IMG/VR virus record: IMGVR_UViG_3300025133_000260
Span: 1 to 40,739 of that record
From: a virus
DNA length: 40,739 nt
Strand: one strand, 5' to 3'
The notes beneath the pieces are model-generated. The model saw nothing but the letters and a program-made list of their open reading frames with translations. It searched no databases and was not told the origin of the DNA. The position numbers and the translations under genes were made by a program. Below are positions 1 through 40,739 of this stretch, piece by piece (the stretch's first letter is position 1; every line of letters starts with the position of its first letter).

Positions 1-953
1 CCCGGTGCGTAATGTTGGTACATGGACGGAATCTTAAGAGCAACTTCCCGTGCCCTCTCGTCCAGCCCTGTCGTATCCCACGGGCTGCCCTTCTCGTGCA
101 AGAGCGCTCGGTCTTCACGAGCGAAAGCCGCTGCCTGCGGGTCTTGCTGGCGTTGCGTTCCAGGCACTGGCGGTCCACCCTGCGGCATCGGGACACTCCC
201 AACCGGAGCCTCCCACCCAGATCGGTAGCGATTCATGCCACGGTTTCGACCCGCTGACGACTCCCACGTCCCCTGCTCCTCAATCTCAGCTGGCAGGTTC
301 CGTTGAGCCGCAATATGGGCGCGGCGACCCGCAATAAGGTCTCGCTTGGCCTGGATCGCTGGCGTCGGCGCTTGGCCGGAGAAGTCGATTGGCTTCTTCT
401 CCAGGCTGGGGCTGCGGTAGGCGTTGAGGATCTCTAAGTTCGACCTGCCGCCACTAGCCGGCGCTCGCTGTGGCCACTCAGCGGCTTCACCACGCTCTGG
501 AGTAAGTAGTCCCAAAACACGCGGATCGACAGGCGGTTGACCTGGACTTTGAGGCGGTTGGGCCGGTGGCGGTGATGCAAACGCATCACGCGGATCGACA
601 TATCCAGCCTGAACAGAGGGGACGCCGCCGTACTGCGCTGCCGATTGCGCCAGTATTTGGGGCGTATTCTCTCCGACAGCACGCGGGTCACTTTGGGGCG
701 GTGGCGGCAAATCAAACGGCGCAGCAGCCGGTATAGAAGGAGCAGGTGGCGCAGCAGCAGCTACCGGTTGACCGACCGAGGGCGGACGACCGTTCGGAGT
801 CAGCGGCGGCGCTGCTCCCATCTGCGCCGGATATTGCTGGACCTGGTTGGTCGGCGTCGGCTTTTTTATCGTTGACAGTTGCGGCGCATTAGTCGCAGCG
901 TACTTTTGCGACCGTCGTTGCGCCCGTCGTTGCGCCCATCGGTTATTACCCAT
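1..953 (-). CDS. Pro/Gln-rich phage protein, C-terminus cut by window edge
   Basis: An open frame runs from an ATG at 953 off the left edge with no stop, giving at least 317 residues. It starts MGNNRWAQRR, has a basic N-terminus, then a long Pro/Ala/Gln-rich stretch (about residues 30-150, with PPPP and PAQPP runs), then a more ordinary charged region. No catalytic motif is visible. It is last in the visible leftward late block, just after the tail-tip genes, so it is probably a virion or virion-associated protein; this is inferred from position only. The low-complexity composition resembles the protein at 7659-8645, so the two may share a role. Frame and start are well supported, the function is not. 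Confidence 0.75.
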   Translation of the reverse strand, partial: MGNNRWAQRRAQRRSQKYAATNAPQLSTIKKPTPTNQVQQYPAQMGAAPPLTPNGRPPSVGQPVAAAAPPAPSIPAAAPFDLPPPPQSDPRAVGENTPQILAQSAAQYGGVPSVQAGYVDPRDAFASPPPAQPPQSPGQPPVDPRVLGLLTPERGEAAEWPQRAPASGGRSNLEILNAYRSPSLEKKPIDFSGQAPTPAIQAKRDLIAGRRAHIAAQRNLPAEIEEQGTWESSAGRNRGMNRYRSGWEAPVGSVPMPQGGPPVPGTQRQQDPQAAAFAREDRALLHEKGSPWDTTGLDERAREVALKIPSMYQHYAP

Positions 954-964
954 CTAACTATTCC

Positions 965-1336
965 TTATGCTTCAAAGCGGTGGATGGCGCAAAGCACTGC
1001 CCCGCCACCATTGGATTGCATGCGCAAAGTCGCAGCTGACGCGAATTGGAACAACGCGAACCCACCGATACCGATGGTCCCGATGTCCTTCATGGTGGTG
1101 TCACTTGCACCCCATGTAACTGTGCTGGCTGCGTCAAGATTGACGATCAGAATCCAGCCGTCACCCGAGACATCGCCGAAGCTGATGTCCTCTTCCGACG
1201 TTCCTACACTGACCAACCCAGGATTGCCGCCGCCCGACCCGGTCAGGTCAAACGTCTGCGAACCAGGATTGTAGTCGAAGTAGAAAGAGTTCTTGGCGAC
1301 TGTGAATTGAAGGGCGATCGCGATTTCGTCGGCCAT
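965..1336 (-). CDS. Small beta-rich virion protein
   Basis: A 123-residue protein starting MADEIAIALQ. The ATG at 1336 is preferred over an upstream ATG at 1366 because GGGAG lies about 7 bases before it. It is rich in Gly, Ser, Thr and Asp with alternating hydrophobics (TFDLTGSGGG, GDGWILIVNLD), as expected for a small beta-sandwich. No family is recognised. It sits between the three paralogous tail-tip genes and the Pro-rich left-edge gene, so a fibre, receptor-binding or decoration role is plausible but inferred from position. Confidence 0.7.
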   Translation of the reverse strand: MADEIAIALQFTVAKNSFYFDYNPGSQTFDLTGSGGGNPGLVSVGTSEEDISFGDVSGDGWILIVNLDAASTVTWGASDTTMKDIGTIGIGGFALFQFASAATLRMQSNGGGAVLCAIHRFEA

Positions 1337-1421
1337 CGACGGGCTCCCGTGGTTAGGGAGCGTCATTCAGAGTAGGACTTTAGATTGTACCGCAATTCGA
1401 TTATAGCTCAACTTCGCTCGC

Positions 1422-2288
1422 TCAACTCCATAGTGCCAAAACCGCCGTCACGTCCGTTTCCGCTGATGGGGATTCCGCCCATACCGGGATTGGAGGGAAC
1501 GGCGGCTCGCTCGGCAATTGGAACCAGTCGCCAGTCGTCCGCAGGATCTGACCACTGGTCGCATTAGCGTATATATTGCCGAGGACGCCTGCTCGGCTCT
1601 CCCCATAAATCAACAGGTGGTCATCCATCTGTAGACCAGACCATTTACCCCACCCCGCCGCGCACGACCCCCGTGGGAGGTGCGGGCCATCGGCGATCAG
1701 AAATGACACCGGCTCCCAGGTGACAGAAAGCGCCCAGTACCAGAACCCGTTCGCCAGAATCGACAAGCCGTCATCCCCCGCCGCTGGCTCAAAAACCCCT
1801 TGATAGTTCGTGCCGGCGAAAAAGCCCGTCCACGTCAAATTCGTCCTCGTGATAATCGATGTCCCGGCGAATCGCATGCAAAAGCTCGATCCGCTCGGGT
1901 CACTTTGGCTTCGCCGCTTACCGAACAAGCCAATTTGATCGCCAGCGTCGACGACGCCGATCAACGGGTATCCCTGAACGGGTTGCGAATCGAACAGGCT
2001 ACTTCCCCCGCTAACTGGACCGAATAACCGCCCCGTGGTCGCCGTCCCCGAATACTGCGACAGAAATGGCACATCGAACGTGCATTGACCGTAGCCGCCC
2101 GGCTGCATGGTCTTTGGACTATTAAAACAGGTTGTCTCAATGGCATCGTCGCTGACCTGTTGAACCGCAATGACATCATCAGCGCCAACGGCGACGTATT
2201 CCATCGCCGCATGCGCGTTCAACTCCACGTCGCCAACATTCTGGCAAGGCGCCCATCGTTGTTGGTTGTAGGATGTTCGCGGTTCCAT
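1422..2288 (-). CDS. Tail-tip protein, paralogue 3 of 3
   Basis: A 288-residue protein starting MEPRTSYNQQ. The ATG at 2288 overlaps the stop of the preceding gene by one base (TAATG), so it is probably translated by reinitiation. The N-terminal half carries the pattern shared by this gene and the next two: QQRWxPCxNVG near residue 10, then CFNSPKTM and GGYGQCTF near residues 60-75. It ends with DVTAVLALW, close to the end of the neighbour at 2288-3193. It has many Gly, Trp and aromatic residues and no enzyme motif. The family looks like a lineage-specific virion surface or tail-tip protein that expanded by tandem duplication. Receptor recognition is an inference. Confidence 0.75.
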   Translation of the reverse strand: MEPRTSYNQQRWAPCQNVGDVELNAHAAMEYVAVGADDVIAVQQVSDDAIETTCFNSPKTMQPGGYGQCTFDVPFLSQYSGTATTGRLFGPVSGGSSLFDSQPVQGYPLIGVVDAGDQIGLFGKRRSQSDPSGSSFCMRFAGTSIITRTNLTWTGFFAGTNYQGVFEPAAGDDGLSILANGFWYWALSVTWEPVSFLIADGPHLPRGSCAAGWGKWSGLQMDDHLLIYGESRAGVLGNIYANATSGQILRTTGDWFQLPSEPPFPPIPVWAESPSAETDVTAVLALWS

Positions 2289-3193
2289 TAGTGACCCCAC
2301 ACTGTAAGGGTCGCAGTTACATCAAAGGTCGCGTCCTCATCGCTCGCGATTGTCGGATTGATCGCGCCCGTCGCTGAAAATGCGCGGAGTTCCGTCGACG
2401 ATAGGGTCCCAGACACGTACGCTACCTCGAATTCATCGACTAAGTGATGTGTTAGCCGTGTCAATTTTGACCACTTCAGTGTTTCGACCGGGTTTGTCCC
2501 GCCGCTCTTTTGGCCACACGTCACACCCCAGTACTTAATGAACCAGCCAGCACCCCCAACGCCCCACGGAGTCGGTGGGATGTCATCGGCCTTATCTTTG
2601 ATCGTGAAGGATGATGACAGTGAAATGCGGTAAACGCCGATTTTGAGGACGTTGATTCCCGCACCGCCGACGCTCAACACGCCACCATTACCGACGCCAA
2701 CGGTGTACCCTTGCGAGTCGACCGTCATCGACTGGTAAGCACCTGTCCCGTCCGTCGTCCCTGTCAGGCTGACGGTTAGCGACGGCAAGCCCGACGCTCC
2801 GTAGTCGAACAGAGCGAGGCGATTGATCGAATCAATATCCCCGATGACTCCAAAGCCGTTACCTGTCACGTTGGAGTTGTAGCGCGACGTGACAGCCGGC
2901 CCGAAGATTTGACCGTGAAACGGCCCGACCGAAGGCGGGTCGTACGCTCCAATACATGGCGTCTCGAATGTAACGGAACCGTAGTCGCCAGCACCCATCC
3001 CCTTGGGTCCGTTGAAACACGTATTCCCCACGCCGGCGACCGAAGGGGCTTGCACGCGAACAACCTCTGTTCCTTCCGCATCCACGTCGACGCCAGTGTA
3101 TTCGACCACGCCGAATGGAACGACAGCCCCCAAGCCCACGTTTCGGCACGGAACCCATCGTTGCTGCGAATACTGGTCGTACGTGCAACTCAT
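2288..3193 (-). CDS. Tail-tip protein, paralogue 2 of 3
   Basis: A 301-residue protein starting MSCTYDQYSQ. The ATG at 3193 overlaps the upstream TGA (ATGA); a start at 3232 is less likely because it would run far into the previous gene. It shares with the gene at 1422-2288 the N-terminal QQRWVPCRNVG, the block CFNGPKGM followed by GDYGSVTF, and the C-terminal DVTATLTVW. With the gene at 3190-4065 it shares the stretch EVVRV. The middle is Gly/Ser-rich and beta-like. It is the clearest member of the tandem trio. Function is unknown, with a virion surface role inferred from position. Confidence 0.78.
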   Translation of the reverse strand: MSCTYDQYSQQRWVPCRNVGLGAVVPFGVVEYTGVDVDAEGTEVVRVQAPSVAGVGNTCFNGPKGMGAGDYGSVTFETPCIGAYDPPSVGPFHGQIFGPAVTSRYNSNVTGNGFGVIGDIDSINRLALFDYGASGLPSLTVSLTGTTDGTGAYQSMTVDSQGYTVGVGNGGVLSVGGAGINVLKIGVYRISLSSSFTIKDKADDIPPTPWGVGGAGWFIKYWGVTCGQKSGGTNPVETLKWSKLTRLTHHLVDEFEVAYVSGTLSSTELRAFSATGAINPTIASDEDATFDVTATLTVWGH

Positions 3194-4065
3194 GACATCC
3201 TCAGAAATCGCGTCTTGCCCTTCGCGCGCCAACCGAATTCGTCGCGGAGTGAGTTCCTAATCTTCATGTTCCACAGTGTGAGAAAGCTACCTTGTCCGTT
3301 GCTCCGAACTCGCAACCGGTACTCTTTCTGAAACGCTTCGGCGCCAAATGTGTGTTGCACGAGATTTCCCCATTGAACCTCTAGGCGTACTTCAGTGTTT
3401 CCCCCTGGCGTAACGAGAATACAGCCAGCGTTCGACTCCTCGCTCCACGTCCAAGGAACAAATATCCGTTCCTCGACTTCGAGATGCCACGTCGCCGCCA
3501 TGTGGATGATCAATCGCTGCGATTGAACCGTCCACGTTTCGGGACTCTCAGGAATACCTGCGCCCCCATCACCTGCCTCGCCCCAGATAATAGGAATTTC
3601 ATGCCACTGATCGGTAGGAGGAAACGAAAAGAGTGGCATCTCGTGCAGCGTATAAAACCAGCCAGCGCCGACATCTTGATCCTTGACTCGCTCGACGATC
3701 GCGCGTCCGTCTTCGTTTCCAATGATGATCCAGTGATTGACGCCTCGGCGCAGGGCTCCCGAACCAGGGTTCGTTCCCCAATGTTCGCCAGCCTGCGGGA
3801 ACCCATCCGAGACGTTGTAGTTAGCCGTCGCCGGACCAGTGAATGTCACCATGCCATATTGGTTCGCCCCGAGCAGCATTGCGCCATTGATCGCGGTGGC
3901 GTGGGTCGGTTGGGCGACCTGGCGGACGCGGACGACCTCTTCAAGGCCGCCGCGAAACTCCGTGCCAACGTGTTCGCAAACGTCAAACGGCTGAATGTCG
4001 GTCGTCCCAGCGTTGATCGCTTGAACAAACCGTTGGAGCCGAAAGGGCGCCGTTCGATTTGACAT
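3190..4065 (-). CDS. Tail-tip protein, paralogue 1 of 3
   Basis: A 291-residue protein starting MSNRTAPFRL at the ATG at 4065, which overlaps the stop of the upstream gene by one base (TGATG). It is the most diverged of three tandem paralogues. QRFVQAINAG matches QQRWxPCxNVG, and EEVVRVRQV and QYGMVTFTGP match the other members at the same spacing. The C-terminal half is different and ends basic (GWRAKGKTRF). It lies directly downstream of the hub-like gene, a usual place for tail-tip and receptor-binding proteins. No enzymatic motif is seen. Confidence 0.75.
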   Translation of the reverse strand: MSNRTAPFRLQRFVQAINAGTTDIQPFDVCEHVGTEFRGGLEEVVRVRQVAQPTHATAINGAMLLGANQYGMVTFTGPATANYNVSDGFPQAGEHWGTNPGSGALRRGVNHWIIIGNEDGRAIVERVKDQDVGAGWFYTLHEMPLFSFPPTDQWHEIPIIWGEAGDGGAGIPESPETWTVQSQRLIIHMAATWHLEVEERIFVPWTWSEESNAGCILVTPGGNTEVRLEVQWGNLVQHTFGAEAFQKEYRLRVRSNGQGSFLTLWNMKIRNSLRDEFGWRAKGKTRFLRMS

Positions 4066-5579
4066 CAACCTCCCCCATGAAGAAAGTCGAAGTCCATGTT
4101 GGTGCTGGCGCGCGTTGTCGCTAGTTCGCCGTTGCCCCAGCGGAATTCGCATCGCTCGATCTTGCCATTGGGAAAGCAGTCGTTGCGGAAGCCGTCGTAT
4201 TCGATGTCCTTCGCTTCGTCGAACTTAGTTTCCAGCAAGTCGATATAAGCGTCGCAGGCGTCACGGATGTCCGACAGGTTGTCGTCGTTATTGTTCTTCA
4301 GCCAATCCCCAACAAACGAGTATTGCTGGACAAACCGGCGCACGAGGTCTTCGCGGTAAACGACGGCGACGCCATCGCTGGCCGGTTCAATCTCCCGTTC
4401 GCGGACGTAGCGGTCCAGTTGCCCATTCTCATGGCGAGCGTTGTAGGCGCAGCGGAGATACAACCGGGCTTCGTCTGTCTGGCCGAGCGTGAACTTGTAG
4501 ACGGGAAGCGGGAAAAAGACTCGCCCCTCATCGCCCTGGACCTCAAAGTCGCCCAGGTACTCAGTGTTTCCGCTGGTCGTCGCCATCACCATGTGACCGT
4601 TCGCAAACTCACCGAATATCTTAGCGCCTTGCGACAGCTGCTCGGCGGTCAACTTGTCTTCCGCTGACTCCAACAGGTGGTCGAGGATTGGCCGCGCCTG
4701 CTTGGGGTCAAAGATGTCGTCAGGGTCCATTTCTGGAACATCGAGCGGCGCATCTTCCCACCAACTGATTTGGTAATACCGCCAAACCGTCTTCAGCGCC
4801 AAGTAGCGATTCGCTCCGACGCCGGCGAACGATTCAGGAGACTCCGAACCCCAGCCAAAAAAGGGACGGTAGCTCAAGTCGATTGGCTGTTTCCACGTCC
4901 CGTCAGACTCTTGCCCGATTGCTCGCAACCGAAACATTGCTTGGAACTCTGTCGGCCCGCACACGACGCGGACGTATCGCGGCTTAGCCGACTGCATCGT
5001 CCGCTGCGAGTTGTTCATGCTGCCGGAAGTTGGCAAATCGTCGCCCTCGCCAACTTTATGGACCTTATAGCTGCCATCTTCAACTGGGCAGAACGCCAAC
5101 CCCTCTTGCCGGCAAAGCGAATTGATCGCGTCGACTGAGTCGGAGGCGTCCCAATCAACATCGGGGTAGCTGTCGCCGTCCGCACTCGCGCTGTCGATCG
5201 TGATGTCCAGTTGGTCCGCAATCTCGTCGAACAACTCTTGGGCAGACTTCTTGTTGGCGTCGTCAACCGGCTCGTTGTCGCCGCCTCGCCGATTGAACCG
5301 ACCGCCGAGCTTGCCTTGCTCGATCTTCCACCGCTGGTCCTTAATGCGATGGCGCATCAGGCACCTTCCGCCACGCCTCAGAAACACGCTGCGGACGATC
5401 CGAATGTCGGGGAAGTTGATCGTCGTCCCGCCGTACGCGAGCGTCAGCGTATCGATGATTGGCGTCGTGTTGGCCGCTTCGGTGTAGATGATCCCCTCGC
5501 CGGGCGCAGCACCAGGCGTAAGCGACAAATAGCCGCCGACAGAACGAAGCGTAGAGAGTGTTGCGGTTCCTTGTGGCAT
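4065..5579 (-). CDS. Large tail protein, possibly hub/baseplate-like
   Basis: A 504-residue protein starting MPQGTATLST, one base after the stop of the preceding gene. Around residues 110-180 it has LFDEIADQLDI, then a loop ending DAINSLCRQEGLAFCPVEDG and a KVHKVGEGDD stretch. That pattern of a helix, a long loop and a beta hairpin recalls hub proteins such as phage late control protein D and gp27, but the match is loose. The C-terminal part is Trp/Tyr/Asp-rich. Its place between beta-rich tail proteins and the tail-tip trio fits a tail hub or distal tail protein. Function is inferred from position and fold impression; confidence in the CDS itself is high. Confidence 0.75.
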   Translation of the reverse strand: MPQGTATLSTLRSVGGYLSLTPGAAPGEGIIYTEAANTTPIIDTLTLAYGGTTINFPDIRIVRSVFLRRGGRCLMRHRIKDQRWKIEQGKLGGRFNRRGGDNEPVDDANKKSAQELFDEIADQLDITIDSASADGDSYPDVDWDASDSVDAINSLCRQEGLAFCPVEDGSYKVHKVGEGDDLPTSGSMNNSQRTMQSAKPRYVRVVCGPTEFQAMFRLRAIGQESDGTWKQPIDLSYRPFFGWGSESPESFAGVGANRYLALKTVWRYYQISWWEDAPLDVPEMDPDDIFDPKQARPILDHLLESAEDKLTAEQLSQGAKIFGEFANGHMVMATTSGNTEYLGDFEVQGDEGRVFFPLPVYKFTLGQTDEARLYLRCAYNARHENGQLDRYVREREIEPASDGVAVVYREDLVRRFVQQYSFVGDWLKNNNDDNLSDIRDACDAYIDLLETKFDEAKDIEYDGFRNDCFPNGKIERCEFRWGNGELATTRASTNMDFDFLHGGG

Positions 5580-5580
5580 A

Positions 5581-6897
5581 TCACGTCGTTGCGGCGAATG
5601 TGACCTTCACGTCGCACGGCGGGTCCCACACACGTAGGTCCTTCGTCGTGATTCCGTTCAGATCAAGACCCGCCGACAGTGTCGCGATGCCTAGCGGATC
5701 GGCGTAGCCGGCTCCCTTATAAAGGTCCACCGCGCCCAGGCTCTTGACTCGCGGATCGTTTCGTAGGTCAATGATTCCACGATCGTAGGCGGCGATTGTG
5801 CCAGTGCCGGCAGCCCCCTCGATCAATAGCGTCGTGTACTTGAGGGTGAAGTTGGTCGAGCCCGATTCTGACCGCTGATAGTACGTTCCGCCGCCGCCCT
5901 TGCCGTCGACCGTGGTCGGCGATGTTAGCGCGTAGACCTTGCCTCCGCTCATGTTCACCGTCCCGTACGTCCCGCTACCCAGCGTCACTGTTGCGTTCGA
6001 TCCGAGGTTGAGCGTGTCGACTTCCGCCGAGTTCCCGTCGCCGACTCCAAATTCAACATCGCCACCGGTGACCGTCCACGTTGAAGTGATTGTCGAAGCG
6101 GTGATGATGTTGACCGGCGCTTGCGTCGAGCGTACGGCGGTCTGATACACCAAGCCGTTAACCGTTGACGCGGTACTGGTATCGACTTTGACCCAACTCA
6201 TCGAATTAGTGCCGGCTTGCTCGCCATTAACACCGACATTGACGGCGATCGTCCCCGTCCCAATTTCCAAATGCGTTGGTAGCATCTCAGGATATGGGTA
6301 CGAAGGATCATCGACGTTGATTGCTGGCAGCCCAACCGGATATTTGCAGTCTTTCCGGTAGTCCACTTCCGCGAGGTTGACGGCTGCTTGGTTGATTCCA
6401 AACTTAAGCGGCGAGGTCGCTCGGTAGTCGAAGATCGCGGTGTCGCCGGTACTCGGCGCTGTCCCACCTTCCCAGTTGGCCGCCGTCCCCCACGCGGCGC
6501 CGCTACCCGCTGCGATGTCCACTGATTGCAGCGTCGTGCCGGACCCTGACGTGTCCGACCAATTCAGAGTGAACGGACGCCCGTCTACCTTGCCGACGAA
6601 ATTGAGGGTTGTCGTCGCAGTCGTATACGTGACCGCTGACAACTGCCGGAATTCACCGTACGCCGATCCAAGCCCCGTAACGCTTGACCCGCTCGTCAGT
6701 GACCCGTTGCCCGTCATCATGTAGACCACGTCGTTGCCGATGTCATTGAGCGACGCACTGCCCAGCGTCAACGTCAACGAAACCGCGCCGTCTAGGTCGA
6801 TCGTAATCGTCTCGGACGCGGACCACGTCCCGCCCAAACCGACCGACTCCTCTTTAGCGACATTCGACGCGCCGCCGATCCATGCGATATTTGCCAT
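5581..6897 (-). CDS. Beta-rich tail protein with autotransporter-like repeat
   Basis: A 438-residue protein starting MANIAWIGGA, with AGAGGT about 8 bases upstream of the ATG. It is dominated by Ser/Thr/Gly/Val with almost no Cys. Near residues 134-155 it has WGTAANWEGG, then PSTGDTAIFD, the W..A.NW..G..P..GD pattern seen in autotransporter passenger and PEP-CTERM beta-helix proteins. The following stretches (TLNLGSNATVTLGSG and similar) read as beta-helix rungs. A fibre-like or tail-sheathing beta-helix is likely. It is placed after the tape-measure slot in a virion operon, so a side fibre or tail-tip role is inferred. Confidence 0.72.
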   Translation of the reverse strand: MANIAWIGGASNVAKEESVGLGGTWSASETITIDLDGAVSLTLTLGSASLNDIGNDVVYMMTGNGSLTSGSSVTGLGSAYGEFRQLSAVTYTTATTTLNFVGKVDGRPFTLNWSDTSGSGTTLQSVDIAAGSGAAWGTAANWEGGTAPSTGDTAIFDYRATSPLKFGINQAAVNLAEVDYRKDCKYPVGLPAINVDDPSYPYPEMLPTHLEIGTGTIAVNVGVNGEQAGTNSMSWVKVDTSTASTVNGLVYQTAVRSTQAPVNIITASTITSTWTVTGGDVEFGVGDGNSAEVDTLNLGSNATVTLGSGTYGTVNMSGGKVYALTSPTTVDGKGGGGTYYQRSESGSTNFTLKYTTLLIEGAAGTGTIAAYDRGIIDLRNDPRVKSLGAVDLYKGAGYADPLGIATLSAGLDLNGITTKDLRVWDPPCDVKVTFAATT

Positions 6898-6900
6898 TTT

Positions 6901-7662
6901 CTACCTCTTTTCAGGCTCGTCCACGGGGTTAAACCCAATGGGTGCCTCGAATTCGTAGTACCACGTTGTCTTGAAATTCTCGAAACCGTTACGTTGGTGG
7001 TGCGCGCTGGTGTGACCGACTCGCGTCTTGTCATGTTTAAGGAACGTGGCCCACTGCGGCACGGCTGGCAGCATGTAAGGTCCGTACGCCATCACAGCGT
7101 GACCCCACTGACGGGCACGCCCTTTAGTGAATTCATGCGTGGTCTGGACGACTGGCGGCCCAATCTCGTATTCGTAAACCTCGAACCGAGGTCCGCCTGT
7201 CCCAATGACTTGAATCTCGTTGTGCCATTCCAGTAGGTTTTGATCGAACTGACCGCTATCAACCGGATACTCTGCCTTCAATGTGATTTGCAACGTCCGT
7301 TGGGTCGCCAACTCCGCGCCATCGTTGCCCGTGAAGTTCATCCGTAAAACTTGAATGCCGTTGATCGATCCGGTCGCGTCGATGACGTGCGACGTTGGCG
7401 TACCGTCATCCCAGAACAAGCCGGCCTGCTCACCAGCGAGCGGCGGCCCGGCAAGCCCGTCGAATCCGTACCCCGTCCGCAACTCGGAAAGCTCGGTATC
7501 GAAGTTCGATTGGCCGGTCGTGCAGATGACGACTTCTGTCGTGAACACCTCGATGCGGCGGAATTGGTGTCCGCGATTGCTGTACGTCTGCTGCATATCG
7601 TGCGACAGCAAGTTGACTTCTGAGACGGGATGCTCGAAATCGCGGAACTTGAAGATGGTCAT
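6901..7662 (-). CDS. Hypothetical tail protein
   Basis: A 253-residue protein starting MTIFKFRDFE. Its ATG at 7662 overlaps the stop of the preceding gene by four bases (ATGA), a sign of coupled translation. It contains many aromatic and acidic residues (WDDGTPTSHVID, RFEVYEYEIG) and ends GFNPVDEPEKR. I do not recognise the family. Its position after the tape-measure-slot gene matches distal tail-type genes of siphophages, which is the only basis for a tail assignment. Confidence 0.7.
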   Translation of the reverse strand: MTIFKFRDFEHPVSEVNLLSHDMQQTYSNRGHQFRRIEVFTTEVVICTTGQSNFDTELSELRTGYGFDGLAGPPLAGEQAGLFWDDGTPTSHVIDATGSINGIQVLRMNFTGNDGAELATQRTLQITLKAEYPVDSGQFDQNLLEWHNEIQVIGTGGPRFEVYEYEIGPPVVQTTHEFTKGRARQWGHAVMAYGPYMLPAVPQWATFLKHDKTRVGHTSAHHQRNGFENFKTTWYYEFEAPIGFNPVDEPEKR

Positions 7663-8645
7663 TCGCTGGTGAACCTCGCGTCTTCGAGTTGACGAACAGA
7701 CGAGGTGACGCCACGAATATGATCAGCGATGCTGCCGAACATCTGAATGACTACGTCTTCCAGTTGGTCAATCTGTTCATTGACTTCCTCGCCGGCCTGC
7801 TCGATGCCCGCCGTGTCGAAGTCGCCTTGGCCGCCCTGATCGTGCGTCTGCGTGCCTTGGACGCTCTGCGATCCGGCGTTCTGTGTAATGTTGTCGCCAA
7901 AGTATCCGTCAGCGTTTTGGTTCGACCACTGAGGTTCGTAAGCCTTGGGCGCCTGTTCAGTCGGAACCGCTGGCGGTGGAACGTCATCAAGCGGAGGATG
8001 ACTCGTAAACGCACCCCCGACGCGCGGTGAGGTTTCAATTCCCGGCGCCGGAGGTGTCAGCAACGATGCGGGTTGAGGTAACCCACTACCACCCCAAGGC
8101 GCCCCAGTAGCAGGAGGAGAGGCGCTAGGAGTTTCGGGCGCCGCTACCGGCGCGAGGTCTTCTGCGAATGCCGGCTGCGGATCTTGCCATGCCGACTCTG
8201 GAAGTGGCGGAATGCTCGCCGACTGCTGCACCTGGCCGAGCGGTTTGCGGTGCGCCTCGGCCATTTCCCACGGGTTGGTCGGTAGATCATCCGCCGTGGT
8301 TCGACGAGCCTCGCCGCCGAACATTGATGGATCAATTGACGTGGCCGGAAAGTCAGTGGCCTCATAAGGCTCCCACCCCGCCGGCAGTTCTTGGTCCGGT
8401 AGCTTTGGTGATTCACCTACTTCAGCGGCGGGTAGTTCAGCGTCGGGCAACCCCTCTTCTCGCAACGGAGCGTCAGGAAGGTCGGTGTCGGGCAACCCCT
8501 CTTCGGGTGACGGTATGTCGAACGGATCGTCGTCGGCGAAGTCGGCATCACTGACCTCGGGCGGGGTTTCCAAGTCGATCTGGAACTCGCCGCCCTCGTG
8601 AAAGTAGCCGTCGCCGTATTCGTATTCTTCGTATTCGTTAGGCAT
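7659..8645 (-). CDS. Acidic Pro-rich protein in the tape-measure position
   Basis: A 328-residue protein starting MPNEYEEYEY. The N-terminal half is strongly acidic and Pro-rich with internal repeats (EEGLPDTDLPDAPL followed by EEGLPDAELP). The middle is Pro/Ala low-complexity. The last 60 residues form a probable coiled coil (EEVNEQIDQLEDVVIQMF and on to the end). It lies directly downstream of the frameshifting tail chaperones, where siphophages normally encode the tape measure. It lacks the membrane segments and long helices usual there, and 328 residues would predict a tail of only about 50 nm at 1.5 angstrom per residue. It may be a short tape measure, a chaperone or a minor tail protein. 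Confidence 0.7.
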   Translation of the reverse strand: MPNEYEEYEYGDGYFHEGGEFQIDLETPPEVSDADFADDDPFDIPSPEEGLPDTDLPDAPLREEGLPDAELPAAEVGESPKLPDQELPAGWEPYEATDFPATSIDPSMFGGEARRTTADDLPTNPWEMAEAHRKPLGQVQQSASIPPLPESAWQDPQPAFAEDLAPVAAPETPSASPPATGAPWGGSGLPQPASLLTPPAPGIETSPRVGGAFTSHPPLDDVPPPAVPTEQAPKAYEPQWSNQNADGYFGDNITQNAGSQSVQGTQTHDQGGQGDFDTAGIEQAGEEVNEQIDQLEDVVIQMFGSIADHIRGVTSSVRQLEDARFTSE

Positions 8646-9314
8646 TTGCTTTCGCCGCCCATTCCTTGGCGTTCCGAATAACCACCGCGTTGCGCCTCAC
8701 GATCGCGTCGCGAGGAAACGAACCGACCGCCTCGCACTCCCGATGGAACTGCCAGGCCAGTCGGTTTTGCTCTGTCAAAGCCCGGTTGTGGTCGGGTGTT
8801 CCTTTGGGGCATCCAACGTCCGTTTCGCACATCGGCTTGGTGTATCGTTTCATCGGTTCGCCGCGCCGAATCATAGGCTGTCCTGTCGCCTCGTCATATT
8901 GCCATTTCAGGCACGTTTGACATTCGCGAGATGAGACGAGCGGATACACCAACGCCAGCTTCACCCCGCTACTCAGTTTTTTGCCGCTTCCTCGGCGGGT
9001 TGGTTTGCCATGACCTGTTCAAACATCTTCAGCTTGACTTTGGGATGCAGCCTCGCGACGTGCTGCGGATGGATCGGAACTGTACCGTCGTTGCCATCCC
9101 GCACATCCCATTCGACCATTGACCCCGCAATCGCCACGTCGACGATGTCTTCTCGGTTCCGCCCCTCCGCATGCAATTTCATTCGCGAGTAGACTTCCGC
9201 TCGATCGCCGCCGAACTTGGGGCGAAACAGGAAGTTGACTTCAGGGTGCAACCCATCGACCGCGTTGATGCGGCCCGGCTGTGTGTACCCGTCATAGATG
9301 TACGCTGCTGGCAT
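8638..9314 (-). CDS. Tail assembly chaperone GT-type fusion made by -1 frameshift
   Basis: The 113-codon frame starting at 9314 ends GCA AAA AAC TGA. The heptamer A AAA AAC is in the correct phase for -1 slippage, directly before the stop. After a -1 shift, reading continues CTG AGT AGC GGG GTG AAG and joins without interruption the frame ending at 8638, for a product of about 225 residues. The added T-like domain has four Cys (C..C, then C and GCPKG) and an EVGSFPRD-type end. A short G protein plus a frameshifted GT fusion, encoded between the tail tube and tape measure genes, is the conserved arrangement in long-tailed phages; both assist tape measure and tube assembly. A separate start at the GTG at 8964 is less likely. 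Confidence 0.75.
8973..9314 (-). CDS. Tail assembly chaperone G-type protein (zero frame)
   Basis: A 113-residue protein starting MPAAYIYDGY and ending EEAAKN. It is the product when no frameshift occurs at the A AAA AAC site next to its stop codon. It contains FLFRPKFGGDRAEVY and a charged helical C-terminus (KVKLKMFEQVM). It starts four bases after the tail tube gene stop, so it is co-transcribed and probably coupled. In phages of this layout the G protein is made in large excess over the GT fusion and is absent from the virion. Assignment rests on position and the slip site; sequence similarity to a named family was not recognised. Confidence 0.78.
   Translation of the reverse strand: MPAAYIYDGYTQPGRINAVDGLHPEVNFLFRPKFGGDRAEVYSRMKLHAEGRNREDIVDVAIAGSMVEWDVRDGNDGTVPIHPQHVARLHPKVKLKMFEQVMANQPAEEAAKN
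8976..8982 (-). other. Slippery heptamer A AAA AAC for -1 frameshift
   Basis: On the minus strand six A residues and a C form A AAA AAC, in phase with the zero-frame codons GCA AAA AAC, and TGA follows at once. This is one of the most efficient canonical -1 slip sites in bacteria. The -1 frame downstream is open for 112 codons, and the zero frame is open for 113 codons upstream. Confidence 0.8.
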
Positions 9315-9317
9315 CTG

Positions 9318-10223
9318 TTACACCGTTGCATCATTGGTTACGACTAGTTCTTTCGCCGCGTCCGTTTCGTAGGCGACGAGTTTCACGTAATTGGTAATCT
9401 CGCGTTTCCCCTGCACCTTTGGCGTTCGCGGCTCTTGGTGCAACGCAGGGAATGTAAAGAGTGTGCTGACCGATCCATTGGTGAATGTTAGCGTCCCCGT
9501 CTTCGCCGTCGTCCCGTCCGTGTACACGTCGACTTCGTCAGCCGAATTGAACGGCAACGTGAATTCGAGACTAATGGACCGCGTCGTCGGGCAAAGACTG
9601 GTCGGAGTCAGCGAGTTGGTGAACCGCATGTCAATGCCGTTGTCGATCGTAAGCCGCCAGTTCATCATGGCGATCGCGTCACTAGCCAGAACCAGCGCAC
9701 CCGTCGAGTCACTATGCACGTAGGGCTGATCCGCCGCCGTTGATCCCATGCCGCCGGCTGGAACCCATGACGATGGCGTCGCGTCTTCGGTCGTCCCCAT
9801 GAACTGCACTTTCAGTTCAACCAACCCGCCAGCCTGCGACTGGAAGATCGCACGGTTGACGTGGCAGCCGGTGAAGTCGAAGTATTCGCCGTCTAGATAC
9901 TTGGCGATCGCCACTGCTGGAATCGTCTCAGCCAACGCGAAGGTGTCGCCGGACGCTGCCGCGCCTAAGATCATCGGCAACCAGACATCCAAGTCGGCTG
10001 GCGAAGGATGAGTTGTAATCTCACCTTGCACAAACTGCGCACGATCGCGGGTGCGATTCGAGTGAAGCGACCGCGTGCCGCGAACGCCATCGCTGTTGAC
10101 GATCGAGATAATCTGCTCGATCGACTCATTAGTGAATTCGACTTCGTATGCCGATGACGTAATCGCCGCTGCTTGCTCGATTGCCAGTCGTGCTTGGGCG
10201 CCTTGTGAAGCGTTGCATGCCAT
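9318..10223 (-). CDS. Major tail tube protein
   Basis: A 301-residue protein starting MACNASQGAQ, with AGAGAGGAAATTAAAC before the ATG. The N-terminal GVRGTRSLHSNRTRDR segment, the middle Asp/Gly-rich strands and the late pattern SLEFTLPF, then TGTLTFTNG, fit the tail tube proteins of the Phage_tube_2 type, in which duplicated beta-sandwich domains stack into the tube. It lies directly upstream of the frameshifting G/GT chaperones and downstream of a tail terminator-like gene, the standard siphophage order. The duplicated-domain length (about 300 residues) is normal for this group. Confidence 0.75.
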   Translation of the reverse strand: MACNASQGAQARLAIEQAAAITSSAYEVEFTNESIEQIISIVNSDGVRGTRSLHSNRTRDRAQFVQGEITTHPSPADLDVWLPMILGAAASGDTFALAETIPAVAIAKYLDGEYFDFTGCHVNRAIFQSQAGGLVELKVQFMGTTEDATPSSWVPAGGMGSTAADQPYVHSDSTGALVLASDAIAMMNWRLTIDNGIDMRFTNSLTPTSLCPTTRSISLEFTLPFNSADEVDVYTDGTTAKTGTLTFTNGSVSTLFTFPALHQEPRTPKVQGKREITNYVKLVAYETDAAKELVVTNDATV

Positions 10224-10225
10224 GT

Positions 10226-10666
10226 TTAATTTCCTCTCTCTTCACGAGAGATGCAGATAATAGCCATCGTCGTCGCGATGTGGTTCTTACGCCACTTGTC
10301 TGGTATGACGACGTGACCAAACCGAACGTGTACGGTGTGAACGCTCGTGACGCCGGACAGCCGCTGATGGATAAATTCACGTCGAATCTTTTGTCGCCAG
10401 GTCGCGATGCGGCCAACGTGGTCCGACTCGCTCCCGCTAGTTCCGCGAACGATCGTCACCATGATTGGGTAGGCGATGTCGTCGCAGGTGTTCGTGCCTT
10501 CTAACTCCCATTCCTTTTCCGGCAGGTGGACTGTTACGCCCGAGTGGATCTTGTGTTGATCCCAAGGCGCAATCCGCTTGTTCACGCCGTTGTCGCCAAG
10601 CCCGTCTAGGCTCAACGCATCAATTTGCGTGACAATCTGATCCATGCTGTCTTCAAGGACGCTCAT
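10226..10666 (-). CDS. Tail terminator/neck-like protein
   Basis: A 146-residue protein starting MSVLEDSMDQ. Its ATG at 10666 overlaps the previous stop by one base (TAATG). It contains PEKEWELEGTNTCDDIAYPIMVTIVRG, cut here as PEKEWELEGT and DDIAYPIMVTI, an N-terminal helix followed by strands. That is the shape of tail terminator and tail completion proteins, which cap the tube at the neck. The position between the connector-like gene and the tail tube gene agrees. The family was not recognised by sequence. Confidence 0.68.
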   Translation of the reverse strand: MSVLEDSMDQIVTQIDALSLDGLGDNGVNKRIAPWDQHKIHSGVTVHLPEKEWELEGTNTCDDIAYPIMVTIVRGTSGSESDHVGRIATWRQKIRREFIHQRLSGVTSVHTVHVRFGHVVIPDKWRKNHIATTMAIICISREERGN

Positions 10667-11841
10667 TAAGTGGGACTCGCGTTAACAACTTCGTCCGGTA
10701 CTGTTGACCAACCGCGCCAATGGAACGGGTGTTGAACAGACCCAGACGACGAGTTTCGGTTTCGTGAGTCGCCGCCGGCTGCCTCTTGCAGCGCCAACAT
10801 CGCCAGCTGCACGTACTCCGCGCGATCCTCTCGCTTCGTCAGTAACGCGAACTGGGCTTCGCACGCGCGAAGGAAATACGTGTGCATCGTGTCTGTCGTA
10901 AAGTCGAGCGGGTCGCTAATCGAATACTTCACGCCAGACGCGCCGATACCAGGCACAGCGTCGATGGTGAGGCTGGTCGTTGACGCAACCTCATCGACGA
11001 TTCGGTAAGCGGTGTACGGGTTGTCGCCCTCGCGATCGGTAGGAACCGTGGACGAATCCGACGAAAAGCGAATCACCGCGCCTTCGTGGTTGGCGGCGCT
11101 AAACGCGGTTCCCGTGCCAGTGACGGTCGTCGAAGCCGCGCCATGATCGATCGTGCCGGTGGACTCACTGAATACCCGCAGCGGTCGCGGGCCGGCTTGG
11201 TAGTTGAATTCGTACGTGCGTGCCGTCGATGGCGGCGGGCTTAGCGTCATCGTCAACGCGCCGTAGTAGTCCGAGTCGCCAGCGTTGATCGTGAAGATGG
11301 TCGGCGTGCTGGGCGTCTGATACCAAATCGAGTGGCCTAGCGCTTCGGGCGGGTCGCGATAGTCGATCGCGTAGTTGCCGATGACATCCCACGCCTTATC
11401 GATCTTGCGGAAGTTCGACGGGAATGGATAGGAAGCCCGGTAGCAGATGTAGGAAGTTCCAGCAACTACATCTGCACCGGGATTCAACTGTTCGGAAAGC
11501 GTCACGGTCGTTGACGAACCGTAAGACTCGATCGGGTAATGCGCCTGATCGCTGGCGAAGTAGATTCGGTACAGATCCGCGTTCGTCGGAAACGTGTCGC
11601 CCGTCAACGTGACGGTTCGCGTGGAATGCGTGTAGGCGACGCTTCCGTCTGACACCGACGCTTCACTGCGGATCGAATAGCGTCGCTCGTAGTACCGCCA
11701 CTTATAGACGTTCGGCAAAGCTCGATACGCAGCAAGGATCGCTCGGCGCACATTGCGACCTTCCCGCCCCGTCGTGTCAACATCGAAGACATCAACGACG
11801 TGGTCGTAAGCATCCTTATACGTGTAAAGCTCAATCGACAT
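10666..11841 (-). CDS. Head-tail adaptor-like protein
   Basis: A 391-residue protein. I place the start at the ATG at 11841 (MSIELYTYKD), with GGTGGA five bases upstream, rather than the GTG at 11850. The N-terminal helical part (RAILAAYRALPNVYKWRYYE) is followed by a long beta region containing TTVTGTGTAFSAANHEG. It then returns to helices (FLRACEAQFALLTKREDR). Head-tail adaptors with a beta insertion have this build. Its order after the portal and decoration genes supports an adaptor bound under the portal. Its 5' end overlaps the upstream gene by 11 bases in another frame. Confidence 0.7.
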   Translation of the reverse strand: MSIELYTYKDAYDHVVDVFDVDTTGREGRNVRRAILAAYRALPNVYKWRYYERRYSIRSEASVSDGSVAYTHSTRTVTLTGDTFPTNADLYRIYFASDQAHYPIESYGSSTTVTLSEQLNPGADVVAGTSYICYRASYPFPSNFRKIDKAWDVIGNYAIDYRDPPEALGHSIWYQTPSTPTIFTINAGDSDYYGALTMTLSPPPSTARTYEFNYQAGPRPLRVFSESTGTIDHGAASTTVTGTGTAFSAANHEGAVIRFSSDSSTVPTDREGDNPYTAYRIVDEVASTTSLTIDAVPGIGASGVKYSISDPLDFTTDTMHTYFLRACEAQFALLTKREDRAEYVQLAMLALQEAAGGDSRNRNSSSGSVQHPFHWRGWSTVPDEVVNASPT

Positions 11842-12406
11842 GGTTTCCACCGTGTTTTTCGATGATGTCCGCCGTCTCGGTCTTGACGTTCAATTCAGGA
11901 TTGGCCGCCTGCCGTTCGCGCAGGTGACGAGCGACAATATCCTTCCCTAACGTCACGCGTCTTTTGCGGGCTCGCTCCGGTCGCGCCGGGGCTTCCGCAT
12001 CCGTGACCTTGCACGAGCCCTCGCACGGTACGCCTCGTTCGATGCACCGCTCTTGGACTTCGCCTCGCGATTTCACAAACGCTTGTGGGTCGCCTTCGTC
12101 GTCGGCCAGGCCAGGTTGATAGAAGTCGCCCGGCATCGGCGTGTAGCCTTTGGCTTTCGCCTTGGCAACGATTCGTGCAAGCCCTGCTGGATCGTCGGCG
12201 AACTGCTTATCCAACGTGCCAACGCCCGCGAAGAATGTTGAGTCGGTGACACAGCCCGGCGCTTTCCCTGCCTTGGCCATTTCGCGCATTCGCTGCTTGT
12301 CCCTCGCGATCTGTTCGTCAGGCAGAGGCGGGTCGTACACCGTTTTGCCGGCGACGATGGTTGCGCGATAAGACACACCGTTGATTTTCGTAGTCCAACC
12401 AGCCAC
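11831..12406 (-). CDS. Hypothetical phage head protein, GTG start
   Basis: A 191-residue protein read from a GTG at 12406 (MAGWTTKING). AAGGAG lies 8-9 bases upstream, overlapping the end of the preceding gene. The longer frame from 12499 would overlap that gene by about 90 bases and is rejected. Residues 40-60 are helical and basic. Four Cys lie in two places: GKAPGCVTD, and the cluster RCIERGVPCEGSCKV. The C-terminus is basic (RARKRRVTLGKD). Unknown function; possibly a neck or head minor protein. Confidence 0.7.
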   Translation of the reverse strand: MAGWTTKINGVSYRATIVAGKTVYDPPLPDEQIARDKQRMREMAKAGKAPGCVTDSTFFAGVGTLDKQFADDPAGLARIVAKAKAKGYTPMPGDFYQPGLADDEGDPQAFVKSRGEVQERCIERGVPCEGSCKVTDAEAPARPERARKRRVTLGKDIVARHLRERQAANPELNVKTETADIIEKHGGNHVD

Positions 12407-12410
12407 GTAA

Positions 12411-12737
12411 TTACTCCTTGATGTAGCGGAACCAGCCTGTGACGCGACCGGTCGTGGTAAGCACGACTTGGAACGCTTCCCCGGCGACGCATTGAACAAC
12501 CGGAATCAATTGATTGGCCGGTTTGTCGATCGCCCCGCCTGCGATCAAGCCGACAGGACCGATCTTCACCGTCGCCGCACTCGTTAGCGAAACGTCGTTC
12601 GCGGCGACCGCACGGAGATGGGCTTCGTAGACTGTGATGCGTTGCCCCGCCGTCAACGCAACAACCTCATGCGTCGCCGCCGTTGCTTCATCGAACTGGA
12701 CGGTCACCAGTTTCTTAGGGTCAGTTAGAATCGTCAT
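12411..12737 (-). CDS. Small beta-sandwich head protein, decoration-like
   Basis: A 108-residue protein starting MTILTDPKKL. The ATG lies inside the 3' end of the portal gene (17-base overlap). It is rich in Ala, Val and Thr with alternating hydrophobics (HEVVALTAGQRITVYE, VVLTTTGRVTGWF), as in small beta-sandwich decoration proteins or head fibres. There are no Cys motifs and no charge clusters. A capsid decoration role is inferred from its size and its position after the portal. Confidence 0.68.
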   Translation of the reverse strand: MTILTDPKKLVTVQFDEATAATHEVVALTAGQRITVYEAHLRAVAANDVSLTSAATVKIGPVGLIAGGAIDKPANQLIPVVQCVAGEAFQVVLTTTGRVTGWFRYIKE

Positions 12738-15153
12738 TGTTTCCCTCCGACGCTGGCTTCTTATCGATCAGCGTCAGTTGTTTTTGCTTCAGCTTGATGT
12801 CCTGCTTTTTCAACTCGATGTCGAGTTCTTTCAGGTCCACTTCCAACTTCTTTTCTTCCACGTCGTACTGAGCGATTGCCACGTCAGCCGCTGACTGCAT
12901 CGCAGCCGACTGAGCATTGACGCCAGCTTCCTCAGTCTTGATGCGAGTCTCTTCCACCTTCGCCATCGCGTCGGCTTGCTTCAGCGCGGCGTCTTGCTGC
13001 TTGGTTTGGGCGTCGGCTTGCTTGACGGCAAGTTCCAGCTGGGCGGACTGGGCCGCCGTTTGTGCTTGGACCTGCGCTTTCTGCATCTCGATTTGCGCTT
13101 TCTGTTGGTCAACGGCTGCCTGCGCCTGCGCCGCCTGTATGTCGACTTGCGACTTCTGGATCGCCAGTTGCCCCTTCTGCAACTCGGCCTGCGCCTTCGC
13201 TTGCTCGGCTTCCGCCTGCTGCTGCATCATTTGCTGCTGCTCTGGCGTCGGCGGCGGCGGCGGTGCCGGCGTACGAGGACCCATCCGAAGCTCGTCAACG
13301 TCCATCTCGATCGCATCGCCCCATTGCTCGACAAACGCGTTGAGCGGGTTCGTGTCCGACGTAGCGTCGGCGTGCTTGTCCAGCACCGGGAAGAGGGTCG
13401 AAACGACCGCGTTGATATTCTCGGTGTCTCGCTCTTTATTAGGCTTGCGCATCGAACCGGCGGTGACTGTAGCGCGCATTTCCCGCACGACGACTTCCGG
13501 TTCTACGCCAACGACCTTCTCGTCCCAGAGACGAGCGCCCACCGGGCCAACGAGGTCTTGGATGTCTTTTCCCTCGACAAACCACCGCGCGACGAACTTC
13601 TCCATGTCCGCCGCTAGTTCCATCCACGCTTCGACACGCCTAGCCATATAGTCTGGCCGGACTTGGCTGTTCTTGTTCTTGATTTTGCTGTCGGTCGCCG
13701 AACGACTCTGCGCGCCGCCAGGATTCAAGCCGTACACCAACTCGTTCAAGCCGGTACGTTGCTCAAACAGATGTGTGATTCGGTCGATCATTTGGAACGC
13801 GTCGGTATTCACGTTCGGCTGGTCGATCCATTGAATGCACTGCTTCAGGTCTTTATTGACTTCGCTGATCTTGATGATCGCCAAGTCTTCCGCCGATCGT
13901 AGCGGTCCCTCGACTTCCGCAGCCGCCCGCTCCAAGACCGCGATGATGTCACGGCTGCTCGACCACGTTCGCCCAGCAAGATGGCTGATGAAGATATTGA
14001 GGTAAGTCAACTCGCCCAAGCCGGGCGCCATCGGTGCGATTGGGTACGGCGATTTGGGGTTCGGGTAGAAGTCCAACATCGCAAACGGCCATTTGTCATC
14101 GCGCCAAAACGGGATCGGCCAACGAAACCGCTTCTCGATCTGATCGTCCGATTCCCTCTCAATCGCGTCGCTTGGCGCGTTGAGCGGCCAGTCGCAGCCC
14201 TCGCAAACAACGACGTAGCAATAGTCGCCGCAAACCTCGTCCAACGTCTCTCGCAAGGACGTGTCAACGCCGGTCAGTCGTCCGCCGCAACCCATCTTCG
14301 ACCAGATACGGTAGAAGACGATTAGGTCGTTCGTCACGCCCTGCTTGCGATGAAACGACGCCAGGTCGTCGCCCCTCTGCTCACCTCGACCGTTGTGGCT
14401 TTCGGCAGTCGCTTTGTCCTTCAGCGAATCCTTCGGCAGATTGAATTCGCGTTCGACCTTCCAGTACGGCAAGACCTCTCGTTTCGCCACCCACCAAGCG
14501 TCGTCGAGCGAGGTGCAATCGGGGTCATAAAACAGATTCTCTTGCGAGTCGAAAAAACATCCGGTCAGCGTTCGCTGCGAACCCGGCATCTTATACTGGC
14601 GCGGCCAGACGACCCCTCGCCCTGACACCAACGCCTCGGTGATTGCTGAATGAGAGTTTTCGGCGAGGCCGCCGAACGGCTGCTCGTCCGGCGTGTAGTT
14701 CAGATAGAGTTCCATCAACTGGGTGCGGATGTCGTCATCCATGTCGCGCTTCAACTGCTCTTGCACAACCTGCTGAAACATCGGCGACTCTTCCCCGCCG
14801 AACATCTGAGGGTCAGGCTCGAACTGTTTACGCGGGCGGACGGCACGAGCCGGATTCTGGTGGTACATCGTGGGTCCAAAGATGGACACCAACTCGAATC
14901 CCTTTTGCAGCGTGATCTTAAAACGCGGCTTCATCTTGCCGTTGAGGTACTTCGCTTGGAACTTGTCGTCCCACATGAAGCCCATTTCGCCGCTGAAAAA
15001 ATGGTGGCACTGGTTCGCAATCGAGTCCCACGGTTTGCGCACAGCTATCGCCTGCTGGATCTTGCCGAGCCAGCCACTAACGAGCGGTCGCATTACTTCC
15101 GTCTTCTTCGTCGGATCGGGCGACACGCGTGAGGATTCGAGGGCGCTAATCAT
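12721..15153 (-). CDS. Portal protein with long C-terminal coiled coil
   Basis: An 810-residue protein starting MISALESSRV. It forms the dodecameric DNA channel at one capsid vertex. The first 620 residues carry features of large portals: an N-terminal helical region, WPRQYKMPG, the RFRWPIPFW segment, and a stem-like part around GLNELVYGLNPG. After a Pro run (PAPPPPPTPEQQQ) the last 170 residues are an unbroken Gln/Ala/Lys-rich coiled coil (for example EKKLEVDLKELDIELKKQD). That tail may form a barrel inside the capsid, as in P22-type portals, but this is inference. It starts with an ATGA overlap on the HTH gene and is encoded two genes after the large terminase. Confidence 0.85.
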   Translation of the reverse strand: MISALESSRVSPDPTKKTEVMRPLVSGWLGKIQQAIAVRKPWDSIANQCHHFFSGEMGFMWDDKFQAKYLNGKMKPRFKITLQKGFELVSIFGPTMYHQNPARAVRPRKQFEPDPQMFGGEESPMFQQVVQEQLKRDMDDDIRTQLMELYLNYTPDEQPFGGLAENSHSAITEALVSGRGVVWPRQYKMPGSQRTLTGCFFDSQENLFYDPDCTSLDDAWWVAKREVLPYWKVEREFNLPKDSLKDKATAESHNGRGEQRGDDLASFHRKQGVTNDLIVFYRIWSKMGCGGRLTGVDTSLRETLDEVCGDYCYVVVCEGCDWPLNAPSDAIERESDDQIEKRFRWPIPFWRDDKWPFAMLDFYPNPKSPYPIAPMAPGLGELTYLNIFISHLAGRTWSSSRDIIAVLERAAAEVEGPLRSAEDLAIIKISEVNKDLKQCIQWIDQPNVNTDAFQMIDRITHLFEQRTGLNELVYGLNPGGAQSRSATDSKIKNKNSQVRPDYMARRVEAWMELAADMEKFVARWFVEGKDIQDLVGPVGARLWDEKVVGVEPEVVVREMRATVTAGSMRKPNKERDTENINAVVSTLFPVLDKHADATSDTNPLNAFVEQWGDAIEMDVDELRMGPRTPAPPPPPTPEQQQMMQQQAEAEQAKAQAELQKGQLAIQKSQVDIQAAQAQAAVDQQKAQIEMQKAQVQAQTAAQSAQLELAVKQADAQTKQQDAALKQADAMAKVEETRIKTEEAGVNAQSAAMQSAADVAIAQYDVEEKKLEVDLKELDIELKKQDIKLKQKQLTLIDKKPASEGNNDDSN

Positions 15154-15656
15154 TCAGTCGATCCTGCGGTTACGCGTTGGGTCGTTCGGCTCTTAATCAC
15201 GCTACTAACCGTCATGGCGTTCCACTTGCCGCCGACTTCTTTCGCAATCTCTTTATTGGACTTGCCGGCTGCGTTCAGTCGCATAATCTGCACACGCTCT
15301 TGCTCGCCCGTCTCCGCTTCAGCGACGTGGGCCTGCGCTTGACGCGATTTCGCGATACGTTCCGCGTCCTTGAGTTGCTGGCGCTGAATCGATTCACTGA
15401 GCGTTTCCCAGAGTCCGTACTGGGCGGCGACTGGGTCTTGGACATCCGTTAGCACATGGTTGACGTTGCGTCGCAGAACGAACTGCATCGCGTGCTTGGG
15501 AAGCGTCGCCAAGTGGCAGCGATTGAGATAATCGATGTCGGTGACGACCGCTGCGATCGGCGTCGCTCGCGTGTCGCCCTTCTCGTAAAACACGACCTGA
15601 CAACCGATGACCGTTGTCTCGCCACTGTCGAAGCCTTCTCGCTGTTTGCTACTCAT
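15150..15656 (-). CDS. Small helix-turn-helix protein between terminase and portal
   Basis: A 168-residue protein starting MSSKQREGFD at the ATG at 15656. It overlaps the terminase stop and the portal start by four bases each (ATGA), so the three genes are coupled. The N-terminal half is beta-like (TTVIGCQVVFYE) followed by helices. Residues about 118-155 form a homeodomain/resolvase-like HTH (LNAAGKSNKEIAKEVG, then TVSSVIKS). A DNA-binding helper of packaging is plausible, and it could be the true small terminase. This is inferred from the HTH and its neighbours. Confidence 0.7.
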   Translation of the reverse strand: MSSKQREGFDSGETTVIGCQVVFYEKGDTRATPIAAVVTDIDYLNRCHLATLPKHAMQFVLRRNVNHVLTDVQDPVAAQYGLWETLSESIQRQQLKDAERIAKSRQAQAHVAEAETGEQERVQIMRLNAAGKSNKEIAKEVGGKWNAMTVSSVIKSRTTQRVTAGSTE

Positions 15657-17404
15657 CGTTGGGAAACCTCGTTTGTTGTTGCGCCGGGTCCACACGTCAC
15701 TGACATGCGATCCTGCTTCGGCGCTGGGGACCACTGACTACGGAAATACTCAAGCGCCGGACTGGCCGGCATAGCGTTGATTGGCGGCGGCGCGTACTGG
15801 AAGTCGCCAGCACACCAGTAGCGGATGCAGTCACAAAGAGGATCGATCTGCCGGCCTGCCGGCTTCTCGCCTGTGACGCCGGACGAGGGATGTTCCTCTT
15901 TGCGGTACATCGCCATCTGTTTGATAAACGCCGGGCAGTTGCCGGTAACCAGGCGCAGCTTGGGGCGACCGTTCCGGCGGATGTATAGTGCTTCGCGGAC
16001 GGCTTCGATTCCGCCCATCAAGTCATCGCTACCCATGCGGAATGTGCCGCCAGTCGAGACGCATCGCAGACTTAGAAGATTGAACGCGTCTTCGTAATGC
16101 TCGCGAACCGTTTTACTGAAGCCCATCGGCGTCGTTCGGCCAGCGTGCGAGTCCATCACGAAGTAATGGAACGACTGACTCTTCGCCTTGTGCAAAACGT
16201 GCTTCGCCAGCGTGTGGGCGTCGCAGCTGGGGATATAGACTTCGTCGTAAATGACGTGAACATCGCCACCGCATACCTCGGCAACGTCAGGCGGGGCGAT
16301 CGCGGTCAGCAGGACGCCAGGGTGCGAGTGACCAGGGTCGAGGATCAAACCGCGACACCAATTCGTCGGCGGCATCCCGCCGTTCTTCGCGAGGATCTTA
16401 TCTGCCGCGTCGTAGTCGCCTTCGCTGGCCGGCGGCGTACGGTGAACGAATTCGCTGAAGTTCGGGTAGACACGAGACGCGCCGAAGACGAACTCGCCGT
16501 CATCACGCGACTTGATTTCCTCTGCGCTCCAGCCCTCTCGCCGCTTCCGTTTCTCGTCTTCCTTGATGAACGGGTTGTCGCTGAATCGCAAGACGACTTC
16601 TTCAACGTCCGGCTTCTTCCGGTCCTGTTGATCTTTCGCCCGTTTGCTCAAATCGACGACGACGTGCGAGCCGTGGCCAGGCCAAACCGACCAGACGATG
16701 CGTCCCTCATGGTCAGAGATACGCGCTTGCCACTCCGCGTAGTGACCAGGAAATTTGATTTTCTCATCGATCCAGATGTAGTCGACCGGGTCGCCCATCT
16801 TCGGGTCAGCCACCGACGTGAACGCGTAGATGGTCGTGCCGTTCGTTAACTCGCATTTGGTGAACAGGCGGTTGGCTTTGTCTTTCCAACCCCAGCCTTT
16901 GGGGTTAATCAGCCTTTTGGGAATCGCCGGCGGCGAGGGGCGGCGATCGGCTTGACGGTCCTGATCCGTTTCAGGGTCATACGCTCGCCACTTGTCCGTC
17001 TCAAGGTCTTTGACCATGTCGAACAAGCCGCGTTGAAACAGCAATCGATGCAGCGTCTGGCCGATGTGCTTTTCGCCAAGCCCGATCGTCCACATCGTCA
17101 TCGGGCGGTTCTGCTCGTGCGCAAAAGCGTGCGGCCCATAGATCGGAAGACTATTGCCGTCACTGTCATAGATCGGAATCCCAGTACACGCCGACGCGAA
17201 CAACATCGCAGCGCACACCGACTTGCCCGATCGGTTGCCGCCTCGCAACAGCAATTCCGACGCGCCCGAATAGAAGACCTTCAGTTGGTTGGGCTTGGGA
17301 CGAAATATATTCAACGCCTCTTTCTCCAACCGCGATCGATGCGCGGCGAGTTTTAAGAGTCGCTGTTGATTGCTAGGCGTAATGCTACGCTGCGTCTTCG
17401 TCAT
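15653..17404 (-). CDS. Large terminase subunit (packaging ATPase/nuclease)
   Basis: A 583-residue protein starting MTKTQRSITP. The ATPase has Walker A GGNRSGKS at 55-62 and Walker B YIWIDE at 209-214. The RNase H-fold nuclease follows, with candidate metal ligands D356 (GLILDPGHS), D387 (VIYDEVY), D418 (FVMDSHAG) and a late Asp in DPLCDCIRYW. Length and domain order are normal. It drives ATP-dependent packaging of concatemeric DNA into the prohead at the portal and cuts the ends. Unusually, the scaffold and capsid genes lie upstream of it in the same leftward block. Confidence 0.93.
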   Translation of the reverse strand: MTKTQRSITPSNQQRLLKLAAHRSRLEKEALNIFRPKPNQLKVFYSGASELLLRGGNRSGKSVCAAMLFASACTGIPIYDSDGNSLPIYGPHAFAHEQNRPMTMWTIGLGEKHIGQTLHRLLFQRGLFDMVKDLETDKWRAYDPETDQDRQADRRPSPPAIPKRLINPKGWGWKDKANRLFTKCELTNGTTIYAFTSVADPKMGDPVDYIWIDEKIKFPGHYAEWQARISDHEGRIVWSVWPGHGSHVVVDLSKRAKDQQDRKKPDVEEVVLRFSDNPFIKEDEKRKRREGWSAEEIKSRDDGEFVFGASRVYPNFSEFVHRTPPASEGDYDAADKILAKNGGMPPTNWCRGLILDPGHSHPGVLLTAIAPPDVAEVCGGDVHVIYDEVYIPSCDAHTLAKHVLHKAKSQSFHYFVMDSHAGRTTPMGFSKTVREHYEDAFNLLSLRCVSTGGTFRMGSDDLMGGIEAVREALYIRRNGRPKLRLVTGNCPAFIKQMAMYRKEEHPSSGVTGEKPAGRQIDPLCDCIRYWCAGDFQYAPPPINAMPASPALEYFRSQWSPAPKQDRMSVTCGPGATTNEVSQR

Positions 17405-17912
17405 TTTCGTCCGCCAATAAACGCAATCCCATTTGGGACGCCATGCGCTCCACTTCGGCGCTTACGTCTTCCAACTCCATCGCGTCGATGTCTGTATTGG
17501 CGGGGCGATGTTCAGCTGCTTTCATGTGCAGCCGGACCAAGTCACGGAAGTAGTCAAGCACCAGCCGCGAACCAGGGTTCCTTGACATGGCGGTGTCGAC
17601 TTGGTGTTTCCACTCAAGGCAGAAACCCTCAAGCCCGCCATGCATCGACATCATGCGATCGCACACCTGGACGACTTCGGCGTATTTGTCGCCAGCTTGC
17701 AAAAGGATGCTGCTGGTCTGCTTCATCAACTCGCGCTTCTCGCGGCTGATGGTCGGGTCTACTTCCGGCTTTCCCTCTTTCGCCATCTGGGCGTCGAGGC
17801 GGCATTGTCGACACAGGTTGTAATGCTGACCGTCCACGCTCTTACGAATCGGGCGCTTGCAATCAGAATTGCGACACTTGTGTTTTTTATCGTTGCCGTT
17901 TTTTTCAGTCAT
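17385..17912 (-). CDS. Zinc-finger protein, candidate small terminase
   Basis: A 175-residue protein starting MTEKNGNDKK. An N-terminal treble-clef-like finger is suggested by CRNSDC at 13-18 and CRQCR near 34-37. A helical region follows, with an acidic C-terminus (ADENDEDAA). It overlaps the large terminase by 20 bases and starts just after a terminator, so it opens the packaging and tail transcription unit. Small terminase subunits sit in this position and bind DNA, often with HTH folds; a zinc finger is unusual. It might also be a packaging regulator. Confidence 0.7.
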   Translation of the reverse strand: MTEKNGNDKKHKCRNSDCKRPIRKSVDGQHYNLCRQCRLDAQMAKEGKPEVDPTISREKRELMKQTSSILLQAGDKYAEVVQVCDRMMSMHGGLEGFCLEWKHQVDTAMSRNPGSRLVLDYFRDLVRLHMKAAEHRPANTDIDAMELEDVSAEVERMASQMGLRLLADENDEDAA

Positions 17913-17921
17913 CGCCTTACC

Positions 17922-17960
17922 AAAAAAGCCGCGACTCGGTTTACTACGCCGAATCGCGGC
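17922..17960 (-). terminator. Rho-independent terminator between head and packaging genes
   Basis: On the minus strand a 12-bp stem (GCCGCGATTCGG with CCGAGTCGCGGC, one G-U pair) and a 9-base loop are followed by six T residues. It lies 40 bases after the stop of the gene at 18001-18513. It would end the scaffold-capsid transcript, or reduce read-through into the terminase genes. Confidence 0.88.
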
Positions 17961-18000
17961 TCCCTACTCTGGAACTGACGCTCCAGTGATTCAGCTTTTG

Positions 18001-18513
18001 TTAGGAATACAACAGGTTCAGCCACACCCGCCCGGTCGTGCTGGCGATCCCCGCCATAGCGCGGCCAACATCGTTGTCCGTTGGAGGGGATGAGGCGTTG
18101 TCGATCTTGCCGCCGGCAGCGCAAGCGACAATCGTGTCAGCCGTAACCGTTCCGAGCGCGTGCGCAGTACACGGACCCTCTTGAACGATCCAGAACCAGC
18201 TACCGACGGGCACGCCGCCCGAGCCGATGTATTCATCCACTAGCCCAGCCGGCTGATCGGTCGCAGCTGCATAGTCGTCGACTACTTTGCCGAACGAACC
18301 AGCCTCATAAGTGACGAGCAAAGACGCGGTAAGCGTCGTCGCATCGTTGTTTTGAACCAACCGACATTTGACGAGCGAGTTGCTATTGCGAGGCTTCACG
18401 CCTTGCTGCGACCAGTCAACGTCGGGGAACCACTTGACCAAGCCTTCCGCATCCGACGGAATACTCGTCCAAGACTTACCTCGGGGCATTGAACCCATTC
18501 CAGCACCAGCCAT
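18001..18513 (-). CDS. Small head protein, possibly decoration or fibre
   Basis: A 170-residue protein starting MAGAGMGSMP, preceded by GAGAGAGGTG. The N-terminal third is helical and polar (DAEGLVKWFPDVDW). The middle is beta-like. The end GRAMAGIASTTGRVWLNLLY resembles the closing strands of DUF2190-like head proteins, though the match is weak. It is the last gene before the terminator of the head transcript and follows the capsid and a second small head gene, so decoration is the likeliest role. Confidence 0.68.
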   Translation of the reverse strand: MAGAGMGSMPRGKSWTSIPSDAEGLVKWFPDVDWSQQGVKPRNSNSLVKCRLVQNNDATTLTASLLVTYEAGSFGKVVDDYAAATDQPAGLVDEYIGSGGVPVGSWFWIVQEGPCTAHALGTVTADTIVACAAGGKIDNASSPPTDNDVGRAMAGIASTTGRVWLNLLYS

Positions 18514-18596
18514 CAGATCACCTCTCTCTCAAAAAGTTCCGCCTGCGTGCTGTCGGGGTTCACCCTGTTCACTCACACGCAGCCGCTTGTTCCGCT

Positions 18597-19037
18597 TTAC
18601 GCGAAGGTGATGGCGTCCGATGCGACCAACTTCCCATTGGGAAGAACGACGATCAGATACCATGTGTCGATGCTCGACTCTTCAACATTGATGTCGAAGT
18701 CGCCGTCAGATTCACTCGTGACAAACCCGGCTTTGTCAGCCGTCGTTTCTTCCAGCACGCCGTCGGTGCCGATCGAGATTCCAGAGTCCGGCGCCGTACT
18801 AGCGATCGAATCGCCGTTCGCGTCGTCGGACAGATAAACCCGCACGCACGAACGAACTGTCATGTCGAGGCCGCCGGCGTCCAGCAGCTGCACCGCCACG
18901 TTGATGACATCTGTCGCTTCAGTGCCAACCGTGATGGTTGCGCCATCCACGCCAAACTTGCCAACGACATCCGCAGCGGCGGCGTTGCTCCCAAGCGCCG
19001 TCGTCAAGGCCGGCACTGTTCCTGATTTCAAAGCCAT
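18597..19037 (-). CDS. Small acidic head protein
   Basis: A 146-residue protein starting MALKSGTVPA. AAGGAG is followed by seven bases and then the ATG at 19037. A TTG three bases further up is not needed. It is acidic and rich in Gly, Ser, Thr and Val with long beta stretches (TDVINVAVQLLDAGG, WYLIVVLPNGK). It immediately follows the major capsid gene, the usual site of decoration or stabilisation proteins. Family not recognised. Confidence 0.72.
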   Translation of the reverse strand: MALKSGTVPALTTALGSNAAAADVVGKFGVDGATITVGTEATDVINVAVQLLDAGGLDMTVRSCVRVYLSDDANGDSIASTAPDSGISIGTDGVLEETTADKAGFVTSESDGDFDINVEESSIDTWYLIVVLPNGKLVASDAITFA

Positions 19038-19054
19038 CAAATCGCTCCTTCGGC

Positions 19055-20152
19055 TTAGGCCAAGTCTTTGATCAGCGCGAAGTATTTCGGCTGATACCGT
19101 GCGTTGCCGAAGAAGCCGGCTTTGAAGAGGTACGCATCCGACTTGATGTCGTAGTACGGTCCTCGTGTGCCGAACAAAACGTCATCCCAGGACGCGAGTT
19201 CCATCTGATGGACGTTGATCGCGTAGACTTCCGTCGCCGGCACGTCAAATTCGTACTTGACCATCACGCCGTCTTGATTGAGCGTGTCGGGGAAGCCGAG
19301 GTCGCGGGCTTCGGGGTGAGGGATAATGTTCCGAAACTTCGCTTCGTGATAGTCTTGGAAGCCGTTGAACTTGTTGTTGCCCATCATGTAACAAGTTGGC
19401 CGACCATCTTTGCCGCCGTTCTTCGTGAGCCAGGTCGTGGTTCGACGAAGGATCTTGCCGCAATTGTCTTCCCAGTTGGTCGTCGCACCCCAAGCGGTGG
19501 ACGAACTGTTGACGATGATCGGCGACAGGTAGTCGTAATCACTGTCGCCTTTGCCGTCCGGCCAGTCGGTGTTGATCGTCGAGTTGGGCTTCGTGCCAAG
19601 GTCGGTCGACCATTGGCCCGACTCCGACGCGAGCGCCGTCGATCGAGTGCCATACGTGTCGCTAGGAACAGCGACAATATCGCCAGCGGCGACGGTTCCG
19701 TAGCCAAGGAACGACTGCAGACCGTGAAGCCGGTTGCCGTTTCCAGTGGCGTAGCCGTCGATGTAAAGCTCACCGTGGAAGTGGTCGTCCAACGACTTCT
19801 TCAGGTTGGGCATAATCCGCTTGTAGCGATTGATGATCGCCACGTTGCCCTTGTTCATCAGCGTGTTCTTAAAGTCCATCTTGTCCGTGGCGACATAGCC
19901 GCGAACATCGACGTTAAGCTGCCGATAGAGGTCGTGTTCGTCGAACGAATACTCGCCACTGGCGCCATGCGATTGCACGGGCGGTTGCGAAAATTCGACG
20001 TTCCAATAACAGGACTCCCCGTTTTCGTTGAACGAAATTCGTCCAGCTTCGGACAGCAGTCGTAGGAAGAGTCGCCGCCGTACCGTCAGGTCGGCAGCGC
20101 CTGCGAAATACTTTCGCGCAGTCGTGTTAACGACCGTGAGGGCTTCAGCCAT
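19055..20152 (-). CDS. Major capsid protein, HK97-fold
   Basis: A 365-residue protein starting MAEALTVVNT. It begins directly with the mature-type sequence and has no long N-terminal delta domain. Typical features are the EFSQPPVQS and YSFDEHDLYRQLNVDVRGY stretches that read as N-arm and E-loop strands, KKSLDDHFHGELYIDG, and the late domain ending KAGFFGNARYQPKYFALIKD. It is next to a scaffold-like gene and upstream of small head genes. Length is normal. The separate upstream scaffold gene probably takes over the delta-domain function. It self-assembles into the icosahedral shell. Confidence 0.83.
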   Translation of the reverse strand: MAEALTVVNTTARKYFAGAADLTVRRRLFLRLLSEAGRISFNENGESCYWNVEFSQPPVQSHGASGEYSFDEHDLYRQLNVDVRGYVATDKMDFKNTLMNKGNVAIINRYKRIMPNLKKSLDDHFHGELYIDGYATGNGNRLHGLQSFLGYGTVAAGDIVAVPSDTYGTRSTALASESGQWSTDLGTKPNSTINTDWPDGKGDSDYDYLSPIIVNSSSTAWGATTNWEDNCGKILRRTTTWLTKNGGKDGRPTCYMMGNNKFNGFQDYHEAKFRNIIPHPEARDLGFPDTLNQDGVMVKYEFDVPATEVYAINVHQMELASWDDVLFGTRGPYYDIKSDAYLFKAGFFGNARYQPKYFALIKDLA

Positions 20153-20166
20153 CTCTTAGACTCCGT

Positions 20167-21411
20167 TTAGATGATGCCTTGTTTCTTCGATTCCTCGTCA
20201 ACCATTTCCGCGAAGTCCATGTCCTCCGCTGCACGCTCAGCAGCAGCTGCGACACGCCGATTAGTTGGCGGCGTATCTGGCTGGCCGTTGATGCGGTTCT
20301 TCTCTTTCGCGAAGCCCTCTTTCAATCGCTCATTGCGATGTTTCGGAAGCTCCGGCGAAGTTGGCGCGGTTGGTTGAGGGGTTTCCTCGCCGCTCGTTGC
20401 TGTTTCAGATGGCGATGGAGCGGCGGGGCGCCAATGCTCCATCGCGTAGTCGTTGAGCGCGTTGTCGTCGGCTTCAATGTTGTATTTCTCGAAGAAGGCG
20501 CGTCCCTGTTCACGGACGGCTAAGAATTGCTGGCCTTCTTCGGACACCTTTGCTGCGCCATCGCCCTGCAGCTGGTAACCGCCGTCCGCATCCAAGGCGA
20601 ACAGCTGCTCACGGTAATGGTGCAAAAAGCCGTTGTACTGCTGGTCGGATTCGCTGAGTTGCTGTTGCTGTCCGAAGTAGTCTTTGATTTGCGATTGGAC
20701 TCGCTCATCGAAGTCACCTACTTGTTGTTCAACCAGGCGTTGCGTGGCTTGCTCGACCAGGGTTGGGAATTCGCGAACCAGCTTGCGGGCGTGGTCGGCT
20801 TCCCAGCGTCGTGCCGTCGTAATCTTGTCGGCGATGGATTGGTCAACCCAGTCCCTCGCGGCGACGAAACGACCCGCTTCGGCGTCGTACTCGATGTCGC
20901 CTCTCGCGACGAGGGCTTCCCACTCGTCGCTAACTTCCGGCGGCGTCCAGTCCGCGAACGGTCCAGGCGTCTCTTCCTCTGGTTCTGGCTCTGGCTCAGG
21001 CGGGGCTTGGCGTTGCTCTTGCCACTCTTGGTAGGCCGGATCGCGAAGCCGTTCAGCGGCGTCCATTCCATCGAGTGCTTGCCGTTCAAGCTGGGCGACG
21101 AAGTCGGCGTCTGTCTCGTAGCCTTCTAGGTCGATCCCCCGTGATCGGTACGCGTCGAGGATTGGCGTGCTAACTGTCTCAGTTGGCTCGACCGCTGTCT
21201 CAGGCTCAGGCTCGGACGGCGTCGTGGGCGCAATCGACTCGGGTGACGGTAGCAAAGCGCTTGAGGGGTCGGCGGTTTTGTCGTCGCCGCCCTGCAGCTT
21301 GGCAGCAGCTTCAGTGAAGACATCAAGCGGAGTTCCACCATTGACGGGGGCGCCCAGCGTCTCTGGGGCACCTTCGTTCATGTCATCTGTGAAGTCGTGT
21401 TGCTTTGCCAT
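20167..21411 (-). CDS. Scaffolding-like protein
   Basis: A 414-residue protein starting MAKQHDFTDD, with GGGAGA six bases before the ATG. It is acidic and rich in Glu, Gln and Pro, has a long helical central part (QQVGDFDERVQSQIKDYFG) and a helical, charged C-terminus (AAERAAEDMDFAEMVDEE). No protease motif is seen. Scaffolding proteins lie immediately before the capsid gene and share this composition. It is the first gene of the leftward late block and reads away from the divergent DUF1580 gene. Confidence 0.78.
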   Translation of the reverse strand: MAKQHDFTDDMNEGAPETLGAPVNGGTPLDVFTEAAAKLQGGDDKTADPSSALLPSPESIAPTTPSEPEPETAVEPTETVSTPILDAYRSRGIDLEGYETDADFVAQLERQALDGMDAAERLRDPAYQEWQEQRQAPPEPEPEPEEETPGPFADWTPPEVSDEWEALVARGDIEYDAEAGRFVAARDWVDQSIADKITTARRWEADHARKLVREFPTLVEQATQRLVEQQVGDFDERVQSQIKDYFGQQQQLSESDQQYNGFLHHYREQLFALDADGGYQLQGDGAAKVSEEGQQFLAVREQGRAFFEKYNIEADDNALNDYAMEHWRPAAPSPSETATSGEETPQPTAPTSPELPKHRNERLKEGFAKEKNRINGQPDTPPTNRRVAAAAERAAEDMDFAEMVDEESKKQGII

Positions 21412-21488
21412 CTCGTCTCCCGGCTGCTCGTTGCTGGATGCAACTCGTAACCGAGGGACCGCGCAAACTTAAAACACCTCAGCAGCGG

Positions 21489-21518
21489 TTGGCCGTAGAC
21501 AGGGGGACACGGTAGAAT
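21489..21518 (+). promoter_or_regulatory. Sigma-70-like promoter for the rightward control genes
   Basis: TTGGCC, an 18-base spacer and TAGAAT lie 36 bases before the start of the DUF1580-type gene. It is inside the 142-base divergent gap, so it may be regulated together with the leftward late transcript. Confidence 0.5.
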
Positions 21519-21553
21519 AAAAGCAGACCCGGTAATTCATGGAGAGAAAATCG

Positions 21554-21829
21554 ATGTCCTGCGCAATCTTGGATGAATCGCCGTTTATCATCACTGACGC
21601 CAAACACAAGTGTGTCTACAGTTACCGCCAGCTAGAGCGGTGGTCGCGGGAAGGACTCAGGGCTGGCGACGACAAAAAGGGGCCGATCGTCAAGCTCGAA
21701 ACAGTTCGCATGACGACAGGGAAAGCGACCAGCCTGGCGGCAATCCGCCGATTCCTACTGGCGCTCAACGACTCGTCAGAGAAGTGCGACCGCGCTAGAA
21801 TCGAAAACTACGTTCCATCACGGCAGTAA
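21554..21829 (+). CDS. DUF1580-type excisionase-like protein
   Basis: A 91-residue protein starting MSCAILDESP at the ATG at 21554, preceded by GGAGAG and 7 bases. An upstream ATG at 21539 is less likely. The YRQLERWSREGL segment followed by LETVRMTTGKATSLAAIRRF matches the DUF1580 pattern (RW..G, then LE..R and TS..A..RF), a small family known mostly from planctomycetes. The RW..G core resembles MerR and excisionase winged helices. It is the first rightward gene, divergent from the late block and near a serine recombinase, so a role in excision or regulation is inferred. Confidence 0.72.
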   Translation: MSCAILDESPFIITDAKHKCVYSYRQLERWSREGLRAGDDKKGPIVKLETVRMTTGKATSLAAIRRFLLALNDSSEKCDRARIENYVPSRQ

Positions 21830-21871
21830 TTTTGGTAGGATCACCGGGTGTCTGACATAAGGAGCAAACAG

Positions 21872-22006
21872 ATGGCAAATTCCAGTGGCGCCCAAAAGGG
21901 CGGAAGCAACAGTGGACAAGGCGGACGCGGCCCGACGAAACTTCCGAGCAAGAAGATGACCACCGTCAAAGGTGCGGCTATCAAAGGCCAAACGTCCAAG
22001 AAGTAG
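21872..22006 (+). CDS. 44-residue basic protein
   Basis: A short gene with a good site, AAGGAG then 7 bases then ATG, between the DUF1580 gene and the recombinase. It begins MANSSGAQKGGS and has Gly, Lys, Ser and Thr throughout (RGPTKLPSKK, KGQTSKK) with no acidic residues and no hydrophobic core. Such a disordered, positively charged peptide could bind DNA or RNA or an acidic partner. The spaced ribosome site and the position support a real gene. Function unknown. Confidence 0.6.
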   Translation: MANSSGAQKGGSNSGQGGRGPTKLPSKKMTTVKGAAIKGQTSKK

Positions 22007-22072
22007 AAACAGCCCGCTGCGGGGTGGAGCCCGCAACGAGCCTCACAACGAACCCTAATAGGAGGGAACGTC

Positions 22073-23206
22073 ATGTCTGATGACATTCTAAAACGCTGCA
22101 GCAAGTGTGGGCAAGAGAAGCCTCGCGACGACTTCTACAACTCGATCGCTGACGAAGACGGCAAAAAGCCTGACTGCAAAGCCTGCTACACGCGAGGCAC
22201 ACGCAAGAAAGTTCGTCAAACGCCACTCTGGCGTGAGAAGAAGGCGCTTGACGCCAAGATCGCGAAACTCAATAGCGAACGCGAAGACCTCGTCTTCTTC
22301 GAGGCGTTTGAAGCCGACCGCGAACCCAAGATGTTCGAGTACATCCGCGTGTCGGACGACAAGCAGGTGGATAGCGGCTTGGGGCTTCAAGCCCAGGACC
22401 GGCGGCTGCATCACTTCTCGGCGATGATCGCAGAGTCAAACGACATCGACCCCAAAGCAACCGAGCGGTTTTCCGAGGAGGGTGTGTCTGCCGCCAAGAT
22501 ACCGCTTATCGAGCGCCCCGCCGGCAAGAAGTTGAACTCGAAGCTGCGTCGCGGCGACCACGTCGTCTTCGCTAAAGTCGATCGCTGCTTTCGCAACCAG
22601 AAAGATTTCGTCCTCACGCAAGAACTGTTCAACGCTAAAGGCGTCAAGATGCATTTCGCAGACTTGGGCATCGACACGTCGACTCCCCAGGGTGAGATGA
22701 TGCTGACTACTCTCGTCGCATTTGCGCAGTTGGAGTCACGCCAGACTGGTGAGCGAGTCAAGGAAAGCGTCGCAGCTGGCCGGCAGAACGGCTATTGGGC
22801 CGGACCCTCGCCAGCGGGTTACGAATCCGTGCGAGTCAAAGGTGAGAAGGGACGCAAGCGGCTGCGGATCAAATACGAACTCACGGCGTACATGCGTCTG
22901 ATCTTCCGCTACCGCCACACCTACCGCATGCCCTTCGAGCAGATCAGCGACGCGATCGAAGTTGCGATGGCTCGCAAGCAAAACCGCAAGCCGTATCACC
23001 GAATCACCTGCAACGGTAAGAACGACCGCTACTTCAAGGTTGCACGGATTCGGTGTCTGTACCGCAATTACTGCAAACACACCGCCAAGGTCGAACCATT
23101 GACCGTCGAAATCGATCCGACCCCACAAGGACAGATGATTGGCCGTATCGCTGCGGAGAAAGTCGGCGGGCTCCCCCGCACCGACAGGAAACGTAAACCC
23201 GCTTAA
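22073..23206 (+). CDS. Serine recombinase with N-terminal zinc finger
   Basis: A 377-residue protein, with AGGAGGGAACGTC directly before the ATG. Residues 1-45 hold a Cys4 finger (C9xxC12 and C35xxC38). The resolvase/invertase catalytic domain starts at about residue 88 with YIRVSDDKQ (S94 nucleophile), then KVDRCFRN (D170, R171, R174) and EsRQTGERV (E221, R228). It ends with a short DNA-binding part rather than the long zinc-ribbon domain of integrases. It could be a resolvase, invertase or excision recombinase. The zinc finger at the front is uncommon. It is followed by a small excisionase-like gene with a GAAACG start box. Confidence 0.82.
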   Translation: MSDDILKRCSKCGQEKPRDDFYNSIADEDGKKPDCKACYTRGTRKKVRQTPLWREKKALDAKIAKLNSEREDLVFFEAFEADREPKMFEYIRVSDDKQVDSGLGLQAQDRRLHHFSAMIAESNDIDPKATERFSEEGVSAAKIPLIERPAGKKLNSKLRRGDHVVFAKVDRCFRNQKDFVLTQELFNAKGVKMHFADLGIDTSTPQGEMMLTTLVAFAQLESRQTGERVKESVAAGRQNGYWAGPSPAGYESVRVKGEKGRKRLRIKYELTAYMRLIFRYRHTYRMPFEQISDAIEVAMARKQNRKPYHRITCNGKNDRYFKVARIRCLYRNYCKHTAKVEPLTVEIDPTPQGQMIGRIAAEKVGGLPRTDRKRKPA

Positions 23207-23217
23207 GGACCGAAACG

Positions 23218-23454
23218 ATGGCCGAAGAATATCGCTACCCAACTGTAATTCACCCCGACGCCCTTTATGGCTTCCAACACCTGCGCAAAGAGATGGGTTT
23301 TGGCGAATCGCTACTCGCCCGAATCAAGAGCGAAGGCGGCGAAATCTACTACTACGGACGTGGCGCCTGCATCACCGGCGCCACGCTGATCGCGCACATT
23401 AAAAAACATGGTCGCAAGGAGCATCCGAACGCATCAAAACCCGTCGGTGGGTGA
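23218..23454 (+). CDS. Small excisionase-like protein
   Basis: A 78-residue protein starting MAEEYRYPTV, 11 bases after the recombinase stop. Its leader AGGACCGAAACG matches the start box of the early gene array. The pattern LRKEMGFGES, then YYYGRGACITGATLIAHIKK, looks like a small winged-helix or excisionase-like DNA-binding protein in which a basic, aromatic loop precedes a short helix. Translation is probably coupled to the recombinase. A directionality factor role is inferred from size and place. Confidence 0.65.
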   Translation: MAEEYRYPTVIHPDALYGFQHLRKEMGFGESLLARIKSEGGEIYYYGRGACITGATLIAHIKKHGRKEHPNASKPVGG

Positions 23455-23458
23455 AAAT

Positions 23459-23487
23459 TTGCATGCCCGCGACTTATACGCTATAGT
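23459..23487 (+). promoter_or_regulatory. Sigma-70-like promoter
   Basis: TTGCAT, 17 bases, TATAGT, located just after the stop of the excisionase-like gene. It would read rightward, antisense to the gene at 23529-23798, towards 23829. The consensus fit is good. Confidence 0.45.
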
Positions 23488-23516
23488 GGCGATCCAGTTA
23501 CTAAGGTATCCGATCG

Positions 23517-23530
23517 CTCGACTCGTGACT
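23517..23530 (+). repeat. 14-bp repeat shared with 40597-40610
   Basis: CTCGACTCGTGACT occurs here and at 40597-40610 in the same orientation. Both copies are followed within four bases by a second TCGTGAC. Each copy lies after a serine recombinase gene. A 14-base match alone could be chance in this window, but the added repeat and the context make it worth noting. Confidence 0.4.
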
Positions 23531-23798
23531 AATCGTGACGCTCGATCGGTGAAAACCACGGTTCGATGAAGAACCCGTCGACAGCCCAGTCCAGTTCGTC
23601 TGAAGCTCGCTTCATATCGTCTGCGACCAAGCCTTCGTGCAGGTATTCAAAGAAAGTGGTCCCGTGTAGACGCAACCGACAAAGTCGATAAAGGCATTCA
23701 CCTTCGTCTGTCGGGGTGCGCACTGCGACCGTCCAGGTTTCGACGTGAGGGATCTGGTTGTGCCAGGGGCCGCCGAAGAATCGTATCCTTCCACTCAT
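23529..23798 (-). CDS. Small leftward protein with FFGGPWH motif
   Basis: An 89-residue protein starting MSGRIRFFGG at the ATG at 23798; an ATG at 23810 is possible. A start at 23855 would overlap the divergent gene. FFGGPWHNQ is a motif I associate with small planctomycete and phage proteins. LYRLCRLRLHG and the C-terminal DELDWAVDGFF follow. It is the only leftward gene among the control genes until the lysis-like cassette. There is no clear Shine-Dalgarno. Function unknown. Confidence 0.5.
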   Translation of the reverse strand: MSGRIRFFGGPWHNQIPHVETWTVAVRTPTDEGECLYRLCRLRLHGTTFFEYLHEGLVADDMKRASDELDWAVDGFFIEPWFSPIERHD

Positions 23799-23828
23799 GT
23801 TTAGATTCATACCCGAAAAGGGGACGCT

Positions 23829-24254
23829 GTGGCAAAAAAATCGAGTGCTGTCCAATACGGGGCGAGGCTTTCATGGACTCGGGCTCGCCGATTAGCTGAA
23901 CTCTGCGAGTTAGAGGAAGTGGGCGAAGTGCGTGGATTCCTGTCAGAGTTGAAAAAGGCTGGCCGCTCTGACGACATCGAGTTGCTTGACGACGAGGGCA
24001 ACGACAAACGCAACCCGACCATCAAAACAATGGCCGAGGAATGCAAAAAACACCTAGCGAAGCCGAAAAAAACGCCGACTTCCCGAAAGCCACGAGCCGC
24101 CAGGGCAGCGTCTGCCGCCGTCGTCTCGGTCGCTCAGCAGGAAGCCACCGACACGTTCGCCCTGCTCAAAGAGATTCGGTCGTTGCAGAACAAGTACGGT
24201 TCCAAGGAAGTTAAAGAAGCGACCGCTTTCGTCGCTGATCTGCGAGGCGACTGA
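23829..24254 (+). CDS. Hypothetical basic helical protein, GTG start
   Basis: A 141-residue protein starting at a GTG (MAKKSSAVQY), with GGGGAC close upstream. The N-terminus is helical (TRARRLAELCELEEVGE). The middle is a Lys/Pro/Arg-rich linker (KPKKTPTSRKPRAARAA). The C-terminus is helical again (SLQNKYGSKEVKEATAFV). It may bind DNA. Its stop overlaps the next start by one base (TGATG). No family recognised. Confidence 0.68.
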   Translation: MAKKSSAVQYGARLSWTRARRLAELCELEEVGEVRGFLSELKKAGRSDDIELLDDEGNDKRNPTIKTMAEECKKHLAKPKKTPTSRKPRAARAASAAVVSVAQQEATDTFALLKEIRSLQNKYGSKEVKEATAFVADLRGD

Positions 24255-24679
24255 TGAAGATCGGGGCGAACAAACTCGCGCGGCCTGGCCACTGCTTCGA
24301 GGACACGTTCTGCATTCATCACAACGGCTGGTATGACGAGTTGGATGCCGAATGCCTGCTTGTCCACGGCTACCCGCATCTGACCGACAACATCGACAGC
24401 GGGCACGCTAAAGGTACGCCCTTTGGCCACGCTTGGCTGGAAATCGACCTTCCTCTCAAAGGCTTCGGGGCCGAGGTATTGCCGTGCGTCATCGATCCGT
24501 TGTACGGCTTCACTGACCACGCGAAGCCGATGCCGCGTAAACTGTACTACATGGTTGGCGAAATTGAGGAAGCGGACGTGCGCCGCTACACCAAACGGGA
24601 AGCCCGCCAGATGACTGTGGAGCATAAGCACTACGGCATCTGGCATGACGGACCAGAAGGAGCGATCTTTACTGACTAA
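24254..24679 (+). CDS. Papain/transglutaminase-like fold protein
   Basis: A 141-residue protein, one-base overlap with the gene before it. The pattern PGHCFEDTF (C14), LLVHGYPHL, then GHAWLEID (H59) and CVIDPLYG (D81) matches the Cys-His-Asp triad order and the LVHG...GHAW...DP arrangement of small papain/transglutaminase-like proteins found in phages. Whether it cuts peptides or transfers acyl groups is unknown. It has no signal peptide, so it is not an obvious endolysin. It is followed by an HTH regulator gene after a 192-base gap. Confidence 0.65.
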   Translation: MKIGANKLARPGHCFEDTFCIHHNGWYDELDAECLLVHGYPHLTDNIDSGHAKGTPFGHAWLEIDLPLKGFGAEVLPCVIDPLYGFTDHAKPMPRKLYYMVGEIEEADVRRYTKREARQMTVEHKHYGIWHDGPEGAIFTD

Positions 24680-24842
24680 TCTGATAGACTAATCCGTGTG
24701 CGTGGCCAGGATGGTCGGACGTACGAGGTCTGTTGACGGCGATCGGGAACGACCCTGCCGCCAATGCAAGTCGGTTTCACACCGGCTGCTTTGGTGGCAC
24801 CCGGCGCACGTTAGCGGATATTGATAGACAGAGACAGGATTA

Positions 24843-24856
24843 GTTTGGTCCCAAAC
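24843..24856. promoter_or_regulatory. Palindromic operator candidate GTTTGG-TC-CCAAAC
   Basis: A 14-base inverted repeat with 6-bp arms, ending 15 bases before the start of the HTH regulator and just before its ribosome site GAGGGATC. It is a natural autoregulation site for that protein. The rest of the gap 24680-24871 contains a direct repeat GACTAATC at 24674-24681 and 24687-24694, and no gene that I can see. Confidence 0.4.
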
Positions 24857-24871
24857 AAAAGAGGGATCGTT

Positions 24872-25108
24872 ATGGATCATGCAGCCGAGCGGCGTTTGAA
24901 GAACGGCGTCAAGAATGTACTCACAGAATTGGAGGAATCCCGCGTAGACCAGCGAGTGTCCTGGGCGGTGCTTTCCAGCCGATCGGGAGTTAGTGAATCG
25001 ACCTGTCGCCGCGTCCTCGCCTACACGTCCAAAACAGTCAATTTTCTCAGCGTATGCAAAGTCGCAGCTGCGTTGGGACACCGTATCTCCTTCAGGGAGA
25101 GAAACTAA
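24872..25108 (+). CDS. HTH transcription regulator, Cro/C1-like
   Basis: A 78-residue protein starting MDHAAERRLK. GAGGG lies 8 bases before the ATG at 24872; a start at 24821 lacks such a site. Residues about 28-66 (SWAVLSSRSGVSESTCRRVL, then SVCKVAAALG) form a five-helix XRE-type HTH. The small size resembles Cro-like or transcription-control proteins. A palindrome lies immediately upstream. With the promoter-operator at 27636-27682 it is a candidate for the lysis-lysogeny switch; this is inferred. Confidence 0.72.
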   Translation: MDHAAERRLKNGVKNVLTELEESRVDQRVSWAVLSSRSGVSESTCRRVLAYTSKTVNFLSVCKVAAALGHRISFRERN

Positions 25109-25130
25109 CGTCTTTTATGGAGCGACAATC

Positions 25131-25406
25131 ATGGAATGGGTGACCATCTTAGCGCCGATCTTTCTGAAACTCTTCGAGCGTTGTCAGGAAGATAATAATA
25201 AATCGCGGGCCAACCGCATCAAGCGAAACGGACCACTTGTTCGGATGCGACTCGCCAGCCAGTTGCGAGGGCAGGGTTACCGAGGCAAGCGACTTCGACG
25301 CGCGCTCAACGACGCGCGGGACGACATCGCATCGGCGTCTGAAGAGGAAATCGAATTGTTCCTCGACGACGTGGAGCGGGAACACGCAGCTGCATCTGCC
25401 AACTAA
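25131..25406 (+). CDS. Hypothetical small protein
   Basis: A 91-residue protein starting MEWVTILAPI at the ATG at 25131, with GGAG 9 bases upstream. The first 15 residues are hydrophobic (TILAPIFLKLF) and could be a membrane-associated helix. A strongly basic stretch follows (RANRIKRNG, RGKRLRRALN), then an acidic end (EEEIELFLDDVEREH). It follows the HTH gene by 22 bases and is ended by a terminator. Function unknown. Confidence 0.6.
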   Translation: MEWVTILAPIFLKLFERCQEDNNKSRANRIKRNGPLVRMRLASQLRGQGYRGKRLRRALNDARDDIASASEEEIELFLDDVEREHAAASAN

Positions 25407-25413
25407 GGAATGT

Positions 25414-25473
25414 GGGGACGCCGGGTTTTTTTCACTCTTGTGGACAAATGTTCTACCGGCGTCCCCCGTTTTT
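25414..25473 (+). terminator. Terminator after the HTH operon
   Basis: An 11-bp perfect stem (GGGGACGCCGG with CCGGCGTCCCC) and a 31-base loop are followed by CG and five T residues. A second T run follows the first arm. It closes the rightward transcript of 24872-25406. Confidence 0.7.
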
Positions 25474-25523
25474 CTCTCGTGGCTTTCTGCAAATACATCT
25501 CCGACCCTGACGGCGGGTTGTCG

Positions 25524-25544
25524 CCAGGGGCGTTAACACCCTGG
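25524..25544. promoter_or_regulatory. Operator-like inverted repeat
   Basis: CCAGGG and CCCTGG flank GCGTTAACA in a 21-base near-palindrome, 59 bases before the start of the gene at 25603. No clear promoter hexamers were found around it. Confidence 0.25.
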
Positions 25545-25602
25545 GCGCTCGCGATCCGTTAGGCAAGAGCGTCGCCGTTCGGATGGAGAAGAGGGAGAAA
25601 TC

Positions 25603-25845
25603 ATGAAGCTCAGCGAAACGATGATTAGCCCAGCTGGCGTTCTTCGATGTTGCCTCGCCCACTGCTTCGACGGCATGGCGGACGATACGGAAGTCGAGCT
25701 TGGGCAGACGATCGCTTGTAAACACTGCGAGCGTGAATTCACGCTGACGACTGGCGAAACGCGATTCACGAGGGTTCAGTCTGTGCGACTCGCCGAGTGG
25801 CGCCCAACCGATGAGGACCAAGCTAACGCCACGACCGAACCCTGA
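25603..25845 (+). CDS. Small Cys-rich protein
   Basis: An 80-residue protein starting MKLSETMISP, preceded by GAGGGAGAAATC. Cys at RCCLAHC (residues 16, 17, 20-21) and CKHC (39-42) can form a zinc ribbon. CKHCEREFTLTTGETRF is the typical knuckle-and-strand pattern of zinc ribbons. Its 3' end overlaps the convergent secreted-protein gene by 23 bases. Function unknown. Confidence 0.6.
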   Translation: MKLSETMISPAGVLRCCLAHCFDGMADDTEVELGQTIACKHCEREFTLTTGETRFTRVQSVRLAEWRPTDEDQANATTEP

Positions 25846-26179
25846 ACCATTGGCCGTTGCTGGCTTGGCACGCGGCGTCGCCAGTCAGCGTCATCCCGTA
25901 GCCAGGCACGCACGTCCCACAACTCGGCGTGGAGCCAACGCCCCAGCCTTCAAAGTTGCCGATGTTCGCGCCAACATGGTAGTAGGCGTAGTTGGCCGCC
26001 ATGTAGTTCGCTTCGGCCACGCATCGCTCTTGATCGTTGGCGGCGACGCCCCAGACGTTGACGTACGTGTAAGCGTAACTTGTGGACCGTTGGCGAAACC
26101 ATCGGCGTCGCGCTTGGGTTTCTGGCGTGACGGCGGCGAAGAGAAACAGCACGCCGAGCAGCGAGAGTAGATATTTCAT
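25823..26179 (-). CDS. Secreted protein, last gene of lysis-like cassette
   Basis: A 118-residue protein starting MKYLLSLLGVLFLFAAV with a clear signal peptide, cleaved near Thr18-Ala23 before a basic stretch (RRRWFRQR). The mature part is rich in Ala, Tyr, Asn and Gly (EANYMAANYAYYHVGANIG), then GWGVGSTPSCGTCVPGYGMTL, with several Cys, and ends QWFRVRSWR. This looks like a secreted planctomycete family. It lies after two membrane-protein genes transcribed leftward, overlapping the previous one by four bases, so a lysis accessory role is inferred. Confidence 0.65.
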   Translation of the reverse strand: MKYLLSLLGVLFLFAAVTPETQARRRWFRQRSTSYAYTYVNVWGVAANDQERCVAEANYMAANYAYYHVGANIGNFEGWGVGSTPSCGTCVPGYGMTLTGDAACQASNGQWFRVRSWR

Positions 26180-26544
26180 TTGACTTTCTGTTCCAGGTTT
26201 TTGACGCGTTCTTCTAAATCGATCACATCGCGAATAACACCTTGGGGATGAGGAAGCCCGTCAGGACCGAGATTACAGTGAGCATCAAGGTCAGTTCTAA
26301 CGCGCTCAATGCTTCGCTTGAGCGAGACTGTTTCCTCTTTGAGTGTTTCCTCAATGCGTTCCAGCCGACCGCGATTCTCACGAATGTCGAATTCAAGAGC
26401 GGCACGCGTCGAATAGTAAGCGCCAATAATACCGCCAATTGGCACCAGCAAGACCAGTAAACCACGAGCGGCGTTAAGGAGTTTTGCATCAGTAGATTGG
26501 CATGGCGCCAACCTTCTCGATTCATTGCGTTCTTCATTTGCCAT
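26176..26544 (-). CDS. Single-pass membrane coiled-coil protein
   Basis: A 122-residue protein starting MANEERNESR at the ATG at 26544, overlapping the holin-like gene by 11 bases. One membrane segment (LLVLLVPIGGIIGAYY, residues about 28-45) is followed by a long heptad-like coiled coil (RERIEETLKE through ERVKNLEQKVK). With the neighbours this resembles an inner-membrane spanin or holin-associated protein. Start at 26577 is possible but further from the context. Confidence 0.65.
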   Translation of the reverse strand: MANEERNESRRLAPCQSTDAKLLNAARGLLVLLVPIGGIIGAYYSTRAALEFDIRENRGRLERIEETLKEETVSLKRSIERVRTDLDAHCNLGPDGLPHPQGVIRDVIDLEERVKNLEQKVK

Positions 26545-26773
26545 CTTTGCCCCCGATAGGACGTTCAATAGGGGCACCCGTAAGGAGCCTCAACACTGCG
26601 TTGCCAACGCCAATGAACACCGTAATCCACGGCAGGGCTTTGGGGGTGGTGATTGCGTTAGCGCCGATGGCTAGATCGATCGCAAGCAACGCGAGAGTGA
26701 TCGCGTTGAACCAAAGAGTTTTGGAGAGATACCAAGGTTTCGCGCCATTGGGCGCATCAGGAGCATTGGACAT
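26534..26773 (-). CDS. Holin-like two-helix membrane protein
   Basis: A 79-residue protein starting MSNAPDAPNG at the ATG at 26773. Two hydrophobic segments (about residues 18-36, TLWFNAITLALLAIDLAI, and about 45-60, WITVFIGVGNAVLRLL) are joined by a short loop. The end TGAPIERPIGGK is charged. The pattern SKTLWFNxI...GNAxLRLLTGAPI is common in phage holin-like proteins. It opens the leftward lysis-like cassette. No endolysin was identified in the window. Confidence 0.68.
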   Translation of the reverse strand: MSNAPDAPNGAKPWYLSKTLWFNAITLALLAIDLAIGANAITTPKALPWITVFIGVGNAVLRLLTGAPIERPIGGKDGK

Positions 26774-26823
26774 TTGCCTGTCACTTTCCTGAAACCTCGC
26801 CCGCCATTCTAGGAAACTCGCCC

Positions 26824-26913
26824 ATGATCGCCAACCGGAAAACACCGCCCCCGTCTAAGAAAGCCGAGATGGTCGCTGGCGTCCTTGAACGCGGCATTCA
26901 GCCCGCGCCATAA
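26824..26913 (+). CDS. Possible 29-residue peptide
   Basis: A short frame starting MIANRKTPPP and ending ERGIQPAP, between the divergent holin gene and a terminator. It has no clear ribosome site. The composition is plausible for a peptide, and a terminator follows 120 bases later at 27035-27070. It is a weak candidate. The rest of 26774-27034 shows no gene. Confidence 0.25.
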   Translation: MIANRKTPPPSKKAEMVAGVLERGIQPAP

Positions 26914-27034
26914 CTGCGATGACGCTTGACGGTAGCGGCAGAATCCGTACGCTGGGCGGATGACCGGCGCATAAAATACGCAAGCTGCTCCTTGGCGGCT
27001 CAGCGCGGGCGGGCGTCATCCGCAACACTCAATG

Positions 27035-27070
27035 CCTCGCCGAGTAGTGATCCCTCGGCGGGGTGTTTTT
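27035..27070 (+). terminator. Rho-independent terminator or attenuator
   Basis: A 10-bp stem (CCTCGCCGAG with CTCGGCGGGG, one wobble) and a 9-base loop, then TG and five T residues, 30 bases upstream of the gene at 27101. It may end a short upstream transcript or attenuate transcription into 27101. Confidence 0.6.
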
Positions 27071-27100
27071 CAGTCCACGAGAATTCCACGGAGCAAGAGA

Positions 27101-27334
27101 ATGCGAACCGCCGTAATCCTGATCGCCCTACTATTCGCCACCCCTGCCTTTGCTGGCCGACTGGTCCCAGTCCAGAAGTCAGCCCAGAAGGTAGCGGCCC
27201 AGAAGTCCGCCCCCGTCGCAGCCCAGAAGGCGTCGCAGAAAGGCGCCGTCCAGAAAGGCGCTCGACGCGTCCGACGAATCCGGCTGTTTGGCTCGCGTCG
27301 AGCCCGAGCCTGTGCCGCCGGCGTTTGCCGATGA
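27101..27334 (+). CDS. Secreted basic protein with Gln-Lys repeats
   Basis: A 77-residue protein starting MRTAVILIALLFATPAFA at the ATG at 27101, with ACGGAGCAAGAGA upstream. The signal peptide is classical (Ala-x-Ala). The mature part repeats QKSAQKVAAQKSAPVAAQKASQKGA, broken here as QKSAQK and AAQKSAPVA, then turns Arg-rich (RRVRRIRLFGSRR) and ends with a Cys pair (ACAAGVCR). Such small secreted proteins with a basic repeat and C-terminal Cys are frequent in planctomycetes. Function unknown. It is followed by an inverted repeat terminator. Confidence 0.65.
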   Translation: MRTAVILIALLFATPAFAGRLVPVQKSAQKVAAQKSAPVAAQKASQKGAVQKGARRVRRIRLFGSRRARACAAGVCR

Positions 27335-27356
27335 CCAACTACCACCGGGGGGGGAA

Positions 27357-27402
27357 GTTCGATCGTTCGGTAACTGTTCGCCGAACGATCGAACCCCTTT
27401 TC
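27357..27402. terminator. Long inverted repeat, terminator-like
   Basis: A perfect 14-bp stem (GTTCGATCGTTCGG with CCGAACGATCGAAC) and a 10-base loop lie 22 bases after the stop of the gene at 27101-27334. CCC and four T residues follow. It is probably a terminator with a weak U-tract, though the symmetrical stem could also serve as a protein site. Confidence 0.6.
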
Positions 27403-27635
27403 AGGCGCGGAGTTACCGCTATATTGGCTCCCGTTGGACCCAGTCCAACACACTGACCGGGCCGTCTACCTGCCCCAGGCGAGCCGGTCGCTTTTATGCG
27501 CCGTATGACTGGGCGGCGTCGGGGTCAGGTCCAGCCCACGTTGGCCGCCCGGCGCCGTTCGGATCATGGAAGCGGTTGGCGGTTCGTTTTCTTTGCCGCC
27601 ATTTGGGTTTCAGTAGGCCACGCTTCCACCATTTG

Positions 27636-27660
27636 GGTCAAAAATGGGTCAATTTTGACC
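27636..27660. promoter_or_regulatory. Palindromic operator over the -35 region
   Basis: GGTCAAAA and TTTTGACC are exact inverted 8-mers separated by nine bases, and the right arm contains the -35 box of the promoter at 27655-27682. A partial third half-site (GGGTCA) lies in the spacer. It is a natural repressor site for a phage switch protein. Confidence 0.55.
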
Positions 27661-27682
27661 TACGTCGCATTTGTCGTACAAT
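27655..27682 (+). promoter_or_regulatory. Strong rightward sigma-70-like promoter
   Basis: TTGACC, a 16-base spacer and TACAAT match both hexamers well. Transcription would start near 27689 and run into the small RNA or attenuator below, then towards the early genes. It overlaps the palindrome at 27636-27660. Confidence 0.65.
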
Positions 27683-27688
27683 CCAGGC

Positions 27689-27756
27689 TCCCCATGTTAC
27701 TCAACATGGCCTCCAGCCGCTGATGTAGTGTCCCCCCAATACATCAGCGGTTTTTT
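27689..27756 (+). ncRNA. Putative small RNA or attenuator with terminator
   Basis: From the predicted start there is a 7-bp hairpin with a four-base loop (CCATGTT at 27692-27698, AACATGG at 27703-27709), then an 11-bp terminator stem (CCGCTGATGTA with TACATCAGCGG) and six T residues. Promoter, two hairpins and terminator together form a complete 67-nt unit. A nine-codon frame, MLLNMASSR, lies inside, so a leader-peptide attenuator is an alternative. No ribosome site is seen. Confidence 0.55.
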
Positions 27757-28601
27757 CGTGACTGGGCGACTCTAAATGCTGAAATCAACTCGCAATAAAC
27801 ACGAGTTCGTCCGCCAGTGGGTTGATCGCGGCGCGAAGATTCGCGAGGTCCTTGAGGCTGACGGCAGCCGACGTGGAAGACTTTTGCGGCGAATACCGCA
27901 ATGCAATCAGCGACAAAAGGTTTTGATTGACGCCCCGGCCAAAATCACTACAACCAGGCGTACCTACTCTACCGACGCTCCTCTGGTTGCCAACGCACCG
28001 GGGAAACCAAGCGAAACGCAGCCCAAATACTCGCCCGAGTAGGAAGGCGAAACCGGCAGCTGTCGCCGTCATGGAAGGGTCTGAAACGACCCGCTACACA
28101 ACCATCGAAGACAGTCGAAGTCGTCAGGATCGGCCAAAAACCGAAACACGCAAGACGCTTCAACGTGGTGGACCTCCGAGTGTCCCACGCCCCCAAAATG
28201 GTATGGGGACCCGTTATGCGCTGACACAAACGATCGTAGCGCGAACCGCACCGTATCTCCGCTTGAGCCGGAAAAACGGACTCGAAGGGATGTCCCGCTG
28301 AAGCCCCCTAGCGGCCTCACTGGCGAGGGTTAGCGTTCCGCCTCTCCCTACCCGCCAAATCGTGCGAGGTGAATAGACAGGCGAAGGGTGGATGACAGAA
28401 ACGGGGGAAAAATCTCCAGGGTTGATAATACAATAAACGCACGCCCGCGCGTGGGCACCGCCCCCTGGGTTCGGTCGCCGTAAGTCGTTTGACTGCAACG
28501 GGTTAGGCGCTGCCCGACGGTCCCGATTTTCCCCGCCTCGCGCGTGATCCATTCCCCGTTGCATCGCCAACCGCCGTCTTCCCGGTCGCCCTGGCCCACC
28601 T
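27757..28601. other. Region with no confident gene
   Basis: Two opposed frames of 88 and 95 codons (27776-28042 rightward, 27785-28072 leftward) overlap almost entirely and neither has a ribosome site. The rest contains short frames only. A TACAAT at 28425-28430 without a good -35 lies in an AT-rich patch. The region may be leader RNA, origin flank or a decayed gene. Confidence 0.4.
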
Positions 28602-28649
28602 CGCCAAGTGCCCGCCAAGTGCCCGCCAAGCGCTGGCCAAGTGCCCGCC
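28602..28649 (+). repeat. 11-bp tandem repeats, cluster 1
   Basis: Four consecutive 11-base units of the form CGCCAAGYGCC (28602, 28613, 28624, 28635) and a partial fifth. The phase of about one helical turn would place each unit on the same DNA face. Confidence 0.75.
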
Positions 28650-28756
28650 GCCCGGCTGCGTTCCACTCACCCGGCGATCGGCGCCACCCGGCGATCGACC
28701 TGCCACCCGGCGCCGGGGGCGATGGAGGCGCCAGCCCAGCTGCGATCGGCGCCACC

Positions 28757-28811
28757 CGGCAGGTGCCCGGCAGGTGCCCGCCAAGCGCCCGCCAAGTGCC
28801 CGCCAAGCGCT
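28757..28811 (+). repeat. 11-bp tandem repeats, cluster 2
   Basis: Five consecutive 11-base units, CGGCAGGTGCC twice and then CGCCAAGCGCC, CGCCAAGTGCC and CGCCAAGCGCT. Between clusters 1 and 2 are longer repeats of CACCCGGCGATCG. Confidence 0.72.
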
Positions 28812-28944
28812 GGCCATCCAAGACGCTGCGCAGCCGATTTTGGCGATCGTCGGGGGGTGTGTCAGAACTATTCGAGGTATTCTCAAATTATTCCCAAAAT
28901 AGTTCCACGTCGCCGAGCCCAGTATTCCAGGGGCTCAAATGGCC

Positions 28945-28977
28945 CGCCAACCGTTCGCCAACCGTTCGCCAACCGGT
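28945..28977 (+). repeat. 11-bp tandem repeats, cluster 3
   Basis: Three units, CGCCAACCGTT twice and CGCCAACCGGT, just before the promoter of the AAA+ gene. They are the same frame of repeat with AACC in place of AAGY. Confidence 0.75.
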
Positions 28978-28984
28978 CGCCGGG

Positions 28985-29012
28985 TTGTTTGGCTCAATAG
29001 AGACGCTAGGAT
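28985..29012 (+). promoter_or_regulatory. Promoter for the early gene array
   Basis: TTGTTT, 16 bases, TAGGAT. It lies 48 bases before the start of the AAA+ gene and after repeat cluster 3. Confidence 0.4.
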
Positions 29013-29041
29013 CGTCGATGAGGTTGTTGAGTTTTACTACT

Positions 29042-29060
29042 GACCAACGGAGTCGAAACG
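29042..29060 (+). promoter_or_regulatory. Gene-start box 1
   Basis: ACCAACGGAGTCGAAACG directly before ATG. It has the GGAG and GAAACG parts of the box but not the upstream CACACGTACCCC part. Confidence 0.6.
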
Positions 29061-29738
29061 ATGATTCAAGCGACTAGCAGCTGCCAACCACTATTCGAGG
29101 AATTCCGCCCCACCAGCTGGGAAGCGGTGATCGGCCAAGACGCAGCCCTTCGCAAGGTTGGCGCGATTCGTCGGCGCGGACTCGGCGGCCGCGCCTACTG
29201 GTTGTCGGGCAAAAGCGGAACGGGCAAAACAACGATCGCTCGACTATTGGCGGGAGAGTTTGCGGACGAATTCGCTATCGACGAATTGGACGCAGAGCGA
29301 CTGACAGCGACTCGCATTGCAACGGAGGAACGGCGGACAGCTGGCGCGCCGTTGGGCGGCAAGGGATGGGCGCTGATCATCAACGAAGCGCACGGGCTGT
29401 CAGCTAGCGCGATTCGTCAGCTGTTGACTTGGATCGAACGATTGCCAGCGCACGTCGTCCTGATTTTTACGACCACTCGCGAAGGTGAGGCTGACTTGTT
29501 TGGCTCCACGATCGACGCATCGCCCCTGCTTTCGCGTTGCGTGGAACTCGCGCTCACTTGCCAGGGACTCAGGAAAGCATTCGCCACGATGGCGCTCGCG
29601 ATCGCCAAACGCGCCGACTTGATCGACCCGGCGCTAACAGACTCAGACGCCAACAAGCGACTAGAGCGACTCGCCAAGGAAACCAGCAGCAACGCGCGAG
29701 CGATGCTACAGCAGATCGAGACCGGTTACCTACTTTGA
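29061..29738 (+). CDS. Clamp-loader-like AAA+ ATPase
   Basis: A 225-residue protein starting MIQATSSCQP. It has FEEFRPTSWEAVIGQ (the box before the P-loop in DnaX/RFC/RarA proteins), Walker A GKSGTGKT at 50-57, a Walker B of the form LIINEAH (residues 105-111) with Asn where most relatives have Asp, a sensor 1-like FTTTR, and SRC near 158 as an arginine-finger-like site. It stops after the lid, without the C-terminal domain of full clamp loaders. It is the first gene of the early array, next to the repeat-rich origin candidate. A replication or recombination ATPase is likely. Confidence 0.8.
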   Translation: MIQATSSCQPLFEEFRPTSWEAVIGQDAALRKVGAIRRRGLGGRAYWLSGKSGTGKTTIARLLAGEFADEFAIDELDAERLTATRIATEERRTAGAPLGGKGWALIINEAHGLSASAIRQLLTWIERLPAHVVLIFTTTREGEADLFGSTIDASPLLSRCVELALTCQGLRKAFATMALAIAKRADLIDPALTDSDANKRLERLAKETSSNARAMLQQIETGYLL

Positions 29739-29745
29739 ACCCAGG

Positions 29746-29789
29746 CGCCAGCAGGGCGCCAACCGCTCGCCAAGCGCCCGCCAAGCGCT
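29746..29789 (+). repeat. 11-bp tandem repeats, cluster 4
   Basis: CGCCAGCAGGG, CGCCAACCGCT, CGCCAAGCGCC and CGCCAAGCGCT follow each other without gaps, right after the AAA+ gene stop. This gap has no stem-loop of the kind found in the later gaps. Confidence 0.72.
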
Positions 29790-29820
29790 GGCCAGCGGTT
29801 GTATTCCTGCCACTTTCCAA

Positions 29821-29841
29821 CCCGTACCAGGAGTTGAAACG
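29821..29841 (+). promoter_or_regulatory. Gene-start box 2
   Basis: CCCGTACCAGG then AGTTGAAACG directly before the ATG at 29842. It contains the Shine-Dalgarno AGGAG. Confidence 0.75.
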
Positions 29842-30363
29842 ATGACACTACCCCGCGAACTCGAAACCGCGTCCACGCTCCACGCCGAGAATAACGATTG
29901 CGCCGTCAAAGCGCTGGCGATCGTCACCGGCGCCGACTATGCGACTGCCCACGCCGCCTTGGCCGCGGCAGGGCGCAAGCGAGGCAAAGGAACCACCCAG
30001 CCCCAGCAAATTGCAGCCCTGAAGCGACTCGGCTTCCAGCGAGTCGCGGCGCCGTACACGTCAAAGACCGTCAAGACCTTGGCCCGTGAGATGCGATGCG
30101 TCCCAGGCGTCTACACGGCGCACGTACGATCGCACGTCCTGGCGATCAAAGACGGCGCCGTCTTGGATTGGACAGCTGGACGCCAGCACCGCATGAAGGC
30201 GCTCTACCGGATCGTCCCGATCGACGGCGCCAAGTTCGACCCGTTCAAACGCCAACAAACGCTAGGCGTTGCCCTGCCAACAGCTGGACCCCGCGCACCT
30301 CGCCCCAAGTCGGCGCCACGTCGGCGAGGAGTCGCGACCGCTACCCAGCTGCGACTGTTCTAG
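29842..30363 (+). CDS. Papain-like cysteine protein with C-terminal clamp motif
   Basis: A 173-residue protein starting MTLPRELETA. NNDCAVKALAI (C20), SHVLAIKDG (H98) and VLDW (D109) give a Cys-His-Asp order and spacing like small C39/papain-like phage proteins (a C20 helix, then Y..H..A..DG). The C-terminal 40 residues are Arg/Pro/Ala-rich and the last five residues are QLRLF, an exact match to the bacterial sliding-clamp binding consensus QLxLF. It may bind DnaN. A protease or deamidase-like activity is possible. Substrate unknown. Confidence 0.65.
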   Translation: MTLPRELETASTLHAENNDCAVKALAIVTGADYATAHAALAAAGRKRGKGTTQPQQIAALKRLGFQRVAAPYTSKTVKTLAREMRCVPGVYTAHVRSHVLAIKDGAVLDWTAGRQHRMKALYRIVPIDGAKFDPFKRQQTLGVALPTAGPRAPRPKSAPRRRGVATATQLRLF

Positions 30364-30383
30364 CCCCCGGCGCCTACGGGCGC

Positions 30384-30419
30384 CCTACTGGCTGGCGTCG
30401 CCCGACGCTGTCCAGTAGG
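30384..30419 (+). promoter_or_regulatory. Intergenic stem-loop
   Basis: An outer 8-bp stem (CCTACTGG with CCAGTAGG) encloses an inner GCGTC-GCCC-GACGC hairpin. A smaller GGCGCC-TACG-GGCGCC hairpin precedes it at 30369-30384. Confidence 0.6.
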
Positions 30420-30433
30420 CTGCCAACAGGGAG

Positions 30434-30463
30434 CCACACGTACCCGTACCAGGAGTTGAAACG
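30434..30463 (+). promoter_or_regulatory. Gene-start box 3
   Basis: CCACACGTACCCGTACC then AGGAGTTGAAACG. This is nearly the full consensus. Confidence 0.8.
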
Positions 30464-30955
30464 ATGACACGACCAACGCACCCCCGTGAAGCCTTCGCCG
30501 GTATCCACCGCAACCCCGCCAGTGATGAATTGTGCCAGCTGGCCGCACGATACCGCCAAGAGAAAGACGACTTGACCCCCCGTGAGCGAGAGGCTGACCT
30601 CAGGGAAATTGCCCACGCCAGCATCGACGCCAAATTCCACCGCGAGCAGGGCGCCGAGAATTACCCACGAACCACTCGCGCCGGAAAGATGCCGGAACAG
30701 TCGCTGCGATCGCAGGAGTACACGCCCCGCCAGCTGGAGCGGTTGGCCGCCGAGGTTTGGCGACGCATGACAGCTGGCGACGGCTACCAGCAGTTTGGAT
30801 ACGATCGCCCAACGCTGGCGATGACGCACCCCCGCTGGCTTGTCATCATCGACGCAATGGAACGCGTCTACATTGACGCCAAGGCTACGCACGATGCCGA
30901 AGAAGACGCCGCTAACGAATTACCGTACGCCCCGAACCAGCTTAGCCACTACTAA
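30464..30955 (+). CDS. Hypothetical early protein
   Basis: A 163-residue protein starting MTRPTHPREA. It is helical and charged (LCQLAARYRQEKDDLTPRER) with many Arg, Glu and Ala residues and only one Cys. QLERLAAEVWRRMTAG reads as an amphipathic helix. No known family. It is preceded by a full start box and followed by a stem-loop. Confidence 0.7.
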   Translation: MTRPTHPREAFAGIHRNPASDELCQLAARYRQEKDDLTPREREADLREIAHASIDAKFHREQGAENYPRTTRAGKMPEQSLRSQEYTPRQLERLAAEVWRRMTAGDGYQQFGYDRPTLAMTHPRWLVIIDAMERVYIDAKATHDAEEDAANELPYAPNQLSHY

Positions 30956-30964
30956 GCCGAGCCC

Positions 30965-31011
30965 CCAAGCCGAGAGGCGCCAGGCGTAGCACCCCGGCGC
31001 ACCTCCCTTGG
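30965..31011 (+). promoter_or_regulatory. Intergenic stem-loop, CCAAG/CTTGG type
   Basis: Outer CCAAG and CTTGG, inner GAGGCGC pairing with GCGC-ACCTC, which has a bulge. The loop contains CAGGCGTAGCACCCC. Confidence 0.6.
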
Positions 31012-31019
31012 CGACTTTG

Positions 31020-31053
31020 CCACACGTACCCCCACCCCCGAGGACTTGAAACG
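31020..31053 (+). promoter_or_regulatory. Gene-start box 4
   Basis: CCACACGTACCCCCACC then CCCGAGGACTTGAAACG before the ATG at 31054. This is a variant in which GAGGAC replaces AGGAG. Confidence 0.78.
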
Positions 31054-31401
31054 ATGACACGCCCAAAGATCAGCACAGAAGACGCGCGACACATCGCCAG
31101 CAACCCCGACGGCTGCGAGGAAACCGACCTGCGAGCGCTTGCCGCATACATCGGCACCGGCTGCCGACCGACCTCGCAAGCAGCTGCATTGTGGCCCAAC
31201 GAATACGTTGAGCAGATCGACGGCTACCAGCCGACGGCGCCCGTTGGCCGGTTGCACGTTGCCCAGCAAATTCGCGCATACTGCCACAACGCAGCAACGG
31301 CGCGAGACTGCCGCAAACGAGGCAAGATTCAGACCGCCTTGCAATATGAGGCAATCTGCGATCACCTCTACCAGCGCTTGCCAGCATGGGCGCAATGGTA
31401 G
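31054..31401 (+). CDS. Hypothetical early protein
   Basis: A 115-residue protein starting MTRPKISTED. It contains four Cys (GCEET, GTGCRP, AYCHNA, DCRKR and later ICDHL) and helical stretches (EETDLRALAAYIGTG, YEAICDHLYQRL). A zinc-stabilised fold is possible. No family recognised. Confidence 0.68.
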   Translation: MTRPKISTEDARHIASNPDGCEETDLRALAAYIGTGCRPTSQAAALWPNEYVEQIDGYQPTAPVGRLHVAQQIRAYCHNAATARDCRKRGKIQTALQYEAICDHLYQRLPAWAQW

Positions 31402-31413
31402 GACACGCGGCGC

Positions 31414-31451
31414 CCGTTCCCGCTGCCCTGACTGCCAGGGCGGCGCAACGG
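31414..31451 (+). promoter_or_regulatory. Intergenic stem-loop
   Basis: CCGTT pairs with AACGG and encloses GCCCTG-ACTGC-CAGGGC. Confidence 0.5.
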
Positions 31452-31474
31452 TTGCCGATTGTCAGCCACCCACC

Positions 31475-31499
31475 CACCCGTACCAGGAGAGTTGAAACG
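31475..31499 (+). promoter_or_regulatory. Gene-start box 5
   Basis: CACCCGTACCAGGAGA then GTTGAAACG before the ATG at 31500. One extra GA sits between the Shine-Dalgarno and GTTGAAACG. Confidence 0.75.
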
Positions 31500-31895
31500 A
31501 TGAGACACGCTATCAGCTACAAAACGGTAGCCTACCGCGAAGGCGCCGCAACACGAGTCACCAGCAGGCGATTGGCCAATGCGACGCGAGCGTTGCGACG
31601 CGAGCGGGAGAAGCGACCGCTATTCGCCGCCCAGCTGGCCCAAGAGCAGGAGACGCCCGAAGCGCGTATTCTGGCGATCGCCACCGCTGCAATAGAGCAA
31701 GAGCAGCGGTTTCGCGACCTCGCCGCGAGACACTGGCGAGAAGCACGGGCGCGACTGGCTGCGATGCCAGACGAGAAACGGGCGCAGCTGCTAGCCCTAT
31801 GGGAGACGAGTTTTTGCCCACCAGATGCCAGCTACTTTGCCGACTACACCCGCAACGCTGACAAGATATTGGCGAGGCGAGCCAGGCGCGGTTAG
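31500..31895 (+). CDS. Hypothetical Arg-rich helical protein
   Basis: A 131-residue protein starting MRHAISYKTV. It is almost wholly alpha-helical and Arg/Ala/Glu-rich (TRALRREREKRPLFAAQLAQ, RHWREARARLAAM) and ends RRARRG. There are no visible catalytic motifs. The high charge suggests nucleic-acid or ribosome contact. Start chosen at the box; an upstream ATG at 31386 would put the box inside the gene. Confidence 0.68.
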   Translation: MRHAISYKTVAYREGAATRVTSRRLANATRALRREREKRPLFAAQLAQEQETPEARILAIATAAIEQEQRFRDLAARHWREARARLAAMPDEKRAQLLALWETSFCPPDASYFADYTRNADKILARRARRG

Positions 31896-31904
31896 TCGAG
31901 TCCC

Positions 31905-31945
31905 CCAGCCGCGCGGCGCTGCGATCCAGCAGCGCCTCGCCCTTG
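31905..31945 (+). promoter_or_regulatory. Intergenic stem-loop
   Basis: Inner stem GGCGCTGC with GCAGCGCC around a GATCCA loop. The outer CCAAG/CTTGG is reduced to CCAG and CTTGG. Confidence 0.65.
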
Positions 31946-31954
31946 GCGACTTTG

Positions 31955-31984
31955 CCACACGTACCCCTACCAGGAGTTGAAACG
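31955..31984 (+). promoter_or_regulatory. Gene-start box 6
   Basis: CCACACGTACCCCTACC then AGGAGTTGAAACG before the ATG at 31985. Identical to the box at 35258-35287. Confidence 0.82.
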
Positions 31985-32248
31985 ATGACCAACGCAATCA
32001 CACGCAACGCCCGACGCACCAAGGTGCGGCTAGTTGTCAGTCTGCAACGCGAACTTGGCGACATCGCGAAATTGATCGAGGCTGAGAAGTACGAAGACGC
32101 CTACTATGACCTCGACCACACCGCCGAAGGCGTCAAGACGCTCGACGCGTGGCTACGTGAACGGCTCGACGGATCGCGTCTAGCTTGCCCCGATTGCGGG
32201 CATGTCGAGTGTGACTGTGCCGATCCTATCGTGCCCGATTGCGGTTAG
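31985..32248 (+). CDS. Small helical protein with C-terminal Cys cluster
   Basis: An 87-residue protein starting MTNAITRNAR. The first 60 residues are helical (LVVSLQRELGDIAKLIEAEK). The last 25 contain CPDCGH, ECDCAD and PDCG, a probable zinc-binding cluster. This resembles small zinc-ribbon tails of nucleic-acid-binding proteins. No family recognised. Confidence 0.68.
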   Translation: MTNAITRNARRTKVRLVVSLQRELGDIAKLIEAEKYEDAYYDLDHTAEGVKTLDAWLRERLDGSRLACPDCGHVECDCADPIVPDCG

Positions 32249-32256
32249 CCGAGCCC

Positions 32257-32303
32257 CCAAGCCGAGAGGCGCCAGGCGTAGCACCCCGGCGCCTCGCCCT
32301 TGG
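32257..32303 (+). promoter_or_regulatory. Intergenic stem-loop, CCAAG/CTTGG type
   Basis: Outer CCAAG with CTTGG and inner GAGGCGCC with GGCGCCTC, 8 bp perfect, around a 15-base loop. The loop is nearly the same as in the stem-loop at 30965-31011. Confidence 0.7.
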
Positions 32304-32311
32304 CGACTTTG

Positions 32312-32345
32312 CCACACGTACCCCTACCCCCGAGGACTTGAAACG
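32312..32345 (+). promoter_or_regulatory. Gene-start box 7
   Basis: CCACACGTACCCCTACC then CCCGAGGACTTGAAACG before the ATG at 32346. It has the same GAGGACTTGAAACG variant as box 4. Confidence 0.8.
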
Positions 32346-32717
32346 ATGACGAACGAACGAAACGCGAGATTCTGGGTACTTTGGAATGGCCAGCATACGA
32401 AAATCACGCTGCGGCCAAATCAAGCCTTGACGATGCACCAGAGCGCCCCGACCGACGAGGGTTGGAGCAGCGAGACGCAGACGTACCGACTTGAAGACGG
32501 AACGGTCTATTGTGAACTCACAAGCGACGGGCGCGACTGCGACGGGCGCTTGAGCAGCGCCGCAGACTTTCTTTGCCCCGTCGGCGATCTGCGACTGCAG
32601 ACCCGCACCCAGTTGATCGGTGACTACATCGACGGCGCCGAGCAAATCAGCGTACCAGTTTGGGACAAAGAAGGCTCCCGCCAACGCGACTACAGCGCCG
32701 AGGCTTGCGGCTACTAA
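32346..32717 (+). CDS. Hypothetical early protein
   Basis: A 123-residue protein starting MTNERNARFW. It is a mixed alpha-beta protein with VLWNGQHTKITLRPNQAL and SSETQTYRLEDGTVYCELTS stretches reading as a beta sheet, then SVPVWDKEGSRQRD, ending EACGY. Several Asp and Cys residues are present but in no clear motif. No family recognised. Confidence 0.68.
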   Translation: MTNERNARFWVLWNGQHTKITLRPNQALTMHQSAPTDEGWSSETQTYRLEDGTVYCELTSDGRDCDGRLSSAADFLCPVGDLRLQTRTQLIGDYIDGAEQISVPVWDKEGSRQRDYSAEACGY

Positions 32718-32722
32718 CCGCC

Positions 32723-32755
32723 CGCCAACGTACCGCCAACCACCCACCAACCGAG
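32723..32755 (+). repeat. 11-bp tandem repeats, cluster 5
   Basis: CGCCAACGTAC, CGCCAACCACC and CACCAACCGAG fill the gap between two early genes, in place of the usual stem-loop. The last unit runs into the GAGGACCGAAACG start box. Confidence 0.65.
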
Positions 32756-32765
32756 GACCGAAACG
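32750..32765 (+). promoter_or_regulatory. Gene-start box 8 (short form)
   Basis: ACCGAGGACCGAAACG before the ATG at 32766. The CACACGTACCCC part is missing. Confidence 0.65.
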
Positions 32766-32954
32766 ATGACGCAGCAATTTCTAAACGCAGCAACCGGCGC
32801 CCTAGTCGAAGCAATCGACGGCGCGACGTTGGCCGAGTTGAAAGCCGCCAAGAGCCAGGCGCACGACAACTCGCAAGACTTTGCACTACCTGCCAGCGAG
32901 CGCCGCCTATGGGGCGACCTCCGGCAGCTGATCACCTCGCACATCAACCGCTAA
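32766..32954 (+). CDS. Small hypothetical early protein
   Basis: A 62-residue protein starting MTQQFLNAAT. Two amphipathic helices (ALVEAIDGATLAELKAAKSQ and RRLWGDLRQLITSHIN) suggest a helical hairpin. No motif or family is recognised. It is preceded by repeat cluster 5 and a short start box. Confidence 0.65.
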   Translation: MTQQFLNAATGALVEAIDGATLAELKAAKSQAHDNSQDFALPASERRLWGDLRQLITSHINR

Positions 32955-32967
32955 GAGCGCGAGCAGT

Positions 32968-33004
32968 CAAGCCGCGAGGCGTTCCCGCGAACGCCTCGCC
33001 CTTG
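32968..33004 (+). promoter_or_regulatory. Intergenic stem-loop
   Basis: Inner GAGGCGTTC with GAACGCCTC, 9 bp perfect, with a CCGC loop. Outer CAAG with CTTG. The arm sequences differ from those at 32257-32303, yet pairing is kept. Confidence 0.7.
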
Positions 33005-33017
33005 ACCACTTCCGCAA

Positions 33018-33038
33018 CCCGTACCAGGGGATGAAACG
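33018..33038 (+). promoter_or_regulatory. Gene-start box 9
   Basis: CCCGTACCAGGGG then ATGAAACG directly before the ATG at 33039. The usual CAGGAGTTGAAACG is changed to CAGGGGATGAAACG. Confidence 0.7.
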
Positions 33039-34103
33039 ATGAAAGCAGACAGCGACCACTACGCGCCCCAACCGTTGGAGCGTTACACCGTTGGCCCGCA
33101 CGAACTGATCAGGTTCGGCGGCTTGCGGCCCGTCCCGCTTGGCCGAGTCCGTTCGCTTGCTGCGACGATCCAGCCGCGAGACTACCCGCGACCAACGCAC
33201 GACCGCCAGCGGCTAACGTTTGCGATCGGCGGCGGGACCGACAGCACCGCCATGATATTGGCGGCGCACGATCGAGGCATACGCCCCGACCTGTTGACGC
33301 TGGCCGACACCGGGAGCGAACGCCCCGCCACCTATCGATTTGTCAGCCAGATATTGCAGCCGCTCTTGGAACGGCTCGACTGGCCCCCGCTGGTAATCGT
33401 CCGCAGGCGTTGCCCGATCGCGGGACACCGCAGCTATTTTGAGCAGCTATGGTCAACAGAGCAGCTGCCAAGCCCCGCGTTCCCCCGCAAGGGCACAGGG
33501 CGAGCGCTTCACAGCTGCAGCGACAGTTGGAAGGTAAAGCCGCAGCGAGCCTACCAAGCCGCGCTAGGATGGCTTTGGGACTACGACCACGCTCAGGCAA
33601 TCCAGGCGATCGGCTTTGACGCCGACGAAGTACACACCCGCAAGGGCGCTGGCCAAGTGGTCGAGGGTATCGGGTTTGACGTTGGCGAAGTCAACGAACG
33701 CGCGAGCCTACGCTATGGCGTGGACAATTGCACCGATTATCGCCAGTGGTACCCGTTGGCCGATTGGGGAATGAGCCGCGCCGATTGCATGGCGTTGATC
33801 GCCGAACACGGCTTGCCCCAGCCCGGCAAGAGCGCCTGCTTTTTCTGCCCTGTCAGCAAACTATGCGAAGTCGCGACGATGGGCGACGACGCCCGCGCCG
33901 CCGCTCGCGAATTAGAGACGCGATACCAGGACGGCAAGAACTACCAGGGCGCCACCAAGGGCCTAGCGATTGACAAGACTTGGGACCAGTGGCAGGAGAC
34001 CGGGACCATCAAGCCGGGCCTGGGCTTGTTGGCCGAGCCGACACCCGAGCCGACCTATACCGACTTCGCGGCAGCTGCCGACGCGCAGGGCTTGCTGTTC
34101 TAA
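33039..34103 (+). CDS. PAPS-reductase-like ATP pyrophosphatase with clamp motif
   Basis: A 354-residue protein starting MKADSDHYAP. The P-loop-like GGGTDST (64-70) and LADTGSERP (88-96) are the ATP-pyrophosphatase and PAPS-reductase/DndC signatures. Cys at 160 (HSCSD), 267 and 270 (ACFFCPVSKLC) can bind an Fe-S cluster or zinc. Proteins of this group activate or reduce sulfur substrates, and DndC acts in DNA phosphorothioation; phages also carry members of unknown substrate. It ends AQGLLF, a QxxLF clamp-type motif, and is next to a DUF6884-like gene with the same kind of ending. No other Dnd genes are visible, so phosphorothioation is not claimed. Confidence 0.75.
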   Translation: MKADSDHYAPQPLERYTVGPHELIRFGGLRPVPLGRVRSLAATIQPRDYPRPTHDRQRLTFAIGGGTDSTAMILAAHDRGIRPDLLTLADTGSERPATYRFVSQILQPLLERLDWPPLVIVRRRCPIAGHRSYFEQLWSTEQLPSPAFPRKGTGRALHSCSDSWKVKPQRAYQAALGWLWDYDHAQAIQAIGFDADEVHTRKGAGQVVEGIGFDVGEVNERASLRYGVDNCTDYRQWYPLADWGMSRADCMALIAEHGLPQPGKSACFFCPVSKLCEVATMGDDARAAARELETRYQDGKNYQGATKGLAIDKTWDQWQETGTIKPGLGLLAEPTPEPTYTDFAAAADAQGLLF

Positions 34104-34126
34104 CCCGTACCAGAGGACTCGAAACG
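34103..34126 (+). promoter_or_regulatory. Gene-start box 10
   Basis: ACCCGTACCAG then AGGACTCGAAACG before the ATG at 34127. The box starts within the previous gene's stop codon and there is no stem-loop, so these two genes form a tight pair. Confidence 0.75.
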
Positions 34127-34630
34127 ATGACACACCAACGCACACTTTGCCTAGTCGCTTGCAGCGCCACCAAGGGCGCCGCTGGCCCCGCTCGCGAGCT
34201 TTACACTGGCCCGCTATTCCAGGCAGCCAGACGCCACGCAGAGGCGCGAGGCTATCACTGGCGGATTCTGTCAGCCAAGCACGGCTTGCTGCGGCCTGAT
34301 GCCGTCGTGCTGCCCTACGATCAGCGACTAGAGAAGGGGCGCGAAGGCGCGAAGGCCGACACCTGGGGGCGCACGCTGGTGAAGCCTTCGCTTTGCTGGC
34401 TCGCCCGCACGGAGCAGATCGATCGCGTGATATGGTTCGCGGGCGCCGACTACCGCGACGCGTTGCACGGTTGGCGGCGCTGCCACGACATCGAGACGCG
34501 CCGCGCTTGGATACCGTGCAGCTGCGGCGCGCGAGTAGTCCACGAGTACCCGCTGGCGGGCTTGGCGATCGGCCAGCAACTGGGTTGGTTCAAGCAACGG
34601 CGAGAGGACGCGCAAACGTTGCTGTTTTGA
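34127..34630 (+). CDS. DUF6884-like protein with clamp motif
   Basis: A 167-residue protein starting MTHQRTLCLV. The order VACSATK (10-16), PARELYTGPLF (21-31), ILSAKHGLL (47-55), PYDQ and YR..L..W fits the DUF6884 pattern (C..K, LY...F, SA.HGLL, PYD). DUF6884 is similar in pattern to a domain next to archaeosine transglycosylases and has been discussed with 7-deazaguanine DNA modification; I am not sure of that link. It ends AQTLLF. It is fused in context to the PAPS-reductase-like gene by a box overlapping its stop. DNA base modification is a hypothesis only. Confidence 0.68.
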   Translation: MTHQRTLCLVACSATKGAAGPARELYTGPLFQAARRHAEARGYHWRILSAKHGLLRPDAVVLPYDQRLEKGREGAKADTWGRTLVKPSLCWLARTEQIDRVIWFAGADYRDALHGWRRCHDIETRRAWIPCSCGARVVHEYPLAGLAIGQQLGWFKQRREDAQTLLF

Positions 34631-34651
34631 CCGACCAGGGCGCACCGTCGC

Positions 34652-34688
34652 CCACTTGCCGCGCTTGATCGCCAGGCGCAGCAAGTGG
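34652..34688 (+). promoter_or_regulatory. Intergenic stem-loop
   Basis: CCACTTGC pairs with GCAAGTGG around a 21-base loop. A second small hairpin, TGGCCA-ACGC-TGGCCA, follows at 34686-34701. Confidence 0.55.
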
Positions 34689-34703
34689 CCAACGCTGGCC
34701 AGA

Positions 34704-34730
34704 CACCCCTACCCCTACGGAGTTGAAACG
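34704..34730 (+). promoter_or_regulatory. Gene-start box 11
   Basis: CACCCCTACCCCTACGGAG then TTGAAACG before the ATG at 34731. Confidence 0.75.
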
Positions 34731-35198
34731 ATGACGAGACTTGAAAAAATGATCGCCCAACGGCTAAGCGCCGCCGTCGAGTTGATCGCAGACGCCCGCA
34801 AACTGGCGGCCAATGGCGACGACCAGCAACGCGCCGACGACTTGACAGAGTTGGCCGGACGCGCCCAAACGCTGGCGATCAGGAACGGCGCCCCCCAGCG
34901 AGTTGACGAAGACCCCGCCTTGATTGCAATTCGCGACGTTGGCCAAGCGATCGGGCTGGACATCGGACTAGACGCCGCCGCCCTATACGAGCAGCTGACC
35001 GAAGACGAGCGCGAGCGGTTCGCAGACTTCGAGGGGACGCACCAACGGTATCGCCTCGCCAAGCTGTTGACGGTGACAGTCGTCAACAGCGGACGAGTCG
35101 AACGCCAATTCGGCGCACCAGTCAACACGCCCGAGCAGAAGCGAAACGCCCGCGAGGCGAAACGGCTCGAACGCGTACGCCTTCGCCCCAGCAACTAG
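34731..35198 (+). CDS. Hypothetical helical early protein
   Basis: A 155-residue protein starting MTRLEKMIAQ. It is strongly helical and Ala/Arg/Glu-rich (QRLSAAVELIADARKLA, DDLTELAGRAQTLAI, LYEQLTEDERERFADFEG) and basic at the C-terminus (REAKRLERVRLRP). It has no Cys and no motif. Unknown function. It is the longest all-helical protein of the array. Confidence 0.65.
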   Translation: MTRLEKMIAQRLSAAVELIADARKLAANGDDQQRADDLTELAGRAQTLAIRNGAPQRVDEDPALIAIRDVGQAIGLDIGLDAAALYEQLTEDERERFADFEGTHQRYRLAKLLTVTVVNSGRVERQFGAPVNTPEQKRNAREAKRLERVRLRPSN

Positions 35199-35206
35199 CC
35201 GAGGCC

Positions 35207-35249
35207 CCAAGCCGCAGGGCGCTGCGATCCAGCAGCGCCCCGCCCTTGG
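35207..35249 (+). promoter_or_regulatory. Intergenic stem-loop, CCAAG/CTTGG type
   Basis: Outer CCAAG with CTTGG. Inner GGGCGCTGC with GCAGCGCCC, 9 bp perfect, with loop GATCCA. The stem at 31905-31945 has a matching loop but a different first pair, kept complementary. Confidence 0.72.
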
Positions 35250-35257
35250 CGACTTTG

Positions 35258-35287
35258 CCACACGTACCCCTACCAGGAGTTGAAACG
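35258..35287 (+). promoter_or_regulatory. Gene-start box 12
   Basis: CCACACGTACCCCTACC then AGGAGTTGAAACG before the ATG at 35288. Confidence 0.82.
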
Positions 35288-35845
35288 ATGAGACACGGCA
35301 CGAAAACGATCGTAATCACGACGCCCGCAGCAGCTGACGCGATGCTAGCCCACCTGGAGCAATGCGAGCAGTCCGCGCGAGTCGACGACTACGCCAGCGA
35401 ACGCGCAAAGCCGATCAAGTGGCTCGACTGTACTTGTTGCGGCGGCGGCCTACAGGGGCGCGATTGGTGGAATCAAGAGCCCGGCTATGGACTCTGCGAC
35501 GACTGCGCGCCGCGTTGCTGCGGACCAATCGCAGCTGGCGAAGAGTCATCAACGTATGGCGTCGCCGGGATTCACTACCTCATCACGAAGGCCGAACGCG
35601 ACAACCCGCCGCTATGCGAGGATCGAGGCGAACCGCTCTACGGAATCGATGAGCGGTTGCGGATCGAATACGACGGGTTTGTCTACTGGAAAGGGCGACA
35701 GATCGAACACTACGACGGGTCAGCCTTGCACGACACCGACCAGAACAAGAGCGGAGCGCGCGAGCTAATCCAGCGGTGCGAGACGATCGAAGCGAGAGGG
35801 GAAGAGGTTAACACAACGTCGGTGATTTGGCGTTGGGAAGGCTAA
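35288..35845 (+). CDS. Hypothetical Cys-rich early protein
   Basis: A 185-residue protein starting MRHGTKTIVI. A Cys cluster DCTCCGGG near residue 50, then GLCDDCAPRCCG near 75, can bind zinc as a double knuckle. The following GVAGIHYLI, RLRIEYDGFVYWKGRQIE and EEVNTTSVIWRW read as a beta-rich domain. No family recognised. It could be a nucleic-acid-binding protein. Confidence 0.68.
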   Translation: MRHGTKTIVITTPAAADAMLAHLEQCEQSARVDDYASERAKPIKWLDCTCCGGGLQGRDWWNQEPGYGLCDDCAPRCCGPIAAGEESSTYGVAGIHYLITKAERDNPPLCEDRGEPLYGIDERLRIEYDGFVYWKGRQIEHYDGSALHDTDQNKSGARELIQRCETIEARGEEVNTTSVIWRWEG

Positions 35846-35860
35846 CACCCGTGCGAGCTT

Positions 35861-35898
35861 CCAAGCCGCGACGCGCCACGGCGGCGCGTTGCCCTTGG
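35861..35898 (+). promoter_or_regulatory. Intergenic stem-loop, CCAAG/CTTGG type
   Basis: Outer CCAAG with CTTGG. Inner GCGACGCGCC with GGCGCGTTGC, 10 pairs including one G-U, around a five-base loop. Confidence 0.68.
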
Positions 35899-35918
35899 CC
35901 GCTTCCACTCTGGACGCG

Positions 35919-35950
35919 CCACACGTACCCACTTTGAAAGGTTTGAAACG
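35919..35950 (+). promoter_or_regulatory. Gene-start box 13
   Basis: CCACACGTACCCACTTTG then AAAGGTTTGAAACG before the ATG at 35951. AAAGG replaces AGGAG, but GAAACG and CACACGTACCC are kept. Confidence 0.75.
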
Positions 35951-36427
35951 ATGACGAACGAACACACGCCGCTCAGCTGGTTCGAGGCTTGCAAGAAGGC
36001 CGCCGAGAATTACCGCGCCGGACGCTTCGAGCTTTACCCGATCACCCACGAGGCGTATTGGTGGGGCTTAGGTTGCGTTCCGCCAGCGATCCAGAAAGGC
36101 GGCGCGTTCTTGTGCGGCGAGCCCTACACGCACACGATCGACGAGCAAGGGCGCGAGCGAGGCGTCTACGCCTACGCCGCTGAATTGTCCGAGGGGAAAT
36201 ACTACGGCGGCGCGTTGCTGACGATCCCCCAGGCGCGAGCGCTGACCGGCGCGGAGTTGTGGGCGGCGATCGACGCGCCGATATTGGCCGCGATCATCGC
36301 CAGGCGCGACGGGCGGGCGCTGGAGGCGTTCTGTATTACTCGCACGCACGCGAAGGTGATTGCAGCCGCCAAGGCGGGAGGAATCGACGGCGGCGAGCTT
36401 GACGAGCAGCTGCAAGCGATCAGCTGA
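35951..36427 (+). CDS. Hypothetical early protein, possibly DUF1419-like
   Basis: A 158-residue protein starting MTNEHTPLSW. The N-terminal part has YPITHEAYWWGLGCVPPAIQ and GGAFLCGEPYTH, a W..L..PP......F..GE pattern loosely resembling plasmid DUF1419 proteins, then YYGGALLTIPQAR and helices (AELWAAIDAPILAAIIAR). The resemblance is weak and unconfirmed. Function unknown. Confidence 0.65.
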   Translation: MTNEHTPLSWFEACKKAAENYRAGRFELYPITHEAYWWGLGCVPPAIQKGGAFLCGEPYTHTIDEQGRERGVYAYAAELSEGKYYGGALLTIPQARALTGAELWAAIDAPILAAIIARRDGRALEAFCITRTHAKVIAAAKAGGIDGGELDEQLQAIS

Positions 36428-36447
36428 CCGCCACGCGTAGCAACCCC

Positions 36448-36474
36448 ACGGGCGCCGCGATCGGCGGCGCCCGT
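36448..36474 (+). promoter_or_regulatory. Intergenic stem-loop
   Basis: ACGGGCGCCGC with GCGGCGCCCGT, 11 bp perfect, with loop GATCG. Confidence 0.65.
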
Positions 36475-36489
36475 CGATGTTCCTATTCG

Positions 36490-36512
36490 CACCACTTTGA
36501 AAGGTTGAAACG
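36490..36512 (+). promoter_or_regulatory. Gene-start box 14
   Basis: CACCACTTTG then AAAGGTTGAAACG before the ATG at 36513. It shares the AAAGG variant with box 13. Confidence 0.72.
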
Positions 36513-36932
36513 ATGAGACTAGAGCAACGCGAAGCGTACAACGCACGGCGGGACCACATGAGCTACCCGCCGATCCCAGACGCCACCGAGTTCCAGAATC
36601 AACGCCCGCCCTACGACCGCGAGCCCGTAACCGTTCACGGTTGGCAATGGTCGACGACGTTCGGCAAATGGTCGGCGCTGGTCACGTTCAAGAACGGTTG
36701 GCGCGGCTTCACCTACCCCGACCACGCCGAGAAGCACGACGGCGCGAGGTATATCGTTGGCGTGACGATCGGACGCAAGGACCGCGACAGCGGACAATAC
36801 CAAGTTCAGGCATGGGACCAGCACGGCAAACGCTGGCCGGACGCGGACTATTTCACCGACGACCGCGAAGACGCCCACGCGACAGCTGACGCAATGATTA
36901 TGGATTCTCTCGCCCAACAGCAAGGAGCGTAA
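36513..36932 (+). CDS. Hypothetical early protein
   Basis: A 139-residue protein starting MRLEQREAYN. The middle (VHGWQWSTTFGKWSALVTFK, NGWRGFTYPDH) and YIVGVTIGRKDRDSGQYQVQ suggest a five-strand sheet. The C-terminus is helical (EDAHATADAMIMDSL). No motif or family recognised. The following gene starts three bases after its stop, with its ribosome site inside this gene. Confidence 0.65.
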   Translation: MRLEQREAYNARRDHMSYPPIPDATEFQNQRPPYDREPVTVHGWQWSTTFGKWSALVTFKNGWRGFTYPDHAEKHDGARYIVGVTIGRKDRDSGQYQVQAWDQHGKRWPDADYFTDDREDAHATADAMIMDSLAQQQGA

Positions 36933-36934
36933 CG
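36921..36934 (+). promoter_or_regulatory. Gene-start box 15 (diverged)
   Basis: CAAGGAGCGTAACG before the ATG at 36935. TAACG replaces GAAACG, and the box sits in the end of the previous gene. Confidence 0.5.
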
Positions 36935-37267
36935 ATGCGCACACCAACCACAACCGACGCCCGCGAAGGCTTTGCCGCCCTCGCTGAGTTGATCGTCAGC
37001 CGCAACACCGCCGAAGGGTTCGCCACCAGCACGGGCGCCACACGGCGAGACGTTGAGCCTAGCGAGTTTATGCTGATGGCTTGCAACGACACTGAGCAGC
37101 AGTACAAGCACCGCCAGACGCGAAACTACGTCTACTTACGGCGATCGATCCCAGGCGACGCGTGGCGGCTCCACGTCGCCGCGACGCGTCACGCGTTCAA
37201 CCAAGGCGAGTTTGACGCCCCGCCCACGTTGGCCGAACTTGAAGCACTACTATCAATCAAGGAGTAG
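36935..37267 (+). CDS. Hypothetical early protein
   Basis: A 110-residue protein starting MRTPTTTDAR. It is helical and charged with EGFAALAELIVSRNTA, RRDVEPSEFMLMACND, and YVYLRRSIPGDAWRLHVAATRH near residue 66. Its start follows the previous gene by three bases, so the two are coupled. No family recognised. Confidence 0.63.
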   Translation: MRTPTTTDAREGFAALAELIVSRNTAEGFATSTGATRRDVEPSEFMLMACNDTEQQYKHRQTRNYVYLRRSIPGDAWRLHVAATRHAFNQGEFDAPPTLAELEALLSIKE

Positions 37268-37279
37268 CCCCACCCCGCA

Positions 37280-37304
37280 CCCGTTCCCCAAATGGCGGGA
37301 CGGG
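37280..37304 (+). promoter_or_regulatory. Intergenic stem-loop
   Basis: CCCGTTCCC with GGGACGGG, with one bulged T, around an 8-base loop. Confidence 0.5.
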
Positions 37305-37324
37305 CGCGGCGCTGGCGTTATTTT

Positions 37325-37348
37325 CACCCCTACCCAAGGAGCGACACG
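37325..37348 (+). promoter_or_regulatory. Gene-start box 16 (diverged)
   Basis: CACCCCTACCCAAGGAG then CGACACG before the ATG at 37349. GACACG replaces GAAACG. Confidence 0.55.
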
Positions 37349-37822
37349 ATGAACGAGCGACAATTCTTAGGCGAACTCCGCGCACGCTGGACCGCCGCAC
37401 GGACTGAGTCGGAACAGGCGGGCGGCGGCATGATCGGCGTGATGGTCGATACCGGGCTCGTTGCCTGGATCGACGACCAGCTGCACGCCAACCCCGAGCC
37501 TCGCAAGGGCGAGACGATGCAAGCCGCCCGCGATCGGATGCGAGAGACGCTTGTGTGCTGGCATATGGACGAGGTCACCGACAGGGACGAAGCAGGAGTG
37601 TACGCCGATCGGTTTCTAGCGAGGCTGGCCAGCGAGGGGCTTAGTATCGTGGACGGCGGGACAATGGGCGAAATCGCACACACGCTCGACCGATACGATA
37701 CCGAGGTCAAACCACTGCGGACGGCGGCGGACGGCGGCGAGGCGTACGACAAGGCGTATAACGTCCTGCTAGAAGGATTGCACGGACAATGCGCCATTTT
37801 GTGTAGCACGGGAAGCGAATAA
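37349..37822 (+). CDS. Hypothetical early protein
   Basis: A 157-residue protein starting MNERQFLGEL. It has GMIGVMVDTGLVAWIDDQ, MRETLVCWHMDEVTDRDE, RFLARLASEGLSIVDGG and a C-terminal DKAYNVLLEGLHGQCAIL segment. The alternation of helices and short strands, with conserved-looking Asp and Gly, suggests a small globular protein. No family recognised. It lies between two stem-loop-bearing gaps. Confidence 0.63.
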   Translation: MNERQFLGELRARWTAARTESEQAGGGMIGVMVDTGLVAWIDDQLHANPEPRKGETMQAARDRMRETLVCWHMDEVTDRDEAGVYADRFLARLASEGLSIVDGGTMGEIAHTLDRYDTEVKPLRTAADGGEAYDKAYNVLLEGLHGQCAILCSTGSE

Positions 37823-37847
37823 CTACTATAGTCACGGATGAACAACC

Positions 37848-37872
37848 TACCCACGTACCAGGAGCTGAAACG
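37848..37872 (+). promoter_or_regulatory. Gene-start box 17
   Basis: TACCCACGTACC then AGGAGCTGAAACG before the ATG at 37873. It is preceded by a TATAGT that has no clear -35. Confidence 0.75.
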
Positions 37873-38364
37873 ATGAGACGACGACAGCCCGAATTGTTCC
37901 CCGCATCCGCGCTCACGTTTGGGGCGGTAATAGCCCGCAAAACACGGGAAACCGAAGAGGAACAGGACGAACACCAAAACCACTTCGCCGACGGCAGCCC
38001 CAAGCTGAACCACGCGCAGTCACTGCTGACCAAAGCACAGCTGGACGCCATCCCGCCGCTGATGCTCTTCGCCAGGAAAGGGCGGGAGGCGATCGCTCAC
38101 GTCAAATTCTTCGGCGCGGGCTTTACTTGGTTCGCGACCGAGTACGACCCCTCAGAAGGGCTGTTTTTCGGGCTGGTCTACAACGCCGCAATGGCCGACC
38201 AATGCCCCGACGGAGAGTTAGGCTACTTCGCAGCGTCTGAGTTATGCAGCGGCAAACGATCGCGTTGGCTCACGAGCGGCCAGCAGGTAGGCACCCAGAG
38301 CGTCGAACGCGACAACCACTGGGACGCCAAGACACTGCGGGAGATTATCGCCAAAGAACTGTAA
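37873..38364 (+). CDS. DUF2958 protein with N-terminal clamp motif
   Basis: A 163-residue protein starting MRRRQPELFPAS. Residues about 50-150 have LLTKAQLDAIPPLM, VKFFGAGFTWFATEYDP, FFGLVYNAAM and GELGYFAASELCSG, the characteristic order of DUF2958 proteins (vKlF...tW..tEyDp....fGlv.....ELGYF...EL). DUF2958 is frequent on plasmids and phages and has no known function. QPELF at 5-9 fits the QxxLF clamp pattern, but so near the start it may be chance. It is the last boxed gene of the array. Confidence 0.78.
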   Translation: MRRRQPELFPASALTFGAVIARKTRETEEEQDEHQNHFADGSPKLNHAQSLLTKAQLDAIPPLMLFARKGREAIAHVKFFGAGFTWFATEYDPSEGLFFGLVYNAAMADQCPDGELGYFAASELCSGKRSRWLTSGQQVGTQSVERDNHWDAKTLREIIAKEL

Positions 38365-38386
38365 CCCAGGGCGATAGACCGAACGC

Positions 38387-38409
38387 GGCGCCCTCACCGG
38401 GAGGGCGTC
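38387..38409 (+). promoter_or_regulatory. Intergenic stem-loop
   Basis: GGCGCCCTC with GAGGGCGTC, nine pairs including one G-U, around a five-base ACCGG loop. Confidence 0.55.
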
Positions 38410-38441
38410 GAATCGGCTTATTTCTCGCGTGGAGCGATTCA

Positions 38442-38609
38442 ATGATCGAAAACGGGAACGGCGACGGCGACGGCGACAAGCGCGTGACGCCGGAAGGGCT
38501 GATACTGATCCTACGCACGGCGGCGATTGCAGCCGACAAGCTGGGATTCGAGGACGTTTATGCGGGTCTGGCCGAGATGATCCAGACTATCGACAAGCTA
38601 AAAGGTTAA
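38442..38609 (+). CDS. Small acidic hypothetical protein
   Basis: A 55-residue protein starting MIENGNGDGDGD. GGAGCGATTCA precedes the ATG at 38442; it does not have the GAAACG box. The Asn/Gly/Asp-rich start, from a GGCGAC repeat, is followed by helices (PEGLILILRTAAIAADKL, VYAGLAEMIQTIDKLK). No family recognised. It is followed by a hairpin and then the integrase. Confidence 0.6.
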   Translation: MIENGNGDGDGDKRVTPEGLILILRTAAIAADKLGFEDVYAGLAEMIQTIDKLKG

Positions 38610-38616
38610 ACTGACG

Positions 38617-38646
38617 AAGCCGCCGGGCATGCACTCCCGGCGGCTT
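38617..38646. terminator. Hairpin between early array and integrase
   Basis: AAGCCGCCGGG with CCCGGCGGCTT, 11 bp perfect, with an 8-base loop. No T run follows, so it may be a weak terminator or an mRNA-stabilising hairpin. Confidence 0.45.
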
Positions 38647-38677
38647 CCACCATGAACGCTAATTAGGAGCCTTCACG

Positions 38678-40486
38678 ATGATTACTGATTCTAAACGGCG
38701 GGACGCCCGCCGCAAGCGCGTCATTCTCTATTTGAGGATGAGTAGCGACCAACAAGACACGTCGATCGACATTCAGCGCCAGCGATTGCAAGATCGGCTG
38801 GCGAAAGAGAATGTTGAAATTGTTGGCGAATATGTCGACGAGGGGTGCAAGGGCTGGGACGATCGCCGGCAGCACGAACTCGCCTTGAAAGCCATTGAGC
38901 GAGGCGAAGCTGACGCGGTCGCCGTTTATCAACAGTCGCGATTCACTCGCAAAAAGCCGCTCAAAGCAATGGCGGACTTCGCCCGACTCGAAGAGGTCGG
39001 CGCCGAGTTTTTCACCATCGACAACGGTTGGGTATCACTCGACGATATTGGCGGGCTGGTGGGTGTCATGGTCAAAAGCCATCAGGACCACCAGTTTTGC
39101 CACGACCTCAGCGCGCTAGTCTATGACGGCCATAGGGACGTTGCCGAGAAGGGCTTGCACGTCACGGGGCGCCCGCCGTTGGGACTGGCCGTCAATGATG
39201 ATCGGCAATATATCCTGGGTCCAACCGAGGAACGACGTTTAGTCAGAACGATCTTTGATCTTTACGAGCGGTTGGGTTCGCTGCGCCAACTCGTGATTGA
39301 GTTGAACGGACGAGGCAAGCGGACCCGTGACGGCGCGAAATGGTCGCGAGCCACTGTCGAGCGGCTATTGAAAAACCCCAAGCTGAAGGGCGTCTATGTT
39401 TGGGGCGCCGAGGCGAACCCCAAGCGCGAGAATCGCAAGTTTCGCAAACGGCGGGAGCCGATCTTGAAGCGGACTAATCATCCGGCTGTCATCGAGCCTA
39501 AGCAGTTCGATCGTGTGCAACGCAAACTGACCCGCAACAAACGCCAAACGACGCCCAGCGGCGCACGCAAACTATTCACGATGACGGGACTTGCACGCTG
39601 TGGATACTGCGGCGCCGCGATGCATGGAACCTCACTCCGCAACCAGCTGAAGTCGCTGCGGTATGCTTGCCGTCGCCACGGCAGTGAGGGGAGTTGCCCC
39701 GGCTGCGACCACAGCAATTCTGTTCGCCAGGGCGACCTACTAGATGTCGTGATTACGCTGCTGGAAGCCCACTTCTTGAGCCCTGATCGACTGGACGCGT
39801 ACCGCGAACGGGCGCTGGAATTCCTCCAAGCCGAGTTCGTCGACCCCAAGGAATTGAAGGCGCGAGCCGTCCGACTCAAAACTCAGGTCCGGCGCGCAAG
39901 GGAAGAATACGAAGACTTAGTCGAGGAATCAGACGACCGCGACGAGGTGCGCAGTGCCCGCCAGCGATGGCGCAATAAGAAGCAAGAATTGGCCGAGGCA
40001 ACGGCGATGCTAGAAAGCGGCTGCATCGACGAAGCCGAAATCGAATCCCAGGTGGACGCCGAGTTGGCCGAAATGACGGCGGACTATTCCGAGATACGCC
40101 GAGCGTTCGACGAGGAAGACACCGAATCACTGCGACGGCTATTCGCTGACTTGATCGCCGACGAGGGGCTGCGCGTATGGGCTGGCCACGACGGCGACGC
40201 CCCAAAGGGCTCGCAATACTGGATTGAAAAGGTGGAAGTCGACTTAAAGTCGCGGTCAGACTTGTCCCAGTCAATCACTTCGCCGGGACAAGTCTGGACA
40301 CTGAGTGTCACGCCGGAACGACTGCTAGGCAGTGACGATGTCATCGAGATTCTGGACGTGTCGCGGCGGACGTTTGCCCGCTGGATGGAACGCGGCTGGC
40401 TGTCGCCCGTCGAGCGTCGGCAGACCGGGCGCCCGCTCAAATTCCGACACGCCGAGGTTATGGAGGCTGCACGGCTGCACGGCTAA
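38678..40486 (+). CDS. Large serine integrase with C-terminal winged-helix fusion
   Basis: A 602-residue protein starting MITDSKRRDA, with AGGAG 9 bases upstream. The catalytic domain has YLRMSSDQQ (S22 nucleophile), SRFTRKKP (R88 and R91) and GVMVKSHQDHQ. The recombinase domain follows with GRPPLGLAV, and a zinc ribbon with CGYC, CRR and CPGCD at about 309-347. A long coiled coil (about 380-470) completes the usual layout. The last 54 residues (SDDVIEILDVSRRTFARWME, then GRPLKFRHAEVMEAARL) form a MerR/excisionase-like winged helix, absent from typical large serine integrases. It integrates or excises the phage at att sites. It may contain its own directionality control. Confidence 0.88.
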   Translation: MITDSKRRDARRKRVILYLRMSSDQQDTSIDIQRQRLQDRLAKENVEIVGEYVDEGCKGWDDRRQHELALKAIERGEADAVAVYQQSRFTRKKPLKAMADFARLEEVGAEFFTIDNGWVSLDDIGGLVGVMVKSHQDHQFCHDLSALVYDGHRDVAEKGLHVTGRPPLGLAVNDDRQYILGPTEERRLVRTIFDLYERLGSLRQLVIELNGRGKRTRDGAKWSRATVERLLKNPKLKGVYVWGAEANPKRENRKFRKRREPILKRTNHPAVIEPKQFDRVQRKLTRNKRQTTPSGARKLFTMTGLARCGYCGAAMHGTSLRNQLKSLRYACRRHGSEGSCPGCDHSNSVRQGDLLDVVITLLEAHFLSPDRLDAYRERALEFLQAEFVDPKELKARAVRLKTQVRRAREEYEDLVEESDDRDEVRSARQRWRNKKQELAEATAMLESGCIDEAEIESQVDAELAEMTADYSEIRRAFDEEDTESLRRLFADLIADEGLRVWAGHDGDAPKGSQYWIEKVEVDLKSRSDLSQSITSPGQVWTLSVTPERLLGSDDVIEILDVSRRTFARWMERGWLSPVERRQTGRPLKFRHAEVMEAARLHG

Positions 40487-40498
40487 CGACCAGCCGCA

Positions 40499-40557
40499 CC
40501 CAGCCCCCAGGTATGCCCCAGGTATGCCCCAGCGGGCTGGGACCGATTGGCCGTTTT
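40499..40557 (+). terminator. Terminator-like hairpin after the integrase
   Basis: CCCAGCCC pairs with GGGCTGGG, 8 bp, around a 27-base loop that contains two 11-base repeats (CCCCAGGTATG at 40505 and 40516). A short T run (CGTTTTCC) follows. The terminator role is moderate. Confidence 0.45.
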
Positions 40558-40589
40558 CCTAATGGACGGAATCACATCCGTGACCTAGA

Positions 40590-40739
40590 ATGAGGACTCG
40601 ACTCGTGACTGAACTCGTGACCCCCCAGATCCACAAACTGAGACGCCGCCACCGATCCGTGAACGGCGGGAGGAAACTGGGCTACGTCCTTTTCCCCACC
40701 GGCTTGCCCGACGTGCGCTGGATGGGACCGTACGACAGC
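40590..40739 (+). CDS. Start of a rightward gene cut by window edge
   Basis: An open frame from an ATG at 40590 to the edge, 50 codons with no stop, beginning MRTRLVTELV. A GTG at 40605 (MTELVTPQIH) is preceded by GAGGACTCGA and may be the true start. The sequence LRRRHRSVNGGRKLGYVLF is basic and then globular, followed by GLPDVRWMGPYD. Function unknown. It shows the coding strand continues rightward after the integrase. Confidence 0.5.
   Translation, partial: MRTRLVTELVTPQIHKLRRRHRSVNGGRKLGYVLFPTGLPDVRWMGPYDS
40597..40610 (+). repeat. 14-bp repeat shared with 23517-23530
   Basis: CTCGACTCGTGACT in the same orientation as the copy at 23517-23530, with a second TCGTGAC four bases later. It overlaps the GTG start candidate of the right-edge gene. 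Confidence 0.4.

Follow-up and report, generated by a model that had tools for sequence, protein, structure and literature searches.

A hairpin-bearing start cassette repeated before nearly every gene of a phage non-structural block, and a different start box in the homologous block of a sister contig

Introduction

Since 2011, start-associated repeats have lacked an explanation, and in the literature that we found they are discussed almost only for one mycobacteriophage group. In cluster K, the start-associated sequence (SAS) is a short asymmetric repeat with AGGAG that lies directly before the starts of many unrelated genes. It is restricted to the non-structural half, with its large intergenic gaps, is about absent from host genomes and is conserved beyond the bases that pair with rRNA. 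The element, 13 bp long (GGGATAGGAGCCC, with at most two deviations) and placed just before the start codon, is present in 11–19 copies of one orientation; most subclusters share one SAS sequence, and the presence of an element is largely tied to the gene phamily. On a subset of copies an extended upstream part (ESAS) adds imperfect 17-bp inverted repeats, in which changes in the arms break the pairing. The PeSLs of T4-type phages, repeated intergenic stem-loop cassettes between small, unrelated non-structural genes, reportedly combine an early promoter with a stem-loop; they are tied to module shuffling and are said to have been proposed as homology islands for gene shuffling. Putative SigA promoters have been described in the ESAS of cluster K (PMC11373665), and the class I and II intergenic repeats of halovirus HF2, virus-specific elements found before many genes, contain AT-rich motifs and have tested promoter activity (PMC8707807).

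Here, we describe a start-associated system of an uncultured phage, on a contig of 40,739 nt (IMG/VR record IMGVR_UViG_3300025133_000260), the whole of which is referred to below as the window.

Results

Each of the 17 gene starts from 29061 to 37873 reads ACG-ATG; in 15 of them, the number that a first-pass annotation made from the letters alone had reported, the sequence is GAAACG-ATG, and the two deviating starts carry GTAACG (36935) and GACACG (37349). The planctomycete host and the early timing named in that annotation are conjectural. The consensus of this box (box A) is AGGAGTTGAAACG, a Shine-Dalgarno sequence (SD) with a fixed spacer, followed by ATGA, and its position relative to the start codon is fixed at -1 in 17/17 cases. 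The window has 17 occurrences of the motif GAAACGATG, on the + strand only (0.58 expected; maximum of 4 in 100 shuffles), 15 of which are gene starts inside the 29042–37872 stretch. A position-matrix scan of this phage, suggested by the same annotation, was run with positions -14..+4 over 65.7 kb (the window plus 25 kb to its left from record G003) and gave 16 matches, every one a boxed gene start of 29061–37873, against 0.05 chance matches in mononucleotide shuffles. The 41 other starts of the phage are without the box: over the 13 nt that precede ATG, boxed starts have a mean pairwise identity of 0.75 and the others one of 0.30, and none of 2000 permutations reached 0.75.

The box was at first thought to stop at the start codon, which proved wrong. 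An A at +4 is present at 16/17 boxed starts vs 19/41 others (p = 8e-4), and positions +4..+12 are more alike among boxed genes than among other genes (0.42 vs 0.29; 0/5000 permutations), the similarity thus reaching into codons 2–4. The genes themselves are unrelated, as had been stated, the downstream proteins having no similarity to one another. Conservation around the start codon is highest at -6..+4, and the bases of the box that vary least, AACG at -4..-1, take no part in pairing with 16S rRNA. Since the SD duplex is also of ordinary strength (-7.8 kcal/mol; other genes, -7.3), the box is more than a strong SD, and that explanation was dropped. No base differs between the full copies at 31955 and 35258, again as first described. 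Of the two-part box in the original picture, the CACACGTACC half is complete in only about six copies, and a hairpin had been missed.

The repeated unit is indeed larger than the box and comprises the whole stop-to-start intergenic region of about 85–105 nt, hairpin included. After most stop codons there is a GC hairpin, followed by a C-rich, G-poor leader (C 50% and G 9% at -28..-14; 26% and 25% elsewhere) and then by the SD and GAAACG-ATGA. The median intergenic length in the block is 89 nt vs -1 among the structural genes. All these elements lie on the + strand. The first start box, AACGGAGTCGAAACG-ATG (29045–29063), stands without a hairpin cassette before a clamp-loader-like AAA gene (29061–29738). 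Double hairpins are found in the cassettes of gene 29842 (29739–29844; leader and CAGGAGTTGAAACG-ATG; folding z -3.5), gene 30464 (30364–30466; CACACGTACCCGTACC leader and CAGGAGTTGAAACG-ATG; z -2.8, also found by a covariance model) and gene 34731 (34631–34733; C-rich leader and box; z -3.2, covariance model). The cassette of gene 31500 (31402–31502; z -3.8, covariance model) has another stem in the same layout, and that of gene 33039 (32955–33041; z -5.3) a perfect hairpin with compensatory changes in its outer and inner stem. The cassette of gene 35951 (35846–35953; covariance model, box matrix) is of a AAAGGTTTGAAACG subtype and that of gene 36513 (36428–36515; folding, covariance model, box matrix) of a AAAGGTTGAAACG subtype; gene 37349 has a cassette (37268–37351; folding, box matrix) ending in AAGGAGCGACACG-ATGA, and gene 37873 a leader and box, CACGTACCAGGAGCTGAAACG-ATGA (37823–37875; box matrix). 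The weakest box, AAGGAGCGTAACG-ATG (36921–36937; leave-one-out score 10.8), overlaps the end of the gene before it. A number of boxed genes have hardly any hairpin or none, among them gene 32766, with a short leader and box (32718–32768), and gene 34127, with a minimal box (34104–34129), both supported by the box matrix.

Two pairs of cassettes are near duplicates. The cassette of gene 31054 (30956–31056), with a CCAAG-type hairpin, and that of gene 32346 (32249–32348; covariance model) are 96% identical from stop to start (30955–31058 vs 32247–32350), and those of genes 31985 (31896–31987) and 35288 (35199–35290; covariance model), which carry the two full boxes, are 94% identical (31893–31988 vs 35196–35291). 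In both pairs the likeness is bounded by the stop and start codons, the flanks being merely 20–30% identical.

Stem sequences differ among cassettes while pairing is kept. In the hairpin alignment 92.9% of cells are paired, with changes on both sides in 6/14 pairs; this level was matched in 1/500 shuffles, and slid controls were far lower. Intergenic regions (GC 0.73) have a minimum free energy of -33.4 kcal/mol, and coding segments, somewhat poorer at GC 0.67, one of -20.9. At E < 0.01 a covariance model recovered the 11 long cassettes and, elsewhere in 133 kb, no match of that strength, and a scan of the window against Rfam gave no match above the gathering score. The hairpins have no U-tract. 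Insulation of the ribosome-binding site by the hairpin was given up as a specific claim because its predicted accessibility is the same after hairpin shuffling (0.504 vs 0.498, p = 0.39).

A sister contig is identical to the window up to about 28,980, with 0–1 mismatches over 10–22 kb. At the junction (28980–29014, + strand) two SNPs fall within about 10 nt and are followed by sharp divergence, which sets in some 30 nt upstream of the first boxed gene's SD. Beyond it, the sister contig continues with the same module in diverged form, its first gene being 59% identical in protein. An AT-rich upstream patch with an inverted repeat (28865–28872/28898–28905) is common to both module types. The sister module, visible for six gene starts only, has the layout found in the window, with hairpins of z -2.5 to -3.8, and its starts share another box, CACGGAGATTGATC-ATGA (box B). 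Box B could lengthen pairing to the 16S 3' end (GGAG..TGATC).

Three homologous genes carry box A in the window phage and box B in the sister, so that the start signal tracks the module, not the gene. This contradicts, at least in its simple form, the earlier proposal that genes are shuffled together with their start signals. On this sequence comparison, the box belongs to the module and not to the gene family, nor to the host if the contig joins are real. Within the module the boxes are uniform, and in the sister's homologous module the whole set is different, a pattern which suggests that start signals may be kept uniform in a block and exchanged as a set.

Outside the window block, box A is practically absent. 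Among 84,980 prokaryote genomes the 20-base core was found twice, singly and at chance level, and among 2.9 million viral contigs only chance coding matches appeared, the 18-mer matches of box A in IMG/VR being a coding stretch in a phage group of 33% GC. The two-part box pattern had no match in IMG/VR. Searched in phages and plasmids, the cassette DNA of box A gave no match and that of box B only one 28-nt coding match in Caulobacter phages. Relatives sought through the PAPS-reductase-like gene, the serine integrase and the clamp loader yielded no further boxed phage, and the predicted gene starts of a portal relative at 43% (record G004) are without a shared box. Being about absent from genomes, viral contigs and the rest of the phage, the box is unlikely to be a general ribosome context, and the initial view of a SAS-like signal spanning one gene block is supported.

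Discussion

The window system has much in common with the SAS of cluster K: a short asymmetric repeat with AGGAG directly before the starts of many unrelated genes, large intergenic gaps in a non-structural region, conservation beyond rRNA pairing, near absence from the genomes searched and, as in ESAS, some copies extended upstream by a part with inverted repeats. Its 16–17 copies, all on the + strand in 29061–37873, fall within the range known for SAS. The two consensus sequences, in contrast, share AGGAG alone. Whereas ESAS arms lose their pairing and are accompanied by a SigA-like promoter, the window has a covarying RNA hairpin and no convincing sigma-70-like site; and whereas SAS elements mostly go with the gene phamily, the boxes differ here between homologous genes. 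The best reading is that the window system works like the mycobacteriophage SAS, yet is not a member of it. It is a second start-associated system, unrelated in sequence and of the same layout, and the phenomenon therefore looks convergent.

As the cassette is locked to the start codon, contains the SD, reaches codons 2–4 and includes an RNA hairpin with compensatory changes, an action on translation or transcript fate appears to fit best. We favour, with slightly more belief than doubt, the view that 29.0–38.4 kb is an exchangeable non-structural module with its own standardized post-transcriptional start cassette at almost every gene, homogenized within the module and swapped as a set. The cassette would act on the mRNA: the hairpin may delimit or protect the upstream cistron, and leader and box may fix the initiation at every start, so that all genes on a long shared transcript would be initiated at similar rates, whatever their neighbours. 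Recombination among copies would keep them alike by concerted evolution, and related phages would trade whole modules in the control region that they share, upstream of 29014. A bolder proposal, which we think rather improbable, is that the box is a module-specific 'dialect', in which a factor encoded by the module (protein or RNA) would read the GAAACG spacer, or its GATC-type counterpart in the sister, at every start; up to 17 genes could then be switched as one regulon, and modules of different dialect could replace each other in otherwise identical phages.

Alternatively, the cassettes could form a promoter or operator array, each combining a terminator-like hairpin with a promoter for the host or a phage polymerase or with a repressor site, and every gene would then be its own transcription unit. 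Such an array is possible, if on the whole unlikely. It has precedents in the ESAS with their putative SigA promoters (PMC11373665) and in the HF2 repeats, which drive a reporter (PMC8707807); the succession of hairpin and conserved leader is the order of terminator and promoter, and the long intergenic regions offer space. However, sigma-70-like promoters in the stretch number 5 vs 2.5 by chance, no clear excess, and the single match in a cassette (34723) takes the box's own TTGAAA together with a partner inside the gene that is not conserved. Inspection did not support TTGAAA as a -35 element. A promoter of some other type may still lie inside the cassettes. A sigma-54 -24/-12 pair had the wrong spacing on inspection, and no phage RNA polymerase was recognized among the genes examined. 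Conservation peaks around the start codon and not at promoter distance, the missing U-tract speaks against terminators, and stems that vary with pairing kept are unexpected for an operator. The idea that the repeats persist mainly as homology islands, letting genes be gained, lost or swapped by inter-cassette recombination with a secondary role in expression, seems doubtful to us. Cassettes 94–96% alike between unrelated genes favour it, as do the GC content of the block (0.635 vs 0.575 around it), the resemblance of gene 31985 to a fusion of two sister genes, and a conserved gene order with changing content, three window genes (30464–31500) being absent in the sister and further sister genes absent in the window. 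But boxes do not travel with single genes, as the homologous genes with different boxes show; the only module boundary seen is upstream of the first box and not in a cassette, and pure homology islands require neither start-codon locking nor hairpin covariation.

The module exchange itself could be an assembly chimera, with the A or B module misjoined to the shared backbone, so that two different phages with only a control region in common would have been compared. We judge this improbable, even though perfect identity ends sharply after two SNPs, record G003 breaks at window 28537, adjoining the junction, and 11-nt repeats lie at 28603–28970: both modules continue from the same last conserved bases, open with homologous genes in the same order and are each internally consistent, and the different boxes on homologous genes hold even with a wrong join. 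It is very unlikely that the host uses the box as its ordinary start context; the SD inside it and the possible 16S pairing of box B would agree with such a context, but the box is missing at the 41 other starts, its core was found only twice in the genomes searched and another box precedes homologous genes in the sister. An integron-like array, in which gene and hairpin together would make up a mobile cassette bearing an attC-like site, is scarcely conceivable: one variable hairpin per gene in a single orientation recalls it, whereas none of the 16 intergenic regions has a RYYYAAC...GTTRRRY site, the genes examined yielded no tyrosine integron integrase, and the similarity continues to the next start codon.

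To what is known of start-associated repeats, the window system adds an RNA hairpin backed by compensatory changes as well as a natural experiment, homologous genes on an apparently identical backbone with different boxes, which argues against explanations by host ribosome context or by individual genes. The question of what the box does has become testable by simple reporter swaps. Among the other systems, PeSLs resemble the window in their repeated intergenic stem-loops between small non-structural genes, but reportedly contain an early promoter, whereas here no sigma-70 consensus was seen and the conserved part is the SD and start box. The HF2 repeats are likewise intergenic and virus-specific, but contain AT-rich motifs and are promoter-active, whereas those of the window are GC-rich and consist of hairpin and SD.

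A start box confined to one gene block

As the first-pass annotation had reported, GAAACG directly precedes ATG at 15 of the 17 gene starts lying between 29061 and 37873 in a block of non-structural genes (29.0-38.4 kb). ACG does so at 17/17. The 13 nt preceding ATG are on average 75% alike among these boxed starts versus 30% among 41 other starts of the same phage, a likeness matched by 0/2000 permutations. A scan of this phage, as this annotation had proposed, was run with a position matrix over 65.7 kb, comprising the window and 25 kb to its left from another record of the same phage (G003, IMGVR_UViG_3300006754_000025; stretches L042, L043 and L041); it gave 16 matches, every one a boxed start, against 0.05 in shuffled sequence. 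With this extension, the genome measures at least 65.7 kb; the added part encodes a 2119-aa protein with a HETSH metallopeptidase-like motif. Comparison of the protein products of the boxed genes confirmed that they have no relation to each other. The box does not end at the start codon as had been proposed: likeness between copies continues into codons 2-4, with A at +4 in 16/17 boxed starts (p = 8e-4), so that the conserved stretch would correspond to the region covered by the ribosome at initiation.

The same box would be expected elsewhere if it were a general ribosome context. This is very unlikely, since box A was not found at other genes of the phage, its 20-base core occurs only twice, each time singly, in 84,980 genomes, and among 2.9 million viral contigs an 18-mer of it is present solely inside coding sequence in one group of AT-rich phages. 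The planctomycete origin is a suggestion of the first-pass annotation. Within the block, a PAPS-reductase-like protein (33039-34103; phrog_424) adjoins a DUF6884 protein (34127-34630), possibly as a nucleic-acid modification pair.

An intergenic cassette with a conserved hairpin

What these genes have in common is a whole intergenic cassette, of which the box is one part. From stop codon to start codon, cassettes 30955-31058 and 32247-32350 are 96% identical and cassettes 31893-31988 and 35196-35291 94%, whereas the 60-nt flanks of both pairs are just 20-30% identical. The stop codon is followed by a hairpin, a leader rich in C and poor in G (50% C and 9% G at -28..-14), the SD, TTGAAACG and ATGA. 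Six cassettes have in common an outer CCAAG/CTTGG stem, with an inner GC stem whose sequence varies while pairing is kept: 92.9% of cells are paired and both sides have changed in 6/14 pairs, a pairing equalled in 1/500 shuffles (slid controls, 32-50%). The covariance model also detects, at lower scores, five more cassettes with stems of their own. Mean fold energy is -33.4 kcal/mol for intergenic versus -20.9 kcal/mol for coding segments (GC 0.73 versus 0.67), and most cassettes fold more stably than dinucleotide-shuffled versions of themselves (z between -1.4 and -5.3).

Different boxes in a sister module

A portal-protein search returned three records with 100% identical portals. The sister phage record (G001, IMGVR_UViG_3300006927_000035) matches the window without a single mismatch between 18727 and about 28900 and differs from it once in 22.4 kb across 2724-25153, then diverges abruptly at about 29014, just 5' of the first boxed gene's SD. 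Past this junction the sister carries the module in diverged form, with a clamp-loader-like gene (59% protein identity) followed by homologues of genes 29842 (52%) and 31985 (69%). Its six visible starts, on which the comparison rests, have another box in common, CACGGAGATTGATC-ATGA (three exact, three variants), preceded by a hairpin and C-rich leader of the same kind. Box A was not found in the sister stretch, nor this box B in the window. GGAG-(N)-TTGA occurs in both and would allow extended pairing with the 3' end of 16S rRNA, but the bases adjoining ATG are AACG in box A versus TC in box B. Since homologous genes carry different boxes, these sequences indicate that the box belongs to an exchangeable module (GC 0.635 versus 0.575 for the backbone), not to a gene family, nor, if the joins are real, to the host. 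An assembly chimera in one of the records could account for the join, and G003 does break close to the junction, at 28537; in that case homologous genes would still differ in their boxes, but the shared backbone would fall.

Gene 31985 (31985-32248) looks like a hybrid, its N-terminal part resembling one sister gene and its C-terminal 26 aa being 77% identical to another (both in stretch L040, 11782-12165 and 12616-12873), as if the two had been fused by deletion. A lone box-like start, AAGGACCGAAACG-ATGG (23205-23220), precedes a backbone gene outside the module in both phages. Genes for two serine recombinases lie at 22073-23206 and 38678-40486. One protein has an additional HNH/endonuclease VII-like stretch at its N terminus, and the second, a large serine integrase of 602 aa, is encoded directly after the module; module exchange could involve either of them.

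Possible mechanism and known systems

The cassettes probably act at the level of RNA, given that conservation is highest around the start codon, compensatory changes preserve the hairpin, no convincing sigma-70-like promoter was found in the cassettes, and both module types follow the same upstream patch resembling a common promoter/operator. This candidate, AT-rich within a GC-rich region and the same in the sister, spans 28865-28905 and carries a perfect 8-bp inverted repeat (GAACTATT/AATAGTTC; arms 28865-28872/28898-28905). No support emerged for a simple model in which the hairpin frees the RBS; the guess that is left is that it acts at the upstream cistron's 3' end. Recombination between copies may keep the cassettes alike.

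The nearest analogue is the SAS of cluster K mycobacteriophages, which is start-locked, contains AGGAG, is restricted to non-structural genes with large intergenic gaps and is absent from hosts (PMC3203893). The first-pass annotation's SAS-like reading is supported; the system works like SAS without being SAS. The box sequence differs, ESAS arms lack the kept RNA pairing of our hairpin and carry putative SigA promoters (PMC11373665), and cluster K elements largely track gene phamily, whereas this box does not. The notion of an intergenic cassette also fits PeSLs of T4-type phages and HF2 repeats, though these are promoter elements.

Tandem 11-nt iteron-like repeats (GCCAAGTGCCC / GCCAAGCGCTG / GCCAACCGTTC), possibly origin or regulator sites, lie just 5' of the module and within its start (28603-28646, 28780-28812, 28946-28967 and 29758-29790).
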